Of a DNA stretch of 64,000 nt, positions 1 to 64,000 are shown one piece after another; positions within the stretch are counted from its first letter, which is position 1, and each line of letters begins with the position of its first letter. The notes beneath the pieces are model-generated. The model ran no database searches and was not told where the DNA came from. It worked only from the letters and a program-made list of their open reading frames with translations. The position numbers and the translations under genes are program-made. The stretch is from assembly GCA_918797485.1 (NCBI GenBank), contig CAKKNE010000003.1:4154001-4218000 (forward strand), written 5' to 3'. The stretch comes from Pelagomonas calceolata. Lineage: Eukaryota > Sar > Pelagophyceae > Pelagomonadales > Pelagomonadaceae.

Positions 1-1013
1 GTTCTTCTCCAAATCATAATCGAAGGGCACCACAATAAGCGTCACGTCGTGCGTCTCCACAAAATAGCGCACGATGTTGTGCTTCATGCCGCAGTCGATC
101 GCGACGATCGTCGGCTTGTCGCCGCCCTGATTGTACGTTCTAATTGACTTGGTAGACACCTCGGCCACGAGATTGCGCAGGTTCGGGTCGACGAAGCCCA
201 CTTCCTGCGGCGGACTGGGCGGCGCGCCCTCGACCTCCAATCGGCCCAGGATCGAACCTCGCTCCCTTAAACCTTTGGTCAGTGCTCTCGTATCAACTCC
301 GAAGATGGCCGGCACGCCGGCCTTCGCGAGCCAGTTCCCCAGCGACTGCTGCGACGCCCAGTGCGACGGGTCCGCGGAATAGTTCGACACGACGAGGCCC
401 GCGATCTGGACGTCGTCGGACTCGAAATACAAGGGCAGGTCCCACCTGTCCTTCGTGTCCATGGACGGGACGCCGTAGTTGCCCACGAGCGGGAAGGTTA
501 ATACCAAAATCTGGCCCCGGTAGGAGGGGTCGGTCAGAGCTTCGGGGTAGCCGACCATACCGGTGTTAAACACGACCTCTCCCGGTCTATTGACCTTCGC
601 GCCGAAGGACGTGCCCTCCAGTCGTTGCCCGTCCTTGAGGACGAGCGTCGCTTGTACGGGGGCCTCGCAGGGCTTGGACGGGCCGCCCTCGACGCCGTCG
701 ATGAGGGACCTGTGTTGAGTGAGGCGTGCGCGGCCGGCGCGGCGGTTTCACGGGCGTGCGGCCGGCGCGCCGGCCCCGGCGCGGCGGCTCGTGTTTATGC
801 CGCGAGTCCTCCGCGGCGCGCGTGTGGCGCGCGGCGTCGTGCGCTGCGGTTTGGCCGCGTGCGCTGCGTCTGGCGTTCGGGCGGGCGCGTCTATTTCAAA
901 ACGCCGGCGCCGCACGAGCTGCTCGCGTAGCGCTGATCACCAAACTTGTGCGGCGAGCCGCCGCGCGCGGCCGCGCCCGTGTTGAACATGGCGCCGCTGC
1001 CGCCGGTCTTCAT
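1..1013 (-). CDS. Carbamoyl-phosphate synthase small (glutaminase) chain, 5' part
   Basis: The minus strand encodes the N-terminal domain of the small chain of carbamoyl-phosphate synthase, which feeds ammonia from glutamine into pyrimidine and arginine synthesis. Diagnostic segments are EGTSFGA, GEVVFNTGMVGYPEALTDPS, RGQILVLTFPLVGNYGVP, DTRALTKGLRERGSILG, and GDKPTIVAIDCGMKHNIVRY near the window edge. The GATase catalytic Cys lies beyond position 1, so it cannot be told whether the large chain is fused. An in-frame stop at 748-750 shows that the main exon cannot extend past about 710. A GT-AG intron 945..710 would join in phase to a short first exon starting at ATG 1013 (MKTGGSGAMFNTGAAARGG). 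The identity is firm; the first exon is inference. It is divergent from the gene at 1704. Confidence 0.85.
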
Positions 1014-1703
1014 GGGCTGCTGGCGCCTCTACTGGTTTCGCAGCCTCTGGCTCGCGGCGGTGCGCGAGCTCGGAGCTGTGACTTCTTCGCGTGTCTGAGG
1101 GTCCACCGGACTGCTCCGATGAAGCCCTGCTGTCCGTGAGCGAGCGCAGCGTTCAAATCGCCGCCCCGCCGCTCTCGATGCTCAAACCGGGCAAGGCGCC
1201 CAACGAACCGCGGGGAATTCGAGCAAGCTTGCGCGAGCTGCTCCAGAAGCCTCGGGGACGGCTCCCAGCGGCGTTACAGCCAAAATCGAGCACCGAGTTT
1301 CATCTCATCCTGGCCGCATTTTTGCCGCGCGCGATTACGGCCGTCATCTCTGCAAAACGCGGCGTGAAATCACTCACGTTTCGACCTCACCGACCAGCGC
1401 GGCCGCCGTGGCGCAAAAGCGCGCGCGTAACGCCGGCGCTTCGCCGGGAAATTTGCAGCAATCGAAATCACAGATCAACCGCCGGCACGCGCGCGCGGCC
1501 CCGGACGCCAGAGATCGCGCCGTCGCCGCGGCCGCGCCGAGCTGGGCGCGAGCGGGCCAGAGCTCACGCCGCGCCGCGCGCCGCGTCGCGTCGGCCGGGC
1601 CAGAGATCGCGCCGCGGCCAGAGCTGAGGCCAGAGAGCTCGGGCGTCAGAGCCCACCCCGCGCGCGCGCCGAGACGACGCCGCGCGCAGGCCGGACGACA
1701 AGC
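1014..1703. other. Divergent intergenic region with CCAGAG-rich leader
   Basis: This very GC-rich region separates two divergent genes. No convincing protein is seen. Positions 1505-1645 hold several copies of a short CCAGAG-containing phrase; 'CCAGAGATCGCGCCG' occurs twice about 90 bp apart, just upstream of the ATG at 1704. The CTAG...CTAG promoter element found elsewhere in the window is absent. Confidence 0.4.
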
Positions 1704-4256
1704 ATGGCCCGCCTCGTCATCGCGCTCGCGGCGTCGGCCGCCGCCCTCACGCAGGAAGAAGCCCAGTGCGTCGCATCCTTCAACGGCGGCCAGACCTTCG
1801 TCATGAGCGGCGACTCGAACATGCGCTACGAGTTCCTCGCCCTCAACGAGTTCGTCGAGAAGGGCACGGTCATGTCCTCTTTGTCAAGAAACGGCGACAA
1901 GAACAAGGGCCAGATCGACACCCTGAGCTTCTGGACGGACGTCCCGATCCCGCAGTACGACCCGCTCCGCACGAAGGACGGCTCCCACATGCGCCGCATG
2001 GACAAGAAGTATAAAAGTGGCGGGAGCGCGTCCTTCTTCTTCCTCCAGAAGACCTGGCAGGACTTCTTCGGCGATAGCAAGGGCCCCAAGCAGGCGTGCG
2101 CGGGCGCCCGGAACTGCGTGATGATATATAACGTCGCGCGCCGCGTGGAAATCACGCCGTCGAGCCGACGCGGCTTGGGAGAGAGTGTCGTGGTTCGGGT
2201 CTCGCCCGCGCGCCGTCGACGCGTCACTCCCCGCGCAGACACAGCGCCCAACGGAAGAGCCCGGCGATCCCACACGTAAACCTACAAAAAAGCCGACGCC
2301 CCAACCGTCGCGCGCGCCCACCTATAAACCATCGGCGCAACCGTCGCGGGAACCCACAGACAAACCAACACCAAAGCCGTCCACCTCAAAACCCACGCCG
2401 CAGCCGACGACGCCTAAACCGACGAACACGCCGCTAGGCTGCCCCCGCGTCCGCCTGGCCGACGACTGTCCTCGTCAAAGGCCGCCGTCGTGCGGTGCGG
2501 GCGGCCACGCGCCGGGCGATTTTTGCGAGGGCGACGGCGCTTGTGAGATCACTGACGAGGTCAAGAACTGCGCCTACGCGTCCCGGCGACGCCTGCAAGA
2601 CGAGAGCAACGCGGCCGTTTATGTCGTGAGGGTGGCCGCGCCGACGATGGCACCAACTGCAAAACCGCGGCCCAAAAAGTCGTCGTCCTCGGCAAGCGAC
2701 GTGCCGGCCTGGGGCTTCGCCGTGGCGGCGGCGGCGCTTGTGTTATTCGTCGTGGCGATCTGCGCGTGCTACGTCGCGGGCAAGGAGGCGAGGGCTTGCC
2801 TCGACGGCGACGAGCGGTGTGGAAAAATCATGACCTCCACGCCATCGACGCGACGCCTGCTCGACGGCGTGGCGGTGTCGATTCCTCACCATCGTCGCGA
2901 TTGGTTGATTTCCACGCAGGCGACCAGGAGGAAGACGTCAAGCCGCGGCGGCTCCCGTCCGAGCTCCGCAAGGCGCGCTCGCAAGGCCCGCTCCCGGCCA
3001 AGGTCGACTACGATTCTGATTCTGATGACGACCTCGCGCGGCTCCGCATGTTGCGGGCCAAGAAGGGCCTGCCTCCCATACTACGTGAAGAGACGAAGGT
3101 CGGCGACATCTCTCCATTAACTCCGGAGGCGAAGCGACGATCAAGGGGCCGCGCGTCGACGCCGGACGCGGAGGCGCTGGCGGCCGCGGCCGCGGCGTCG
3201 TCAACGCGGCGGCCCGACCGCCGGCGCGGCCTCGGGCCGGCCGACGGCCTCGCCGCAGGTACGACGAGGGCCGACGGCGCCGGCGCCGGGAGCGATCGCC
3301 GGCGCGGCCTCGGCCCGGCCGACGCCGCCGCTGGTACGAGCGCGTACTGGGCCCGGAAGAGCCCCGACCGCCGCGCGGCGCCCGCCTTCTCGCCGGCGAC
3401 GGGCCGCGCGCCGCCTCCCTCCACACGGTCCCTCGCGGCCGCCGGCGCGGCCGCCGGCGCCGGTGCGGCGCTCGCCCGGCGGCGGAGCTCCGACATGGAC
3501 ACAGTCCGCCGCAGCACTTCTGATATGGACCGGTCCGCGCCGTCGCCGCCGCGCGCGCACCGGCGCACGCCCTCGGACATGGACATCCGGGGCGATAGTC
3601 CCGTCGACCTCGAGATGGCGGCGGGCGCTGGCGCGCGCGGGCTCGCGCGCGACCGGCGCCGCGACCGGTCGCCGCCGCCGCCGCGCGACGTCGCCTGGTC
3701 GCCGCCGCGGACGTCGTCCGAGTCGCGGCGGCCGCGCGAGGCGCCGCCGGTCGCGCCGCCGGTCGCGCGCTCGGCGTCCTCGCACTCGTCGGCGCGGTCG
3801 CCCTCCTACTACCGCGACCGCGCCTCGCGGACGGCGTCGCGCGACTACTCGCGGCCGTCGCGGCAGACGTCCGCGGAGACTTTCGCGACGCCGTCGAGCC
3901 TGGCGTATGCGGCCCCGGCGGCGTCGCGGCCTGACCGCCGGCGCGGCCTCGGCCCTGCCGATGGGGCCGGCGCCGCCGGGAGTACGTACGCGGCCCCCGC
4001 GGCGCCGCGGCGGTCGGCGCCTCGCGCTGTCGCCTACGCGACCTGCGTCGACGCGTTCCGGGCCGTGCGGCCGGGCGAACTGAGCCTGCGCGCGGGCGAC
4101 CGCGTGGCCATCCTCGACTCGAGCGACGCCGTGTGGTGGACCGGGAGCTGCCGCGGCGCCTCGGGAAAGTTCCCTTGCTACCACGTCGACCACGTCTCGA
4201 CCTCGCCCGACGCGTCCGTGGTGGCGCCGAGGGCTTCGCCGCGGCGGTACTACTGA
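1704..4256 (+). CDS. Single-pass membrane protein: GDSN-type N-terminal module, PT stalk, TM, cytosolic SH3
   Basis: The ATG at 1704 opens a signal peptide (MARLVIALAASAAALT). A module with SGDSNMRYEFLALNEFVEKG follows, which recalls the GDS block of PC-esterase/SGNH-like proteins, but only about 140 residues are present. After an intron (2133-2238) comes a Thr/Pro/Lys stalk, a Cys-rich segment, a transmembrane helix (WGFAVAAAALVLFVVAICAC) and a second intron ending at 2919. The long basic, Ser/Arg/Ala-rich tail repeats 'PDRRRGLGPADG' and ends in an SH3 domain (about 4030-4200: ALxAGD-like region, AVWWTGSCRG, GKFPCYHVDHV). The three exons total 777 or 781 codons, depending on the second donor. 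The layout suggests a surface protein signalling or anchoring through SH3 ligands. The gene at 4732 has the same plan. The function is unknown. Confidence 0.75.
2133..2238 (+). other. Intron with introner-like features
   Basis: GT at 2133 and AG at 2237-2238 join ...NCVMIYN to TQRPTEEPG in phase 0, linking two reading frames that otherwise stop. The interior holds GTGGAAATCACGCC and a CGTCGAGCCGACGCGG phrase typical of the introners here. No clean target duplication remains. An alternative acceptor 6 nt downstream (CACAG) would also keep the frame. Confidence 0.65.
2806..2926 (+). mobile_element. Introner (intronic MITE-like element) with near-perfect 8-bp TSD
   Basis: The element spans 2814-2918. 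It is flanked by GGCGACGA (2806-2813) and GGCGACCA (2919-2926), which differ at one base. Its right end TTGATTTCCACGCAG matches the TIR of the other introners, and its interior carries CACGCCATCGACGCGACGC. Splicing can be GC-AG from 2807, which exactly restores the pre-insertion frame (LDGDQEED), or GT-AG from 2819 (101 bp), which leaves four extra codons. Both keep the frame. Confidence 0.8.
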
Positions 4257-4731
4257 GGGGCTTGTTGTAATCTACTACTACCTAGTCCAGCTCCGTCCGA
4301 CGTCCGCCGTCCGACGCCCGCGGTGTAGGGCCCTCGCGTTTTTCTTCTTAGAGGCGGTGTTTGGGCCATAATTAGGAGTATAAGTTGCCATTCTCAGGCT
4401 TGGCCCCGCGAGCGATGAGGTCCGTTGAATGCGACGACAAAGCAAGTGTGCGGCGCTAAAAAATCCACCACCGCGGGCCGACGAGATATATATCGAGATA
4501 AAGGCGTGGCTTTGTCGACTCGTCGTGAGAACTATTCGTTGCTGTGGCGCCGAGAGCTCCCGAGTCGCCGCCTAAGCTGTACAGTGGAAATTCCTATCTC
4601 TGGATCACACGCACGCGGCGGTACAAGCGCGCGTCTGAATCGACGCACGAGTAGCGATACGCTGTCGACGGACACCGAACGGCACGCCGTCGACGCACAG
4701 TAGACGCGAAACCGACAACCCGTGACCGACG
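4257..4731. other. Intergenic region
   Basis: This 475-bp gap separates two genes on the same strand. It is less GC-rich around 4360-4520. No gene, RNA or promoter element is recognised. Confidence 0.4.
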
Positions 4732-7700
4732 ATGGCGGTCACGCTCCGCCTCGCCGCCGTGGCGCTACTAGCAGTTGCGTCCGCGGAAAAAGCCAACGGC
4801 AAGTACTCGCAGAAGCAGGCCCAGTGCCTCCTCAAGGACCGCAAGATCGCTATTCTAGGAGACAGCAACTCGCGCTACTGGAGCTTGAGCTTCAACCAGT
4901 TCCTGTGAAAAAGAATGCCCAGATGATGATAAATACGCTTGCTACGAGGCGCCCTGCAAGGGCACGGGCGGCAAATGTTCTGGTGATGACGACTGCTGCT
5001 CCGGGCGGACGTGCTTTCCCATCAACGGCAAGGACGGTACTTGCGAGAAGAGCTGTCCCGACGATGATAAGTATGACTGCTACGAGGAGCCCTGCGCCGA
5101 CAAGGGCGACCGTTGTAGCAAGGACGCCGATTGTTGTGACTCCAACAAATGCTTCGAGCGCACGGACGGCAAGGGTACTTGCCTGTGTGGAAACTCCACG
5201 CCATCGAGCCGACGCGGCCGCGGGGACAACATCGCGTCGATGGCGTGGGGCGCCCGAAATTTGATTTCCACACAGGTACTTGTGAGTCAAAATGTCCAGA
5301 CGACAAGGACTACGAGTGCTACGAGGAGCCGTGTAAAGGTACCGGCGGCGGTTGCTCGAAGGACGCGGACTGCTGCGACGGCAGGGATTGCTTCCCTACC
5401 AAAAAGGGTGGCGGGACGTGCGAGAAGAGCTGCCCCGACGACGCGGACTACGAGTGCTACGTCGAGCCGTGCACCGACGAAGGCGACCGCTGCAGCAAGG
5501 ACGGGGACTGTTGTGATTCCACCAAGTGTTTCGAGCGGAAAGACGGCAAGGCTACGTGTGAGAAGAGCTGCCCGAATGATAAGGATTATAAGTGCTACGA
5601 GGAACCGTGCGCGTCGAGCGCCGTGCAGAAATCAAACCTGCTCGATGGCGTCACCGCGCGACGGAGCCCGCACTGGTTGATGTCCACACAGGGCGAGCGG
5701 AGACCGTTGCTCGAAGAACTCCGACTGCTGCGACGGTCGCGACTGTTTTGAAATGAAGAACGGCAAGGCCACGTGTGAGCGCGAGTGTCCCAACGACAGC
5801 GACTACAAGTGCTACGTCAAGCCCACGAGGAGGCCGACCCTTGAGCCTACGAAAAGGCCTACCGCGCGGCCCGTCGCAACGCCGCGCCCTACGCAGCGGC
5901 CCGTCGCGACGCCGCGGCCCTCGAAGCAGCCGACACGCGAGCCGACACGGGAGCCTACTAGACGTCCGACCGACAAACCTACCGCGCGCCCCGTGCCGCG
6001 GCCCACCTCGAAACCCGACTCGCCCTGCCGCAACGGGCGCAAGGACGGCGACGAGACTGATGTCGACTGTGGTGGTAGTCAGTGCGGCCCGTGCGAGGAG
6101 GGCGACAAGTGCCGCCGCGACGACGACTGCGAGGAGCCCACCGACTGTATCAATGACCGATGCCGGTTCCGGCCCTCGCCACGGCCCACGAAGGAGCCCA
6201 CGCGCGAGCCTACGAGGAAGCCCGTGGCCCAGCCGAACCCCACGAGGCCTCCTACGAGAGAACCTACGCGCGACCCTACCCGGCGGCCCACAGATAAGCC
6301 GACCGCTCGGCCAGTGCCGCGCCCCACCTCGCCGCCCGAGAGCCCGTGCCGGAACGGCATCAAAGATGGCGACGAGACCGACGTGGACTGCGGCGGGCGC
6401 GATTGCGGGCCCTGCGAGCGGGGCGATCGCTGCAAGAATGGAGACGACTGCGAGGACCCGCTCGCGTGTATTGATGACCGGTGCGTGTTCCCGCCGACGC
6501 CGGAGCCGACGAAGGAGCCGACGGACCGGCCTGTAGCGCCACAGCCGGACGACGACGACGACGACGACGACGCGCCAAGCGACGACGGCCCGAGCTGCGC
6601 CAATGATCAGAGAGACGGCGACGAGACAGATATAGATTGTGGCGGCCCGACCTGCGACCCGTGCCGCCTCGGCCGCGACTGCGCTATCGACGGAGACTGC
6701 GAGTCCGGCCTTTGTGATGGCGTGTGTCGAAGGGTCGTGGCGCCGTCACCACCACCGGAAGAGCGCACGTGCCCGCCGCGCATGGAACTTGTATCACGAG
6801 ACGAGTGCCCGGCGGACCCCGATGCATTGCCGCGCTGTGCCGCGTTCGTGATGAACGAGATGTGTCTCGGGGACGGGACCTGCGGTACAGATGAAAACGC
6901 CGGCAACTGTATCAAGCAGAGACGGCGCCTCCAACAGGGCGAGCCCGTCGCCGTCTACCGCGCATTACCTGGAAGTGGTAAGTCGAAGAAGAAGGGCGAC
7001 TCCATGCCGGGATATGGTATAGCGCTCCTCGTCCTCTTCTTGCTAACTCTAACGTGCCTCTGCTGCTGCTTCGTCGCCTACGCGTTACGGAACCCGTCGC
7101 GGAACCGCACAGATATAAAACCGAGAAACTTGGAGCCCATGAAGGGGCGGCGCGGTTCCAAGCACCGCCGCCGGTCGCACCACGGCCATCTGCCGCGCGA
7201 CTACCTCGACGCGCCGCCGCCTTACAAGACGGAGGAGTCGCTGCATTTTGTGGAGGAGTCGAAAATAGAGCCTCAACAGTCGTACGTCGAGGCCGAGCGG
7301 CGCGGCCGGCGCGCGGCCGAGCGGAATCCCATGATGGCCGAGCGCGCGGTCGCGGACCTCGACGAGCCTTACGCGGAGCCACGCCGCCCGGAGCCGCGCC
7401 GCCCGGAGCCGCGGCGGCGCTCGGACCTCGACGAGCCGCGTCACGCTGAGCCGCGTCACGCGGAGCCGCGCTACGCCGAGCCGCGCTACGCCGAGCCGCG
7501 TCACGTCGAGCCGCGTCGCCCGGAGCCGCGCTACGCCGAGCCGCGTCACGCCGAGCCGCGGCGGTCGGGCGTCGGCGACGCGAACTACTGGCGCGACCGG
7601 GCGCGGGCGGCGGGCGCCGCCGCCGCCGCCGGCGCGGCGTACTACGGGCGCGACGACGAGCACCGGCGCACGGCGAGCCCGCCGCAGCGCGCCGTGGCCT

Positions 7701-8290
7701 ACCGCACGGAGAGCCCGCAGAGCGCCGAGAGCCCGCTCGCGCGCTACACGGCGCGCACGGGCGGCAGCTCGAGCTACTGGCGCGACCGCGCCCGGGCGGC
7801 CGGCGTCGCGCCCCGCGGCGAGGCGCTGCCGCGGGCGCGCTCGGCGCCGTACCTGACCGCCGAGCCCTACCGCGCGGCCGCGCCGAGCCCGCCGCGCCGC
7901 GACTACCGGGCCGAGAGCCCGCCTTACCGCGAAGTCACGCCGCGCCGGAGCCCGACGGCGCACCTCGATGAGCTCGAGCCCGTCGCGCGGCCGCCGCCGC
8001 TCGGCAGCCCGGAGCGCCGCCGGCCGACTCCAATTATCGCAACGCGCCTGCCCGCGTCGCCGCTGCTCTCTCCATTAACGGCGTCGCCGGGCGTGCTGCC
8101 TCCTACAAAGAGGGGCCCGACGTTCCTCGTCGCGATCGAGGACTTCCGCGCGACGCGTCCCGGCCAGGTCGACCTCCACCGCGGCGACCGAGTCATCTGC
8201 CTCGACAACACCGATGCGGTGTGGTGGAGGGGTTCGTGCCGCGGGCGCGTCGGGTTGTTCCCGGCGGACGCGGTGGAGCCGCAGTCCTAG
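4732..8290 (+). CDS. Single-pass membrane protein: Cys-knot-like repeats, CxNGxxDGxETDVDCGG repeats, TM, SH3
   Basis: The ATG at 4732 gives a signal peptide and a short GDSNSRYWSLSFNQF module like that of the gene at 1704. The frame then changes by one base near 4904-4906, so either the 5' end is broken or the sequence has an error or an unseen intron there. From 4904 onward the protein has about five Cys-rich units (CEKSCPDDxDYxCYxEPC...CSKDxDCC) and a Thr/Pro/Arg stalk. Three units of CxNGxxDGDETDVDCGGxxCxPC follow (about 6010-6700), then a transmembrane helix near 7015-7090 rich in Leu/Cys. The cytosolic tail carries 'EPRYAEPRHA' repeats, and the C-terminus is an SH3 domain (AVWWRGSCRGRVGLFPADAV). 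Introns at 5175-5275 and 5613-5691 are introners. It is likely a surface adhesion or receptor protein. Confidence 0.75.
5174..5282 (+). mobile_element. Introner with perfect 8-bp TSD GGTACTTG
   Basis: The element spans 5182-5274, with TIRs CCTGTGTGGAAA and TTTCCACACAGG. It is flanked by GGTACTTG at 5174-5181 and 5275-5282. The GT donor lies inside the left TSD copy (5175) and the AG acceptor at the right TIR edge (5274-5275). Removing 101 bp exactly restores DGKGTCESKCP. Confidence 0.92.
5613..5699 (+). mobile_element. Introner, short copy with near-perfect TSD
   Basis: The element spans about 5621-5691, between GTCGAGCG (5613-5620) and GGCGAGCG (5692-5699), with one mismatch. The ends are CCGTGCAGAAATCAAA and TTGATGTCCACACAG. 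The GT at 5613 is again supplied by the TSD. The 79-bp intron joins EEPCA to ASGDRCSKNSDCC in frame, keeping the repeat register. Confidence 0.85.
7376..7562 (+). repeat. Intragenic 15-bp minisatellite
   Basis: About a dozen tandem 15-bp units of the form GAGCCGCGTCACGCC encode EPRHA/EPRYA/EPRRP pentapeptides in the cytosolic tail. Units are slightly diverged and stay in frame. Confidence 0.85.
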
Positions 8291-8461
8291 GTTTCGCTCT
8301 CTGATACGAGCCGGACTCGTCCGCCGCGGCCTCGGAACAATTCCACGCCGACGAAAATTACAACCACGCAGCATAACTATACCATGCCTTACATCTCCCA
8401 GGCGTCGGCAGTCTATTGGGGAGGGAGGGAGGGGCTGCGGTGGGGCGGCGGCAGAAGGGCT
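8291..8461. other. Convergent 3' intergenic gap
   Basis: This short spacer lies between the 3' ends of two convergent genes. It contains a G-rich stretch at about 8417-8455. Nothing else is seen. Confidence 0.4.
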
Positions 8462-11400
8462 CTACCTCCGTTTGCAGTAGCACGTCAGGCCCTGGACGTG
8501 CTTGAGCGCCAGTTTGCCCTTCTCCGATGCAGCCTCACAGAACTTGCGGCAGACCTTGCGCGGCGACGCGTCGCGAACTGTCTTGTCCGACGAAAAGGTC
8601 TTGGTCCCGATGGTGCATAGATTTGGTGAGATGTAGTAGGGGTGCGTCGTGCCGGCCTCGTAGACGATCGTGGGGCCCAGGGCGCATTGTTCCTGGAACG
8701 CATTCGCGATCGCCGCGATGGTGATTCCCGTAAACGTGATGCCAATCGCCGCGAGTCCCGTTGACATGACGAGTTCCGTGGCCCCATCGTCGTCATCGTC
8801 GTCATCGTCGTAGTAGTAGTAGCAGTCCCACGATTCTATGATTTGGCAGTCACCAGTTTCGTCCTTTCGAGCGACGCCGCAAGACATTGAGCAGCACCCG
8901 CTGCCAGAGAACGCCCCATCGAGGTTCACATCATTGCCAACGCACCAGCTGAGGTCCTGGTTGAACGACGAAGCCCAGCCGAACATCTGGTGCATGTCCC
9001 TGACGTTGTCGACGCGCCAGCCGCCTAGGTCCTGGTCGAAGGCCGAGGCGCCGAAGAACATCCCGCTCATCGTCGTAACACCAGAGGTTTCCCACGCACT
9101 GAGGTCCTGGTCGAAGGCCGAGGCGCCGTAGAACATCCACCACATCGCTGTAACGCCGGATGTGTCCCACGCGCCGATGTCCTCGTTGAAGGACGCCGAT
9201 AAGACGCAGTCGTCATACCACGATTCGCCTTCCATCCAACCCTGCCGCACGCAAAACAACTTCGACATGTCCGTCACCCCTGAAGTCTCCCACGTCGAGA
9301 TGTGGCCGTAGGCCGCCTCGGCGGCGGCGCGGTCCTCCGCCCAGGCTCGGACTGCCGTGCGGATGCTTTCGTCGCCAAATGCTCCATCGAAGAATGTCGG
9401 CGCAAGCGTCACACATATGCCACCCTCAGAACGGCCCTGCACGACGCCGCACGACGTCGACGCGCACGGCGTGCCGGAGAACGCCTCGTCGAGGTTCACG
9501 TCGTCGCCCACGCACCAGCCGAGGTCCTGGTCGAAGGCCGAGCCGTGGTGGAACATGTAGTGCATATCCCTGACGTTCTCGACGCTCCAGCCGCCTAGGT
9601 CCTGATTAAAGGACGAGGCCCAGCTGAACATCTGGTGCATGTTCGTAACACCAGAGGTTTCCCACGCACTGAGGTCCTGGTCGAAGGCCGAGGCGGAATT
9701 GAACATCTGGTGCATATCCCTGACGTTGTCGACGCTCCAGGCGCTGATGTCCTGGTCGAAGGCCGAGGCGGAGTTGAACATACCGCTCATATCCGTGACG
9801 CTGTGAACCGCCCAACCACCGATGTCTCGGTTAAAGGCCGCGGCGTAGTAGAACATATAGTCCATCACTGTGACACCGGAGATATCCCACGCGCCGATGT
9901 CCTCGTTGAAGGACGACGCCGAGAAGCATATATCGTCATACCACGATTCGGCTTCCATCCAATCCTGCCACACGCAAAACAACCGAGACATGTCCGTCAC
10001 CCCCGATGTGTCCCACGTCGAGATGTGGCCGTACGTCGCCTCGGCGGCGGCGCGGTCCTCCATCCAGGCTCGGACTGCCGTGCGGATTCTGGAGTCGTCC
10101 ATGAAGTTGCGCTGCGTTGGCGCGGGTGTCGGAAACGGACAGTCCACGCCTTGGAGCACCACTCCGCAAGACGTCGCCTCGCACGGGGTGTTGGTGAACG
10201 CGTAGTCCAGGTTCGCGCCGTCGTCCACGCACCAGCCGAGGTCCTGGTCGAAGACCGAAGCGCCGCTGAACATATGGCTCATGTCCGTGACGCTGTCGAC
10301 GCGCCAGCCGCTGATGTCCTGATTAAATGAAGAGGCGCCGCCGAACATCTGGAACATGTTCGTAATAGCAGAGGTTTCCCACGAACTGAGGTCCTGGTTA
10401 AAGGCCGAGGCGCCCATGAACATGAAACTCATATACCTGACGTTGTGAACCGCCCAACCACCGATGTCCTGGTTGAAGGCCGAGGCTTCGGCGAACATCC
10501 TGTGCATCGTAGTCACGCCGGAGGTGTCCCACGCGCCGATGTCTTCGTTGAAGGCCGCAGCGGCCGAGTTGCATCTACTGTCCCAATCACACGCGGAAAA
10601 CAAAAACTCCATGTCCGTCACCCCTGAAGTCTCCCACGTCGAGATGTGGCCTAACCTCGCCTCGGTGGCGGCCGGATCGTTGAGCCAAGCCACGACGGCC
10701 CTGCGGATGCTGTCGTCCGTGTGATGCACGCCATCCCAGTAAGCAGTTGGCGCTGGAGTGGACACGCAGCTGCCGCTCGCAGGTACAAATTGGCCCTGCT
10801 CAACGCCGCACGACGTCGCCTCGCACGGCGTGCCGGAGAACGCGTCTTCCATTGTGTTGCCGTGCCCCCAGGGATCAAAGACGTCGTCGCCCACGCACCA
10901 GCCGAGGTCCTGGTCGAAGTCCGAGGCGCCTCTGAACATCCAGCGCATATCCGTGACGCTCTGGACCGCCCAATCACCGAGGTCCTGGTTAAAGGACGAG
11001 GCGGAGCTGAACATCCAGTGCATGTCCCTGACGTTGTCGACGCTCCAGGCGCTGATGTCCTGGTCGAAGGCTAAGGCGTTGAGGAACATCGACTCCATGT
11101 CCTTGACGCTGTGGACCGCCCAACCACCGATGTTCTGGTTGAAAGCCGAGGCGCCGTAGAACATGTGGCTCATCTCTGTGACGCCCGAAGTATCCCACGC
11201 GCCAATGTCCTGGTCGAAGGCCGAGGCACTGTGGAACATCGCCCACATCGTAGTGACGCCGGAGGTGTCCCACGCGCCGATGTCCTCGTTGAAGGACGAC
11301 TCCCTGAACAAATGCGACATGTCCGTCACCCCCCCAGTCTCCCACGTCGAGATGTGGCCGTACGTCGCCTCGGCGGCCGTCGCGTCCGCGAGCCACGCTG

Positions 11401-12781
11401 CAACTGCTTGCTCGATTTTCCAGTTGACCATGACGTTGCCCGTGCGCGAGACGTTGCAGTCGCCAGTATTGGTCTCCCACATTACGCCACACCACGTCGA
11501 ATCGCACGGGGTGTCGTCGAACGCGTTGTACAGAACCACGTCGTCGCCCACGCACCAGTCGAGGTCCTGGTTGAAGGCCGAGGCATAATAGAAGATGGAC
11601 TCCATCGTTGTGACGCCGGAGGTGTCCCACGCGCCGATGTCCTGGTCGAAGGCCGAGGCGTAGCGGAACATCCCGAACATGTTCTTGACGCCAGAGGTGT
11701 CCCACGCGCCGATGTCCTCGTTGAAGGACGTCTGGGAATTAAACAAATCCGACATGTCCGTCACCCCCCCAGTCGCCCACGTCGAAATGTGGCCGTACGT
11801 CGCCTCGGCGGCGGACTGGTCGGCAAACCAAGCCGCCACCGCCGTTCTAATGCTATCGTCGTCCATCACATAGCCCGTGAGCGCGCGCCGCTGCGCGAGG
11901 CCTCCCGCCGACGCGCGCGGAGGGTTATTGGTCTTCGTCATGGTTTTGGACTTGGTGTTGTCGTCGCTGCGGCCGCTGCGGCCGCGGACCGAAGTCTCCG
12001 CCGCCACGCGGGTGGCGTCCCCCCAAATAAGCAGGTAGCCGACGACGGACGAGCGCCAGGCCGCTCCCATCGTTGAGCTACTGCGCCGCGGAACCACCGA
12101 AGCGAGTACCTGGAAGAGGCACCAGGAAGTCCGCCCAAGGTAGCTCTGGGCCGCTTCTTCTTCGTCGACGCCGCCCTTGATCGCGTCCGGGGCCATGAAC
12201 TGCATCGTGGTGCCGGGCGTAGGCGCCAGCTCGGCGGACGCGACGTCCAAGACGTCGACGCCGTCCTTGGTCGGGGCCGCCAACATCAATATGGTGCCGT
12301 CCGACCGGTAGTTCTCGTATTGCACGTCGCTGCCGACGGTCTGCTCGATGGCGTGGAGCGCGTGCACCCCGCCCGCCTGGTACTTGTTCGGGTCGAGCTC
12401 GGCACTCGCCGCGCCATTTATAGGCTCGGAGTCGAACGCGTCGGCATAGACGCCCGCGCCGTAGTTCTTGTAGAGCTGGAGCCACGACTTCTTCGCAGCG
12501 TCGGTGCTCGCTAGGGCCCTCCTGGGGAAAGCGCCGTCGAGGCCGTTCTCGCCGGCTTGCGCGGCGCACGTGCTGCCGTTTTCGTAGGACGTGGTGATGA
12601 TTTCGTAGTCTCGAGCAAATGTCTCGATCCCCGCCTCGCTGTCGTCGTGCGCCGCGGCGGGGCTCGAGCCGCCCTTGGGGCAGCTGCTCAGTTTGATACC
12701 GCCCCGCGCGGGCGCCCGCGGCGGCGCGGCGCTGCCCAAGCGCAGCAGCAGGGCGCCGGCGACCACGGCGAGGCCCAGCAT
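8462..12781 (-). CDS. Large DUF285 (BspA-type) repeat surface protein
   Basis: The chosen start, ATG 12781, gives MLGLAVVAGALLLRLGSA, a signal peptide 50 bp downstream of a copy of the recurrent promoter element. Residues from about 18 to 240 form a distinct N-terminal region rich in acidic and Ala residues that is not recognised. From about residue 310 there are more than twenty ~25-residue DUF285 units ([22 protein letters not shown]). They are broken into at least five blocks, each closing with DLGWCVGDDV...C.S.SCGV and opening with [26 protein letters not shown]. A Tyr/Asp homopolymer (YYYYDDDDDDDD), a hydrophobic stretch and a Cys-rich C-terminus follow. 1,439 residues, no intron seen. 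DUF285 occurs in bacterial adhesins such as BspA; a role in adhesion or recognition is inferred. An alternative start lies at 12070 (MGAAWRSSVVGYLLIW). Confidence 0.8.
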   Translation of the reverse strand: MLGLAVVAGALLLRLGSAAPPRAPARGGIKLSSCPKGGSSPAAAHDDSEAGIETFARDYEIITTSYENGSTCAAQAGENGLDGAFPRRALASTDAAKKSWLQLYKNYGAGVYADAFDSEPINGAASAELDPNKYQAGGVHALHAIEQTVGSDVQYENYRSDGTILMLAAPTKDGVDVLDVASAELAPTPGTTMQFMAPDAIKGGVDEEEAAQSYLGRTSWCLFQVLASVVPRRSSSTMGAAWRSSVVGYLLIWGDATRVAAETSVRGRSGRSDDNTKSKTMTKTNNPPRASAGGLAQRRALTGYVMDDDSIRTAVAAWFADQSAAEATYGHISTWATGGVTDMSDLFNSQTSFNEDIGAWDTSGVKNMFGMFRYASAFDQDIGAWDTSGVTTMESIFYYASAFNQDLDWCVGDDVVLYNAFDDTPCDSTWCGVMWETNTGDCNVSRTGNVMVNWKIEQAVAAWLADATAAEATYGHISTWETGGVTDMSHLFRESSFNEDIGAWDTSGVTTMWAMFHSASAFDQDIGAWDTSGVTEMSHMFYGASAFNQNIGGWAVHSVKDMESMFLNALAFDQDISAWSVDNVRDMHWMFSSASSFNQDLGDWAVQSVTDMRWMFRGASDFDQDLGWCVGDDVFDPWGHGNTMEDAFSGTPCEATSCGVEQGQFVPASGSCVSTPAPTAYWDGVHHTDDSIRRAVVAWLNDPAATEARLGHISTWETSGVTDMEFLFSACDWDSRCNSAAAAFNEDIGAWDTSGVTTMHRMFAEASAFNQDIGGWAVHNVRYMSFMFMGASAFNQDLSSWETSAITNMFQMFGGASSFNQDISGWRVDSVTDMSHMFSGASVFDQDLGWCVDDGANLDYAFTNTPCEATSCGVVLQGVDCPFPTPAPTQRNFMDDSRIRTAVRAWMEDRAAAEATYGHISTWDTSGVTDMSRLFCVWQDWMEAESWYDDICFSASSFNEDIGAWDISGVTVMDYMFYYAAAFNRDIGGWAVHSVTDMSGMFNSASAFDQDISAWSVDNVRDMHQMFNSASAFDQDLSAWETSGVTNMHQMFSWASSFNQDLGGWSVENVRDMHYMFHHGSAFDQDLGWCVGDDVNLDEAFSGTPCASTSCGVVQGRSEGGICVTLAPTFFDGAFGDESIRTAVRAWAEDRAAAEAAYGHISTWETSGVTDMSKLFCVRQGWMEGESWYDDCVLSASFNEDIGAWDTSGVTAMWWMFYGASAFDQDLSAWETSGVTTMSGMFFGASAFDQDLGGWRVDNVRDMHQMFGWASSFNQDLSWCVGNDVNLDGAFSGSGCCSMSCGVARKDETGDCQIIESWDCYYYYDDDDDDDDGATELVMSTGLAAIGITFTGITIAAIANAFQEQCALGPTIVYEAGTTHPYYISPNLCTIGTKTFSSDKTVRDASPRKVCRKFCEAASEKGKLALKHVQGLTCYCKRR

Positions 12782-12830
12782 CTCTCTATCGTCCTTCTGT
12801 CCCGGCGGTCCCGGGCGCGCGGCGGCGCGT

Positions 12831-12854
12831 GCTAGTGTCTTACATGCCGCTAGC
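12831..12854 (-). promoter_or_regulatory. Recurrent CTAG...CTAG promoter element
   Basis: In the sense of the gene starting at 12781 it reads GCTAGCGGCATG then TAAGACACTAGC, and ends 50 bp before the ATG. The divergent subtilase starts 194 bp to the other side. Confidence 0.7.
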
Positions 12855-13047
12855 TGATTATGTATCATTTGCTCATCCGGGCTTACGCGCGCCGGCCGGC
12901 TCATCAAACTGATTGCAAACAAGCGTTTGCGCTTACATACATCCATACGTCATAACGGATGAATCTTGACGCGCCGTGAAGCGGTAAAACCCACCTGGCC
13001 CTGTACTTGTTGCTTCCCTGCAACCGTCAGCGTGGGCGTCGCGAGAC

Positions 13048-14221
13048 ATGCTCCGCGCGCTCTTCATCGTCTACGCCGTCGCGTCAAGCGCTCTACTCGA
13101 CGACGCCACCGCGGCCGACGCCGAGACGCGGGCCGAGCACATCGTCCAGCTCTGCGCCGAGCACCACCGCGACGCTGTCGGCGCGGCCTACCCTGACGCG
13201 TACCACATCCGCCACCTCCCGTCGCTCCGAGGCCTCGTCGTCGAGGCGACTCAAGCCGAGGTCGCGGCGCTCAAGAGCCATGAGGGCGTCTGCAATGTCG
13301 CGCGGTCGCACGAGGTGACGCACCGCCCCGACGCCGGTCGCCGGCTCGACGTCGACGCGCTCCGGAGGAATAACGAGTGGTGGGGCAAGAGCCACAACCA
13401 GGGCAAGCCCTGGAACCTCGACCGCGTCAATGGTAAATTGGACGGCAACGACGCCTTCGAGGTCTCGAGCAAGGGGACCAACGTCTTCGTCCTCGACACG
13501 GGCCTCGACACGCTGCACCAGGAGTTCGAGGGAGATAGGGAGGTCGAGAACGTCGGGTCCTACAGCAACTTCCACCCCGGCGGCGTCTGGGAAGATAAAG
13601 AAGAGTGGGACCTGACCTCGGAGAACAGGGCCTGGCTCAAGGACAACAACGACAGCGACGGCCACGGTTCGTTTCCAGTGCCAGTAACGCCATCGCCGCG
13701 ACTCGCGCGTCGACGACGTAAGACCTCACCGGCACACAGGCACGCACTGCGCGTCGACGGCGGCGGGCAAGAATTATGGAATAGCCCCCCTAGCCAACGT
13801 CTACGGCATGAAAGTACTACCAGGAGGCTCGGAGGGCGTCATCGTGCGCGCGCTCGACAGAGTCTACGACTTAGTCAAAAGAAAAAAAGTGAAGGGTCCG
13901 ACCGTCGTCTCCATGTCGCTCGGCGGGAAATGTAGAGATCAGGATGGAAACGAAGGCCCCGGTACGAAATACTGCGCCTTCGAGACGCACTACGCCCGAG
14001 CCATCCGGGACTTGCGGGATATAGGCGTGTTGACGGCGATCGCGGCCGGGAACAACGGCGAGGACGCCTGCGAGATGGCTCCTGGGGCTTCAAGGGACGC
14101 CGTCACGGTGGGCGCCACCAACATTAATGATAGGATCACGTTCTTCAGCGACTACGGGAACTGCGTCGACGTCATGGCGCCCGGCGAGAATGTGGCGGGA
14201 GCTGCCTCGTCGCGCGAGTAG
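13048..14221 (+). CDS. Subtilisin-like serine protease, truncated before the catalytic Ser
   Basis: The ATG at 13048 gives a signal peptide (MLRALFIVYAVASSALLDD), an I9-like propeptide, and a peptidase S8 domain with the catalytic Asp (VFVLDTGLDTLHQEF) and His (GHGTHCASTAAG). It also has GIAPLANVYGMKVL, the oxyanion-region AAGNNGEDACE and DVMAPGENVAGA. A 73-bp intron (13667-13739) splits GHG|THC; splicing in phase restores the His motif. The frame then ends at TAG 14219-14221, before the expected GTSMAxPH serine block. 366 residues. As read it cannot be an active protease unless a further exon or readthrough supplies the Ser. The following frame (14222-14662) stays open and resembles the tail of the SH3 membrane proteins, so the gene may be a damaged or chimeric member of a membrane-anchored subtilase family. 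Confidence 0.75.
13667..13739 (+). other. Intron in the subtilase, degenerate introner
   Basis: GT at 13667 and AG at 13738-13739 (right end GGCACACAG) join CAC-G to GC-ACG, restoring HGTHC. The interior carries CGCCATCGCCGCGACTCGCG, like the introner core. The possible TSD (GGTTCGTT/GGCACGCA) is eroded. Confidence 0.8.
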
Positions 14222-14662
14222 ACGCCCGAGCGCCAGTGGACGGGCGCCGCCGCCTCGGACTCGAGCGGGTCGCTCGAGGCGCCGGCGGCCGCGCGCACGC
14301 CGGACAAGTATCGGCAGGCCGTCACCGGCTCCGCGGCGGCGTACTCGGCGACACCGCGGCGCCACGCACCCAACGGCGCCGGGCCCGTGGCGTACCGCAG
14401 CCCCGCCTCGACGCCGTCCTCGGCCGGCTCGAAATCGGCGACGTATTGGCGCGAGCGCGCTGCGGCGACGCGGGGCCGGGCGCCGCCGCCGTCGCACCTC
14501 GACCTGGAGCCCGTGGCGCGGCCGCCGCCACGGCGCGCGAGGTCGCCTCCGCGACGGACCGCTGTGCTCGGCGCTTCAGCCGCTCCGCCGCCGCGACGCG
14601 GGCGGCCGACGCTCCTCGGCGTGGAGGACTCGACGTTCATCAGTGGGGCGGAGGATTTCTAG
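14222..14662 (+). pseudogene. In-frame tail like the SH3 membrane proteins, downstream of the subtilase stop
   Basis: Immediately after the subtilase TAG the same frame stays open to TAG 14660-14662. It encodes an Ala/Arg/Pro-rich tail with KSATYWRERAAATRGRAPPP and HLDLEPVARPPPRR. These closely match YWRDRARAAG and HLDELEPVARPPP in the tail of the protein at 4732-8290. There is no SH3 domain; it ends FISGAEDF. It may be readthrough coding sequence of the subtilase gene, or the remnant of a fused membrane-protein tail whose TM and serine region were lost. Confidence 0.5.
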
Positions 14663-14687
14663 GATAACGTATAACTCACAACTTAGT

Positions 14688-15731
14688 CTAGGGGTCGCGG
14701 TCCGTGCGCCAGAATTTGAGAATAAGCCAGACCAGCTCCTTCGGGAGGGGCGTCGAAACGCCACTGTCCTGGTTGCTCGCACTAGTCCCGATTTGATGAG
14801 CCTCACGCCACGACAGCCATATAGGCGCCGCCGGCGTCGGGACTCTCGGGAAGAGGCGCGCGAGGGCCGGCGGCGGCGACGCGCGGCCCGCGGCGCAGAG
14901 ACGCTGGAGGACAATCATGTCGATGCGCGGCGCGTTTACGTAGCGCTTCCAGCTTCCCGCCGCGCGCACTCCCGCACATAGCTCCAGGAACGCCTCGACG
15001 GCGCCCGGTCGTCGGCAACGTAGCGGGTCCTCGGGGATGCCTCTTTCATAGTAGATCTCAGTCTGCAGCCGACTTCGCGCGATCGCCTCTGCATTGTGAC
15101 CATTCGCACTCACCAGATCGAGGTCCGCACCAGAAGCCAGAAGCTCCCTCCCAATGCCGAAAGAAACGAAGCCACTGAATTTCGCGGCAACCATCAAAGG
15201 CGTGAGGCGTTCCACATGTGTGCGTGCGTTGACCGCGGCCCCGTGCTTTAAAAGCAGACGAACCATGCCCTGGTGCCCCATTGATATCTCATGCTCTGGT
15301 GGAGGCCCAGGGTCAAGAGCCCCCATGAGATGTCTCCCGTCATTGGCCGTCACGGCGTTGTGCAGCGCTTCAGCCCTTACCGGCGCCCCGTAGCGGAGAA
15401 GCACTCGCGCAGTATCTATTGCCCCGCGCGATGCTGCGGTCAATAGACACATTCCCGCGTCACGGCCGTCACCGCGCAGGGAATGTGTTGCTTCATCGTC
15501 GCGGGCGCCCGCCGCGCAGAGGATCTCGACGATGGATGTGCAATTCCGATGATCCGAAGAGCAGGCGAACGCGAGGAGCAAGTGGGGCGTTCCCGGGGCA
15601 ATTTCCCAGGTTGCGTTGGGCGAGCCGCCCACTGCTAACCATGCTCTGACCGCGGTGACGTCTCCCGTTTGCGCGGCCTGTACGACCCTTAGTGTTAGGT
15701 CCATGTTCAGGGGGCGCTCGACCTGGGTCAT
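14688..15731 (-). CDS. Ankyrin-repeat protein
   Basis: From ATG 15731 (MTQVERPLNMDLTLRVVQAAQ) the protein has about five ankyrin units, for example AASRGAIDTARVLLRYGA, MVRLLLKHGAAVNARTH-LTPLMVAA and GRELLASGADLDLVSANGHNAEAIA. The C-terminal region ends LPKELVWLILKFWRTDRDP, an F-box-like or family-typical tail. 347 residues. An upstream ATG at 15854 lies inside the recurrent promoter element, so the later start is preferred. It is probably a protein-protein interaction scaffold; the substrate is unknown. Confidence 0.7.
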   Translation of the reverse strand: MTQVERPLNMDLTLRVVQAAQTGDVTAVRAWLAVGGSPNATWEIAPGTPHLLLAFACSSDHRNCTSIVEILCAAGARDDEATHSLRGDGRDAGMCLLTAASRGAIDTARVLLRYGAPVRAEALHNAVTANDGRHLMGALDPGPPPEHEISMGHQGMVRLLLKHGAAVNARTHVERLTPLMVAAKFSGFVSFGIGRELLASGADLDLVSANGHNAEAIARSRLQTEIYYERGIPEDPLRCRRPGAVEAFLELCAGVRAAGSWKRYVNAPRIDMIVLQRLCAAGRASPPPALARLFPRVPTPAAPIWLSWREAHQIGTSASNQDSGVSTPLPKELVWLILKFWRTDRDP

Positions 15732-15843
15732 GTTAGGGGTGTGCGCAGCGCCACAGGTTTGGCCTGCTGCTCGGCTGGAAAGAGATGTAACCGGTGTCGC
15801 TAGCAAGCCTTCAAAATTGGTAAAAGGAGACCGGCCAAAACGA

Positions 15844-15867
15844 GCTAGCGGCATGTAGAGACACTAG
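15844..15867 (+). promoter_or_regulatory. Recurrent CTAG...CTAG promoter element
   Basis: GCTAGCGGCATGTA then GAGACACTAG, with a one-base insertion relative to the consensus. It sits in the divergent region, 206 bp upstream of the HIT-finger gene and in its sense. Confidence 0.65.
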
Positions 15868-16072
15868 AAACAGCCAAAAACCGAGGCCAGGGGCCAAGAA
15901 CAGCCGGAGAGCTCGCAAGTCGCATTAGACAAAGTCCCCGTGACCCCAGCACTGCCACAAGCACGCCTGAGCCACCGCTTCGCCAGCGCTGCCGCCTACA
16001 GACACCAACAGCAGTGCACAGCGGCAAGAGCAGCGCCCGGCACGAGCCGCATCGCTCACAAACGCGACACCA

Positions 16073-16582
16073 ATGCCCCGCCCCGACCGCCCCTGCGCCG
16101 TCTGCGCGACGCCCGCCGCGAAATACAATTGCCCGAAGTGCCGCGCGGCGTATTGCTGCATCGCCTGTTGCCGCACCCACAAAGCGACCTGCGTCGCCCC
16201 GACAGTTGTGACGAAAGCAAGGCCGAAGCGCGTCGCACCGGAGAAGCGCGCCGGCCGGCCGCCGCCCGACGATTCCGACGTCGCGAGGCTGACGCCGGCG
16301 CAACTCACACGAATCGCGAGCTGCACTTGGGCCAAAGAGGAGTTGCGAAGGGAACCTTCACTGAGAGACTTACTGGTCACAATAGAGGGCTCGACCGACG
16401 CTAGAAGTGCGCTGCAAACGGCGCGCGCGCGGGATTCCCGGTTCGCCGATTTCGTCGACAGATTACTCGTCGAAGTGGGCGCGTGCGCCTTTGAAGATGA
16501 TGGCGGTGTCGTCTTCGTGGGGGCGGGCGGCGCGCCGCCCGCGCCCAACGCGGGGCGGCCCTCTTCTCCAATCTATAAGTGA
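16073..16582 (+). CDS. HIT-type zinc finger protein
   Basis: The ATG at 16073 is followed directly by a HIT zinc finger: CAVC-x6-YNCPKC-x3-YCC-x2-C-CRTHKATC. This knuckle-like fold occurs in ZNHIT proteins involved in snoRNP and chromatin-remodeller assembly. The rest is a predicted helical region and a Gly/Ala/Pro-rich end. 169 residues, one exon. Size and layout resemble ZNHIT3-type proteins, but no further diagnostic domain is visible. MYND is the main alternative; the spacing fits HIT better. Confidence 0.75.
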   Translation: MPRPDRPCAVCATPAAKYNCPKCRAAYCCIACCRTHKATCVAPTVVTKARPKRVAPEKRAGRPPPDDSDVARLTPAQLTRIASCTWAKEELRREPSLRDLLVTIEGSTDARSALQTARARDSRFADFVDRLLVEVGACAFEDDGGVVFVGAGGAPPAPNAGRPSSPIYK

Positions 16583-16675
16583 ACGCGGCCTCGAGAAGGC
16601 GCTCGGCCGACGGCGCGCCGGGCAGCGCGGCGACGGCGTCGACGCCGCGGCCGTGACGGCACCGGAGCGCGCGGC

Positions 16676-16781
16676 CGGGACGGCGGGGCTGCCCGGGACG
16701 GCGGGGCTGCCCGGGACGGCGGGGCTGACCGGGGCGGCGGGGCTGGCCGGGGCGGCGGGGCTGGCCGGGGCACCGGTGGTC
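16676..16781 (+). repeat. 18-bp GC minisatellite
   Basis: About five to six tandem copies of an 18-bp unit like GGGGCTGCCCGGGACGGC lie in the spacer between the 3' ends of the HIT gene and the oxidoreductase. Confidence 0.85.
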
Positions 16782-16809
16782 GACGGGATATGTTAAGTTG
16801 TATGTTTTT

Positions 16810-17943
16810 TTACGCCTGTGGCTCCAAAGCGACGCGCTTCCCCCCGTCCGTCGCCGACGCGTACATGGCCGCGATGCACCGGACCACGTCCAACCCTAGC
16901 TCCGCGTCGATGCCCCGGAAGTGCTCCAGGCCGCGGCAGGCTTTGATAAACGCCTGGACGCTTTCCGGCCCGGTGCCCGTGTCCTCGTAGTTCTCGAAGA
17001 GAAATCCTTGTTCTACTTTCCGATCACCGTCGCGCGTGAGCACCACCAAATCACCCGAAGAAGGGTCCTGGTCGTCGCCTTCATACACGAGACTCCCAGC
17101 ATCCCCAAAGACCCGCACGGAGACGTGTTTTCCAGAATGTGGATGGCTCTCATCACTATCATCACCATGAGCGTTTCCAGGGACCGCTCCTGTCCCCGTC
17201 AGACTGATGGACGCCCCATTTGAACAACTAAACACCGCGGCGTCGTGCATGTCCGCCCCTGACCTTCCAGAGAAGACCATCGTACATGCGACATCGACCG
17301 GTCGTAAGCCCGTTATTTGCAGGACCCAGGCAAGCAAGTGAGACAGCTGCCCCCAGGCAAACCCATTACCTCGCATGCTACCGGTCGGTTGCGTCCATCC
17401 TACGTTAGCAGGATCATCGAAGAGCCATAGCAACGGCGAGTGCATGGCGCAAGCCACGTGCTCGACCTCGCCTAGTAATGCCTCGTCGCGGACCCACCGC
17501 CTCGCGGTCACGGCTTGGGTCCGCCACGACGCCGTGTTGTTGACCGCGAAGAAGCATGGTGACGCTTGCGACGCATCTCTCAGAGAAATGGCCTCATTTA
17601 CATCAGTTGTCATCGGCTTCTCCATCAGCACGTGCTTGCCCCTTGCTAATGCCTGGGCTCCTAATTTTGAGTGAGAAGCGTGGGACGTGCACACAATCAC
17701 GCCATCAAACTCCAGTCCGCTGTCTAAGCATGCGTCGAAGGAGTCGTAGGTCGCGCAGCCGTACTTCGCGCCGAGCTCTTCGAGTGGTTGTAACGTGCTG
17801 ATGGCCGACCGCGGATTTGGACAAGGATCGACGACGGCGACGACCTCCGCGTCCGGGTGGCGGTGTAAATGGGGGAGGTGCCAGCCCTGGGTCCACCAGC
17901 CGGCTCCCAAAACGACGACTCTCGCTTTTGGGGCTGCAGCCAT
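16810..17943 (-). CDS. Gfo/Idh/MocA family NAD(P)-dependent oxidoreductase
   Basis: From ATG 17943 (MAAAPKARVVVLGAGWWTQGWHLPHL) the protein opens with a Rossmann Gly motif (GAGWWTQ). It contains VVAVVDPCPN at the end of the second strand and the family motif GKHVLMEKPM, whose EKP Lys binds cofactor and substrate. A C-terminal alpha/beta domain follows. 377 residues, typical length. The substrate is not predictable from sequence. An upstream in-frame start at 18105 would run through the recurrent promoter element, so it is rejected. Confidence 0.85.
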   Translation of the reverse strand: MAAAPKARVVVLGAGWWTQGWHLPHLHRHPDAEVVAVVDPCPNPRSAISTLQPLEELGAKYGCATYDSFDACLDSGLEFDGVIVCTSHASHSKLGAQALARGKHVLMEKPMTTDVNEAISLRDASQASPCFFAVNNTASWRTQAVTARRWVRDEALLGEVEHVACAMHSPLLWLFDDPANVGWTQPTGSMRGNGFAWGQLSHLLAWVLQITGLRPVDVACTMVFSGRSGADMHDAAVFSCSNGASISLTGTGAVPGNAHGDDSDESHPHSGKHVSVRVFGDAGSLVYEGDDQDPSSGDLVVLTRDGDRKVEQGFLFENYEDTGTGPESVQAFIKACRGLEHFRGIDAELGLDVVRCIAAMYASATDGGKRVALEPQA

Positions 17944-18064
17944 GCGTAGAGCTCGCGTTTTCGAGGCCGGTGCGTTCGGCGCTGCTACGAGAGTCTCACC
18001 TGCGTATATTGCGACGAATGCTTGCGGTAATGGCTGCCAAAAATGCGCCTCAGTGCCGGAGCGA

Positions 18065-18086
18065 GCTAGCGTCTGTAAGACACTAG
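18065..18086 (+). promoter_or_regulatory. Recurrent CTAG...CTAG promoter element
   Basis: GCTAGCGTCTGTAAGACACTAG. It lies 122 bp upstream of the oxidoreductase start but in antisense to it. No plus-strand gene was recognised downstream, which makes this one of two orientation exceptions. Confidence 0.6.
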
Positions 18087-18105
18087 GCAGGACAGAACGC
18101 GACAT

Positions 18106-19616
18106 GCAGCCGTTTGAGTATCGTTCGGTTCGCTACTGGTCCAAAGAGATCAATGGGACACGTACTTGGGGCCGAATTTATTTATTTTTTAATTCGCGGC
18201 CGACGAGCCGCCCATGGCCATGGCGGCCGCGCCAGTGGAATCCTGTCAATCCCTGCCAAACAGGTCTCCCGGGGGGCGCCTAGGGTCGGTACTAGACACG
18301 TGCAAACGCCTACACCGCATGCGCCGCCGCTTCCAGCATATTTCGGCCAATTCTCTCAGCGCTGCGCGCCCAAAAACCATGAATAGCTTGGCAATGGCTT
18401 CCAGAGCCCTCGAGGGGCCCAAGCGCTGGCGTATGTGGTACAGGCGACTACCCGACACTAGACCTACCCCGAGAGACCTCCAGGAGCCGATCTACATCCG
18501 AAAAAAGTGTGCATTTTGGACCCGATGGCGCCCCGTCCCCGTAAAAAACGTCAATTTTTCTAGGGCCCCAGAAATCGTAATAGCGGTCTCGTCGGACCCC
18601 ATACTACCCCAGCGATAGTCAACTACAAGTATATGACATCTACATTATAAGAAGGGTACTTTTGGCTGCCCACGCTCGGGACGTGAACATCTTTATCTGG
18701 ACCTCGCGTAAGTTCGTCGATCATGAAACAAATGATCGCGTTATGGTCCATGCTGATGTTACACGGGCTGATGGTCGCAGGTCTATGTAATTTGCCCAAA
18801 TTAAGGAGATAGTGGGCTCGCGGCCGAGCCGAGCCGCGCGGAGCATCGTGGGGTCTCGAGCAATGTAGTAGGCGCTCAAACCGGTTATCTGGCCCGTACC
18901 ACTACTGAAGCGCCTGAAACGCAAATTTATTTCACAACTCACCGGTCTGGGGTCAATTCAGTGCCCCGCGTACGCACCGTCGCCCGCGGAGAACGGGCAA
19001 GTCGGTCGATTGTGAATAGAATAACGGCGTTATGGTCCATCTGGGTGGTGGCGTCGCTGATACTCGCGGGTCCTACTCATTTACCCGTCTTTGGGTAAAC
19101 GCGGGGCTGCCAAATCGCCGTTTCGCGCGGCTCCAACGGGACTTCTAATATAGATAGGCTCATGTACAGGCGGCCTAAATGGCATCTACCGGCAACAAAC
19201 GGATAAAAACGAACATAAACTCGGGAGTTGTCTAGTAGAATTCTTTTCCCGCCCTCCGAGCGCGGGCCGTCGGCTCCGGTTCCGTCGATTGTGGATGAAA
19301 ACTGGGCTGGAGTTGATATGATGTACTATCTGGACGGTAGATGGCGGCGTCAATCGCTGGTGTACTTTGGCGAGCCGTAAGATGCATCCGCGAATGTCGC
19401 GGGCGGTGCCTTCCGGGAGGCGCGAGGGTATGTTCCCGGGCCTCTACTCTGAACTATTTGGTCTCAGCGAACGACCAGGATGTATTCTGAATTTTGGTCA
19501 TGCTTTTGACGCTATCGAGGCGTATCTTTGAATTTGCTAGTAAGTCGCTACGCTAGCTAACTATCACTGAGAAACGAGCTACACGCCGCGACCCTCGCAG
19601 ACCGCGCCAACGCAAA
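18106..19616. repeat. Gene-poor region with degenerate ~285-bp repeats
   Basis: There is no credible gene in 1.5 kb. Base composition is visibly less GC-rich than in the coding regions. Three similar blocks start near 18717, 19004 and 19285, each with GTCGAT(C/T)(A/G)TG followed by a GTTATGGTCCAT-like phrase or a diverged version of it. The spacing is about 281-287 bp, suggesting an old tandem repeat or three related insertions. Around 18485-18590 there is an A/T-rich run (ccgaaaaaagtgtgcatttt) that could be part of another dispersed repeat. Confidence 0.45.
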
Positions 19617-20057
19617 ATGATCCTCACAACTTGCGCCGCCTGCGCCGCCCCACTGGCCCACAACGCGCCGCGATGCGTACGCTGTAAGGTCAGGTATTGT
19701 GACTCGACCTGCCAGCATGACCACTGGCGCCGCGGCCACAAGCAGATTTGTAAACGTATCCACCGCGGCGGCAACGCGGAGCAATACTACGCCGAAAAAA
19801 AATACAAGGAGGCCGTCGCGGTCGCGGTCGCGAAATGCGCGGACGACACAAAGGGCCAGACGTGCTTCATCTGCACGCAGGCCCTCCACTGGAAGACAAA
19901 GGAGGGACTCGTGCGCGGTTGCGCGTGCCGCGGGACGGCGGGCTTCGCGCATGTTTCGTGCCTGGCGGAACAGGCGAAGATTTTGATGGACGAGGCCGAG
20001 GAGAACAATGTCGGGATGACCTCGAGGCTCGCCGGGTCGACGACGAAGCTCACGTAG
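19617..20057 (+). CDS. MYND plus RING-variant-like zinc protein, 3'-truncated copy
   Basis: From ATG 19617 the protein has a MYND finger (CAACAAPLAHNAPRCVRCKVRYCDSTCQHDHW-x3-HKQICK). A linker follows, then a second Cys-rich unit, CFICTQALHWKTKEGLVRGCACRGTAGFAHVSCLAEQAK. This pair is typical of an expanded family in pelagophyte-type algae that normally continues into TPR-like repeats. Here the frame ends 25 codons after AEENN. The last ~70 bp lie within the region coding on the opposite strand for the protein at 20329, so the copy looks truncated by, or inserted into, that gene. Expression is uncertain. Confidence 0.65.
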   Translation: MILTTCAACAAPLAHNAPRCVRCKVRYCDSTCQHDHWRRGHKQICKRIHRGGNAEQYYAEKKYKEAVAVAVAKCADDTKGQTCFICTQALHWKTKEGLVRGCACRGTAGFAHVSCLAEQAKILMDEAEENNVGMTSRLAGSTTKLT

Positions 20058-20329
20058 TTCGGGTCCACGCTGTGGAGGGGAAACTCTCGCTTGCTCCCGA
20101 GGCCGCCCGCGACGGTCAGGGACCACTGATCTCCTCCAAAGAGAGCCTGGCGCATCGACGGCGTCACGGCCGCGAGCAGGCCGAGAGCGAACGAAACCAG
20201 CGCCGCGCCTACCAATATGCCCTTGATGCTACCGGACTTCTTGGGCTTGATGAGCTTTTTCGTTGAGAGGAGCGCGTCCGCGGCCTCGTCGGCCGGCGGC
20301 GCCGCGAGCGTGATCGCGCTTTTGGCCAT
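19787..20329 (-). CDS. Type II membrane protein, 3' end overlapped by the MYND copy
   Basis: ATG 20329 opens MAKSAITLAAPPADEAADALLSTKKLIKPKK, a cytosolic N-terminus. A membrane helix (IKGILVGAALVSFALGLLAAV) and an extracytosolic region (WSLTVAGGLGSKREFPLHSVDPNYVSFVVDP) follow. Downstream of about 20010 the frame is antisense to the conserved MYND/RING coding region, so its last ~70 residues are probably not original. No known domain is seen. The general plan matches the protein at 23620-24333. Confidence 0.5.
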   Translation of the reverse strand: MAKSAITLAAPPADEAADALLSTKKLIKPKKSGSIKGILVGAALVSFALGLLAAVTPSMRQALFGGDQWSLTVAGGLGSKREFPLHSVDPNYVSFVVDPASLEVIPTLFSSASSIKIFACSARHETCAKPAVPRHAQPRTSPSFVFQWRACVQMKHVWPFVSSAHFATATATASLYFFSA

Positions 20330-20482
20330 CGTAAACTTCCTGAACTTATTGCTGGGTGTCTGAGGCTCGAGCCGGCGCGGGCGGGCGGCGCGTTGAACCA
20401 GTGGCTTCCGGGCGATAGGGCCCTGATATAGAAGGCTCGAAACCCTCTCAAATCCCCTCGATACTCAAGCGGGTGGCTGTGA

Positions 20483-20505
20483 GCTAGCGGCATGTAAGAC
20501 ACTAG
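20483..20505 (+). promoter_or_regulatory. Recurrent CTAG...CTAG promoter element
   Basis: GCTAGCGGCATG then TAAGACACTAG, a perfect consensus copy, in the divergent region between 20329 (-) and 20674 (+). It lies 169 bp upstream of the plus-strand ATG and in its sense. Confidence 0.75.
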
Positions 20506-20673
20506 GCATCGACAGGCTCGGGAGCAAACCAAGTGCTGTAGACTGCGAGGCGCAGCAATAACTGATCGTGGCTGAGCCCTCGACACGTTCAATAACTCCT
20601 GCTGCTCAATAATTCCCGCTGCAATTGCGCCGAGCAGCTCAGCACTGAGCCGACCGACCCAGCCGGCAGCATC

Positions 20674-23304
20674 ATGCACCGAGCACTACTGCGACGCGTG
20701 CACGCGAGACGCCTCAGCACGGTGCCAAAACAAGCGCAATGCGTCGTAATCGGCGGTGGAATCATAGGCACGTCCACCGCCTACCACCTCGCGAAGCGAG
20801 GCTGGACCGACGTCGTGCTGCTCGAGCGGCACGCCTTGACGGCCGGAACGACATGGCACGCGGCGGGCCTGATGGTCACCTTCGGGTCCCTTTCGAGTAC
20901 TTCGACGGAGTGGCGCAAGTACTCCAAATCATTGTACCAATCCCTAGAAGCGGAGACGGGTCAGAGCACGGGTTTCCTGGGCTGCGGGTTTATCGAGCTG
21001 GCCACGGAACGAGATCGGCTCGAGGAGTACCGGCGCGTCGCGGCGTTCAACCGCAAGGAGGGCGTCGACGTGCACGAGATCGACGCGAGGGAGGTCTCCT
21101 CGTTATTTCCTTTATGTAGGACGGACGACGTGCTCGCGGGCTTTTATGTGGCGGACGACGGCCGCGTGAACCCGGTGGACGCCACCCAAGCGTTAGCCAA
21201 AGGGTTTAAACAGTTAGGAGGTACGATCGTCGAAGGCGTCGACTGTACAGATATCATAACGGAAGACGACGCCGTCGTCGGCCTGGAGACGTCCGCAGGA
21301 ACCATCAAGACGGACTACGTCGTCAACTGCGGCGGCCTGTGGGCGCGGGAACTAGGTAAGAGCCACGGCGTGCTAATTCCGAATCAAGCCGCGGAACACT
21401 ACTACCTCCTGACGGACGCCATGGACAATGTCGATCCGAGCTGGCCCGTCGTCGAGGATCCCAGGAATTACGCCTACATCCGGCCCGAGGGCGGCGGTTT
21501 GATGGTTGGGCTGTTCGAGGGCGAAGCTGCATCATGGGATTCATCAATACCGCCCTTCGGCGAAATAGCCCCGGACTGGGACCGGTTGGCGCCCTACCTC
21601 GAGAAGGCCATGTCGCGCGTGCCTTCGGTCCAGGACGTGGGCGTGAAGAAGTTATTTTGTGGGCCCGAGTCGTTCACACCTGATTTGGCACCACTCATAG
21701 GCGAAGCTCCCGAGTTACAAAGGTATTTTGTGGCGGCCGGTTTGAATAGCATAGGCATCCTGACGGGGCCCGGCGTCGGTAGGAGCGTCGCGAATTGGAT
21801 CGTGGACGGCGTTCCCGATGTGGATGTGTGCGGTTTTCACGTCGACCGGGCTCGAGACTACCAGGCGACGCCGGCCTATCGTCTTGAGAGGGTCAAGGAG
21901 GCCTTAGGGGATGTCTACAAGTGCCACTACCCGTACAAGACGCCGCAGGCGGGCCGCGACCTGTGTGGAAATCAACCTTCTTCACTTAGTCATTTCTCGG
22001 CGACGACGCGGCCCCGCTGACTGAACCGAGCGGTGAGAGACCCACACCGCCACGCTATCGAGCAGGCGTCGCGTCGATGGCGTGGAGGCCATGATTCAGC
22101 AGTGGGCGGAGAGGCGCCTCGATATTTGGTTTTCTACACAGGCCGCGACGCCATGCGGTCGCCGTTACACGCCGCGTTGGTGGAACGACAGGCGACGTTT
22201 CGCTCGGTCTCCGGCTTCGAGGCCGCGGACTACTTCGGCGGTAAAGATGGGCCCTTGAGTTGGGGCGAGCCGCCCTTCTTTGCGGCTTGGCGCGACGAGC
22301 ACCGCGCCGTGCGCGAGGCGTGCGGTTTAATTGATATGTCGTTCATGTCAAAATTCGTGGTCGCCGGCCGCGACGCCGTGCACGTGTTGCAACGCTTAAG
22401 CACCTCGGACATAAACACGGGCAAGATGACCTACACGCAGTGGCTGCATAAGGAGACGGGCGGCGTCGAAGCCGACGTCACGGTCTGCCGCCTGCCCCGG
22501 GGCACGCCCTGGGCGCCTACCGATGACTCCTTCCTCGTCGTCGCGACGGACACGATCCACCGGCGCGTCCAGGCGATGGTAAGGAGGGAGGTCCGTGACG
22601 GAGAGGTCTGCGCGGTCGTCGATATGACGGGTGGGCTGGCGAAGGTCGACGTCCAGGGTCCTTCATCAAAAGACGTGCTCCCCGAGCTTGGTGATTTGGC
22701 CTTCCGCGGCGTCTCCACCATTAGTATCGGCAAGTGCGCTTCCGTGGTGGCAGCGCGCCTCACCTACGTGGGCGAGCACGGCTACGAGCTCTTCGTCCCA
22801 TCAGAACATGCTGTAGACGTGCATGACGCGCTCGTCGACCGAGGCGCGCCCCACGGTCTGCGCCACGTCGGGCTCAAGGCGGTGAACTCGCTGCGGCTCG
22901 AAAAAGGTTACAGGGACTACGGCCACGACATCGATAATTTAGATGGTGTCCACGATGTCGGTTTGAGCTTCACGTGCGATTTGACAAAAGAATTCAACGG
23001 AAAAGATCGTGTTCTAGAAGCGGCCTCTCAACCACGGTCGCGGCGCCTCGTGTCCGTATTTGTTGAAGACAAAGACGCGTGGCCCCAGCCCGGGGCGCCG
23101 GTGTTGCGCGACGGTCGCGTGGTGGGCGACCTCCGGAGCGTGACCTACGGCCACGCGCTCGGGGGCTTCGTGGGCCTGGCGATGGTCGACGGCCCTCGAT
23201 GGTCGGGAGACGACTTCGCCGTCGACGTGGGCGGCCGCGTCTACCCGTGTCGCGCGTCGCTGCGCGGGTTCTACGACCCGCGGTCGGAGCGGGTGCGTGC
23301 TTGA
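20674..23304 (+). CDS. Dimethylglycine/sarcosine dehydrogenase-like FAD enzyme with GcvT domain
   Basis: Two exons (20674-21952, 22142-23304) give 813 residues. A probable mitochondrial presequence (MHRALLRRVHARRLSTV) precedes a DAO-type FAD domain: dinucleotide motif VVIGGGIIGTSTAYHLAKRG, and the covalent-flavin block TAGTTWHAAGL with its His. The C-terminal half is an aminomethyltransferase (GcvT-like) folate domain: LIDMSFMSKFVVAGRDA, GYELFVPSEHA, LRLEKGYRDYGHDID. Such enzymes oxidatively demethylate dimethylglycine or sarcosine in choline and glycine-betaine breakdown, passing C1 units to tetrahydrofolate. Sequence alone does not separate the two substrates. The single intron is a clean introner. 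Confidence 0.9.
21952..22148 (+). mobile_element. Introner with perfect 8-bp TSD GGCCGCGA and GC donor
   Basis: The element spans 21960-22140 (181 bp), with ends CCTGTGTGGAAATCAAC and TTTTCTACACAGG. GGCCGCGA occurs at 21952-21959 and 22141-22148. The intron 21953-22141 uses a GC donor within the TSD; splicing exactly restores PQAGRDAMRSPL. Its interior (CTTCACTTAGTCATTTCTCGG) is shared with the introners at 46514 and 47342. Confidence 0.93.
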
Positions 23305-23619
23305 TAGTGTCGTGTGTGTAATTATTGTTTTGTAGACTTCCTTAATTGCTTGCTTAAGAGCTAGGCCGCCTAGCTACCTGGCGGCCGGCTTAATTATTTA
23401 TTTTATTTATTTATTTTTTGCCCAGCATGCGCCCGCAAACGACGTGTTTTGCGGCATAAATTGCACCACCTGTGCGAGCAACGCGTGCTGACAATCGCAT
23501 AAGTCGTATTGCTATCAAGCGAAGCGGCATGATGACCGTGTGGCGACAGTGACCAATATTTGCCTTCAGGCCTGAGGCTTCAGCGCTTGCAAAGTTGCAT
23601 TCGCCTGTCGAGTGACCGC
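23305..23619. other. AT-rich convergent 3' region
   Basis: It holds runs of TTTATT around 23390-23420 and a GGCCGCC-type imperfect palindrome at about 23360-23392. It probably contains 3' UTRs and polyadenylation signals of both convergent genes. No gene is seen. Confidence 0.4.
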
Positions 23620-24333
23620 TTAATTACTCTCTCCCTGTCGCGCGTAGTGGTCGCCGACGGCTCCCGCGCTCCGGTCAACGATGCGAGCCCTCCTCCTTGC
23701 CGCGGCCGCGGCCGCGACCATGTATTCGCCACAGACGAGCCGCGCCAGGGCCGGTGTCGCGCTGGGGGCTTTATTCACCACGGGATTGCCCACTGTTATC
23801 GCTTGCCCCAAGTCGCACCCCATCAGGACTGACGAGCTGGCGTCGGACACCTGAAGCCCGCCACAATCAAAGTACGAGTCGATGAGACTATTTTTGATCG
23901 CCCATGCGTACGGTTGCCCTTGAACTTCGAAGGTGACGTCTTCGGTCTTGAACGTAGTCTCCTTGCCGCTGTCGAGCGTCTCGCCGTTGCCCGTCAGAGT
24001 GAAGCCCGCCGACTCGATCGTCCCCGAAGAAGGGCCGTTGCTCGCGGCCACTTGAGAGTCAGGCACAGCGCAGTCCCAGGTGACCTGTGCGGATCGATCA
24101 ATCAATTTTTGGCATCACCCGATTAATTAATTTCCGCACGGCGAGCGAACGCCCGAGCCGTCGTACGCGGCGAGCGCAGTAGGGGCGGTGGCCGTCTTGA
24201 AGTTCAGCGCCGCGGCGCCGGCGGCGGCCAGCAGCATCACCGCGGCGACGACACTCGCCATCGCCCGCTTGCTGCTTTTTGGAGGCGAGTGGGCTTCAGG
24301 CAAAGAGCCATAGTCCTGCGAATAGGCGGCCAT
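23620..24333 (-). CDS. Small type II membrane protein of unknown function
   Basis: From ATG 24333 (MAAYSQDYGSLPEAHSPPKSSKRAM) a membrane helix (ASVVAAVMLLAAAGAAALNF) follows. After a 66-bp GT-AG intron (24150..24085) comes an extracellular domain beginning VTWDCAVPDSQVAAS, with GFTLTGNGETLDSG and DCGGLQVSDASSSVLMGCDLG. The exon sum is a multiple of three (215 residues). The intron holds GTGCGGAAATTAATTAATCGG and ends CCGCACAG, a shortened introner. No family is recognised. Confidence 0.6.
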
Positions 24334-24437
24334 GTCGGCGCTTAGATGTGATTGATTGATTAAACTGAAGATACGAAACGGCACGAAACGCGCCGAGACT
24401 CAAAGTTGGCGATTTTGTGGCCGTCGAGTCTACTGAA

Positions 24438-24460
24438 GCTAGCGGCCTGTAAGGCACTAG
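24438..24460 (+). promoter_or_regulatory. Recurrent CTAG...CTAG promoter element
   Basis: GCTAGCGGCCTG then TAAGGCACTAG (one change from consensus). It lies in a divergent region, 196 bp upstream of the plus-strand ATG at 24656 and in its sense. Confidence 0.7.
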
Positions 24461-24655
24461 AAAGTGACTGGCTGGCGGCGGCCCTGGCGCCAGCGTGTTA
24501 GCACATATATAACCGCCAGCATCGCTTAACACGAACCAGTAGTCGCACGACTCTAAACCCTACTGGACAAGCCGTATCTCTCGCTACAAGCTTGCAAGCA
24601 GCCCTAGAGAGCATTTGGGACTCAGAGAGCGTTTCGAGGCAAGGACTTAATAGTG

Positions 24656-25738
24656 ATGCTGCAACACCTCCGCCGCATTCGACCCCTGCTGCAGCAGCAG
24701 CGCTCCTACAACAACATCGCCTCAACAGCAGAACCCGACGCCGCCCGCGCCAAGGCGCTGCAGCGCTACGGGAGAAACTTGGAGGTGCAGGCGCTCGTCG
24801 TCGACGCGCAAATATTCCGGCGGAAAGGCGGCGCGCCGCTGCAGGCGAGCGCGCTGGCCTTCGACAGCTCGCGGAAAGTTGCTGGCGGGCAGCAAGTTGC
24901 CTCCAAGGAGATGCTGACCAAGGCCGTCCGCGAGGAGCTCAGGGCGCGGGGCCTCGACGCCATCGGCAAGCCCTGGGTCGTGCGGGAACGCCTGGACCAA
25001 GCAAGGAGCGAGGCGGATGAATTGGCGAGCCTCGAGGAGTCGCTCGGTGCCGAGACGGCGCCCGTCGAGGCGGCTCGCGGGGCCAGCGCCTCCACCGTGC
25101 TCGCGTCGGGCGCGCCGTCGGATCAGCCAGACGCTTCAGCGGCTCCAGAACCGAGTGACGCCACCGAAGCGGCCGGAGGCATCGCGGCGAAGTACGCCGC
25201 CAAGCTCGCGGCGAAGCGCGGCGACGGCGCGCCCGCGGCGCCCACGCCGGGCGACGCTGATTTATTGTCGTCGGCCAAGGCATTGGTGGAGGCCGCCGAC
25301 GCCCAGCGGAACAACGACGAGTCGCGGTGGAGGATGGGACCTCCCGGATTGAAGGGCCTCCTCACGCACGCCTCGCGGCGGTCCATGGCCCTCGCCGTCG
25401 TCGCGCGGCCCGACACGAGTCCGCGGGAGCTCTCGGATCTGACGAGCCAAGCCGGCGTCGCGTTCGACGTCGTCGTGGAAGGGGAGGGCGGGCTGGGCGC
25501 GGCCGTCGACCAGCTCGGGCTCGAGCCGCACCGCGTGCTGGCGTTCGTCGACGACGCTTCGCTTCTCAGCCAGGCGAAGGCTCGCGACTTACGCACGGTG
25601 CAGTTCGTGGGCGACGGCGAGGAGCTTCCGGTCCGCCGCGACCGGCGGCCGGATTATGATGTCTCGGCCTGCGGCGACGTCGTCGGCGTCATCGACGAGT
25701 TGAACGGGCTGTCGTTCCGCGGCGGTTCTGCTATGTAG
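24656..25738 (+). CDS. Probable mitochondrial protein with SAP-like and HAD-like segments
   Basis: ATG 24656 opens MLQHLRRIRPLLQQQRSYNN, a good mitochondrial presequence. A segment KEMLTKAVREELRARGLDAIGKPWVVRERL looks like a SAP helix-extended-helix. An Ala/Pro/Ser-rich linker (AAPEPSDATEAAGG) follows. The C-terminal ~140 residues (MALAVVARPDTSPRELSDL, AAVDQLGLEPHRVLAFVDDASLLSQAKARDLRTVQFV) resemble the second half of HAD-type hydrolases, where a cofactor-binding Asp pair would fall at VDD. The nucleophile half (DxDGT) is absent, so catalysis is doubtful. 360 residues, single exon. Confidence 0.5.
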   Translation: MLQHLRRIRPLLQQQRSYNNIASTAEPDAARAKALQRYGRNLEVQALVVDAQIFRRKGGAPLQASALAFDSSRKVAGGQQVASKEMLTKAVREELRARGLDAIGKPWVVRERLDQARSEADELASLEESLGAETAPVEAARGASASTVLASGAPSDQPDASAAPEPSDATEAAGGIAAKYAAKLAAKRGDGAPAAPTPGDADLLSSAKALVEAADAQRNNDESRWRMGPPGLKGLLTHASRRSMALAVVARPDTSPRELSDLTSQAGVAFDVVVEGEGGLGAAVDQLGLEPHRVLAFVDDASLLSQAKARDLRTVQFVGDGEELPVRRDRRPDYDVSACGDVVGVIDELNGLSFRGGSAM

Positions 25739-25788
25739 TGTTTAATACTGTTGTCAATCATGGGCTTAGAAGTAGGAAGGGAAGGCGC

Positions 25789-28700
25789 CTACGCCGACTC
25801 GCGGGCGATCCGGCGATTCCGGAGCACTTCGATTTTGCTCCAGATCATGTGAACGTCGATTTGATCGAGCCCCGCGGCCACCAGCATGGCATGCGTGAGA
25901 TCGCAGAGATCCTCGACGGTCACCTCCTGGCGCCGGAGGATACCCAGCGCGTCCTGGCTCGGCCTGACCCTGACCTCCGCGAGCTCGGCGACGAGCCGCT
26001 CGTAGCTCGCCTCCGTGTAGGCGGGCCGGACAGGCGGAGGTGGCGGCGGCGGCGCCGCGACGGGCATGTCCCACTGGACCTGGCCGGTCGTCGGGTGGCC
26101 GAAGTAGTACCGCTCGCTTCTCGCGTCCCAGAAGGCCTGCCACGGGTGCGGCAGCGTGGGAGGCTCCGGAACGGGCGCCGGCGGCGGCGCGGCGGCCGCG
26201 GCGGCCCGTTCGGCGGCCTCGCGGGCGGCGGCCTCGCGCGCCTGGTTCGCCGCGAAGTTGCTGAGCAGCTCGGCGGGCGACGGCACATGCACCGCCGGCG
26301 CGGCGACCGGGGCTGGCGCCGGCGCGGCACGCGCGACCGGAGCCGGCGCGGCGCACGCGACCGGAGCCGGCTCGGCACGCGCGACTGGAGCCGGCGCGGT
26401 GGCGCGCCGGCTACCTCCCGTGGATAGTGTCGGGAAGTCTTCCGCCACGGCCGCGGCGGCGCGTGGCGCAGGGTCGGGCGTGCCAGAGCGTGGCGCAGGG
26501 CGGCCGCGCGGCTGCGGATGGCCCTCGCGGGCGACGCCGACCCACTCGCCCTTCTCGTGGTCCCAGGTCGCGGGCTTTCCACTCGAGTCGTGCGGCGGGC
26601 GGCCACGCGGCTTCGGGTGATGGGCCCGAGCGGCGTAGCCCGCCGCGTCGACGCGGGCGCCCGCGCGCCGCCGTCCCGTGGAGAGTGTCGGGAAGTCCTC
26701 GGCCGGCGCCGGCGACGGCGCCGGCGCGTCGGTAGCAGGCCGCCAGTCGTCGGCACGCGAGGCAGACGCCGCCCCGAGCGTCGCCGGGAAGTCCTCGGCC
26801 GACGGCGCCGGGCCCTGCCAGACCGCGCCGTTGAGAGCGGGAAAATCAGCCGCCGTCGTCCGCCGCGTCGCGCGGAGGACGGGAAAATCGGCGGCCGTCG
26901 TCCGCCGCGTCGCGCCGAGGACGGGAAAATCGGCGGCGACGGGCCGCGAATTGGTAGAGGGCGCGTCCGCCGTCTTGTAGAGCGGGTGCTCGCCGACGCG
27001 CTGGCGCGGCGGCCGGTGCGCGGCCGGCCCGACCAGCTTCCGAGAGCTGCCGCCCATGCGTCCGCCCGCGCCGCCCTTGGCGCGCACGCCACACCCGAGG
27101 GACGGCTTCTCATTCTTCGTCGCCGCCGCCGGCTTCTTGGCCTTGCCGACGTCCTGGAGCGCCTTCTCCAGTAATGAAGCGTCCTCCGGTGCTAAAGCCG
27201 CCGCCCGCAGCTTGAAGGGGAAGCCCTTCTCGGGGTCGCCCCGGAGAGCTCGCGCCACCCTTTTCGCGGCGCTGTGCCCGCCCGGCACCCGGAAGCGACA
27301 ACATCTAGCATCTTTGGGCAGCTTCGACCGGTCCTTCTCCCACGGCGGGGCTAATTTACCCTTCAGCGCCGTGACCACTAAAGCCTCGTCGGCCACGAGC
27401 GCGTCCTTGACGCTTTCGCCATCTAGTCTACGCTTCGCTAATGCTGACGCCGTCGCGTTCGTCGTCCGCTGACCCAAAGGCCCGGCCCAGACGACGCCGA
27501 CTTCCTTCGACGGCGGCGCCTCGGCTTTGATGGTGGGCGCGTCCGCCACTTCCTCCACCGGAGCCTCCTCTTCCACGACGTCGTCGATCCGCGCCTCCGT
27601 GACGTCGGGCGCGCCGCGCGCGGCCCAGTCCGCGCCGCGCGTGAACGCTCGCGCCTCCGACCAGCCCAGACCATGAGCCTTGCAGATGTCTCCATTGAGA
27701 GCTAATCTAGGTGAAGCGACCCAGGCCGGCTTACATGCGGCCGCGTAGAGCTCGACGCACCCCCGCGAGCACTTTCTTACCACTCTCTCGTCGGCGCCGT
27801 GCATCGTCGCGCCCGAGCCCGCGCACTTGAGCTTGAGGACCTGTGTGTGTTGCGCGTGCGTTGCGTGTCGTGTCTGCTCGATGGCGTGCCTGCTCCACCT
27901 CCACGCCATCGACGCGACACCGTGAGACGCGTCGCCTCTCGCGTGATCATGAAGACGTAGGACGGCGTCATGGCACCTTGGCCGCGTGGACCGCGCGCTG
28001 CGCCGCCGCCGCGCGCGCCGCCTCCGCCGACGCCTCGGCGTCGCGCTCCGCGGCCAGGGCGAGCGCCTCGGCGTCGCGCTCGGACGCCAGGCGCTCGGCC
28101 TCGGCCGTCCGCTCGGCCGCGCCGCGCCGTTCCGCCTCCTCGCGCGCCGCCGCCTCCCGCCGAGCTTGAGCTTCAGCCATAAGCGCCGCCCGTCGTTGCT
28201 CCTCGGCCTCGCGCGCCTGCGCCTCCCGCAACGCCTCCTGCCTTTCTGCTTCCCGCTTCGCAGCGAGCTCGGCCTCGGCATCTGCGCGCTTCTGAGCCTC
28301 GGCTCTTTCCCTCTGTTTCAACAGCGCGGCCTTCCTCACCTTCTCCTCCTGCTCGCGGCGTCTCAAAGAAGGCGCCTTCACGGCAGGCTGCTCGCTTCGT
28401 TTCCGCACGACCAACGCTCGAGCTTCCTCCTCCAGCCCAGCCGTATCTTCCCTTGTCTCGAAGGCCGTGCGCATGCGGTTGATCAAGCGGATGGCTTCCC
28501 GGTCCTGCGCGCGCACGGCCCTCCCTAAATCGCCCTGATAGGGAAACTTGGCCAGCGCGCGCTCGTAGCGCTTCCTCCGTTCCACCTCCTCGACGTCGAC
28601 GTCGTCGTCGGCCTCCTCTTCATCAGTATACGCCTCGGAGTCGGTCTCCTCCGTCGTGGGCCCGAGAATATCATTGATGGGCGGCGGCGGCGGCCGGAAG

Positions 28701-29032
28701 ACGGGCGCGTCCTGGTCCTCGAGCGTCGGCATGCGGTCCTCGTCACTGTCGCTATCTTCGGGCATCGCCAGGTCTCTAGGTGGCGGCGGCGCGAACGAAG
28801 AGGCCATCGCGAGCATGGCCATCATTTGCGACGCCTGCTCGGGGTCCTGGAGGTGCTCGCGGAACTGCGCGATGGCCACGTCGACAGCGTCGTCAGAGAC
28901 AGCAGCGTTGCCGTTGAAGAACTGGCGCCGCGCGGCGTCCCTGTCTTGAAATGCTTCCGCTAATGAAGCCTGGAGCGCCCTCAACATCTCGGGCGGCAGG
29001 TTCTGGACGGGCACGGCGCCGGGCGGGAACAT
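25789..29032 (-). CDS. WW-domain, coiled-coil and DFPxL-repeat protein
   Basis: Two exons (29032..27977, 27840..25789) give 1,035 residues from ATG 29032 (MFPPGAVPVQNLPPEMLRALQ). The first exon has an acidic region and a long Glu/Ala/Arg coiled coil (about residues 220-350). The second has a region ending before repeats of AADFPVLxATRRT and AEDFPTLSTG, RGRP AT-hook-like motifs (PKPRGRPP, PQPRGRPA), and a WW domain (LPHPWQAFWDARSERYYFGHPTTGQVQWDMP). The C-terminal helical segment (VEDLCDLTHAMLVAAGL) is SAM-like. Repeated D/E-F-P motifs with a WW domain suggest an RNA-processing or transcription-coupled scaffold; this is inference. No family name can be assigned. Confidence 0.65.
27841..27976 (-). 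mobile_element. Introner-type intron (136 bp)
   Basis: GT at 27976 and AG at 27842-27841 (right end CAACACACACAG) join QRAVHAAK to VLKLKCAGSG in phase 0. The interior has GTCGCGTCGATGGCGTGG and its near-complement CACGCCATCGAGC, the core hairpin of the introners. The TSD is eroded (GGTGCCAT versus GGTCCTCA). Confidence 0.75.
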
Positions 29033-29208
29033 CGCGGCAGCGTGGAGCTGTGCCTTTTTGAGATCTTGCAACTGAGCACGCGTGGGTGTGTCACGCGCTC
29101 AGTAGGTCTTTGCAGCGACGCGCGTGAAGGTTTCACGCGTCTGGGGCGAGCGCTGCTATTCGCGCGAGCGCGATACGCAGCGGCAAAGGGCCTTGTCCTT
29201 TTGCTTGC

Positions 29209-29231
29209 CTAGTGTCTTACACGCCGCTAGC
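29209..29231 (-). promoter_or_regulatory. Recurrent CTAG...CTAG promoter element
   Basis: Reads GCTAGCGGCGTG then TAAGACACTAG on the minus strand, 177 bp upstream of the WW-protein ATG (29032) and in its sense. Confidence 0.72.
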
Positions 29232-29254
29232 TTAGTCACGCGAGAAGAAATGTA

Positions 29255-29791
29255 TTAGTCCTGGTCGATCCACGGCCTCTTCAACCGCTTCAGCCGAACC
29301 GGCTCGTCGCCGTGCATGCCGCATTTCGAGAGGCCGAGGATCAGGCGGGCCGTCGTGTTCGCGTTTATGATGTTACAAACTTCCGCGCGGCGCCGCGTCC
29401 GCGTCTTGTCCTTCCAATGGAGAAATCGAACCTGCGCGTGACTGGTCGCGGCGATGGCGTGTCGGTGGGGTAGGCTACAGCTCGTACGCCATCGACGCGA
29501 CGCGAATGTGTCAGACGCGGCGTTTCGCACGGCGCCTCTCGCAAGATGGCCGTGGCTGCTGCAGTGGTTGGGTTTCAGGTTATACGCCGACGGGAGCGCC
29601 GCGACCTCGCCGAACCTCAATGCCGCGGCGTCCAACGCGGGCTGGTCCTTGCCGCGGTGGTCACGCTTCTGGTGCTGCTTGCCGGTCCACATGTCCACGT
29701 AGGTCTCCCGCAAAATCTGCGCGAAGCGGATTTGGGACGGCGATCTACGTAGCAACACGGCGCCGCCCTGGAGATCGAAGCGCCGGAACAA
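29255..29791 (-). CDS. Glycosyltransferase-like gene fragment (5' end missing)
   Basis: The minus-strand frame begins without a clear ATG at FRRFDLQGGAVLLRRSPSQIRFAQILRETYVDMW and continues KDQPALDAAALRFGEVAALPSAYNLKPNH. This recalls the acceptor half of nucleotide-diphospho-sugar transferases (N/D-sG-x-L-R ... DQPAL ... LP). A likely 99-bp GT-AG introner-type intron (29530..29432, right end CACGCGCAG, CGTCGATGGCG core) leads to VRFLHWKDKTRTRRRAEVCNIINANTTARLILGL. The N-terminal half with the DxD motif is not found upstream; instead a plus-strand gene tail begins at about 29760. It is probably a truncated copy. The family is tentative. Confidence 0.4.
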   Translation of the reverse strand: MFRRFDLQGGAVLLRRSPSQIRFAQILRETYVDMWTGKQHQKRDHRGKDQPALDAAALRFGEVAALPSAYNLKPNHCSSHGHLARGAVRNAASDTFASRRWRTSCSLPHRHAIAATSHAQVRFLHWKDKTRTRRRAEVCNIINANTTARLILGLSKCGMHGDEPVRLKRLKRPWIDQD

Positions 29792-30046
29792 ATGGGGCGG
29801 GCGGCCTTCAATAACCTACGCGTGTATTCCACGCTCCTTAGGGCTGGTTCCGCGCTCCCGACAGAGCAGAGACATATCGAAGAAAGGCCGTACTTGCTCA
29901 AGATCCAACGCGCCGGCGGCTTCCAACGGTACGAAGCGCAAGTCAAAAAGTCGCTCGCCGCGACGCTCGTCCCCAAATTCCCGCAAATTCCCGCCGAGGT
30001 CATCCCGACCATCGTCGAGTTCTGGGCGCACGCCGGGGACTACTGA
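29792..30046 (+). pseudogene. C-terminal fragment of an ankyrin-protein-type gene
   Basis: A plus-strand frame encodes GGFQRYEAQVKKSLAATLVPKFPQIPAEVIPTIVEFWAHAGDY and a stop. It resembles the C-terminal tail common on ankyrin-repeat proteins of pelagophyte-type algae, but no ankyrin repeats precede it. The neighbouring minus-strand fragment starts immediately to the left, so two truncated genes abut here. It may still be expressed as a small ORF. Confidence 0.4.
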
Positions 30047-30064
30047 TTAAAGATTCATAAATTA

Positions 30065-33000
30065 TCACCGCGCCCGGTCCGCCGCGATGCGCTGCTGGAT
30101 CGACCGATGAATCCCGCACAGAAAATCGACATAGGGCGGCCCGTGCGCCGACGCGTCCTCGATGAGTAGATCGGCCCGCGCCGCGAGGCGCCTTCGCTGG
30201 CGCCGCGTCTCCGCGTCGAGCGAGGCGCGCCCATTTAACGATGGCTCGTCCAGCAACAGCAGGGGCGGCGGCCGCGGCGCGTCGCGCGCCATCTGCTCTC
30301 GTAAAGCGTTCAACCCCGCGTCTATTCTCTCCATGCGATCGCCAGTCGTCGCCGCGCCGCATGATAGCCTAAGCGCTGTCCGCGCGTCGGGCGCCGCGCC
30401 GCCGGCAATATGAACATACAAGTGCGACGCGCAGTCCAGTAGAGATAACGGCGCACACGCCGACGCCGACGCCGGAATCGGATTCAGACTCCCGACGTCG
30501 CGAGGAAAGAGGTAGCCCCGCACGAGCGCACAGCGGCAGAGCCACGCGGGATGTGAAGCCATGGCTAGCTCGAGCGTCGCCGCCCGTTCACAGGCGTCGG
30601 CGCCGGGCGCTTGGGGGGACGCCGATCGTAACAGTGATCCTTTAAAGGCACCCAGGACCAGCAACGGCAGCAGCTTGATCGACTCGGGAAGAATGAGCTG
30701 GCCAGGAGGGCTTCGAGCGGCACAGGCCACCCGATACTCGTACAACGCCTCCACACAAGTAGTCTGCAAGGTATCTCTCGCCTTCTTCAGCGCGTCGCCG
30801 GAGATCTGCATCCTGCCCGGATCGGCGAGCTCGTCATGAATGTACAGAGCTCTAGTCAAACCAGACGCCACCAGAGCGCTCCGTACTAATGAAGAGAACG
30901 CCGTCTCGACGCAAACCGTCTTGTAATGCTCCGACGGCTTCGCTACGACTCTGATACAAACGTTGTGCACCCGGACTAACCGTCTTTTCGTCGCTGGGTC
31001 CGAATAGAGCAAAGCGCACTGGACATATATCCGTTTCCCAGCTTCAAAATTGACAAATCTCTCAAGATCGACACAAAACGTCGTCGCGGCCCTCACGGAG
31101 GAAATGTTTAATTCATCTTTGGATAACGAGCAGCCGGCGCCGTAGATCTGTTGCACTCGTAAACCGGTCGAACACCTTATCTTCAGCGTGGCCTCATGGG
31201 CCGTGTGGCAGCCCTCCGCGCCGTCGACGACGGCCACGCCCGTCTCTACTTCGTCTGTTGAAGGGAAGTAGCCGTCCGTACATTGAGCAAAGTCGCGTCG
31301 GAATTGATCGAGGTCGACACAATCGGAGTAATGCAACACACCGCCCGTCGCGCGGCACAATTCGCCCAGCTCCCGCGCGAACCGAGGCTGATCCCTCCCT
31401 TCTGAATCCAGCCAGAAGGCGTCGACACTCACATGCACGGAGTTGCATAGTAGCGAGGTCGTGGGATCCAGACCTTTCGGGGCACTTCTAGAAACGAGGA
31501 AGACTCGCCCACCCGTCTCTCGCAAACCATCCAACGCACACTCCAGCGCGGTCCTACAACCGTGGACGCCTTGCAACAACAATGCCGCATTGCGTAACGC
31601 GGGCGCGGCCTCGAGAGCCGCTTCGCAAGTTTTCGCAAACACGTCCCGCGTACCTAACCATTGATGAGAAGGCACAGCACAAAAGCCTTCCCTCACGACG
31701 CAACAGGCCGCGTTCGAGCCGTCTTCTCTACTTTTTCTCCACGCGTGCGCCTCGTCCCCAAAAAACGTCACTAACCCAAGCTTCGACAGCTTTGAGTGAG
31801 GAATAACATCGAGCACGTCGCCCACAATATCTTTCAGGCACTGGTCGTCGAACGACAGATCCAACACCACCACGGCGACGGGCTCTTGCACCGGCCGCGC
31901 GCAGTAGTCGCCTCGCACGAGAAAGTCCATCGAACAGCTGGAAAGTTCCGGCCGCTCGAAGCGGTCCGTCCGTTTACCACCAGGTGCGGCGCAGCGGTAC
32001 CACTCCGGCAGGTCCGACGTGTGGCCTGTGTGGGAACGACGCCGTCGCGACACGACCGCGACTCCCTCGTGAGGCGCGTGCGCTCTCTGGCGGCTGCATC
32101 GACGACGTCGAGGCGACGCGGTCTCATGAAGACGCCATCGCGGCGACCGCGTCACGTTCAAGTTCATTTTCTGCTCTGAGTCACTCGCCGCACAAGTGAC
32201 ATTTCCACGTCCGCTCCGTAAACGTAGCGAAGCCAGACACGAAGGCGCCGCACCTTTCACATCTGGGCGGGCCTTTCATTCCAAAGTCCACTAACCGTAG
32301 AGGATGCTCCTCGGGTCTTCGTTTCGCTAATGGTCGTACTGACAATGACAAAGGTAGCTTCGTGCGCTTGTGCTGGGCTTGATTCGCCAAAGTCGTCGAT
32401 GAGGAACATGAAACGTAGCGCGGTGAGACATTGAAATCGTCGGCCGGGTGGTCATAGATCGTGTTGCAGGTCGGGGGCGGCGGTGCCGTCGCCGGGTCCA
32501 CCGAATACGTAAACCTTTTGGGCGGGTCGCGCAGCGGCGCGGCGTCTACAACCGGACGGGGCATCTGCGCCGGGTCTATTCGTGGAGACTTTCGTGACGG
32601 CGTGCCCGGCGACGGCATGCCGTTCGAAAAGCCCGGAAAACCGCTTTGTGGGGGCGGTATGGGGCCGACGTTCGGAGGCCGCGGCGGCCTCGGCGCGGCG
32701 GTCCCGTAGCGGTGCTGGGTCGGCGGCGGCGCGCCGTAGCGTGGTTGTGCAGGGCCCGCGCCCGATGGTATCGCGGCCGGTGTTGGGTAGGCCGGCGCCC
32801 GCGGCGGGGCGGCGCCGGGTGCTGGCGCGTATCCTGGCGCCGTCCGCGGCGGTGCGGCGGGCGGCGGGTAGCCTTGCGCGGTTCTCGGCGGCGCCGCGCC
32901 GGGCGACGGATAGCCTCGCGGCGGTGCGGCGCTGGGCGGTGCTGCGTATCGCGGTGCGGCGCTAGGCGGCGGTGCATAGCCCGAGGCGGTCCGTGGCGGC

Positions 33001-33362
33001 GCGCCGGCCGGCGACGCGTACCCTGGTGCCGTCCGCGGCGGTGCGGCGGCCGGCGACGCAAAGCCGCGCGCGGGCGGCGCCCCGTACCGCGGCGCGGCCG
33101 TCGCCGGCGGCGCGAATCGCGGTTGTGCGGCGCCCGGCGGCGGCGGCGCGTACCGAGGCGCGGATGCGGGCGGTGGCGCGTGGCTCGGAGCCGTCCGCGG
33201 CGGCGCGACGGCGCGCGGTGGCGGCGCAGCCGTCGGCTGTGCGAATCTCGGCGCGGCGGCCATCGGTGCGGTTCCTCCAGGCGGACCGTAGCCTCGCGCT
33301 GGCGCACCGCGTGGCGGAAACCGCTGCCCACCTGGAGGCGGCGGGGGCGGTCGTGGCTGCAT
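30065..33362 (-). CDS. SEC24: COPII coat subunit Sec24
   Basis: Two exons (33362..32189, 32025..30065) give 1,044 residues. The N-terminus is a ~260-residue Pro/Ala/Gly-rich low-complexity region, as in other Sec24 proteins. The zinc ribbon is RCERCGAFVSGFATFTERTWKCHLCG, and the trunk vWA-like domain starts at PVAVVVLDLSFD. The beta-barrel, helical and gelsolin regions follow (MASHPAWLCRCALVRGYLFPR, ADLLIEDASAHGPPYVDFLCGIHRSIQ). Sec24 binds cargo export signals in ER-to-Golgi vesicles with Sec23. The intron sits immediately after the second CxxC; splicing with a GC donor gives CHLCGHTSDLPEWY, as expected for the family. Confidence 0.9.
32026..32188 (-). mobile_element. Introner-type intron with GC donor in SEC24
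   Basis: GC at 32188-32187 and AG at 32027-32026 (right end TTCCCACACAG). Only this donor keeps the frame and yields the conserved C-x2-CG-x5-P-x-x-Y segment; the GT at 32184 shifts it. The left end GAGCAGAAAATGAAC is a diverged TIR. No clean TSD remains beyond GGC. Confidence 0.75.
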
Positions 33363-33492
33363 CAGTGGCTGCGCAGCGGTGCTGGATTTGAATGTGGAGT
33401 ATCGTGCAGAGTTTTGGCGCTTCTCTGCGTGCAGCTAGGCCCACATTAGTGCTGACCAGCTTGGCTGCCCGTCGATCGAGTTTTTGTGCTGG

Positions 33493-33515
33493 CTAGTGTC
33501 TTACAGGCCGCTAGC
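33493..33515 (-). promoter_or_regulatory. Recurrent CTAG...CTAG promoter element
   Basis: GCTAGCGGCCTG then TAAGACACTAG on the minus strand, a consensus copy 131 bp upstream of the SEC24 ATG. The divergent RBM42 gene starts 281 bp to the right. Confidence 0.75.
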
Positions 33516-33795
33516 TCGCGCCGAGCTCGCAAGCGCTTTTGCGGCTGTAGCACGGCCTACGGCTTGCGGAGAACGTTTTCGGACGTCAACTGTCGTACCC
33601 CGGCGGATACCGCAGCGCTGCGCCTCAACGCCGCGCGGCAGAGCCACACGCAGCGAGGGAGCTGTTCCCCGACGCCACCGCAGCGCTGTACGGACAGACC
33701 GCGCCGGGCGCCCGAGCACCGCCACGCCGCCGCAGCGCTCACAAATCCACCAGAACCGACACGCCGCGCCGCCGAGCACCACAAACAACGCAACG

Positions 33796-34350
33796 ATGGA
33801 CCACGGACCCCCGGGCGGCTACTACCCGGACGCGAAGCGGCAACGCACGGCCAAACCGGACCACGCCTTCTCCAAGCAGCAGTCCGGGTATGAATTTCAA
33901 CAACATAAAATGAACGCTGCTGTTGCCGCGCAAGGAGGACGACAAAAGCCACCCGCCTCGAAAGTTGCGATCAGACGAGCCGGCGGCAAGACCTGGCGCG
34001 ACGACACTTTGGAACAGTGGCCCGAGGGCGACTTTCGCTTGTTCGTGGGGAACATCGGCAACGAAGTTACTGATGAGTTACTTTCTCATTCGTTCGGGAG
34101 GTATCCCTCGTTGGCTCGTGCGAAAGTGATCAGAAACAAGCACACGAACAAGTCCAAGGGCTACGCGTTCATCTCGTTCATGGACCCTTTTGATTGCGCG
34201 AAAGCGTTGCGGGAGATGTCGGGCAAATACATCGGGAACCGCCCTTGTAAATTGCAGAAGTCGACGTGGAACGAGCGCACTTTGTCGGAAGTGCGGAAGA
34301 AGGACAAGAAGAAGCGCAAGGCCCAGAAGCAGTGGGGGATCTCGGCGTAA
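33796..34350 (+). CDS. RBM42: RNA-binding protein RBM42 (RRM)
   Basis: ATG 33796 (MDHGPPGGYYPDAKRQRT) precedes TWRDDTLEQWPEGDFRLFVGNIGNEVTDELL. The RRM has RNP2 (RLFVGNIG) and RNP1 (SKGYAFISF). The hallmark tail GKYIGNRPCKLQKSTWNERTLSEVRKKDKKK and the LxxWPxxDFRxFVGxxGNEV lead-in are specific to RBM42, a splicing-associated factor. 184 residues, one exon, close to the minimal conserved core of the family. The 3' flank at 34375-34405 carries an introner-core phrase (GTCGCGTCGATGGCGTCGG), perhaps an element remnant. Confidence 0.88.
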   Translation: MDHGPPGGYYPDAKRQRTAKPDHAFSKQQSGYEFQQHKMNAAVAAQGGRQKPPASKVAIRRAGGKTWRDDTLEQWPEGDFRLFVGNIGNEVTDELLSHSFGRYPSLARAKVIRNKHTNKSKGYAFISFMDPFDCAKALREMSGKYIGNRPCKLQKSTWNERTLSEVRKKDKKKRKAQKQWGISA

Positions 34351-34483
34351 GTGTAGTTCCTAGCAAGGCCGTCGGGATGTCGCGTCGATGGCGTCGGGGG
34401 GGAGGAATTTGGCGCGTGTGATATCTAGTTAGTATGGTGAACTTATCCATCCATCCTATATAAGACCGTATCCATTTCCAGTT

Positions 34484-35227
34484 CTAGGCACCCCGGGCCG
34501 GCGGCGACAGCGCCTCGTGGGCGCGGAGCAAGGGTCGCACGTCTTGCAAGCACGTCTCAATCGCCCCTACCATCGGATGCGCGCCGCCTAGGACGCGCCG
34601 GGATGTCCGTTCCAGCTCCTCGAGCATCGCCACGGCCTCACGGAGATCGTCGAGCGTGGCGCGATTGACGTCCCTATAGAGCGCCACCGCGTAAGTCCAC
34701 CGCAATTTGAGCGTGAGCATATCGACTTCTCCGAAAGCGCGACGCGCCACGAGTATGGTTCTTCGCAACAACGTCTTGGCTTCTTGGTCGCGCTCTAGGC
34801 GAAGAAGGGACGACGCAAGGTTGATGGCTGAAATGAGGGTTGATCGATTTTCTTCACCATGGCGCTCTAAGCGTCTGGTGTAGCCATCTCGTCGCAGGCG
34901 TAGGGCCTCGTCGTCACGTCCAAGCTTTGCATACGAATTCGCAAGATTGGCCTCCATGAGCTCGAGGCGCGTGCCGTTGGACACGAAGTGGCGCGCGCCG
35001 GTCGTCTGATAGATCATGTAATTGTTGCCCTCGATGACCGCGTCGTGTGTCGCGACGGCGGGCGCGCCGTCAAGCAGGACGTCGTCCCAGAGTTCGATGA
35101 CCGGGTCGCCCTTCGCGAGGGCCGCGCGGAGCTTGGTTGCGGTTTTCACGGCCGTGGGCGCGTCGTCGGTGCCCACGGTCACGTCCGCCGCCGCTGCCGC
35201 GAGGGCGAGGAGGACGAGCGCGCGCAT
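34484..35227 (-). CDS. Secreted TPR protein
   Basis: ATG 35227 gives a clear signal peptide (MRALVLLALAAAAADVTVG). The middle region (DDVLLDGAPAVATHDAVIEGNN) is unrecognised. About three kinesin-light-chain-type TPR units follow: ANLANSYAKLGRDDEALRLRRDGYTRRLERHG, AINLASSLLRLERDQEAKTLLRRTILVARRAFG, and a third weaker one. 247 residues. Signal peptide plus TPR suggests a lumenal or, with a bipartite signal, plastid location. Confidence 0.65.
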   Translation of the reverse strand: MRALVLLALAAAAADVTVGTDDAPTAVKTATKLRAALAKGDPVIELWDDVLLDGAPAVATHDAVIEGNNYMIYQTTGARHFVSNGTRLELMEANLANSYAKLGRDDEALRLRRDGYTRRLERHGEENRSTLISAINLASSLLRLERDQEAKTLLRRTILVARRAFGEVDMLTLKLRWTYAVALYRDVNRATLDDLREAVAMLEELERTSRRVLGGAHPMVGAIETCLQDVRPLLRAHEALSPPARGA

Positions 35228-35568
35228 CTTGCGGGGAGTGGAATTACCTGTTAATCTCCTCGCCGAGCTATCGTCGCGGCGCGGCCGCCGTCCTGAGCAG
35301 ACGCGGCGCGCTTGGCCGTTCGCGAGGCTCCCGGCGCGAGTGCGGAGGCCCCTCAACACGTCCGGCCCGTCGCGCGTCGCGCCTAAATCCTCGCTGCGGA
35401 GTAGCTTGAGAAGCTGAAAACTAAGTACTACAACGCGCGAGCGGCGCGCAGAAGGCCTCTGCCGCTGGGAGGTTCTTTGAAGCTATACAAGTCTAACGTT
35501 GAAACTCGTCGCGACGCCCTCAACACCCCCAAGACAAGTTCACTTTTTGTTATTATTCGGCCCCACTG

Positions 35569-35590
35569 CTAGTGTCTTACAGGCGCTAGC
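35569..35590 (-). promoter_or_regulatory. Recurrent CTAG...CTAG promoter element
   Basis: GCTAGCGCCTGTAAGACACTAG on the minus strand (one base shorter). It lies in the 730-bp divergent region, 342 bp upstream of the TPR-protein ATG. The rest of that region shows no gene; 'GCATTGCTGCCCGAGACTACTGAAA' -type phrases recur at 35876 and 35924 just before the next gene. Confidence 0.65.
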
Positions 35591-35958
35591 TACCAAGTTC
35601 GATCGCCTTGCGGCGGTGTAGTAAACGCAAATCACCGCCTCGCACGCAATCACGGACCCTAGGTAGACGTCCCAGCGTGCGTCGGCGAGCCGCGCGCGGC
35701 GTCTCTCACGCAGACACCGCAACACGAAACTACGGGCCAGTCGTCCTAAGAAAGTCGCCGGAGGAGGCGAGAGGTCCGCGCGGCGTGCAGGCAGTATTTT
35801 CTCGTGCGGGTTCGCGTACGGAGAGCATCACAGTTTCAGAGCTGCCCCGGAGCGACTCCAGCAGCGCCGCGCGCCGCATTGCTGCCCGAGACTACTGAAA
35901 AGACGTGCGAAAAGGGCTGCCCTGCATTGCTGCCCAAGACTACTGAAACGAACGAGCC

Positions 35959-36456
35959 ATGGCCAAAGCAGCGATCCAGACAGCCGCAAAGTCCCTCAAT
36001 GGCATGACCCTGGGGAGTGGCCTGGCCATCGGCGGGCTGGCGCTTGGGCTTGGGGGCTGGCAATTGGGCAGTGCGATCGACAAGGCGACCGATCATAGTT
36101 ATAGAGCGCTGCTCGCTGCCGAGCACTGGGGCGCGCGCATTGATAAAATCGATGTCAAGGAGTGGGGCCGCCGCGCGGACGACGCCGCGCAAGCGTGGAA
36201 GGGCGCGGGCGTGGAACTGCAGCGCCAGAGCGAGTTGTGGCGGGAGACCACGGCTGCCGCGGCCGAGGCGTCGGCGCACGTCGTCGCGCACTCCAATTTG
36301 TTATTAGCCCTGGAGCGGACCGAAGGTGCCGAGGAGCGCGTCGCCGCGCATCCTCGCCTCGTCTCGGAACTGGCATTGGCGGCGGGCGCCATCGAGGACC
36401 CGTCCGCGGTGCGGTCGCTCACCGCCGTGGCGCGGACGTTGGCAAGACGGGACTAA
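35959..36456 (+). CDS. Small hypothetical protein with Gly-rich hydrophobic segment
   Basis: ATG 35959 encodes MAKAAIQTAAKSLNGMTLGSGLAIGGLALGLGGWQLGSAID, a Gly/Leu-rich possible membrane segment. A largely helical Ala/Glu/Arg region follows (KEWGRRADDAAQAWKGAGVELQRQSELW and on to ARRD). 165 residues. The codon pattern and open frame support a gene, but no family is recognised. Confidence 0.5.
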   Translation: MAKAAIQTAAKSLNGMTLGSGLAIGGLALGLGGWQLGSAIDKATDHSYRALLAAEHWGARIDKIDVKEWGRRADDAAQAWKGAGVELQRQSELWRETTAAAAEASAHVVAHSNLLLALERTEGAEERVAAHPRLVSELALAAGAIEDPSAVRSLTAVARTLARRD

Positions 36457-36534
36457 TACATGTGAAGTTCACCCCCCACGCCGTCGACGAGAGGCTATGT
36501 CGTCTTAGGACAAAGGGAGAGGGGATATATAGGT

Positions 36535-39500
36535 CTAGAGCTGCGCCCGGAGCGACTCGAGTAAAGCCGACGCGGTGTCCTTCGCGTCGCCGAGCAACAT
36601 CTGCGTGTTCTCCTTGTAGAACGTCGGGTTCGCCACGCCGGCGTAGCCCGTGCTGCCCATGGACCGCTTGAAGGCGATGGTCGTCTCCGCGTCCCAGACG
36701 CGCAGCACGGGCATGCCCGCGATCGGAGAATTGGGATCGTCCAAAGCTCCCGAGTTCACCGTATCGGAAGCACCCAACACTATGGACACGTCCGTGTCCG
36801 CGAAGTCGTCGTTGCACTCCTCCAACTCGTAAACGATGTCGTAGGGCACGCCCGCCTCCGCGAGTAAAACGTTCAGCTGTCCGGGCATTCTACCGGCAAC
36901 AGGATGGATCCCAAAGCCTACTTTTTTTCCAGCTTTTCTGAGTTCATCGACGAGTTCGGCCACGACGTACTGCGCCTTGGCGACGGCTAAGCCGTAGCCC
37001 GGCACGATGAGCACGGAGTTCGCCGCAACTAAGGCAGCGGCGGCGCCCGCGGCGTCGATCTCGCGGTGCGGCCCCAAGTCCACGACGTCGCCCTCGACGA
37101 CCGGCGCCGCGGCCTTGCCGCCCAAGACCACTTCGACCACATCCCTATTCATGGCATCACACATGATCTTCGTGAGGATCGCACCACTGAAGCCGATCAA
37201 CGCGCCGACACTGGCGAGCGTCGGGTCCTTCAGGAGAGCGCCTTCCGCCGCCAACGCCCAGCCCGAATACGAGTTCAATACGGTAATAACGACGGGCATG
37301 TCCGCGCCGCCGATGGAAGAGACTAAGAAGTAGCCCAGGACGGCCGACAGCGCCCCGGACGCCGCCAAGGCCGGCGCCATGGTCACGCCCTGCGAGACGG
37401 CCAGCGCGCCCGTGCCCAGCGCGCCGACGAGCAAAGCCCCGTTAATGAGGTCGTTCTTGGCGAGCGGCGACGACGAAGTCAGTCCAGCCAATTTGGCGTA
37501 GGCCACGATGCTCCCACTGAAGGTCACGCCGCCCACAACCGCGGCTAGGACCGCGGCGACGCCGCCACCTACTCCCAGCTCCTCGGCATGCGCGAGGAAC
37601 TCGCCCACCGCGGTGGCGACGGCCGCGATGCCTACGAGCGAGTGGAAGGCCGCCACCGTTTGCGGGAGTTCCGCCGGGCCGACGCCGCCGGCGACGACGT
37701 AGCCACCCGCACCACCAGCCGCCAACAAAGCGCCTAGACTGAGGACACCTCCAAGATCTCCGGGAGAGGCCTGAATCACATGCGCGAAGGTAGCCACGAC
37801 CGCCAATCCTACACCGGCAACCGCGGCGGCGTTCCCATATCTAGCCGTGTCCTGCGACGCGAGACCACCAATACCAGCCACGCACGCGGTCGCCGCAGCA
37901 CCCGCGACCACATCGGGTAGCACCGACGTAGGGTCCGTGGCCGCCGCTCCTAAAGTAGCAATAGCAGCTAAACCCACCGGAGCGGCAAAATAAGATAACG
38001 GAGGCTCGGGATCGCCCTCACGTCGGAAGAGCTGGAGCATGGCGTCGGTGACTCGGAACCCGCCCGCAATATTGATCGCTGACACAGCGACGGCGAAGGC
38101 GCCCAGGAACTGCGCCGGCGTGTGGGGGATGGGGTCGCTCGGGTCGAGCAGAGCAGCACCGCCGAGCGCCGTCAGACCGCTCACGGCATTGGTCACGGCC
38201 ATGAGCGGCGAGTGCAAAGCGGGAGCCACGCCCCAGACGGCCTGCTGGCCGGCGAAGGACGCGAGGCAGAACGCGCCGAAGAGGGCCGCGTTCGAGACGT
38301 CGCCGCCGGACGCGAGGCCGACGCCGATGGTTAACGCCGCGACGGCCGTTAAGGCAGTGGCGTCGCCTTGGACCTTCTCGTTGATGGCCACTTGGGGATC
38401 TATTTCCTCCTCCTCTACCTCGACGGTGGCCTGCTTCGGCGCCGGCGGCGGCTCGTACGGCGGCGCGGGCCACGTCAGCTTCCCGCCGTCGACGACGAGC
38501 ATGCCGCGGACGGCCGGGTCCTCGTAGTCGACGACGAACTCGCCCTTGGTGCCCGTCGTCTGCGGGCCCACGCTCAGCAGGAAGTTGGCCTGGTTCCTCC
38601 CGAAGAGCTGGGACGCCGCCGTCGGGAGGCGCGACGGTAAATCCGAATACCCGAGGATCGACACGCCATTCTTTGTCGTGACTTTCTGACCGTCGACGGT
38701 CCCCACGACGTTCCCACCGTTGACCGACGCCATGTCGACGATAACGCTGCCTCTCTTCATGCCAGCGACCATGGCCTCCGGGATGAGCACGGGCGCCTTC
38801 CGGCCGGGGATCAATGCAGTAGTAATAACCACATCCGCCTTGGCCACTTCATCCGTCAGCATCGCCTGCGCGGGACGGACGGTGTCGTGACGCGCGTCGG
38901 CTCCATCTCACGATGACGTGGGTGGCCTCGGGTCCAAATTCGAGCCGATTCGGACCACGTTTCATGGAGACGCCGACTCGCGGACCTGCTCCGCGGCCTT
39001 GTACTCGTCGGACATCTCCTTGGCGTAGCCGCCCTGGCCGGCGCCGTCCTCCTCGTAGGGGACCTGCGCGGAGCATCGGTCCGAACGGCCCCAAAATCAG
39101 AAAAGAAACCAGCCACGACATCCTCTCCTGGAGACGAGTCGCGTCGACGGCGTGAAGGCCCCGCAGCACCGCGGGACGCCGAGATCGCACCTTCAGGAAC
39201 TGGCCGCCCATGCTCTCGACCTGCTCCTTGACCACGGGACGGACGTCGTAGCCCAAAACCACGGCGCCCATGTTCTTCGCCGTCTGGATGGCCGCTAGTC
39301 CAGCCACACCGGCGCCGAGCACCAGGACGCGGGCCGGCGCGAGCTTGCCCGCGGCCGTCATCGACCCGGCCATCGTCCTTCCGTACGCATGTGCTGCTTC
39401 AATCACAGCTCTGAAACCAGCTAAATTCGCTTGCGACGACAACGCATCGAAGGCCTGGCCCCGCGAGAGTAAGCGAGGGATGCAGTCCATCGCGAAAACC

Positions 39501-39967
39501 GTCGAACCTTGGTCCTGGAGCTGTTGCATCAAAGCTTCGTTCTGCGGGGGCTGGACCATGCTCAATAACGTGCGGTCCTGGATCTTGGCGGCCTCCGCTG
39601 GAGAAGGCGGGGCGATCTTCGTCACGATGTCCGCGGCCCAGGCCTCGTCTTCGGTCACTATAGAAGCGCCTACATTCTTGTACATGTCGTCTGAGAAACC
39701 GGCCGCCGCGCCGGCGTTGCTGGCGACCTTGGCGTTGAAGCCGGCTTTGACGAGTAACGCCAGCGACTCGGGCGTCTGGGCGACCCTGTTTTCGGTCGGG
39801 TCAGACTCGGGCACAACTCCAATGGTTAGGTCGGCGTACGAACGCGCGTTTCCGGCCTTGGTCTCGGGCTCGCTGACCACGGCGCCCCTGCGACCGAGGT
39901 TCTTGGCTCTGGGCAGCGGCGCGAGGGCGTGCGCGGCCACCGCCAATAGGAGCGGGGAGAAGCGCAT
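36535..39967 (-). CDS. NNT: Proton-translocating NAD(P)+ transhydrogenase, fused alpha-beta form
   Basis: Three exons (39967..39191, 39063..38986, 38865..36535) give 1,061 residues. A hydrophobic signal ([18 protein letters not shown]) precedes domain [16 protein letters not shown]-like region, [59 protein letters not shown] proton channel of about a dozen helices follows, then domain III with [37 protein letters not shown] and [11 protein letters not shown]. The enzyme couples NADH/NADP+ hydride transfer to proton flow in mitochondrial or plastid membranes. The 26-codon middle exon exactly bridges conserved PntA sequence. The signal could serve a plastid or secretory route. Confidence 0.92.
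38866..38985 (-). mobile_element. Second transhydrogenase intron (120 bp), introner-like
   Basis: GT donor after ...EYKAAEQ and acceptor CCCGCGCAG before [11 protein letters not shown]. Splicing restores conserved PntA sequence. The interior contains TGAAACGTGGTCCG and GACGCGCGTCACGACACCG; the TIRs are eroded. Confidence 0.7.
39064..39190 (-). mobile_element. First transhydrogenase intron (127 bp), introner-like
   Basis: GTGCGATCTCGG donor after GGQFLK and CTCCGCGCAG acceptor before VPYEEDGAG. The interior contains CACGCCGTCGACGCGACTC, the introner core phrase. The TSD is not preserved. Confidence 0.7.
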
Positions 39968-40402
39968 CGTCTTAGCGGTGTTCGTTAGCGTTTTCCGCTT
40001 GCTGGCGTGTTCCTGGGGTCTTAGCGGAGCTCTGCACAGCTTGAGAGCACCGATGCTTGCAGCTGAACCGCGAACAAAGCGATACCTGCCCAGAGCTTCT
40101 GCGTAGCTTTTACTAGTACGTTACTGCGCTAGCTCGCAGGTTTGGCGGCAACGAGCCATATGCACTCGTGCCGAAGCCCAGGGAAGCGTGTCTTGCGATG
40201 ACCGTCCGGCGGGGTCCGCATGACATTGTGTTTTGGGCATCTTGTGTTGGGCTGCCCGTGGGGCTCGACTTAGCATGCTGCCAGCGCAGTGAGCTGCGCT
40301 ACGCAAGAATCGAGTCTCGCAGCGATCGCAGCGATCGAGCAGCAAGACCTCTGCGGCTCTCACAGACAGCGGGGCAGCTGCCCCAGTGCAGCGTCAAAAC
40401 AG
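39968..40402. other. Divergent intergenic region
   Basis: It separates the transhydrogenase (-) and the F-box-like gene (+). A half copy of the promoter element (GCGCTAGCTCGCAGG) occurs at about 40127-40141, without the TGTAAGACA part. No gene is seen. Confidence 0.35.
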
Positions 40403-41440
40403 ATGGACCCGCGCGACGCCCTCGGCGACCTCCTCGTCGACGCCGTGGTGCCCGTGCTCGGCTGGCCCGCATTTTACAAGTGTTCCGCGCTGAGCCGGGC
40501 GTGGCGGGCGGCGCTGAAACGCGTCGGCAGCGACCTGCGCAGGCGCCACGCGCCGCCGCCTCCACGCTTCGGGATCCCCCTCCTCGACCTGCCGCTCTTC
40601 GTGGACCGCGTCGTGCCGTTCCTCGGCTGGCCCGGCCTCTTCCGGCTCTGCCCCGTGAGCCGCGCTTGGAATGCGGCCGTCACCGCGCGCGCGCGCCGAG
40701 CCATCCGGCGGCTTCTCGACAAGACGCCGACGTCGTTCCGCCCGGACGCGGCGGACGTCGAGCGCTGGGAACGGGACCTGCGGCGGCGCGGCTTCCCCGA
40801 CGACGTTGAGCGCGACGACGACGGCTATCCGTGGGAGCTACAGCGTTTGAACTGCTACGGCCCGCGCGGCGTCGTGCTGCCGTCTCACGTACGGGCGCTG
40901 CTCCACGTCTGCGCGGGCGCGGCGACGGTCAAGGACGGCTACGCCTCGACGGCGGCGAACACGTTCCAGCCCCTCGCTCGGTGGCGCCTCGTCTCGTCCT
41001 GGGCGGCGCGGTTTTCCTTCGAGGACGACATAGGTGGCGATTTTCCCAAAATTTTGCCCAAGGGGCCCTTCGTCGTCCTGCGGTGTTGGCGGGTGCCCAT
41101 GTACGGCGAATGCTACGACATCTGGCAGATGGTGTACCTGAACCTCGTCGACGGGCTCCTGTACTATCACAACAGCCGGGCTGGGAGAAGGCGCATCGGC
41201 ACGGCCCTCGACTACGTCCGGGGCGGCTGGCAGCACTCGTGGGACCCGAAACAGGACGGCTACTACCACGTGCCCGGTGCGACGAAGATCGTGCACTCCG
41301 ACGACCCGGCCGAGCGCCAGGGGATTGTCTATCACAAACCGCCGCCGGACATGGACGTTGTTCTGCCGCAGCGTAACGCGAGGGCGGCCGCGCTCCACCT
41401 GTCCGGCGACGCCAATCACCGTCACGGCAACGGCGTTTGA
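40403..41440 (+). CDS. Protein with two F-box-like motifs and a novel C-terminal domain
   Basis: ATG 40403 starts MDPRDALGDLLVDAVVPVLGWPAFYKCSALSRAWRAALKR. A second, similar block follows at about residue 55: LLDLPLFVDRVVPFLGWPGLFRLCPVSRAWNAAV. Both look like F-boxes (L-P-x-V ... L-x-x-C-x-VS-R-x-W). The remaining 230 residues form a compact Trp/Tyr-rich domain (WRLVSSWAARFSFEDDIGGDF, CYDIWQMVYLNLVDGLLYYHNS) that is not recognised. 345 residues, single exon. A substrate adaptor for SCF ubiquitin ligases is possible. Confidence 0.55.
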   Translation: MDPRDALGDLLVDAVVPVLGWPAFYKCSALSRAWRAALKRVGSDLRRRHAPPPPRFGIPLLDLPLFVDRVVPFLGWPGLFRLCPVSRAWNAAVTARARRAIRRLLDKTPTSFRPDAADVERWERDLRRRGFPDDVERDDDGYPWELQRLNCYGPRGVVLPSHVRALLHVCAGAATVKDGYASTAANTFQPLARWRLVSSWAARFSFEDDIGGDFPKILPKGPFVVLRCWRVPMYGECYDIWQMVYLNLVDGLLYYHNSRAGRRRIGTALDYVRGGWQHSWDPKQDGYYHVPGATKIVHSDDPAERQGIVYHKPPPDMDVVLPQRNARAAALHLSGDANHRHGNGV

Positions 41441-41689
41441 ACTCGCGGCGATGGCGTCTCTGTGTACTTCTAGTAAGACCCGTTATTTGTACTGATTACT
41501 CGGCAGGTCGGGGGGGCCTGAGGCTTAGATCCTCATGGTTCGGGGACTAGTTTGGAGCGAGTAAACTACTTTCGGTCACGCACTGGCAGCCCGGGCTGCG
41601 GCGGCCCGGTGGCTAGGCGGCCTACTAGGCTAGCTCTAAGCAAAGCAAACTAGTAAGCTAGTGAACTTGAACGAGTACACACGAGACAC
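41441..41689. other. Convergent 3' spacer
   Basis: A lower-GC 3' flank of two convergent genes. A CTAG-rich stretch occurs near 41620-41660 but lacks the promoter-element core. An introner-core-like phrase (CGCGGCGATGGCGTCTCTGTG) follows the stop at about 41443. Confidence 0.35.
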
Positions 41690-42544
41690 TTACACCACCA
41701 CACGGTTCTTCGCCTTCCGCGCCCGGATCGACCGCTCGCACGGCCGGCCCGCGTCGGGCTGGTGAGCTTTGCGCGCCGCGCCGCCGCGGAGGCGCAGGGG
41801 CACCGCGCGGGCGATGGCACGCAGCTCCTCATCCGTGACCGGCCGCGCGGCCCCCGGCGCCAGCGTTCCGAGCCGTACGGGCCCGACGGCCGTCCGCGCC
41901 AAGCCCACGACCGCTCCGCCGCACGCGCCCACCATCCGCTTGACCTGGTGGTGCATCCCCTCGGCCAGCGTCACGCGCACGCGGAGGGCGCCGAGGCGCT
42001 CGAGCGTCGCAGCCGCGCACTTGGTGCCCCGCCTATCGTCCAGGACGAGGCCTCGTTCGAACTTGCTCTCGGCGTCGGCGTCGAGCGGGCCCGTCGCCGA
42101 GGGCGGCCCCTCCGCGGCGTGGACGCGCGCGTAGCGCAACGGCCCCAGCGCAACCTCATAAGTTTTAGAAACGTGGCTGCAGGGGTGCGCCAGCAGGCAC
42201 TGCAGACCGCCGTCCGTGCCGCAGAGCACGAGTCCCGACGTGTCTCTATCTAAACGTCCGATCATCCCGAGGTCCGGGTGGGCCAGCGCGCCGATGGCGT
42301 CTTCTACACTACCGTCGGCCTCTTTATGGACCGCAAGGAGGCGCTGGAACGGCCGCTTCAGTTCCGTCCCGTCGCAACGCAGCGTCTCGGCGCCGACGAC
42401 GACCTGGAACGTCGCGTCGCGTATCACGTGCTCGCCGCCATCCACGTCGCGCAAAACGACCAAGCCCTCGGCCAGCGCGGCTTTGACGCGGTCGCTGCGC
42501 GGCTTGCACTGGAGGTGGGTCGCGAGGATGTAGTCCACGCGCAT
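41690..42544 (-). CDS. RsuA/RluB-type pseudouridine synthase
   Basis: ATG 42544 (MRVDYILATHLQCKPRSDRVKAALAEGLVVLRDV) begins with an S4-like region. The catalytic motif is IGRLDRDTSGLVLCGTDGG, with the invariant Asp. Later motifs are KTYEVALGPL and EGMHHQVKRMVGACGGAVVGLARTAVGP, typical of the RsuA family. The C-terminus is basic. It would isomerise a uridine in rRNA or tRNA. 284 residues. No strong organelle presequence is visible. Confidence 0.85.
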   Translation of the reverse strand: MRVDYILATHLQCKPRSDRVKAALAEGLVVLRDVDGGEHVIRDATFQVVVGAETLRCDGTELKRPFQRLLAVHKEADGSVEDAIGALAHPDLGMIGRLDRDTSGLVLCGTDGGLQCLLAHPCSHVSKTYEVALGPLRYARVHAAEGPPSATGPLDADAESKFERGLVLDDRRGTKCAAATLERLGALRVRVTLAEGMHHQVKRMVGACGGAVVGLARTAVGPVRLGTLAPGAARPVTDEELRAIARAVPLRLRGGAARKAHQPDAGRPCERSIRARKAKNRVVV

Positions 42545-42774
42545 CGTTTTGATTGATTTTCTGCAAACAGTTCACGCTACTGCCGCATCACTGACGCGCA
42601 TCCGTCCCTGATTGCTGATGGTCTGCTGCACACGGTGCTGCACACGGTGCTACGCACTCTACAACTGCAGCACTGCTGCAGCTGTCGTTGACTGTGATCA
42701 ATGTCGACTCCTAGCGCCTTGGCACAGGCGGAGGGCAGTGGTTTGGCTGTGGTTTGTCCTCGACGCCTGGTTTG

Positions 42775-42796
42775 CTAGTGCCTTACAGGACGCTAG
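42775..42796 (-). promoter_or_regulatory. Recurrent CTAG...CTAG promoter element
   Basis: CTAGCGTCCTGTAAGGCACTAG on the minus strand. It sits in a divergent region 231 bp upstream of the pseudouridine synthase ATG, and 174 bp from the AAA gene start on the other side. Confidence 0.65.
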
Positions 42797-42969
42797 GCGA
42801 TTATATTGAGCCAGCAAAAAGTCGGTGCATACGCATCATAGAGACCGCGTGTCAGCGCTACAGGTGAACGCGCGGCAGCGCAGGACCGTCCGTGGCCCGC
42901 GCAGCCGTTAAGGCCGAGCCGACACGCAGCGCAGCCGGCCCCAGCGCCGGGCCGAATAAAACAACAACA

Positions 42970-45627
42970 ATGACGCGCACGCTCCTGTACGTGCTCCTCC
43001 TCGGCGCGACCGCGGCGCTACGTCAGAAAGGCCCCCTCGGCATCAGCCGAGGCGGCAAGGGCTCCGTCGGCCTCGAGCAGCTCGAGGAGCTCGTCGACGT
43101 CGTCGAGAGCAGCACAACTCCGTTAGAGGACCCGCCGGACGACGACGACGAGGATTTGAGACCGGACGATGCCTGGCGCACGCTCGTGCAGGTCTGGAAA
43201 GGAAGACTAGAGCGAGGCGTGGAGGACGCACACCCGTCGCGCTCACGATTTCTCTCTGAATTATCCGCAAAAAACGACAACTCCACAGCAAGGTTATTAC
43301 AACCGCAGCGCGCGGCAACGTTATTGGGTACAGCAAGGATGGCCTTCCGGCGGCGCAGTCTCGCTCCACACTTGAGGAGATTGCCGCGGTGCTCCGCTGG
43401 TGTGCGACTGCGCTGCGAGGACGCGCCCCCGGCGGTCCACGAAGCGCTAGCTGTCGCCTTAGCGGACGCGTCGAACGCGCGCTGCGTCGTTGTCGATGAG
43501 GCGCAATTAAGGCGAGTCCGCAAGTTGGCCATCGAGCGGTCGTCGGGCAAGCAGCGAGGCCCGTCGCGGGAACGGTTGGTCCGAGCCCTGCTAGCAGCTG
43601 CAAGGGATTTAGATGAGCCCACCGTCATCATCTTCCGGGACAATGGTGGTTGTGTTTTTAGAAGCCGAGGGGCCTGTAGGGCTTGTCTCGACGACCTCAG
43701 GGACGAAAAGGCACGTACTCTACTCGTCTTCCTGGCGACCGACGACGACGCCCCTCGCGTACGTAGAAAACAACCGGCGCCGCAGCAGCGGCCGCTGCCG
43801 CCGCCGCCGTCGATACGGGACGAGGGCTTCGACGCGGAAGCGACCACGGGCGGCAACGAGACGTCCTCCTTCGAAGGGGCTTTACGAGACCTGGCTCGCA
43901 GGGTCGCGGAACAAGCTAGACGCGCGGCGGACGATGAAGACCTCGATGGAAGAGGGCGCGAGTACCTCTCTGCATTGGAAGAAGCTCTGTCTGACGAAGG
44001 TTTGGTGAAAGCTTTGGCGGACCAGTGCGCTCCATTATTAGATGACCCGGGCGTCGCCGTGCACGTCGCCTTGAGCGTCGGACGGCCGGTGAACGCGGAA
44101 GGGCAACCAGAAGCTCCCCAGACGGCCCTCGAAGCGACGCTCGACGCGCGGCCGCCGTCCCAGCCGTCGGGGCCCTCCTTACGAGTGCCCGCGTCGCTCA
44201 TGCGGTGGATGGGCCTGCGGCCGCGGGAAGAAACGACGCCTCCTCCCCAGAAGAAGAGCGACGACGAGGATCCCGCCCAGGCCCTCGCCGAGGCCCTGGA
44301 CGATGTGGTCGTGGGATCGCCCGTCGCCGCGGTCGCCGCATCCGAGTGGGCGGCTTGGTTACGCGAAGAAGTACAACTAGCGACGCGCGACGCGAACGGC
44401 AAGCGACTTGCGGCGCACCTGCGACGGAGTGCGTTGGATGCGGATCTCCACAAACTAGGCCACCTGCTCGGGGCCAAGCTGCTGACGGACGAGGATTGTA
44501 GAATAGTTGCGCTCGACGCTCTCAAGGTCGAGTTAGCACGAAAAACGGAACCGCGCTACACCTCCGATGTCCTCGAGCTCGCCCCGGCCTCGCTAGCCCT
44601 CGCGCTATCATCCAGTCCAAAGCAGGAAGATCTGGAGACAGAACAACTAGATAAACATGAAAAAGCTTTATTATCGCAAGTGGTAAAACCGCAAGATGTT
44701 GCTGTGGCCTTCGACTCGATCGGTGGTTTAGATGATGCCAAAAAAGCTCTAAGGGAGGCCATCACCTACCCCCTCAAGTACCCTTCACTCTACCAGGACG
44801 GCGTCGCGCGGGAAGCGTGCAAGGGCGTGCTGCTCTTCGGCCCTCCGGGCACCGGGAAGACCATGCTCGCGAAAGCAGTGGCCACCGAGGGCGGCGCCGC
44901 CTTTTTAGCGATCGACGCGTCGTCCATCGAGAACAAGTGGCTCGGCGAGAGCGAGAAGAACGCGAAGGCCGTCTTTTCTTTGGCGCGGCGGCTGGCGCCT
45001 TGTGTGGTTTATATCGACGAAGTGGATGCTGTTCTTAGTAGTAGAGAAGGCGGCGACGACACGTCGCACGGCACGCTGACTTCCGTCAAGACGACGCTCA
45101 TGCAGGAGTGGGATGGATTAAGGACGACGCAGGACCGCGTCGTCGTGATCGGGTCGACGAACCGGCCCTACGACCTGGACGAGGCTGTTCTCAGAAGGAT
45201 GCCGCGGCGCATACTCGTTGATCTTCCGGATCTACAAACTAGAGAAGAGATCCTGCGAGTTACTTTGCGGGACAATGCCGTCGACGACGACGTGGACCTG
45301 ACGCGCCTCGCGAAGAAGTTAGATGGGTATTCCGGAAGCGACTGCAAGGAGATCTGCCGCGAGGCGATCGTGCGGATCAGCCACGAGCACGCGCGCAGAC
45401 TGGACGCGCTGTCGGCGTCGGACGAGTTGGATGGAGCTTGTGTGGCGGCCTTGGACCCGCCGCCCTTGCGGGCGGCGTCCATGGCCGACTTCGAGAAAGC
45501 GATCGAGCGGCTCTCGGCGAGCGTTGCGGAACAGGGGCCCGAGATGGGGAAAGTTCAGGAGTGGAACGCGCAGTACGGCGAGGTCAAGGGGAAAAGGAAC
45601 GCTGCGCCCAGCTCGCTATATTTGTAA
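42970..45627 (+). CDS. AAA ATPase with signal sequence (ATAD1/Msp1-spastin group)
   Basis: ATG 42970 opens a signal peptide (MTRTLLYVLLLGATAALRQKG). About 500 residues of acidic, low-complexity and helical sequence precede an AAA module with ALREAITYPLKYPSLYQDG, Walker A GPPGTGKTMLAKAVA, Walker B VVYIDEVDAVLSS, sensor GSTNRPYDLDEAVLRRMPRR (SRH), and a C-terminal lid. The pore-loop and SRH sequences match the meiotic clade (Msp1/ATAD1, katanin, spastin). 885 residues, single exon. The secretory or plastid signal is unusual for this clade and suggests an organelle-lumen or stromal role. Confidence 0.8.
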   Translation: MTRTLLYVLLLGATAALRQKGPLGISRGGKGSVGLEQLEELVDVVESSTTPLEDPPDDDDEDLRPDDAWRTLVQVWKGRLERGVEDAHPSRSRFLSELSAKNDNSTARLLQPQRAATLLGTARMAFRRRSLAPHLRRLPRCSAGVRLRCEDAPPAVHEALAVALADASNARCVVVDEAQLRRVRKLAIERSSGKQRGPSRERLVRALLAAARDLDEPTVIIFRDNGGCVFRSRGACRACLDDLRDEKARTLLVFLATDDDAPRVRRKQPAPQQRPLPPPPSIRDEGFDAEATTGGNETSSFEGALRDLARRVAEQARRAADDEDLDGRGREYLSALEEALSDEGLVKALADQCAPLLDDPGVAVHVALSVGRPVNAEGQPEAPQTALEATLDARPPSQPSGPSLRVPASLMRWMGLRPREETTPPPQKKSDDEDPAQALAEALDDVVVGSPVAAVAASEWAAWLREEVQLATRDANGKRLAAHLRRSALDADLHKLGHLLGAKLLTDEDCRIVALDALKVELARKTEPRYTSDVLELAPASLALALSSSPKQEDLETEQLDKHEKALLSQVVKPQDVAVAFDSIGGLDDAKKALREAITYPLKYPSLYQDGVAREACKGVLLFGPPGTGKTMLAKAVATEGGAAFLAIDASSIENKWLGESEKNAKAVFSLARRLAPCVVYIDEVDAVLSSREGGDDTSHGTLTSVKTTLMQEWDGLRTTQDRVVVIGSTNRPYDLDEAVLRRMPRRILVDLPDLQTREEILRVTLRDNAVDDDVDLTRLAKKLDGYSGSDCKEICREAIVRISHEHARRLDALSASDELDGACVAALDPPPLRAASMADFEKAIERLSASVAEQGPEMGKVQEWNAQYGEVKGKRNAAPSSLYL

Positions 45628-45650
45628 GGAGTCTTATGCCGCTTCGTAGA

Positions 45651-48600
45651 CTATCCATACCACTTCCGCGTCCTCGCCTTGGTTGCAGTCGGCCCCGGTG
45701 CCACGCCCTGGTCGTCGAGGAAGGCCGTCGTCACGGGCCCGAAGGACTTCCAATTCGCGAGCGCCTCCGGTGTCGCCGGGTACGCGCCGTGCGTCTTTTT
45801 CAGCGCCGCGCGCGCCGGTGCGCCGTACCACGTCCGCATCGGCTCGAAGACCGTGTTGATCCTGTTGTTCTTCGCCGCTTCGGCGCCTCCCTTGACCGCC
45901 GGCGACGCGCTCGAGGCGCCCGCCTGGGCAGGCCGCGCGTCGGCGGGCGACTTTGCCGCGGCCTCATCCGACTGCGCCGCCCGGAACATGTTCATGACGG
46001 AGCTGGCCAGAGACTGTGAGGACCCTTGACCGCTAGCGACGCTGGCGGGCGGAGGCGCGTCGCCGGCCGTGGGCGAGCTGGCGCTCCAGGGGCGGCTGAT
46101 CGAAGAAGGGCGACGCGGCGTCGTCGCCTGGAGTTCCTTGCAAATGTCGGCGAAGCTCGGGCGAGCGTCCGGGTCCTGGGCCCACGCGCGTTCCATGAGA
46201 GAGCTGAGGTCGCGGGGCATGGACTTTGGTACGTCCAGCCTCTGTTCCTTGATGAGCTTGTAGAGAATTTGTTGCGGCTTGAGTCCCGCCCAGGGGATCC
46301 CACGGTCGTAAATCTCCCACAGGACGACCGCATAGCTGTAGACGTCACTCTTCTCCGTGAAGGTGTTGTCGTCGAATAATTCCGGCGCCATGAACGCGGG
46401 CGTCCCCGCGACGCTGTCTCTCATCGTCGCGGTCGTCGTGAACGTCTTCAGCTCCTCGCAGCGAGAGAGCCCAAAGTCGGTCACCTTGCACCGCCCGTCG
46501 TGCGTGAGCAGCACCTGTGTGGAAATCAAAATTTTACGGCGCTGCCAGCACGGCCGATTCCTCGCCGCTCGACGGAGCCAGCACGGCCGCGTCATCACCG
46601 AGAAATGACTTAGTGAAGAATTATCGGGTGCACGCGACACACTGGTTGATTTCCACACAGAGCAGCACGTTGTGGGTCTTCAAGTCGCGATGCTCGATCT
46701 TGCAGCTATAGAGGTGCGCCATGCCCAGCGCCACGTCCGCCGTCCAGAAGCGCTGGTACTCCGGCGTGATCACCTCGTCGTCGCGGTCGAGCGCGTGCCG
46801 CAGCGATCCGCCGGGCAGATACTCCATCACGAGGCCGAGGAAGGTAGGGTTGGTGGTGACGACGCCGAGGACCTGGACCGTGCGCGGATGCCGCAGGCGG
46901 ATCATGATCCCTAGCTCGGTTTTGAACGACGAGAGCATCTTCGTGCGCTTGACGGCCGGGACCCCGACCATGCTGATTTTCTTCAGGCAAACAATCTCTC
47001 CGCCCAGGTAGCCGCGAAAGACCGCCCCCTGGCCACCCTCCGCGAAAGGCAGTTCCTCCACGTCCTCGAGCTCGAGCTCGGACTGCCCCAAGGCCGCCTC
47101 TTTCATGCGCTTGACCAGTTCCCGCGACTTCGTCTTCCGCAGCGCCCCGCCGAGCTCGTGGACGTTTCGTCGGATAGACGCGTTGCGGTCGTTGCCAGCC
47201 GCGATGGCCGCCAGGATCCGCTTGTCGCGCGCCGCGCCCGCCTGGACGGCCGCCATGAGCTTCTCGTCGCGTCCCACGCCGGCTTTGACGGCGACAAGGA
47301 TCGACTTGAGCTGCTGCTTGTCCATAGTTCTACCATCCAGCCTGCGCGCAAATCAACCAGTGAGTCGGGTGCACCCGATAATTCTTCACGGAGTCCTTTA
47401 TCGGCGAGAACGCGGCCGTGCTGGCTGAATCGAGCGGTGAGAGACCACGCCGCCACGCGATGGCCTTCGAGACGCGCCGCGACAATTTGATTATGCACTG
47501 CATCCAGCATTTTGTTCATCTTCTTGTCCAACTTGCTCAGGCCCTCCTTCACTTCGAGCTTGAACTCGCGCATCTCGACCGCGATCTCCGTCGGCGGCAC
47601 GCGCGCGTCGACCGCGACCGACGTGATCGCGACGGCGTCCTCCGAGAGCGCCGCCGCCGCCTCCTCCTCGGATTCCCCTTTCTCGACGACGCGCTTCGCG
47701 ACGAGCGCCGCGATGGACTGCTCGATCTGGTACGTTCGCTCCATGAGCTGAAAGTCCATGGCCAACCGGTAGCTCAGCCGGAGGACGCCCAGCTGCTCGA
47801 CGATGCGCGTGTCGATGCGACCCAGCTTCTTGACGTGGCTCTGCATCGTGAACGCGCGCTTGAGCCAGCCCTTCTGCCCGAACGCGCGCACGGCCACGTG
47901 GAATTCCTTCATTAAGTCGATGAGCCGCTGCATGTTCGCTTGGGCAATATCTTTGCCGTCTGAGCACTTCGAGACGTTCTTCGACATGAGATCAACCACG
48001 TCCAGGACGTCGATGACGCGCCGTGCCGCAACGAGGACGTCGTCGGCCTTTTCGCTGAACTCCTCGACGTCGCCGAGAATCCCCTTGGCGACCCGGCACA
48101 GCGGTCCGATGAGCGGCAAGCCGCTCGCAGCGGAGAGCAGGGCCGAGGTCACCGTCATGCCTCTCTCGACGACAGCCGTCGTCTCCTTGTGCCGCACGAG
48201 CATCGTGGAGCGGTCGTTGCCTTCCTCGAGCTCGATGTCGCCGAGCTCCACATCGCCGCTGAGAGCCATTGGTTTCTTATTCGCCGCCGAACCTTTGCCG
48301 CGGCGGTAGAAGAAGAAGGCGGCGGCAGCCAGCAACAGGATGGCACCCGCGGCAGCTCCGCCACCAGCAACTATCACGCCGCCGTCGCTACCCCCACCGG
48401 AGCCCCCGGAGCTCGTCGACTCGGAGGAGCTTTCGGCGCTGCCGATCGCGCCGTCGGGCGTAGGTCTTGGGGTCGGCCTCGAAGTGGGAGCCCCGATGGG
48501 CCTCGGCGTCGTGACGACGAACGTATAACTCGCCGCCTCGATCGCCGCTTGCGTCGCTTCGACGTCCATGGTCACGGCGGCGAACGAGGGATCCGAGGCC

Positions 48601-51443
48601 TGCAGCGTGGCCAGGAAACTGCCGTCGTAGACCGCCAACGTCATAGCGTCCATGGACTGTTCCAGCAATTCCGCCGAGACTTGTTCGCCGTTATCCGTGC
48701 CGTCGACGCGCGCGACGCCCGTGTACGAGATTTCGATTTCGACGCCATCGCCGCTATCCACGCCCGGCGTCGGCATCCCCCGCGTCGGCGCCAAGGTCGG
48801 CGCCAAGGTCGGCGAATACGTCGTTCGTAAGCGCCGCCGCTGCCGCTCGGCGGCCTCGATGTCGATGATCTCTTCAAAAAGACCGCCGGTACTGTCTATG
48901 ATCGACTGCGCAAACGAAGCTTGCATGCCGTCCTTGTCGGCATTGAAAATGACGGTGACGATGCCCTCGAGCGTCACCGACGAAGTAATCTGGACGGCCG
49001 TCTGGGTCGGCGTCGGGGCCGACGTCGTCGGCGCCGTGGTAGGCGCTGGAGAAGGCCTTGGCGTTGGTCTGGGCGTCGGCAGCTGCGTCGGACTTCCGGG
49101 CACCGGTGACGGAGCGGGCGTCGGTTGAGGGGTCGGGCGCGGCGTCGGCCTGGGCGTCGGATTTGGGGTCGGCCTGGGCGTCGGCGCGAAAACGGGCGCT
49201 TTCGTCGGAATGGGCGTCGGAATGGGCGTCGGCCTTGGAGTCGGTCTGATGGTCGGGCGTGGCGACGGCTGAGGGAACGTCGGCCGCGGAGATGGCTGAG
49301 GTGTTGTCGGGCGCGGCGTTGGTTGCGGAACCGGCAGCGGCGTCGGGCGCGGCGTCGGCCGCCGTGAGGGTTGAGGCGTCGGCCTGGGCGTCGGCCGGTT
49401 GCTGGGCGCTGGCGTCGGAGGCGCTGTTGGCCGTGGAGTTGGACTTGGAAACGTCGGGCGCGCGGTCGGCCGCGGCGTAGGCATCGACGTCGGCTTCGGC
49501 GTCGGGCGCTGAGTAGGCTTCGGCGTCGGCCGAAATGTGGGGCGCGGCGTCGGCTTTGGCGTCGGACAGTCGGCGACATTTGCAACTTGCACGACGCCGC
49601 ACGACGTCGACTCGCACTTGGCCTCCTCGAACGCGTCGTCCAGGTCCACATCGTCGTCCACGCACCAGCCGAGGTTCTGGTCGAAGGCCGAGGCATATTT
49701 GAACATTTCGAACATATCTAGGACCTGCTCGACGCTCCAGCTGCCTATGTCCTGATTAAATGACGAGGCGCCGCTGAACATATTCTCCATGCTCTTGACG
49801 CCCGAGGTGTCCCACGCGCCGATGTCCTGGTTAAAGGACGAGGCTTCCTCGAACATACTCTCCATGCTCTTGACGCCCGAGGTGTCCCACGCGCCGATGT
49901 CCTGGTTAAAGGCCGAGGCGTCGTGGAACATGCCCTCCATCGTCGTGACGCCAGAGGTGTCCCACGCGCCGATGTCTTGATTAAAGGCCGACGCGTAGCC
50001 GAACATCCATTCCATGCTTCTGACGCCGGAGGTGTCCCACGCGCCGATGTCCTGGTCGAAGGCCGAGGCGTCGCGGAACATGTAGTCCATCCTTGTGACG
50101 CCGGAGGTGTCCCACGCGCCGATGTCCTGGTCGAAGGCCGAGGCGTCGCGGAACATGTAGTCCATCCTTGTGACGCCGGAGGTGTCCCACGCGCCGATGT
50201 CCTGGTCGAAGGACGAGGCTTCGTCGAACATCTCCGCCATGCTCTTGACGCCCGAGGTGTCCCAATTACCGATGTCCTGGTTAAAGGCCGAGGCGCCTTG
50301 GAACATCCCGCTCATCGCTGCGCCAGAGGTGTCCCACGCGCCAATGTCCTGGTTGAAGGCCGAGGCGTCGCGGAACATCTCGCTCATGTCCGTGACGCTG
50401 TGGACCGCCCAGCCACTGATGTCCTGGTCGAAGGCCGAGGCGCCGGCGAACATCCCGCTCATATCCGTGACCTTGTCAACCCGCCAGTCGTTCAGCGGTT
50501 GGTCGAACGCCGAGGCGCTTTCGAACATGTAGACCATATCCCTGACGTTTCCTACGCTCCAGCCGCCAATGTTCTGATTGAACGACGAGGCGTCGTAGAA
50601 CATGTAGTCCATCCTTGTGACGCCGGAGGTGTCCCACGCGCCAATGTCCTCGTTGAAGGACGCCGCTGCTTCGTTGCAAAACGTTTCGTCCATGTCTGCG
50701 CAAAATAAGTACGACATGTCCGTCACCCCCGATGTGTCCCAAGTCGAAATGTGGCCGTAGTCCGCCTCGACGACGGCGCGGTCGTCAAACCACGCAATAA
50801 TAGTAGGTCTAATCAAGACGTCGTCCATGACGTAGCCCGACGCGCCGTGGTCGTGTCCGTCGTCGAGGCGGCGGCGGCCGTGGTCGTGGCCGTCGTGCCC
50901 GCCGCCGCCCTCCTCGACGAGCGGCTCGACGTCCTCGCCCGCCGCGTCCTGGAGGTAGTGCATGTCGTTCTCGAACTCCGTGGGCACGTGCTCCGCGAAG
51001 ACGTAGCCCCTGAGCTTGCGCCGCGTCCGAGAAAATTTAATGTCGTCCGAGAACGGCGCGACGGACGCGTTTGCCGGTCCGGCCGCGGCGAGTCTCGCCG
51101 TCGAGGCCAGCAGCACGCCGACGAGGCGTGCGTTCCAGCCCGAGCGCCTCGCGGAGCTTCCAAAGGTATTGAGGGCCGCAGCGAGCGCTGACAGCGCGCC
51201 GACGACGCAGAAAAAGGCCCAGACGCACGCCGAGGCGGCAGCGGCGCCCAGCGACCGCCAGCTGTTGTCCTCGCCCAGGCTCATCGCAGGCGCCGCGCCG
51301 AGCAGCAGCCCGGACCACTCGTCAAAGCAGCGCGTCGCCGTCGCGCGCGCCGCGAACGCCCAAAACGCCGCCGCGGCGCCGCCCTTCAGCGTGGAATTCC
51401 AAATCTGACTGCAGAGGCCGCCCTCCTTCCCGGGCGCCGCCAT
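45651..51443 (-). CDS. DUF285 receptor kinase (BspA ectodomain - TM - MLKL-like helical segment - TKL-like kinase)
   Basis: Exons 51443..47509, 47341..46669 and 46514..45651 sum to 1,823 codons in one frame. From ATG 51443 there are two N-terminal hydrophobic segments (about residues 78-98 and 112-130) and His-rich HDGHDHG. About fifteen DUF285 units (about 200-620) and a PTPRPT stalk (to about 800) follow. A SEA-like region leads to a transmembrane helix (about 1020-1048: [26 protein letters not shown]). The cytosol begins with [21 protein letters not shown]...QKGWLKRAF (about 1090-1235), resembling the HeLo/MLKL four-helix bundle. The kinase (about 1410-1660) has [27 protein letters not shown] and APE, so it should be active. 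The C-terminus carries the WYGAPAR module. A ligand-gated immune or adhesion receptor is inferred. A kinase made alone from the internal ATG 47325 is the alternative. Confidence 0.75.
46506..46667 (-). mobile_element. Introner with perfect 8-bp TSD GAGCAGCA, inside the kinase catalytic loop
   Basis: The element spans 46514-46659, between GAGCAGCA at 46506-46513 and 46660-46667, with TIRs CCTGTGTGGAAATCAAA and TTGATTTCCACACAG. In gene sense the intron is 46668..46515 (GT-AG, 154 bp), and splicing restores [15 protein letters not shown]. The interior belongs to the same subfamily as 21960 and has the same orientation relative to its gene. Confidence 0.93.
47334..47508 (-). mobile_element. Introner with perfect 8-bp TSD and GC donor, joining ectodomain/TM half to kinase half
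   Basis: The element spans 47342-47500. In gene sense GCTGGATG occurs at 47508..47501 and again at 47341..47334. The GC donor at 47508 and the AG at 47343-47342 (GCGCGCAG) give a 167-bp intron whose removal restores [16 protein letters not shown]. The interior is the 21960/46514 subfamily in reversed orientation (GCCAGCACGGCCGCG...GAATTATCGGGTGC). Confidence 0.9.
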
Positions 51444-51654
51444 CGTTTGGCCCGGCGCGGCGTCGGGGCGGTAGACAGCGTGCCTGTGCCCGCTGTGCTG
51501 TGCTCCAATGGAGCTTCTGATGCGCGCGACGGCTGCGCGGGGCCTTTTTTCTCGCTGAGGTGCTGTAGGGCTGCCTTTTGGTAGCGCCCCGTTCACGTAT
51601 TCCAATTTGCGGCGTGAATTTGCGCGAGACTTGTATCAGCGCACGGCGCTGATC

Positions 51655-51985
51655 CTGATCATCGTGACGTCGGGAACGCGACGAACACGGGTCCGCGAAG
51701 GCTCAGCGGACGCCTACGCCCGGCCGCAACGAAATAACTCGCTGTTTTTCCCGGCTCGCGGGACTCGGCGGGAGAGACAACTCCAAAAAAAGATCCACAA
51801 AAGACAAAACATTACCGCGGCCGCCGCCAGGCCCGCCCCCGCGCCGCGGGCCACGGCGGCAGAGTGGAGGCGAGCCGCGCGTTCAGGAGAGCGACCGCCG
51901 CGCAAACGGCGAACGCGAGGCGCCCCCGCCGCAGAAAGGGGGGCAGCCCCGAGGGCCCCGCACTCGCCGCGAAGAGGCTTCCCTC
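51655..51985 (-). pseudogene. Duplicated 3' end of the MFS transporter gene
   Basis: About 330 bp closely match 57300-57620. They include the last ~57 codons of the MFS gene ([23 protein letters not shown]...[16 protein letters not shown], stop at 51812) and its 3' flank. Only a few substitutions and small indels separate the copies. Homology stops abruptly at about 51982, where the ureG fragment starts. It is a passenger of the receptor segmental duplication. Confidence 0.85.
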
Positions 51986-52174
51986 GTCGTCAACAAGGTC
52001 GACCTCGCGCCGGCCGTCGGCGCGGACCTGGACGTGATGCGCCGCGACGCGCTCAAGATGCGCGGCGCCGGGCCGACCGTCTTCGCCGCCGTGAAGCACG
52101 GCGACGGCCTCGACGCGATCATCGGCGAGATCTTCGCCGCGCAGCGGCGCGCGCTGGCGGCGGCGGCGGAGTAG
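51983..52174 (+). pseudogene. ureG: 3' fragment of ureG (urease accessory GTPase)
   Basis: The plus strand reads [42 protein letters not shown] and continues to a stop at 52172-52174, 63 codons in all. The NKxD GTPase specificity motif, the VGADLxVMxRD block and the FAxVKHG phrase are diagnostic of UreG, which loads nickel into urease. The P-loop N-terminal half is absent and there is no start codon. It therefore looks like the remnant of a gene cut by the duplication, unless it is spliced to a distant exon. Confidence 0.8.
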
Positions 52175-52224
52175 GCACACGCGATTACTTTTGTACATAG
52201 TCAAAAAAGGGGGGGGAGGTGATA

Positions 52225-55200
52225 TCAGGAAGAAACAGAACGGCCGCACGCCATGCAGAAGTTCGCGCCGTCCGCGAGCCGGTTGCCGCAAGATGGGCAG
52301 AAGTTTCGGGGCGGTGCGGCCGCGCGCGACATCGACGACGCGACGACCGATGCCGTGCCGGGGACTGCCGTCGGCGGCGTGACGAGGACACCTTCGAGCG
52401 GCTGCGACGGAGAAGCGGGGTCGCCGCCCGCGCCCCAGCCGAACCAGCCGCGCGCCTCCGGCGCAGGAGGCGCCGAGGGCGCCGTCACGGGCGCGGCGGC
52501 CGGCGGCGCCGCGGCCGGGGGCTCCGCGGCCGACGCTGCGGGCGCGCCTGTCGACGCGACGCCCTGATCGTCGAGGAACGCCGTCGTCACAGCGCCGAAC
52601 GACTTCCAATTCGCGAGCGCCTCCGGAGTCGGCGGGAACTGTCCATACTTTTCCCGCAGCGCGCGCCGCGCCGGTGCTCCGTACCACGTCCGCATCGGCG
52701 CGAAGACCATGCGGATCTTGCTGTCCGCCTTTGCTGTCGCCCCCTTAACCGGTCCGCGCTTCTTGCCGCGAACGGTAGTGGTGGGCGCGGCCGCCGGCGC
52801 GGGCGGCGGCGCGGCCGCGGCAGCGTCGCTCCCGCGGCGACTCAGGGCCCGGGCAAGCAGCCCCGGCGCGGGCGGCGGCGGCGGCTCGTCGAGCCTTGGA
52901 GGTGATGACGGCGGTCTGAGGCGGCGCCTCCAATCCGCCGGCCTCGTCGCATACCCCGTTCGCGTTGGCCTCAACGTCCTGCGACTTCTTAGCAGCAGTG
53001 TTTCGACGGTAGAAGAAGAAGGCTCCGGCGGCGGCCAGGAGCAGCACGAGCGCGCCGGCGGCCGCGCCGCCCGCCGTCGCCGCGTCCGGGCCCGCTGCGC
53101 CAGATCCGGAGCCAGAGCCGCCGCCTGAGACCAAAGATACGGGCGACATCGTGAGGGACGGCCGCGGCGTCGGTGCTGGGGTCGGTTTTGGCGTCGGAGG
53201 AGACAATGGCCTTGGCGTCGGCGCCGCTGTCGGCTCCGGTGTCGTGACGACAAACACGTGCCTTGCTCGCCCGATGTGAGCTCGCGTCGCCGTCTCGTCG
53301 ACGGTGATGGCGTTGAACGCGGCGGCGGCTTCGGGCGAGCGTTCCGCGGCGTTGGTCCGAAGCTTGGTCAGAAAGCTCCCGTCGTCGACCGCGGTCGTCA
53401 GGGCGGCCGCGGCCTTCTCCAATAAATCCGTCGATACGGCCTCGGCGTCCTCGATGCCGTCGACGCGCGCGACGCCCGTGTAAGAGACGTCCGCGAGGCC
53501 CGCGGCCGCCCGCGTCGGCGCCAGAGTACGATCTGCCTCCCGCGTCGGCGCCGGGCTCGGCGGATATTCCGTCTGCAAGCGCCGCGTACGATCTGCCTCC
53601 CGCGTCAGCGCCGGAGAAGGCGGATACTCCGCCTGCAGGCGCCGCCGGCGGACGACGGCCTCCACATCAACCACTTCGTTGAACACGCCGTCCGAACTGT
53701 CGATGATAGACTGCGCAAACGCATCCTTCATGTCCTCGTCCGCGTTAAATTCGTCGGCCACCACGCCTTCGAGACTGACCGACGAGGCGACCTCGACCAC
53801 CGTCTGGGCCGGCGACGGCGCCGGCGTGGGGGCCGGCGTCGGCGCGGGCGACGGCCTAGGACTCGGTGGCTGCGAGGGCCTGGGAGTCGGGCGCTGCGTC
53901 GGCCGCTGAGTCGGGCGCGGCGTAGGCCTGGGAGTCGGTTGTGGGGTAGGCCGTTGAGTAGGATTTCCCGGCAGCGGCGTCGGTCCGGGCGTGGGACGCA
54001 ACGTCGGGCGCGATGTCGGTAGTGGCGAGGGAATAGGCGTCGGCCGAGGAGTGGGTCTCTGCGTCGGTCTCGCGCTAGGCCGCGGCGTCGGTCGGGGGCT
54101 CGGCGCTGGCGTGGGGCGCAGCGTCGGTCTCGCGCTAGGCCGCGGCGTCGGGCGCGCGGTCGGACGCGATCTGTGTAGGAATCAAGCGGTGAGTTGGCGT
54201 GCCAATAACAAACTACGATTTCCGCACAGGCACCGGCGTCGGGCGCCATGAGGGCCGTTGCGTCGGCTGAGGGACCGTCGGCTGCGGCGTCGGGCGCGGC
54301 GTCGGCCGCCGTGAGGGTTGAGGCGTCGGCCTGGGCGTCGGCCGCTTGCTGGGCGCTGGCGTCGGAGGCGCTGTTGGCCGTGGAGTTGGACTTGGAAACG
54401 TCGGGCGCGCGGTCGGCTTCGGCGTCGGCTTCGACGTCGGCTTCGGCGTCGGGCGCTGAGTAGGCTTCGGCGTCGGCCGAAATGTGGGGCGCGGCGTCGG
54501 ATTCGGCGTCGGGCAGTCTGCGACATTTTCAACTTGCACGACGCCGCACGACGTCGACTCGCACGGGGTGTAGTCGAACGTCATGAATAGGTTCACGTCG
54601 TCGTCCAGGCACCAGCCGAGGTCCTGGTCGAAGGCCGAGGCGTAGAAGAACATCTGCCCCATATTATATCCCCTTACGCCGTGGACCACCCAATCACCGA
54701 TGTCTTGATTAAAGGCCGAGGCGCCGATGAACATCCTGCTCATGCTTGTTACGCCGGAGGTGTCCCACGCGCCAATGTCCTGGTCGAAGGACGAGGCGGA
54801 GTCGAACATCCTCTCCATGCTCTTGACGCCCGAGGTGTCCCACGCGCCGATGTCCTGGTTAAAGGCCGAGGCGTCGTGGAACATGCCCTCCATCGTCGTG
54901 ACGCCGGAGGTGTCCCACGCGCCAATGTCCTCGTTGAAGGACGCCGCTGCTTCGTTGCAATCGTCCTCGTCTGCGCAAAATAAGTACGACATGTCCGTCA
55001 CCCCCGATGTGTCAAACGTCGAGATGTGGCCGTACGTGTCCTCGGCGGCCGTCGCGTCCGAGAGCCATGCTGCAACTGCAATTCTGATCTTTCCGTTGGC
55101 CATGACATTACCATTGCTTGGGATGTCGCAGCCGCCCCACGAGACGCCACAAAACGTCGACGCGCACGGGGTGTCGTAGAACGCCCAGTTCAGGTCCACG

Positions 55201-57056
55201 TCGTCGTCCAGGCACCAGCCGAGGTCCTGGTCGAAGGCCGAGGCCCCGACAAACATCCAGCGCATCGTCGTGACGCCGGAGGTGTCCCACGCGCCGATGT
55301 CCTCGTTGAAGGACGAGTCGCGGAACAGGAACAACTCCTCCATGTCCGTCACCGCCCCAGTCTCCCACGTCGAGATGTGGCCGTACGTCGCCTCGGCGGC
55401 GGCGCTGTCCGAGAGCCACCTTGCAACTGCAATTCTGATCTTCCCATTGGCCATGACGTTTCCTGTGCTCGTGCAATCGCCAGAGTTCTCAACTTGCACG
55501 ACGCCGCACGACGTCGACTCGCACGGGGTGTAGTCGAACGTCATGAATAGGTTCACGTCGTCGTCCAGGCACCAGCCGAGGTCCTGGTCGAAGGCCGAGG
55601 CGTAGAAGAACATCTGCCCCATATTATATCCACTTACCTCGTGGACCACCCAATCACCGATGTCTTGATTAAAGGCCGAGGCGCCGATGAACATCCTGCT
55701 CATGCTTGTTACGCCGGAGGTGTCCCACGCGCCAATGTCCTGGTCGAAGGACGAGGCGGAGTCGAACATCCTCTCCATGCTCTTGACGCCCGAGGTGTCC
55801 CACGCGCCGATGTCCCCATTAAAGGCCGACGCGTAGCCGAACATCAAGTCCATCCTTGTGACGCCGGAGGTGTCCCACGCGCCGATGTCCTGGTCGAAGG
55901 CCGAGGCGGAGGTGAACATCCCGGACATCGACGTGACGCCGGAGGTGTCCCACGCGCCGATGTCCTGGTCGAAGGCCGAGGCGCCGTCGAACATACCTGC
56001 CATGTTCTTGACGCCGGAGGTGTCCCAATCACCAATGTCCTGATCGAAGGCCGAGGCGTCTCCAAACATCTCGAACATGTCAGTGACGCTGTGGACCGCC
56101 CAACCACTGATGTCCTGGTCGAAGGCGTAGGCGGATTGGAACATCATCTTCATCGTCGTGACGCCCGAAGTGTCCCACGCGCCGATGTCCTCGTTGAAGG
56201 ACGCCGCTGCTTCGTTGCAAACCGTTTCGTCCTCGTCTGCGCAAAATAAGTTCGACATGTCCGTCACCCCTCCGGTCTCCCACGTTGAAATGTGGCCGTA
56301 CGTTGCCTCGGCGGCAGTTTCGTCCGAGAGCCACGCCGCCACGGCGTCTCGAATGCTGCTGTCGTCCATCGCGGTGCCTAGGCGTCGCTGGCCACGGTGC
56401 ATCGTCGGCGCCGGCGACCACGCTAGCGAGTTCGGAAACGCCGAGTCCACGAACCAACCGCTACTCCAGGGCGCGTCGCTGCCACCGCCGTGGTCGTGTC
56501 CGCTGTTGTCGTCGAGGCGGCGGCGGCCGTGGTCGTGGCCGTCGTGCCCGCCCTCCTCGACGAGCGGCTCGACGTCCTCGCCCGCCGCGTCCTGGAGGTA
56601 GTGCATGTCGTTCTCGAACTCCGTGGGCACGTGCTCCGCGAAGACGTAGCCCGTGAGCTTCGTCCGAGAAATATCGTCCGAGAACGGCGCGACGGACGCG
56701 TTTGCCGGTCCGGCCGCGGCGAGTCTCGCCGTCGAGGCCAGCAGCACGCCGGCGAGGCGTGCGTTCCAGCCCGAGCGCCTCGCGGAGCTTCCAAAGGTAT
56801 TGAGGGCCGCCGCGAGCGCTGATAGCGCGCCGACGACGCAGAAAAAGGCCCAGACGCACGCCACGGCGGCAGCGGTAGCCAGCGACCGCCAGCTGTTGTC
56901 CTCGCCCAGGCTCATCGTTGGCACCGCGCCGAGCAGCCCGGACTCGCCGGAGCAGCGCGTCGCCGCGCGAATTGCGAACGCCGAACAAGCCGCCGCGGCG
57001 CCGCCCTTCAGCGTGGAATTCCAAATCAAGCCGCCCTTCTTCTCGGCCGCTGCCAT
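52225..57056 (-). CDS. DUF285 receptor paralogue without kinase, with C-terminal WYGAPAR module and zinc ribbon
   Basis: From ATG 57056 ([19 protein letters not shown]) the first ~190 residues closely match the receptor at 51443, including the hydrophobic segments and HDGHDHG. About seventeen DUF285 units in three blocks and a PTPRPT stalk interrupted by a short intron (54231..54171) follow. A SEA-like domain and a transmembrane helix ([26 protein letters not shown]) come next. In the cytosolic region the frame changes once between about 52850 and 52930 (total length is not a multiple of three). It continues with [38 protein letters not shown] and a zinc ribbon ([19 protein letters not shown]). 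The MLKL-like segment and kinase are absent. It could be a decoy or co-receptor of the kinase paralogue, or a decaying copy. Confidence 0.65.
54171..54231 (-). mobile_element. Short introner-type intron in the PT stalk
   Basis: Ends CCTGTGCGGAAATCG and GATTCCTACACAG match the introner TIRs. A GC donor at 54231 and AG at 54172-54171 keep the frame; without removal the protein stops at VRKS. The kinase paralogue has no intron in its stalk, so this is a presence/absence difference between recent paralogues. Confidence 0.75.
54526..55815 (-). repeat. Near-identical internal duplication in the DUF285 array
   Basis: About 330 bp at 54526-54855 recur almost unchanged at 55486-55815 (offset 960 bp). 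Both copies cover the end of one DUF285 block, including [21 protein letters not shown] and [13 protein letters not shown]. The few differences (VVHGVRGYN versus VVHEVSGYN) point to recent unequal exchange or conversion. Confidence 0.85.
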
Positions 57057-57620
57057 CTTCTGGACGGCGCGGCGTCGGGGCGGTAGACCGCGTGCCTGTG
57101 CAGCTGTGCTCCAATGGGAGCTTCTGATGCGCGCGACGGCTGCGCGGGGTCTTTTTTCTCGCTGACGTGCCGTAGGGCTGCCTTTGGTAGCGCCCCGTTC
57201 AAGTATTCCAATTTGCGGCGTGTGCTTTGCGCGAGCTTGTACCATGGTACAGCGGATCGGAGGCGCTATCATCATACCTAGGTATAGTTATCATCATGAT
57301 GATCCTGAGGTCGTCCCCGGTAGCACGAACACGGGTCCGCGAAGGCTCAGCGGACGCCTGCGCCCGGCCGCAACGAAATAACTCGCTATTTTTCCTGGCT
57401 CGCGGGAGAGACAACTCCCAAAAAAGATCCACAAAAGACAACACACTAACGCGGCCGCCGCCAGGCCCGCCCCCGCGCCGCGGGCCACGGCGGCAGCGCG
57501 GACGCGAGCCGCGCGTTCAGGAGAGCGACCGCCGCGCAAGACGCGAACGCGAGGCGGCCCCGCCGCAGAAAGGGGGGCAGCCCCGAGGGCCCCGCACTCG
57601 CCGCGAAGAGGCTTCCCCCC
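56480..57620. repeat. Segmental duplication, right copy (left copy about 50850-51982)
   Basis: The receptor 5' coding region, its promoter/leader (CGCGGGGCCTTTTTTCTCGC-like versus CGCGGGGTCTTTTTTCTCGC) and the MFS 3' end are strongly conserved between the two blocks, in the same order and orientation. The left copy ends abruptly at ureG. Part of the leader (about 57225-57310) differs, with a CATCATGATGATC palindrome only in the right copy. Confidence 0.85.
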
Positions 57621-58813
57621 GCGACGGGGCCCACGACAAAACCCACGAGGGCGACCGCGCGGCCCGCGCCGAGCGCCGACGCCGCGACGTCCCCGGGCGC
57701 CGCCTTCGAGAGCATCTTGTGGAGCGCCCCCATCATAACCTCCGCGGCTAAGGCTGCGATTGAGCTCGGGATGACGAGGAGATACCAGCGCGGCGCGTAC
57801 GAGGCGACCAGGGGCGGTAGCGGGTACGCGAAGAGGGCACACACCAGCAGCGCGATTTCGTAGGCTGCTGGTGGAGTCCGCTTGATGCGATGGGAACCGA
57901 GCAATGCTGTTAATGAAGCGATGCTCTGGATCAATCCTACTCTCATCACGTCGAGACCCAAGCCTTCGCGTGCAAACGCGAGCAGCGGAATGACCTCCGA
58001 AAAGGCCGTCGTAGACAAAGCACAAAGCACGAAGGAGAATAACAAGGGCACGAGGGGACTCCTTCGGTCCGAAAGGACCTCCCTCAGTGTCCGCGGAGGT
58101 TCGTCCTCAAGTGTAATATCGAGGCCTCGGATACCACTCGCGAACGGGGCCTCCTCGTCGACGACGGCCTTGGCGGCGGGTTGCGCGGCGTCATCCAGTG
58201 GATCGTAGGCCGTGCTCGGCTCGAGGAGTATGAGGGCCGCAATGAAGCTGAGTAGAGAAAAACCCGCCACCGCGGCACAGGGCTCGACGAAGGTCGGCGG
58301 TGCTGCAAGAAAACCTCCGACCAGGGGCCCGACCACGGAACCGGCGCCGTAGACGACGCCGACTATTGCGAAGGCGGAGTCCTCGTTCGTTGCGTCTGTT
58401 ACATCGGCGACGTAGGCCTTCCCGACGACGCTGGTGCCACTTGCGAGGCCTTGCGCGAAGCGTGTTATGACGGCGATGAGGAGCGTGGGCGCGGCGCCAA
58501 AAATGACTAGGCATCCGCTCGTCAGCAGTAGACATGAAAGCAGGACGCTCCGCCGGCCGCACCGCTCCGATAACGCGACCCAGATTATTGAAGAGATAGC
58601 TTGGCCCGCGACGAAGGCCGCGTTCATGCACCCGGAGTAGTAGCCTACCGCGTAATCGTGCTGTACGTGCGCTCGGACTAAGAACGGCGTTAAAGGCAGC
58701 ACGACGGACGTGGCCAGAGCTTCGACGAAGAAGAGCAGTAAGGGAATGATGAGCCGTCGGTAGGGCAAGGGCGTCGCCGCGGGCCGCCGCCGGCTGCTGC
58801 CGGGTTGGGGCAT
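57446..58813 (-). CDS. Major facilitator superfamily transporter
   Basis: From ATG 58813 (MPQPGSSRRRPAATPLPYRRLIIPLLLFFVEALATSVV) about twelve hydrophobic segments are visible. The MFS loop 2-3 motif is present (SERCGRRSVLLSCLLL), as are RFAQGLASGTSVVGKAYVADVT and GVVYGAGSVVGPLVGGFLA, an antiporter-like motif C. 455 residues, single exon. The pattern is closest to the ZIF/TetA-like drug or metal-chelate exporters; the substrate is not predictable. The 3' end was copied to 51.8 kb. The upstream promoter element at 58949 favours this start over a non-ATG extension. Confidence 0.82.
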   Translation of the reverse strand: MPQPGSSRRRPAATPLPYRRLIIPLLLFFVEALATSVVLPLTPFLVRAHVQHDYAVGYYSGCMNAAFVAGQAISSIIWVALSERCGRRSVLLSCLLLTSGCLVIFGAAPTLLIAVITRFAQGLASGTSVVGKAYVADVTDATNEDSAFAIVGVVYGAGSVVGPLVGGFLAAPPTFVEPCAAVAGFSLLSFIAALILLEPSTAYDPLDDAAQPAAKAVVDEEAPFASGIRGLDITLEDEPPRTLREVLSDRRSPLVPLLFSFVLCALSTTAFSEVIPLLAFAREGLGLDVMRVGLIQSIASLTALLGSHRIKRTPPAAYEIALLVCALFAYPLPPLVASYAPRWYLLVIPSSIAALAAEVMMGALHKMLSKAAPGDVAASALGAGRAVALVGFVVGPVAGGSLFAASAGPSGLPPFLRRGRLAFASCAAVALLNARLASALPPWPAARGRAWRRPR

Positions 58814-58948
58814 CCCAGCGTGCTGCACTCTGGCACTTGTGGAAACGGGTCGCGGCGGCTGGCGCGCGCGTCGCCGTCTAGGAAACGGGTCGCAGGCGGC
58901 TCCTGAACCCTTTGGCACGGCAGCAATCACACAACCAGCCAAAATTGA

Positions 58949-58973
58949 GCTAGCGTGCTGTAAGACATACTAG
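58949..58973 (+). promoter_or_regulatory. Recurrent CTAG...CTAG promoter element
   Basis: GCTAGCGTGCTGTAAGACA then TACTAG, with a two-base insertion. It lies in a divergent region, 212 bp upstream of the thioredoxin-domain gene and in its sense, and 136 bp from the MFS start. Confidence 0.62.
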
Positions 58974-59184
58974 CATGCTTTTTGCTGCATCCAGCGCGCG
59001 AGCTCGTAACGCGCTCTGGCTGTAGGCGGCGGGCCCAGCTGTCCAGCAATACGCCACTGCTGCAGCGCCGCCACCCATCACACTGCTACAGCCTACAGCT
59101 GCAATATCAGCCATCAGTCTCGATTGGCCTGCTCGATTGGCCTGCCCCACTAGTGCACTGAAGAACGATCACTAGGGCAGGACG

Positions 59185-60393
59185 ATGCGACCCCTCTGGG
59201 CCACATGCCTGGCAGCCGCGGCCGCTCTCCAGACATGCAAAGTCCAGGACCTCGCGACCCGAAGAGTAGCGGGCGCCCTCCTCGCGCCCTTCGGCGGCCG
59301 CGCGGGCGCCGCGCACGAGCTCGTCGCCGTGCGCGGCGTCGACGAAACAGGAGAACCAATAGCGGGCCTCTGCGACGCAGCGACCATAGGCGCCACGGTC
59401 CCGCTCACGGTCTCCGTCCCGAAACCGCTGGCGCCGCTGTGCATCCTCACAACTATCGAATGCGCCGCCGCGTTGGCCACCGAAGGACTCAAAGCTACGC
59501 CAGAAACCGTCACGTTACTCGGCGCCACGCCCGAGGCCCTAGCGGCGTGCGAGCTCCTCACGAGTCTCGGCGCGGACGTGACGGTCGTGACTCCGCGAAG
59601 AAACGGCGACGACGACGCCTACGCCGCCGGCGCGGCCATGGCCTTCCACCCGGCGGCGCTCGACGACGACGACGACGAGGACTACGGGTTGGTCCTGGAT
59701 TATGTCGGAGATGAAGGTAGTAGAAAGGGCTACGTCTCTTGTACTTTATTTGACGCCAGGCACGCGCAGGACTGGGGCCTAGGGGAACAAAGGCCGCCAG
59801 CCATCGCGTTCGATCCTGTCGTGGCGCGGATCGAAAAGGCTTTGAATGAGGCGCCCGCGGATGTCCTGGAGGAAGCGCCCTCCGTTTCCAAAGAATTTTT
59901 TAATCCAATTAAGGCGGCCGCATCTTTAGCGATCGGCGAAGCCGCAGAGGCGTACGGCGAGGCGCTGGGCTGGCCGGCCGACGGCGAGACGCGCAAGCGC
60001 TTCGGGATCGATTTGCTCGCGCCCTCGCTCGGCGCCGTGAGCTTCGATGTTCTAGACGAAGCGTTAGATAGTGGCGACTACGATGATGACATCGAGGTGG
60101 ACGAGGTGCCCTCATCTCCCGATAGTGTCGCGGGCGACGCCGTCGTCTTTATCACGGCCAAGTTCTGCAACTCGTGTCGACGGATGGACCCCCACTTCCG
60201 GCGCATGCAGCAGTCGTTCAACGGAGTGCGCTTTTTGAGAGTTGATTCGACGACGGATCGATCCTTCGCGGAACAGGCCGGCGTCGACAGCACGCCGACC
60301 TTCCTCCTCTACAAAGATTCTACAAGAGTAGCGACGGTCGGGACCGCCTCTCCCACATTGTTGAGGAGGAATCTGGAGGATAATTTCACTTAG
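59185..60393 (+). CDS. Secreted or organellar protein with C-terminal thioredoxin domain
   Basis: ATG 59185 gives MRPLWATCLAAAAALQTCK, a signal peptide. Residues 30-190 look like a Rossmann-type domain (TVTLLGATPEALAACELLTSLGADVTVVTP). A linker with a helix pair follows, and the C-terminal ~90 residues are a thioredoxin fold: VVFITAKFCNSCRRMDPHFRRM, with a CNSC redox pair, and cis-Pro in DSTPTFLLYKDS. 402 residues. A redox role in the plastid or secretory pathway is inferred. The 3' end overlaps that of the convergent gene by 8 bp. Confidence 0.7.
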   Translation: MRPLWATCLAAAAALQTCKVQDLATRRVAGALLAPFGGRAGAAHELVAVRGVDETGEPIAGLCDAATIGATVPLTVSVPKPLAPLCILTTIECAAALATEGLKATPETVTLLGATPEALAACELLTSLGADVTVVTPRRNGDDDAYAAGAAMAFHPAALDDDDDEDYGLVLDYVGDEGSRKGYVSCTLFDARHAQDWGLGEQRPPAIAFDPVVARIEKALNEAPADVLEEAPSVSKEFFNPIKAAASLAIGEAAEAYGEALGWPADGETRKRFGIDLLAPSLGAVSFDVLDEALDSGDYDDDIEVDEVPSSPDSVAGDAVVFITAKFCNSCRRMDPHFRRMQQSFNGVRFLRVDSTTDRSFAEQAGVDSTPTFLLYKDSTRVATVGTASPTLLRRNLEDNFT

Positions 60394-61603
60394 CCAGTTT
60401 CTCCTTCAAGAATGAAAACACTTCTTCGGTCGCGGCATGAGTCGTGGCCGGATGGGAGGTGTGCCCCGCGGAGACGCTCTCGAAGGGGCCCCGGCCCGGC
60501 AGGGGCGTGCCCGCCGGCTCCGAGGAAGAGACGAAGTTCCGCGCTACACTAGCGTACGCGGCACCCGCCTCAGAATCGTCCTCGAAGGCCGCCGGCGCGT
60601 ATTTGCGGTTGTGTTCAAGCCTCGCCGAACCGGACGGCGGCACCTCCTCCTTGAGGATGGAGCCGTAGAGAGCGCATCCGTCCGTGAGCGCCACGGCCTT
60701 GATGCGAGCGCGGCACTGCGGCTTGTCCTTGAACAAGAACGCGACGGCCGACGCGCCGTACGAGTGCGCGACGATCGCGATCGGTCGCGTCTCGTCCTTG
60801 TGAATAGCTCTGGAATATAAAGTAGAGAGATGTCTATGTGGTGTTTCTGAACCCGCAACAATGCGCCCGGCCTCCTCGCTCACGTTCGGGTCCGCTACTA
60901 CAACATTCGCGCCCAACTCGTTGCGACACCGTTCTATATAATCAAACATGCCGCCCTCGCGTAAGGTACCGTTGACACATAAAGAGCGACCCCAGACGCC
61001 CGCGCTCCCACCAGGAAACGACCCGCAGACCAGGAAGATAATGGGAGCATTGGGACCCGCGTCGCTCGGGTGCGCCCAGCACCGCGCTTCCCCCAAAGCC
61101 GTCTCCATGAGACCACTGGCGAGCACTAATCTCGTCTTGCAATATAACGCGCAGGCCGCCGCGACGGCGTCATAGTTCTCCTGGCCCTTCCACTCGAAGC
61201 CTTTTGACTCGTCGTCGACTTGTGTCAAACGCTCGTCACTCACTGTTCCGCCTTCCGGGGCCTTGTAGGCGTACCCGAGCTCGGCCAGGACTTTGACGAC
61301 ATCTCTGGGTGACGGGGGCTTCTCTTCTTGTTTGGTGGCGTCCGGGTCCGCCATGGCGTCGACCGCGTTTCTACGTGCTCCGGCGCGCTGCGATCCTGGC
61401 GCGTTTTTGGTTAAGGGCTTGGAAGCTAGGTACGAGGCTTGCGCGACCGCGAATGGCTTATCCGCGTGCAGGAGCGCGAGTGGAGTGTCAAAGCCGCGTG
61501 TCCGCAGCCGCCAGCCGCACAGACGAGCAGCGCTTGAGCTAGCCTTGGCTTTTGGTTTTAGGCAAAGCGCGCTAGCGGCCAGTAAGACACTAGCAAGGTG
61601 CAT
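60386..61603 (-). CDS. Arb2/FAM172-like alpha/beta hydrolase-fold protein
   Basis: The core contains PIIFLVCGSFPGGSAGVWGRSLCVNGTLREGGMFDYIERC, NVVVADPNV and PIAIVAHSYGASAVAFLF. These match the Arb2/FAM172 domain, with a nucleophile-elbow Ser in HSYGAS. Known members act with Argonaute or in co-transcriptional regulation. Two starts are possible. ATG 61603 gives MHLASVLLAASALCLKPKA, a targeting peptide encoded across a copy of the promoter element. ATG 61354 gives MADPDATKQEEKPPSPRD (322 residues), a cytosolic form. The promoter copy favours 61354; the signal-like N-terminus keeps 61603 open (405 residues). Confidence 0.7.
   Translation of the reverse strand: MHLASVLLAASALCLKPKAKASSSAARLCGWRLRTRGFDTPLALLHADKPFAVAQASYLASKPLTKNAPGSQRAGARRNAVDAMADPDATKQEEKPPSPRDVVKVLAELGYAYKAPEGGTVSDERLTQVDDESKGFEWKGQENYDAVAAACALYCKTRLVLASGLMETALGEARCWAHPSDAGPNAPIIFLVCGSFPGGSAGVWGRSLCVNGTLREGGMFDYIERCRNELGANVVVADPNVSEEAGRIVAGSETPHRHLSTLYSRAIHKDETRPIAIVAHSYGASAVAFLFKDKPQCRARIKAVALTDGCALYGSILKEEVPPSGSARLEHNRKYAPAAFEDDSEAGAAYASVARNFVSSSEPAGTPLPGRGPFESVSAGHTSHPATTHAATEEVFSFLKEKLAK
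61571..61593 (+). promoter_or_regulatory. Recurrent CTAG...CTAG element overlapping a possible signal-peptide ORF
   Basis: GCTAGCGGCCAG then TAAGACACTAG. It is antisense to the Arb2-like gene and 217 bp upstream of its internal ATG. On the minus strand it would encode ASVLLAAS of the longer N-terminus. It is the second orientation exception. Confidence 0.6.
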
Positions 61604-61756
61604 TACGGGGTTTTCGCCACTCGGGGGCCCCGCCCACCAGTCCTAACAGCGCAACAATATCCAGCAAAACTCGTGGTCCGTGCTGCTAGAGGGGCTGGCC
61701 CAATGAGCGACTCTCTCTCTCTCCGACCCTCGGGAACGAATCACAACAAGACACCC

Positions 61757-62296
61757 TTAGTTCCACGTCGCCGGGTCCCCGTCGTCGTCGTCCTCGTCGT
61801 CCACGACGCCGTCGACGTCCACCGGCAACCCCAACCCCCGCCACGCGTCGAAACCGCCGGCCATCGCAATGACGTCGAAGCCGCGCGCTCTTAACAGATC
61901 CGCCGCCGCCGCGACGCTCTTCTGGGAACCGCCGCCGACGACGAGCCGGCCCGGCTCGGCCGGGATCACGTCCGCGTCCAGCGTGCCGTCGACGAACGGC
62001 GCGTTCACGGCGCCTTTTGGTCGCCCGCGCGCGAACGCCTCAGTGCCTCGCACGTCGACAAAACTGTGGCGACTCTCCCAGCCCACCTCGTGGCACAGGT
62101 CGTGGGCCACGTCCGGCGGCACAATAGCCGTCTTCGGCGCTTCCGCCGTGCTCTGTGGTGGGGGCCGATTTGCGGCGACGGCGGCGGCCGTCTTCTTTTT
62201 GATGAGGTCCTCCAGGGATTTATCGTTGCTGAGGCGGCGGACGGCACGCGTGCAACGCGGCGTGCGCCGCGGCAGCGCCCGGAGCAGGCGGCGCAT
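61757..62296 (-). CDS. Rhodanese-domain protein lacking the active-site Cys
   Basis: ATG 62296 (MRRLLRALPRRTPRCTRAVRRLSN) looks like a mitochondrial presequence. The rhodanese domain has HSFVDVRGTEAFARGRPKGAVNAPF and the loop RLVVGGGSQKSVAAAADLLRARGFDVIAMAGGFDAWRGLGLPVD. The family's catalytic Cys (VVYCxxGxRS) is Gly here, so sulphurtransfer is unlikely and a binding or regulatory role is more probable. The C-terminus is acidic. 179 residues. Confidence 0.78.
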   Translation of the reverse strand: MRRLLRALPRRTPRCTRAVRRLSNDKSLEDLIKKKTAAAVAANRPPPQSTAEAPKTAIVPPDVAHDLCHEVGWESRHSFVDVRGTEAFARGRPKGAVNAPFVDGTLDADVIPAEPGRLVVGGGSQKSVAAAADLLRARGFDVIAMAGGFDAWRGLGLPVDVDGVVDDEDDDDGDPATWN

Positions 62297-62639
62297 GATC
62301 GAGCAGTCCCTCGCAGACTCACCGCGCTGCCTTTTAACGCTGTCGCGTAGTTCAACCGTTACAAATAGATGCGCCGACAACTTTTTAGGCCCTGGATCTG
62401 CGCATTAGCCGAGTTATCGATGCAAAATTGGCTCGTAAAACCCGACACGCCAGCCGAGCAAAACGCGTCTGCGTCTCTGGCCCCAAGAGCGCGAGCAAAC
62501 GCCTGGTCACACGATTGCGTCGGGTTTATTATTCTCACAGCGCACGCAGAGCAGTTGCTCGCCACAACTGGCCGGACAAGCCCAGGACAAGCCCAGTGAA
62601 TTATTGCACCGAGCGCAGCTGCGCAGGGATCCGTAAATC

Positions 62640-63035
62640 ATGGCCGCCGCCGCCGCCCCGCCCGCCAACGACGAGGAGCAGCTCGGCTTCTTCGGCCGGT
62701 TGGGCCGCATCGTGGCCCCCGTCGAGGCGCCGCTGCCGCCGCCCGTGCCGCCCTCACAATCTTTATTGGGCTCGCTCGCCCAGTACGTCGCACCCGACCC
62801 CACGGCGGCCGCGGCGGCGGATGGTGAAGCCCGGGCCGACGAGGGCGTCGAGGAGTCCAAGTCGACCGAGCCGCCCGTCGGTCTGAGACTCGACAACTGC
62901 ACCGTGTCGCGCGCCGCCGAGCGGTTGCTGATCGAGCTCGCGACGGACCTCGCCGCCGCGCCGGACGCGGACCCCGCCGAGCGCTGCCGCGCGTACCTGA
63001 ACAAACACTACCCGCCCGCCCCGTCCGCGTCGTAA
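62640..63035 (+). CDS. Small hypothetical protein
   Basis: ATG 62640 encodes 131 residues: MAAAAAPPANDEEQLGFFGRLGRIVAPVE, a Pro/Ala linker, and a helical C-terminal part (NCTVSRAAERLLIELATDLAAAPDADPAERCRAYLNKHYPP). No domain, signal or membrane segment is recognised. Confidence 0.5.
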   Translation: MAAAAAPPANDEEQLGFFGRLGRIVAPVEAPLPPPVPPSQSLLGSLAQYVAPDPTAAAAADGEARADEGVEESKSTEPPVGLRLDNCTVSRAAERLLIELATDLAAAPDADPAERCRAYLNKHYPPAPSAS

Positions 63036-63121
63036 GCAAGATGACTGTGTAGCCCCGTGTTTATTGTTGCGGGGCTTGGACTCGTGGGCGGCCTCCGACG
63101 ATGAACGCAACCCACGTTCGC

Positions 63122-63143
63122 GCTAGCGCCTGTGAGACTCTAG
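63122..63143 (+). promoter_or_regulatory. Weak copy of the CTAG...CTAG promoter element
   Basis: GCTAGCGCCTGTGAGACTCTAG, three changes from consensus. It lies 239 bp upstream of the phosphofructokinase ATG and in its sense. Confidence 0.5.
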
Positions 63144-63381
63144 CCCTGCCATGGCCCGCGGCCCACTCGCATTTTTTGCCGGGAGCCGCTGCGTACACAA
63201 GCTGGTTTGCACCAAGACTTGCCGGAAACCATCACTGCACAGCCCGGCGCTGCGCCGTACCTCAATCGCGCAGCGAGAGTAGCCACAGAGGCCAAACCCA
63301 GCAGGTGGCCTCCAGGAAAGAAACTGCAGCTAAGAGCAGTCACCGCACGCCGACGCAGCGGCAGAGGTGCACGAAAGAACC

Positions 63382-64000
63382 ATGCGCCGCGCCGCCCAAC
63401 TGCTACGGCGCACGGCGCCCTACGCTCTTACGGGCACGGCCGTCGCCGCCTGCGACGACGACAGATTCACAGTGGAGAAAGTGAATGTGATCAAAATTCC
63501 CCACCTGCGCGACCAGGGCTTTCCGGGAGCGAACAAGTCGAACGTGGCGGCCTTCGGGTACGCGAAATTTGTCTCCGATGAGGATTGCGTCCTCGGCGAC
63601 ATTGTGCTCAATGGACCCTCTCATACGACAAAGGCCTATACGAGAGCAGGACCGAGGGAGAAGCTCCACTTCGACCCGCAGGACACGAGGTGTGCTATCG
63701 TGACGTGCGGCGGGTTGTGTCCTGGGTTGAACACAGTAGTAAAAAATCTCGTGGAGATATTGGAGTCGAGATACGGCGTCGAGAAGATCTACGGCATCAA
63801 AGGTGGCTACCGCGGCTTCACGAGTGTCGGCTGGGACGCTCCCTTGGAACTCACGGCGGACTGCGTCAAGGATATACACAGGGAGGGCGGTACTCTGTTA
63901 GGTACTTCGAGGGGCGGCTTTGATGCGGAAAAAATTGTGGAGTGGCTGCGAGCGAAGCGCGTGAACCAGCTCTACGTCATCGGGGGCGACGGGACCCATA
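63382..64000 (+). CDS. PFK: Plant-type ATP-dependent 6-phosphofructokinase, 5' part
   Basis: ATG 63382 (MRRAAQLLRRTAPYALTG) looks like an organelle presequence. The open frame continues to the window end. Family blocks are CAIVTCGGLCPGLNTVVKNLVE (ATP loop), GVEKIYGIKGGYRGF, GGTLLGTSRGGFD and VNQLYVIGGDGTH. These fit the plant/PPi-related clade (group II PFK), which phosphorylates fructose 6-phosphate in glycolysis. The catalytic Asp motif (TIDND) lies beyond the window. Phosphoryl donor choice (ATP or PPi) cannot be settled, although GGDGT rather than GGDDS favours ATP. Confidence 0.9.
   Translation, partial: MRRAAQLLRRTAPYALTGTAVAACDDDRFTVEKVNVIKIPHLRDQGFPGANKSNVAAFGYAKFVSDEDCVLGDIVLNGPSHTTKAYTRAGPREKLHFDPQDTRCAIVTCGGLCPGLNTVVKNLVEILESRYGVEKIYGIKGGYRGFTSVGWDAPLELTADCVKDIHREGGTLLGTSRGGFDAEKIVEWLRAKRVNQLYVIGGDGTH

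What the first reader, a model, noticed from the sequence alone, without database searches (positions are those of the whole stretch)
45651..51443. A single-polypeptide DUF285 receptor kinase with an MLKL-like helical segment
Two precise introner excisions (TSDs restored) fuse three frames into one 1,823-codon gene: bacterial-type DUF285 ectodomain, PT stalk, TM, HeLo/MLKL-like bundle, intact TKL-like kinase and a novel C-terminal module. A four-helix bundle followed by a kinase recalls cell-death executors, here placed under an ectodomain that looks like an adhesion or recognition surface. I know of no described receptor with this order. The four-helix assignment rests on pattern only (LPLIGPL...QKGWLKRAF).
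Basis: partly seen in the sequence, partly recalled or inferred. Interest (0 to 1): 0.9.

Follow-up and report, generated by a model that had tools for sequence, protein, structure and literature searches.

The report
Algal DUF285 surface receptor kinase gene
An algal gene interrupted by two mobile introns appears to encode a cell-surface receptor with a repeat-built outer domain and an intact-looking protein kinase inside; its resemblance to cell-death proteins is not shown.

Summary
The gene structure holds. Removing two introner-like elements (47342-47508, GC-AG; 46515-46668, GT-AG; both with intact 8-bp target duplications) joins three frames into exactly 1,823 codons. The parts: a DUF285 solenoid (E 1.4e-163), a PT stalk, a membrane-proximal domain, a TM, an all-helical segment, a TKL-type kinase (E 2.8e-54) with its catalytic motifs, and a short C-terminal module.

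The MLKL/HeLo claim gained no support. Pfam's MLKL_N finds human MLKL but not this segment. No solved chain matches by sequence. A profile comparison with human MLKL is no better than shuffles (130 of 200 score as high). Single-sequence AlphaFold models are helical but low-confidence; no MLKL is among the 50 fold matches listed for each. This is inconclusive, not a refutation.

New here: a tandem twin (52225-57275) has a similar upstream flank and outer part but no kinase. In the stalk, identity is 96-99% over 200 bases, then falls to about 60% at 49.34 kb. This suggests one ectodomain placed on two tails. I rate it a new variant of a receptor kinase.

The parts
45651..51443 (-).
   Evidence: start codon not proven (an in-frame TTG ORF extends to 51605)
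47509..51443 (-). Exon 1 (N-terminus, DUF285, stalk, TM, helical segment)
47342..47508 (-). Intron 1, introner-like element, 167 nt, TSD GCTGGATG, GC...AG if excised exactly; GC also at +12
46669..47341 (-). Exon 2 (end of helical region, kinase N-lobe to catalytic loop)
46515..46668 (-). Intron 2, same element family in the opposite orientation, 154 nt, TSD GTGCTGCT, GT...AG; GT also at +12
45651..46514 (-). Exon 3 (kinase DFG to end, tail, C-terminal module)
51171..51227 (-). N-terminal hydrophobic segment, aa 73-91 (signal anchor or first TM)
   Evidence: hydropathy 2.28
49713..50756 (-). DUF285 / PARCEL repeats, aa 230-577, 75-bp (25-aa) period
   Evidence: Pfam DUF285 E 1.4e-163; NCBIfam TIGR02167, 12 stretches
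49002..49568 (-). PT-rich stalk, aa 626-814
   Evidence: sequence
49316..49348 (-). Identity breakpoint with the tandem twin, inside the stalk (99% in the 100 aligned bases before, 60% after)
48498..49001 (-). Membrane-proximal domain, aa 815-982, shared with the twin; resembles SEA-type domains only by recollection
   Evidence: 87 of 158 aligned residues identical to twin, dN/dS 0.46; no match above a Pfam cut-off (best E 0.036); PDB profile best E 0.52
48321..48377 (-). Transmembrane segment, aa 1023-1041
   Evidence: hydropathy 2.19
47730..48155 (-).
   Evidence: AlphaFold single sequence pLDDT 59.9, pTM 0.50, all helix
47167..47292 (-). Three 14-residue repeats between helical segment and kinase
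   Evidence: (2.1 copies of a 42-bp unit at 47206-47292)
46131..47061 (-). TKL-type kinase domain, aa 1406-1664, interrupted by intron 2 just after HRDLKTHN
   Evidence: PF07714 E 2.8e-54; motifs; CTR1, TNNI3K, MLK, RIPK among the best solved relatives
45696..45869 (-). C-terminal module aa 1752-1809 (FEPMRTWYG...)
   Evidence: shared with the twin, 42 of 57 identical, dN/dS 0.31; no Pfam match, PDB profile best E 0.85
52225..57275 (-). Tandem twin (gene B): DUF285, PT, membrane-proximal domain, TM, C-terminal module and zinc ribbon; no match to the helical segment or kinase of the first gene

Best explanation
This is a cell-surface receptor protein kinase of an introner-bearing alga, most likely a pelagophyte. 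A DUF285 beta-solenoid on a proline/threonine stalk meets a ligand, a neighbouring cell or a virus. Clustering of receptors brings the inner halves together. The helical segment under the membrane acts as a dimerisation and relay element, and the active TKL kinase phosphorylates itself and downstream proteins. The C-terminal module docks a partner that is also used by the kinase-less twin next door, which would serve as co-receptor or competitor. Shown from sequence: gene anatomy, domain order, catalytic motifs, twin with another tail. Inferred: splicing, topology, ligand binding, clustering, and every signalling step.
For: The spliced frame is exactly continuous. The element family shows TIRs and 8-bp TSDs starting GT/GC in 6 of 7 members. 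DUF285 E 1.4e-163 and kinase E 2.8e-54. The motifs [37 protein letters not shown] and RPSF are present. Of 1,389 solved sequences matched, 60 were shown: after an EGFR chain with two kinase stretches come the TKLs CTR1, TNNI3K, MLK and others, with RIPK and ABL further down. One strong TM lies between ectodomain and kinase. dN/dS against the twin is 0.58, 0.46 and 0.31 in three shared segments. Stramenopile precedent: TKLs are the only P. infestans ePKs with TM domains, and some carry extracellular LRRs (PMC3019232, passages read).
Against: No transcript was available. The first glycine of the GxGxxG loop is replaced by alanine (sequence). The start codon and the N-terminal hydrophobic segment leave the topology open. 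No relative with this domain order was found in 6 scans of viral contigs (one search was out of frame by my error) and 2 of prokaryotic contigs; each used only a part of the gene or intron, and no eukaryote collection could be searched. If 12 nt are retained at intron 2, four residues are added between the catalytic loop and DFG; the Pfam score then falls from 188.2 to 180.3.
Confidence: 0.62

Rival explanations
1. One reading: the helical segment is a HeLo/MLKL-type four-helix bundle, and the protein is a receptor and membrane-killing executor in one chain. Activation of the kinase would release the bundle to attack the membrane beside its own TM.
For: The order helical bundle, helical linker, kinase is that of MLKL and of wheat Pm13 (4HB, three-helix brace, STK), and some fungal HELL domains are joined to kinase or pseudokinase domains (PMC10951266, PMC12881547, passages read). 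The core model has helices 16-27, 30-63, 67-94, a short 97-110, and 116-141, and a short helix between h3 and h4 is described for MLKL-likes (PMC9815663, passages read). The best profile alignment places aa 1153-1199 on human MLKL 44-90, the register that I would expect.
Against: No HeLo-type match in Pfam or NCBIfam; only unrelated families below their cut-offs, best E 0.074, although Pfam's MLKL_N detects human MLKL at 5.6e-61. No PDB sequence at E up to 10. The profile score is equalled or beaten by 130 of 200 shuffles, by the reversed segment and by two of four control segments of the same protein. The ungapped alignment that I had expected by eye scores 8, while an unrelated place scores 24. 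The best Smith-Waterman alignment lies elsewhere. No MLKL among the 50 rows shown of 468 and of 717 fold matches, none with E below 0.08. Net charge of aa 1095-1235 is about +3 against +9 in the human domain. The segment stands behind a TM and not at a free N-terminus. The models are low-confidence, so the structural part is absence of support only.
Confidence: 0.25
2. Intron 1 is retained in part or all transcripts. The gene then makes a kinase-less receptor ending at 47103, and a second product from the ATG at 47325 carries the kinase, so receptor and kinase are separate proteins.
For: Intron 1 is open in the exon-1 frame through all 167 nt. Uninterrupted ORFs exist for 47103-51605 and from ATG 47325. 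Its donor would be GC and its terminal repeats are degenerate. The twin B is a natural kinase-less version.
Against: The retained product ends in about 80 codons of another frame after the intron. The ORF from ATG 47325 still needs intron 2 removed to complete the kinase. Rare GC donors are reported at 0-50% among introner families (PMC9860276, passages read).
Confidence: 0.13
3. The locus is decaying or recombined junk: the ectodomain and upstream flank were copied between paralogs, and this copy is a chimaera with no function.
For: The sharp identity step inside the stalk (99% to 60%) suggests recent exchange, and the repeats vary in number.
Against: The 1,823-codon frame is open, kinase motifs are present, dN/dS is below 1 in three segments, and the TSDs are undamaged.
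Confidence: 0.05

Closest known systems
Stramenopile transmembrane TKL kinases (P. infestans oomycete-specific TKLs, some with LRR ectodomains; PMC3019232, passages read)
   Same: Single-chain receptor with repeat ectodomain, TM and intracellular TKL kinase
   Different: Ectodomain here is DUF285 on a PT stalk; a helical segment precedes the kinase and an unassigned module follows it
MLKL / Pm13 / fungal HELL-kinase proteins (PMC10951266, PMC12881547, PMC9815663, passages read)
   Same: Helical segment, helical linker, kinase in that order
   Different: No sequence or fold match obtained; a receptor ectodomain and TM stand in front; the kinase keeps its catalytic motifs, unlike the mammalian MLKL pseudokinase
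DUF285 / PARCEL proteins of Mollicutes and other bacteria, diatoms, green algae and the Aureococcus giant virus (PMC2996958, PMC11992049, PMC10720644, passages read)
   Same: 25-residue repeats in tandem
   Different: Here coupled to a kinase; none of the passages that I read describes that
Introners of Aureococcus (PMC9860276, passages read; Huff et al. 2016 recalled, not seen)
   Same: 8-bp TSD, terminal AG, in-frame insertion
   Different: The cited family leaves 12 nt in the transcript; here exact excision and +12 are both in frame

Membership tests
TKL protein kinase | Kinase domain matching PK_Tyr_Ser-Thr and nearest to TKL members | tested here: met
   PF07714 E 2.8e-54; CTR1, TNNI3K, MLK, RIPK among the 60 rows shown of 1,389, after a two-stretch EGFR chain; no tree was built
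TKL protein kinase | Catalytic residues K, E, HRD, DFG, APE | tested here: met
   first Gly of the G-loop is Ala
MLKL/HeLo | Recognised by Pfam MLKL_N or another HeLo-type profile | tested here: not met
   no HeLo-type match at E up to 10, with HMMER's filters on; positive control human MLKL found. CDD cd21037, used for Pm13 in PMC10951266, was not available
MLKL/HeLo | Four-helix bundle fold | tested here: inconclusive
   helical, pLDDT 48.2 and 59.9, no significant fold match
MLKL/HeLo | Membrane permeabilisation or cell death | not testable with these tools
   needs experiment
DUF285/PARCEL | 25-residue repeats above the curated cut-off | tested here: met
   535.2 bits against cut-off 25; TIGR02167 152.3 against 30; NF045896 at 408.4 is below its cut-off of 500
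Introner | TIRs and TSD, several copies | tested here: met
   6 of 7 window copies with TSD of at least 7/8
Introner | Spliced out of mRNA | not testable with these tools
   no transcripts held
Receptor kinase | Ectodomain, single TM, cytosolic kinase in one chain | tested here: inconclusive
   met in the spliced frame, but the N-terminal hydrophobic segment and splicing are unproven

The most novel reading that the evidence does not exclude
A one-chain surface receptor and death executor: a DUF285 ectodomain, a repeat type that the giant virus of Aureococcus itself encodes in 38 proteins, sits above an MLKL-like bundle and an active kinase. The ectodomain is swapped by recombination in the stalk onto killing and non-killing tails, as a virus- or self-recognition system of bloom algae.
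Probability: 0.1. Interest if true: 0.88.

Novelty: new variant of a known kind. Interest (0 to 1): 0.5.

Why it matters
If real, it gives DUF285, an abundant marine domain without known function, a place as a receptor ectodomain linked to kinase signalling. The twin with a similar upstream flank and outer part but another tail offers a ready comparison for asking what the kinase adds, and suggests that receptor tails are exchanged by recombination in the stalk. The cell-death link would be of wide interest but has no support yet.

Tried and rejected
Relatives: the helical segment, exon 2, the C-terminal module and the introner core gave nothing in viral contigs; the helical segment and the module gave nothing in prokaryotic genome contigs; the helical segment gave nothing in phage records. 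The DUF285 part found 2 viral loci, 42-47% identical, GC 0.38 and 0.31; in the stretches held (20,414 of 38,914 and 13,214 of 35,473 bases) no ORF passed my simple HRD+DFG test for a kinase. A search of record G001 and the 14 control genomes with DUF7792 rang nowhere and says nothing.

Rejected: that exact excision is proved by the canonical kinase length. Removing one TSD copy plus the element always restores the pre-insertion sequence, whatever splice sites the cell uses, so the score difference is not decisive. Also rejected: the Smith-Waterman score with human MLKL (BLOSUM62 z 2.4, 13 of 500 shuffles as good; BLOSUM45 z 1.3, 55 of 500), because it aligns another part of the protein. In the same call this reading frame was the best of 305 window frames (43 against 40 for the next), but it is also much longer than the next ones.

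The membrane-proximal domain was tried against Pfam and a PDB profile search without a significant result. My SEA-like label is recall only. One paper in the listing (PMC7333395, on plant receptor kinases) seemed to mention DUF285; the passage says DUF2854.

Full report
What was claimed.

Gene structure. Joining 51443-47509, 47341-46669 and 46514-45651 gives 5,472 nt, 1,823 residues and a stop; retaining intron 1 or intron 2 gives a stop after 1,446 or 1,551 residues. The two interruptions are flanked by identical 8-bp repeats, GCTGGATG and GTGCTGCT, and are inverted copies of one element, 84% alike over 100 nt. A 21-base core taken from one occurs without mismatch in the other, against 0.00 expected in shuffles. 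A terminal-repeat search gave 8 matches, which I group into seven elements (the matches at 46515 and 46644 are the two ends of one). One search printed many candidate parses; I kept, for each element, the one with matching terminal repeats at both ends, in the orientation of the neighbouring ORFs or of the better terminal repeat, and dropped the rest, including the reverse readings of the same elements. Six of the seven have a duplication of at least 7/8 (three of them 8/8) that begins GT or GC, next to a terminal AG; the seventh, in the neighbouring gene at 54171, has none. GT or GC makes up 0.176 of dinucleotides, so six of six would occur by chance with about 3e-5, ignoring that I chose the parses. 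An exact 8-bp repeat alone is not strong: 49 of 1,064 random AG sites had one.

Splice sites. The pattern fits a donor taken from the target duplication and an acceptor carried by the element. I recall that Huff et al. 2016 described this for Aureococcus; I did not see that paper. PMC9860276 (passages read) reports instead, for an Aureococcus sp. family, that 12 nt stay in the transcript, 8 from the duplication and 4 from the element. Both introns here have GC or GT exactly there. Since 12 nt keep the frame, one polypeptide follows either way, but the +12 form would put four more residues between the catalytic loop and DFG. The kinase score is 188.2 bits for the exact form and 180.3 for the other. 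This does not decide the matter, because exact removal always recreates the pre-insertion gene.

Protein. Pfam finds DUF285 (E 1.4e-163) in exon 1 and PK_Tyr_Ser-Thr (E 2.8e-54) in the joined inner half; NCBIfam calls the same repeats PARCEL, 12 stretches. A 75-bp period underlies them. A PT stalk, a membrane-proximal domain and one strong TM (aa 1023-1041) follow; a second hydrophobic stretch lies at aa 73-91. The kinase keeps its lysine, alpha-C glutamate, HRD, DFG and APE; the first glycine of the loop is alanine. Of 1,389 solved sequences matched, the 60 shown include CTR1, TNNI3K, MLK, RIPK and ABL; an EGFR chain with two summed stretches ranks first. Three 14-residue repeats lie between helical segment and kinase.

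The MLKL question. Pfam and NCBIfam: no HeLo-type match for the segment, only unrelated families below their cut-offs at E 0.074 to 0.11, while human MLKL is found at 5.6e-61. PDB sequences: 0 matches at E up to 10 (the typed query bore four stray letters in front). Smith-Waterman against human MLKL: z 2.4, 13 of 500 shuffles as good, but aligned to another part. Single-sequence HMM in maximum-sensitivity mode: best stretch E 0.063. hhalign: the expected register, but 130 of 200 shuffles, the reversed segment and two of four control segments score as high or higher. The ungapped alignment that I had in mind scores 8, an unrelated place in the protein 24. Structure: 246 residues gave pLDDT 48.2 and the 142-residue core 59.9 with pTM 0.50, both helical. 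Foldseek gave 468 and 717 matches, none with E below 0.08; the 50 rows shown in each list hold talin, GIT1, syntaxin and other helical proteins and no MLKL. Single-sequence models of this quality cannot settle a fold, and MLKL itself was not folded as a control. The claim is unsupported, not disproved. In its favour stands the arrangement helical segment, helical linker, kinase, which is that of MLKL and Pm13 (PMC10951266, passages read).

The tandem twin. Gene B (52225-57275) has DUF285, PT, the membrane-proximal domain, a TM, the C-terminal module and a zinc ribbon; the helical segment and kinase of the first gene find only themselves in the window. In bins of 100 aligned bases, identity between the two genes is 87, 94 and 93% in the upstream flank from about 52.0 to 51.7 kb (48 and 53% further out); 88, 89, 98, 98, 99 and 83% in the N-terminal coding part; 70 and 81% in the last repeats; 96 and 99% at the start of the stalk; then 60 and 58%, and 63-70% through the membrane-proximal domain. 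Near the C-terminal module the bins are 70 and 83%, and 40-43% beyond the gene. Synonymous divergence is 0.10 in the N-terminal part, 0.71 in the membrane-proximal domain and 0.51 in the C-terminal module; dN/dS is 0.58, 0.46 and 0.31 (own script). The simplest reading is a recent duplication or conversion that put one upstream flank and ectodomain on two older, different tails, with the boundary at about 49.32-49.35 kb in the low-complexity stalk. Most of the repeat region differs in copy number and was not scored. Alignments within the stalk are uncertain, but the membrane-proximal domain confirms the low identity beyond it.

Mechanism. Best supported is an ordinary receptor-kinase scheme: the solenoid binds, receptors cluster, the TKL kinase acts, the C-terminal module docks a partner shared with the kinase-less twin. 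Only the anatomy is shown. The helical segment could be a dimerisation relay (my preference) or a membrane-attacking bundle (0.25). The Aureococcus virus encodes 38 DUF285 proteins (PMC10720644, passages read), which makes a recognition or decoy role thinkable but untested.

Novelty. My nine literature searches (open-licence library only) listed no paper that, from the title and the part of the abstract shown, describes a DUF285 receptor kinase. One listed paper on plant receptor kinases matched only through DUF2854. I read passages of eleven papers, none in full.

Noticed in passing
49316-49348 and 54237-54260: Sharp identity step between tandem genes inside the PT stalk; in the twin it lies about 23 bases from an introner-like intron.
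   Followed up: partly
52225-57275: Kinase-less twin needs a frame change between TM and C-terminal module (many GT-AG solutions) and ends in a zinc ribbon (PF13240, E 2.6e-08).
   Followed up: partly
8462-12946 (-): Third DUF285 gene, 1,494-aa ORF, nine Pfam stretches, no kinase match.
   Followed up: partly
5753-8290 (+): PT repeat plus C-terminal SH3 domain in one ORF; another SH3 ORF lies at 2766-4256.
   Followed up: no
20674-23304 (+): DAO-FAO_M and GCV_T ORFs meet at an introner copy with an intact TSD (21953-22141); probably one enzyme gene.
   Followed up: no
47167-47292 (-): Three 14-residue repeats ([14 protein letters not shown] type) just before the kinase.
   Followed up: no
L001 4922-18082: Viral contig with an open frame of 4,387 codons carrying many DUF285-type repeats.
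   Followed up: no
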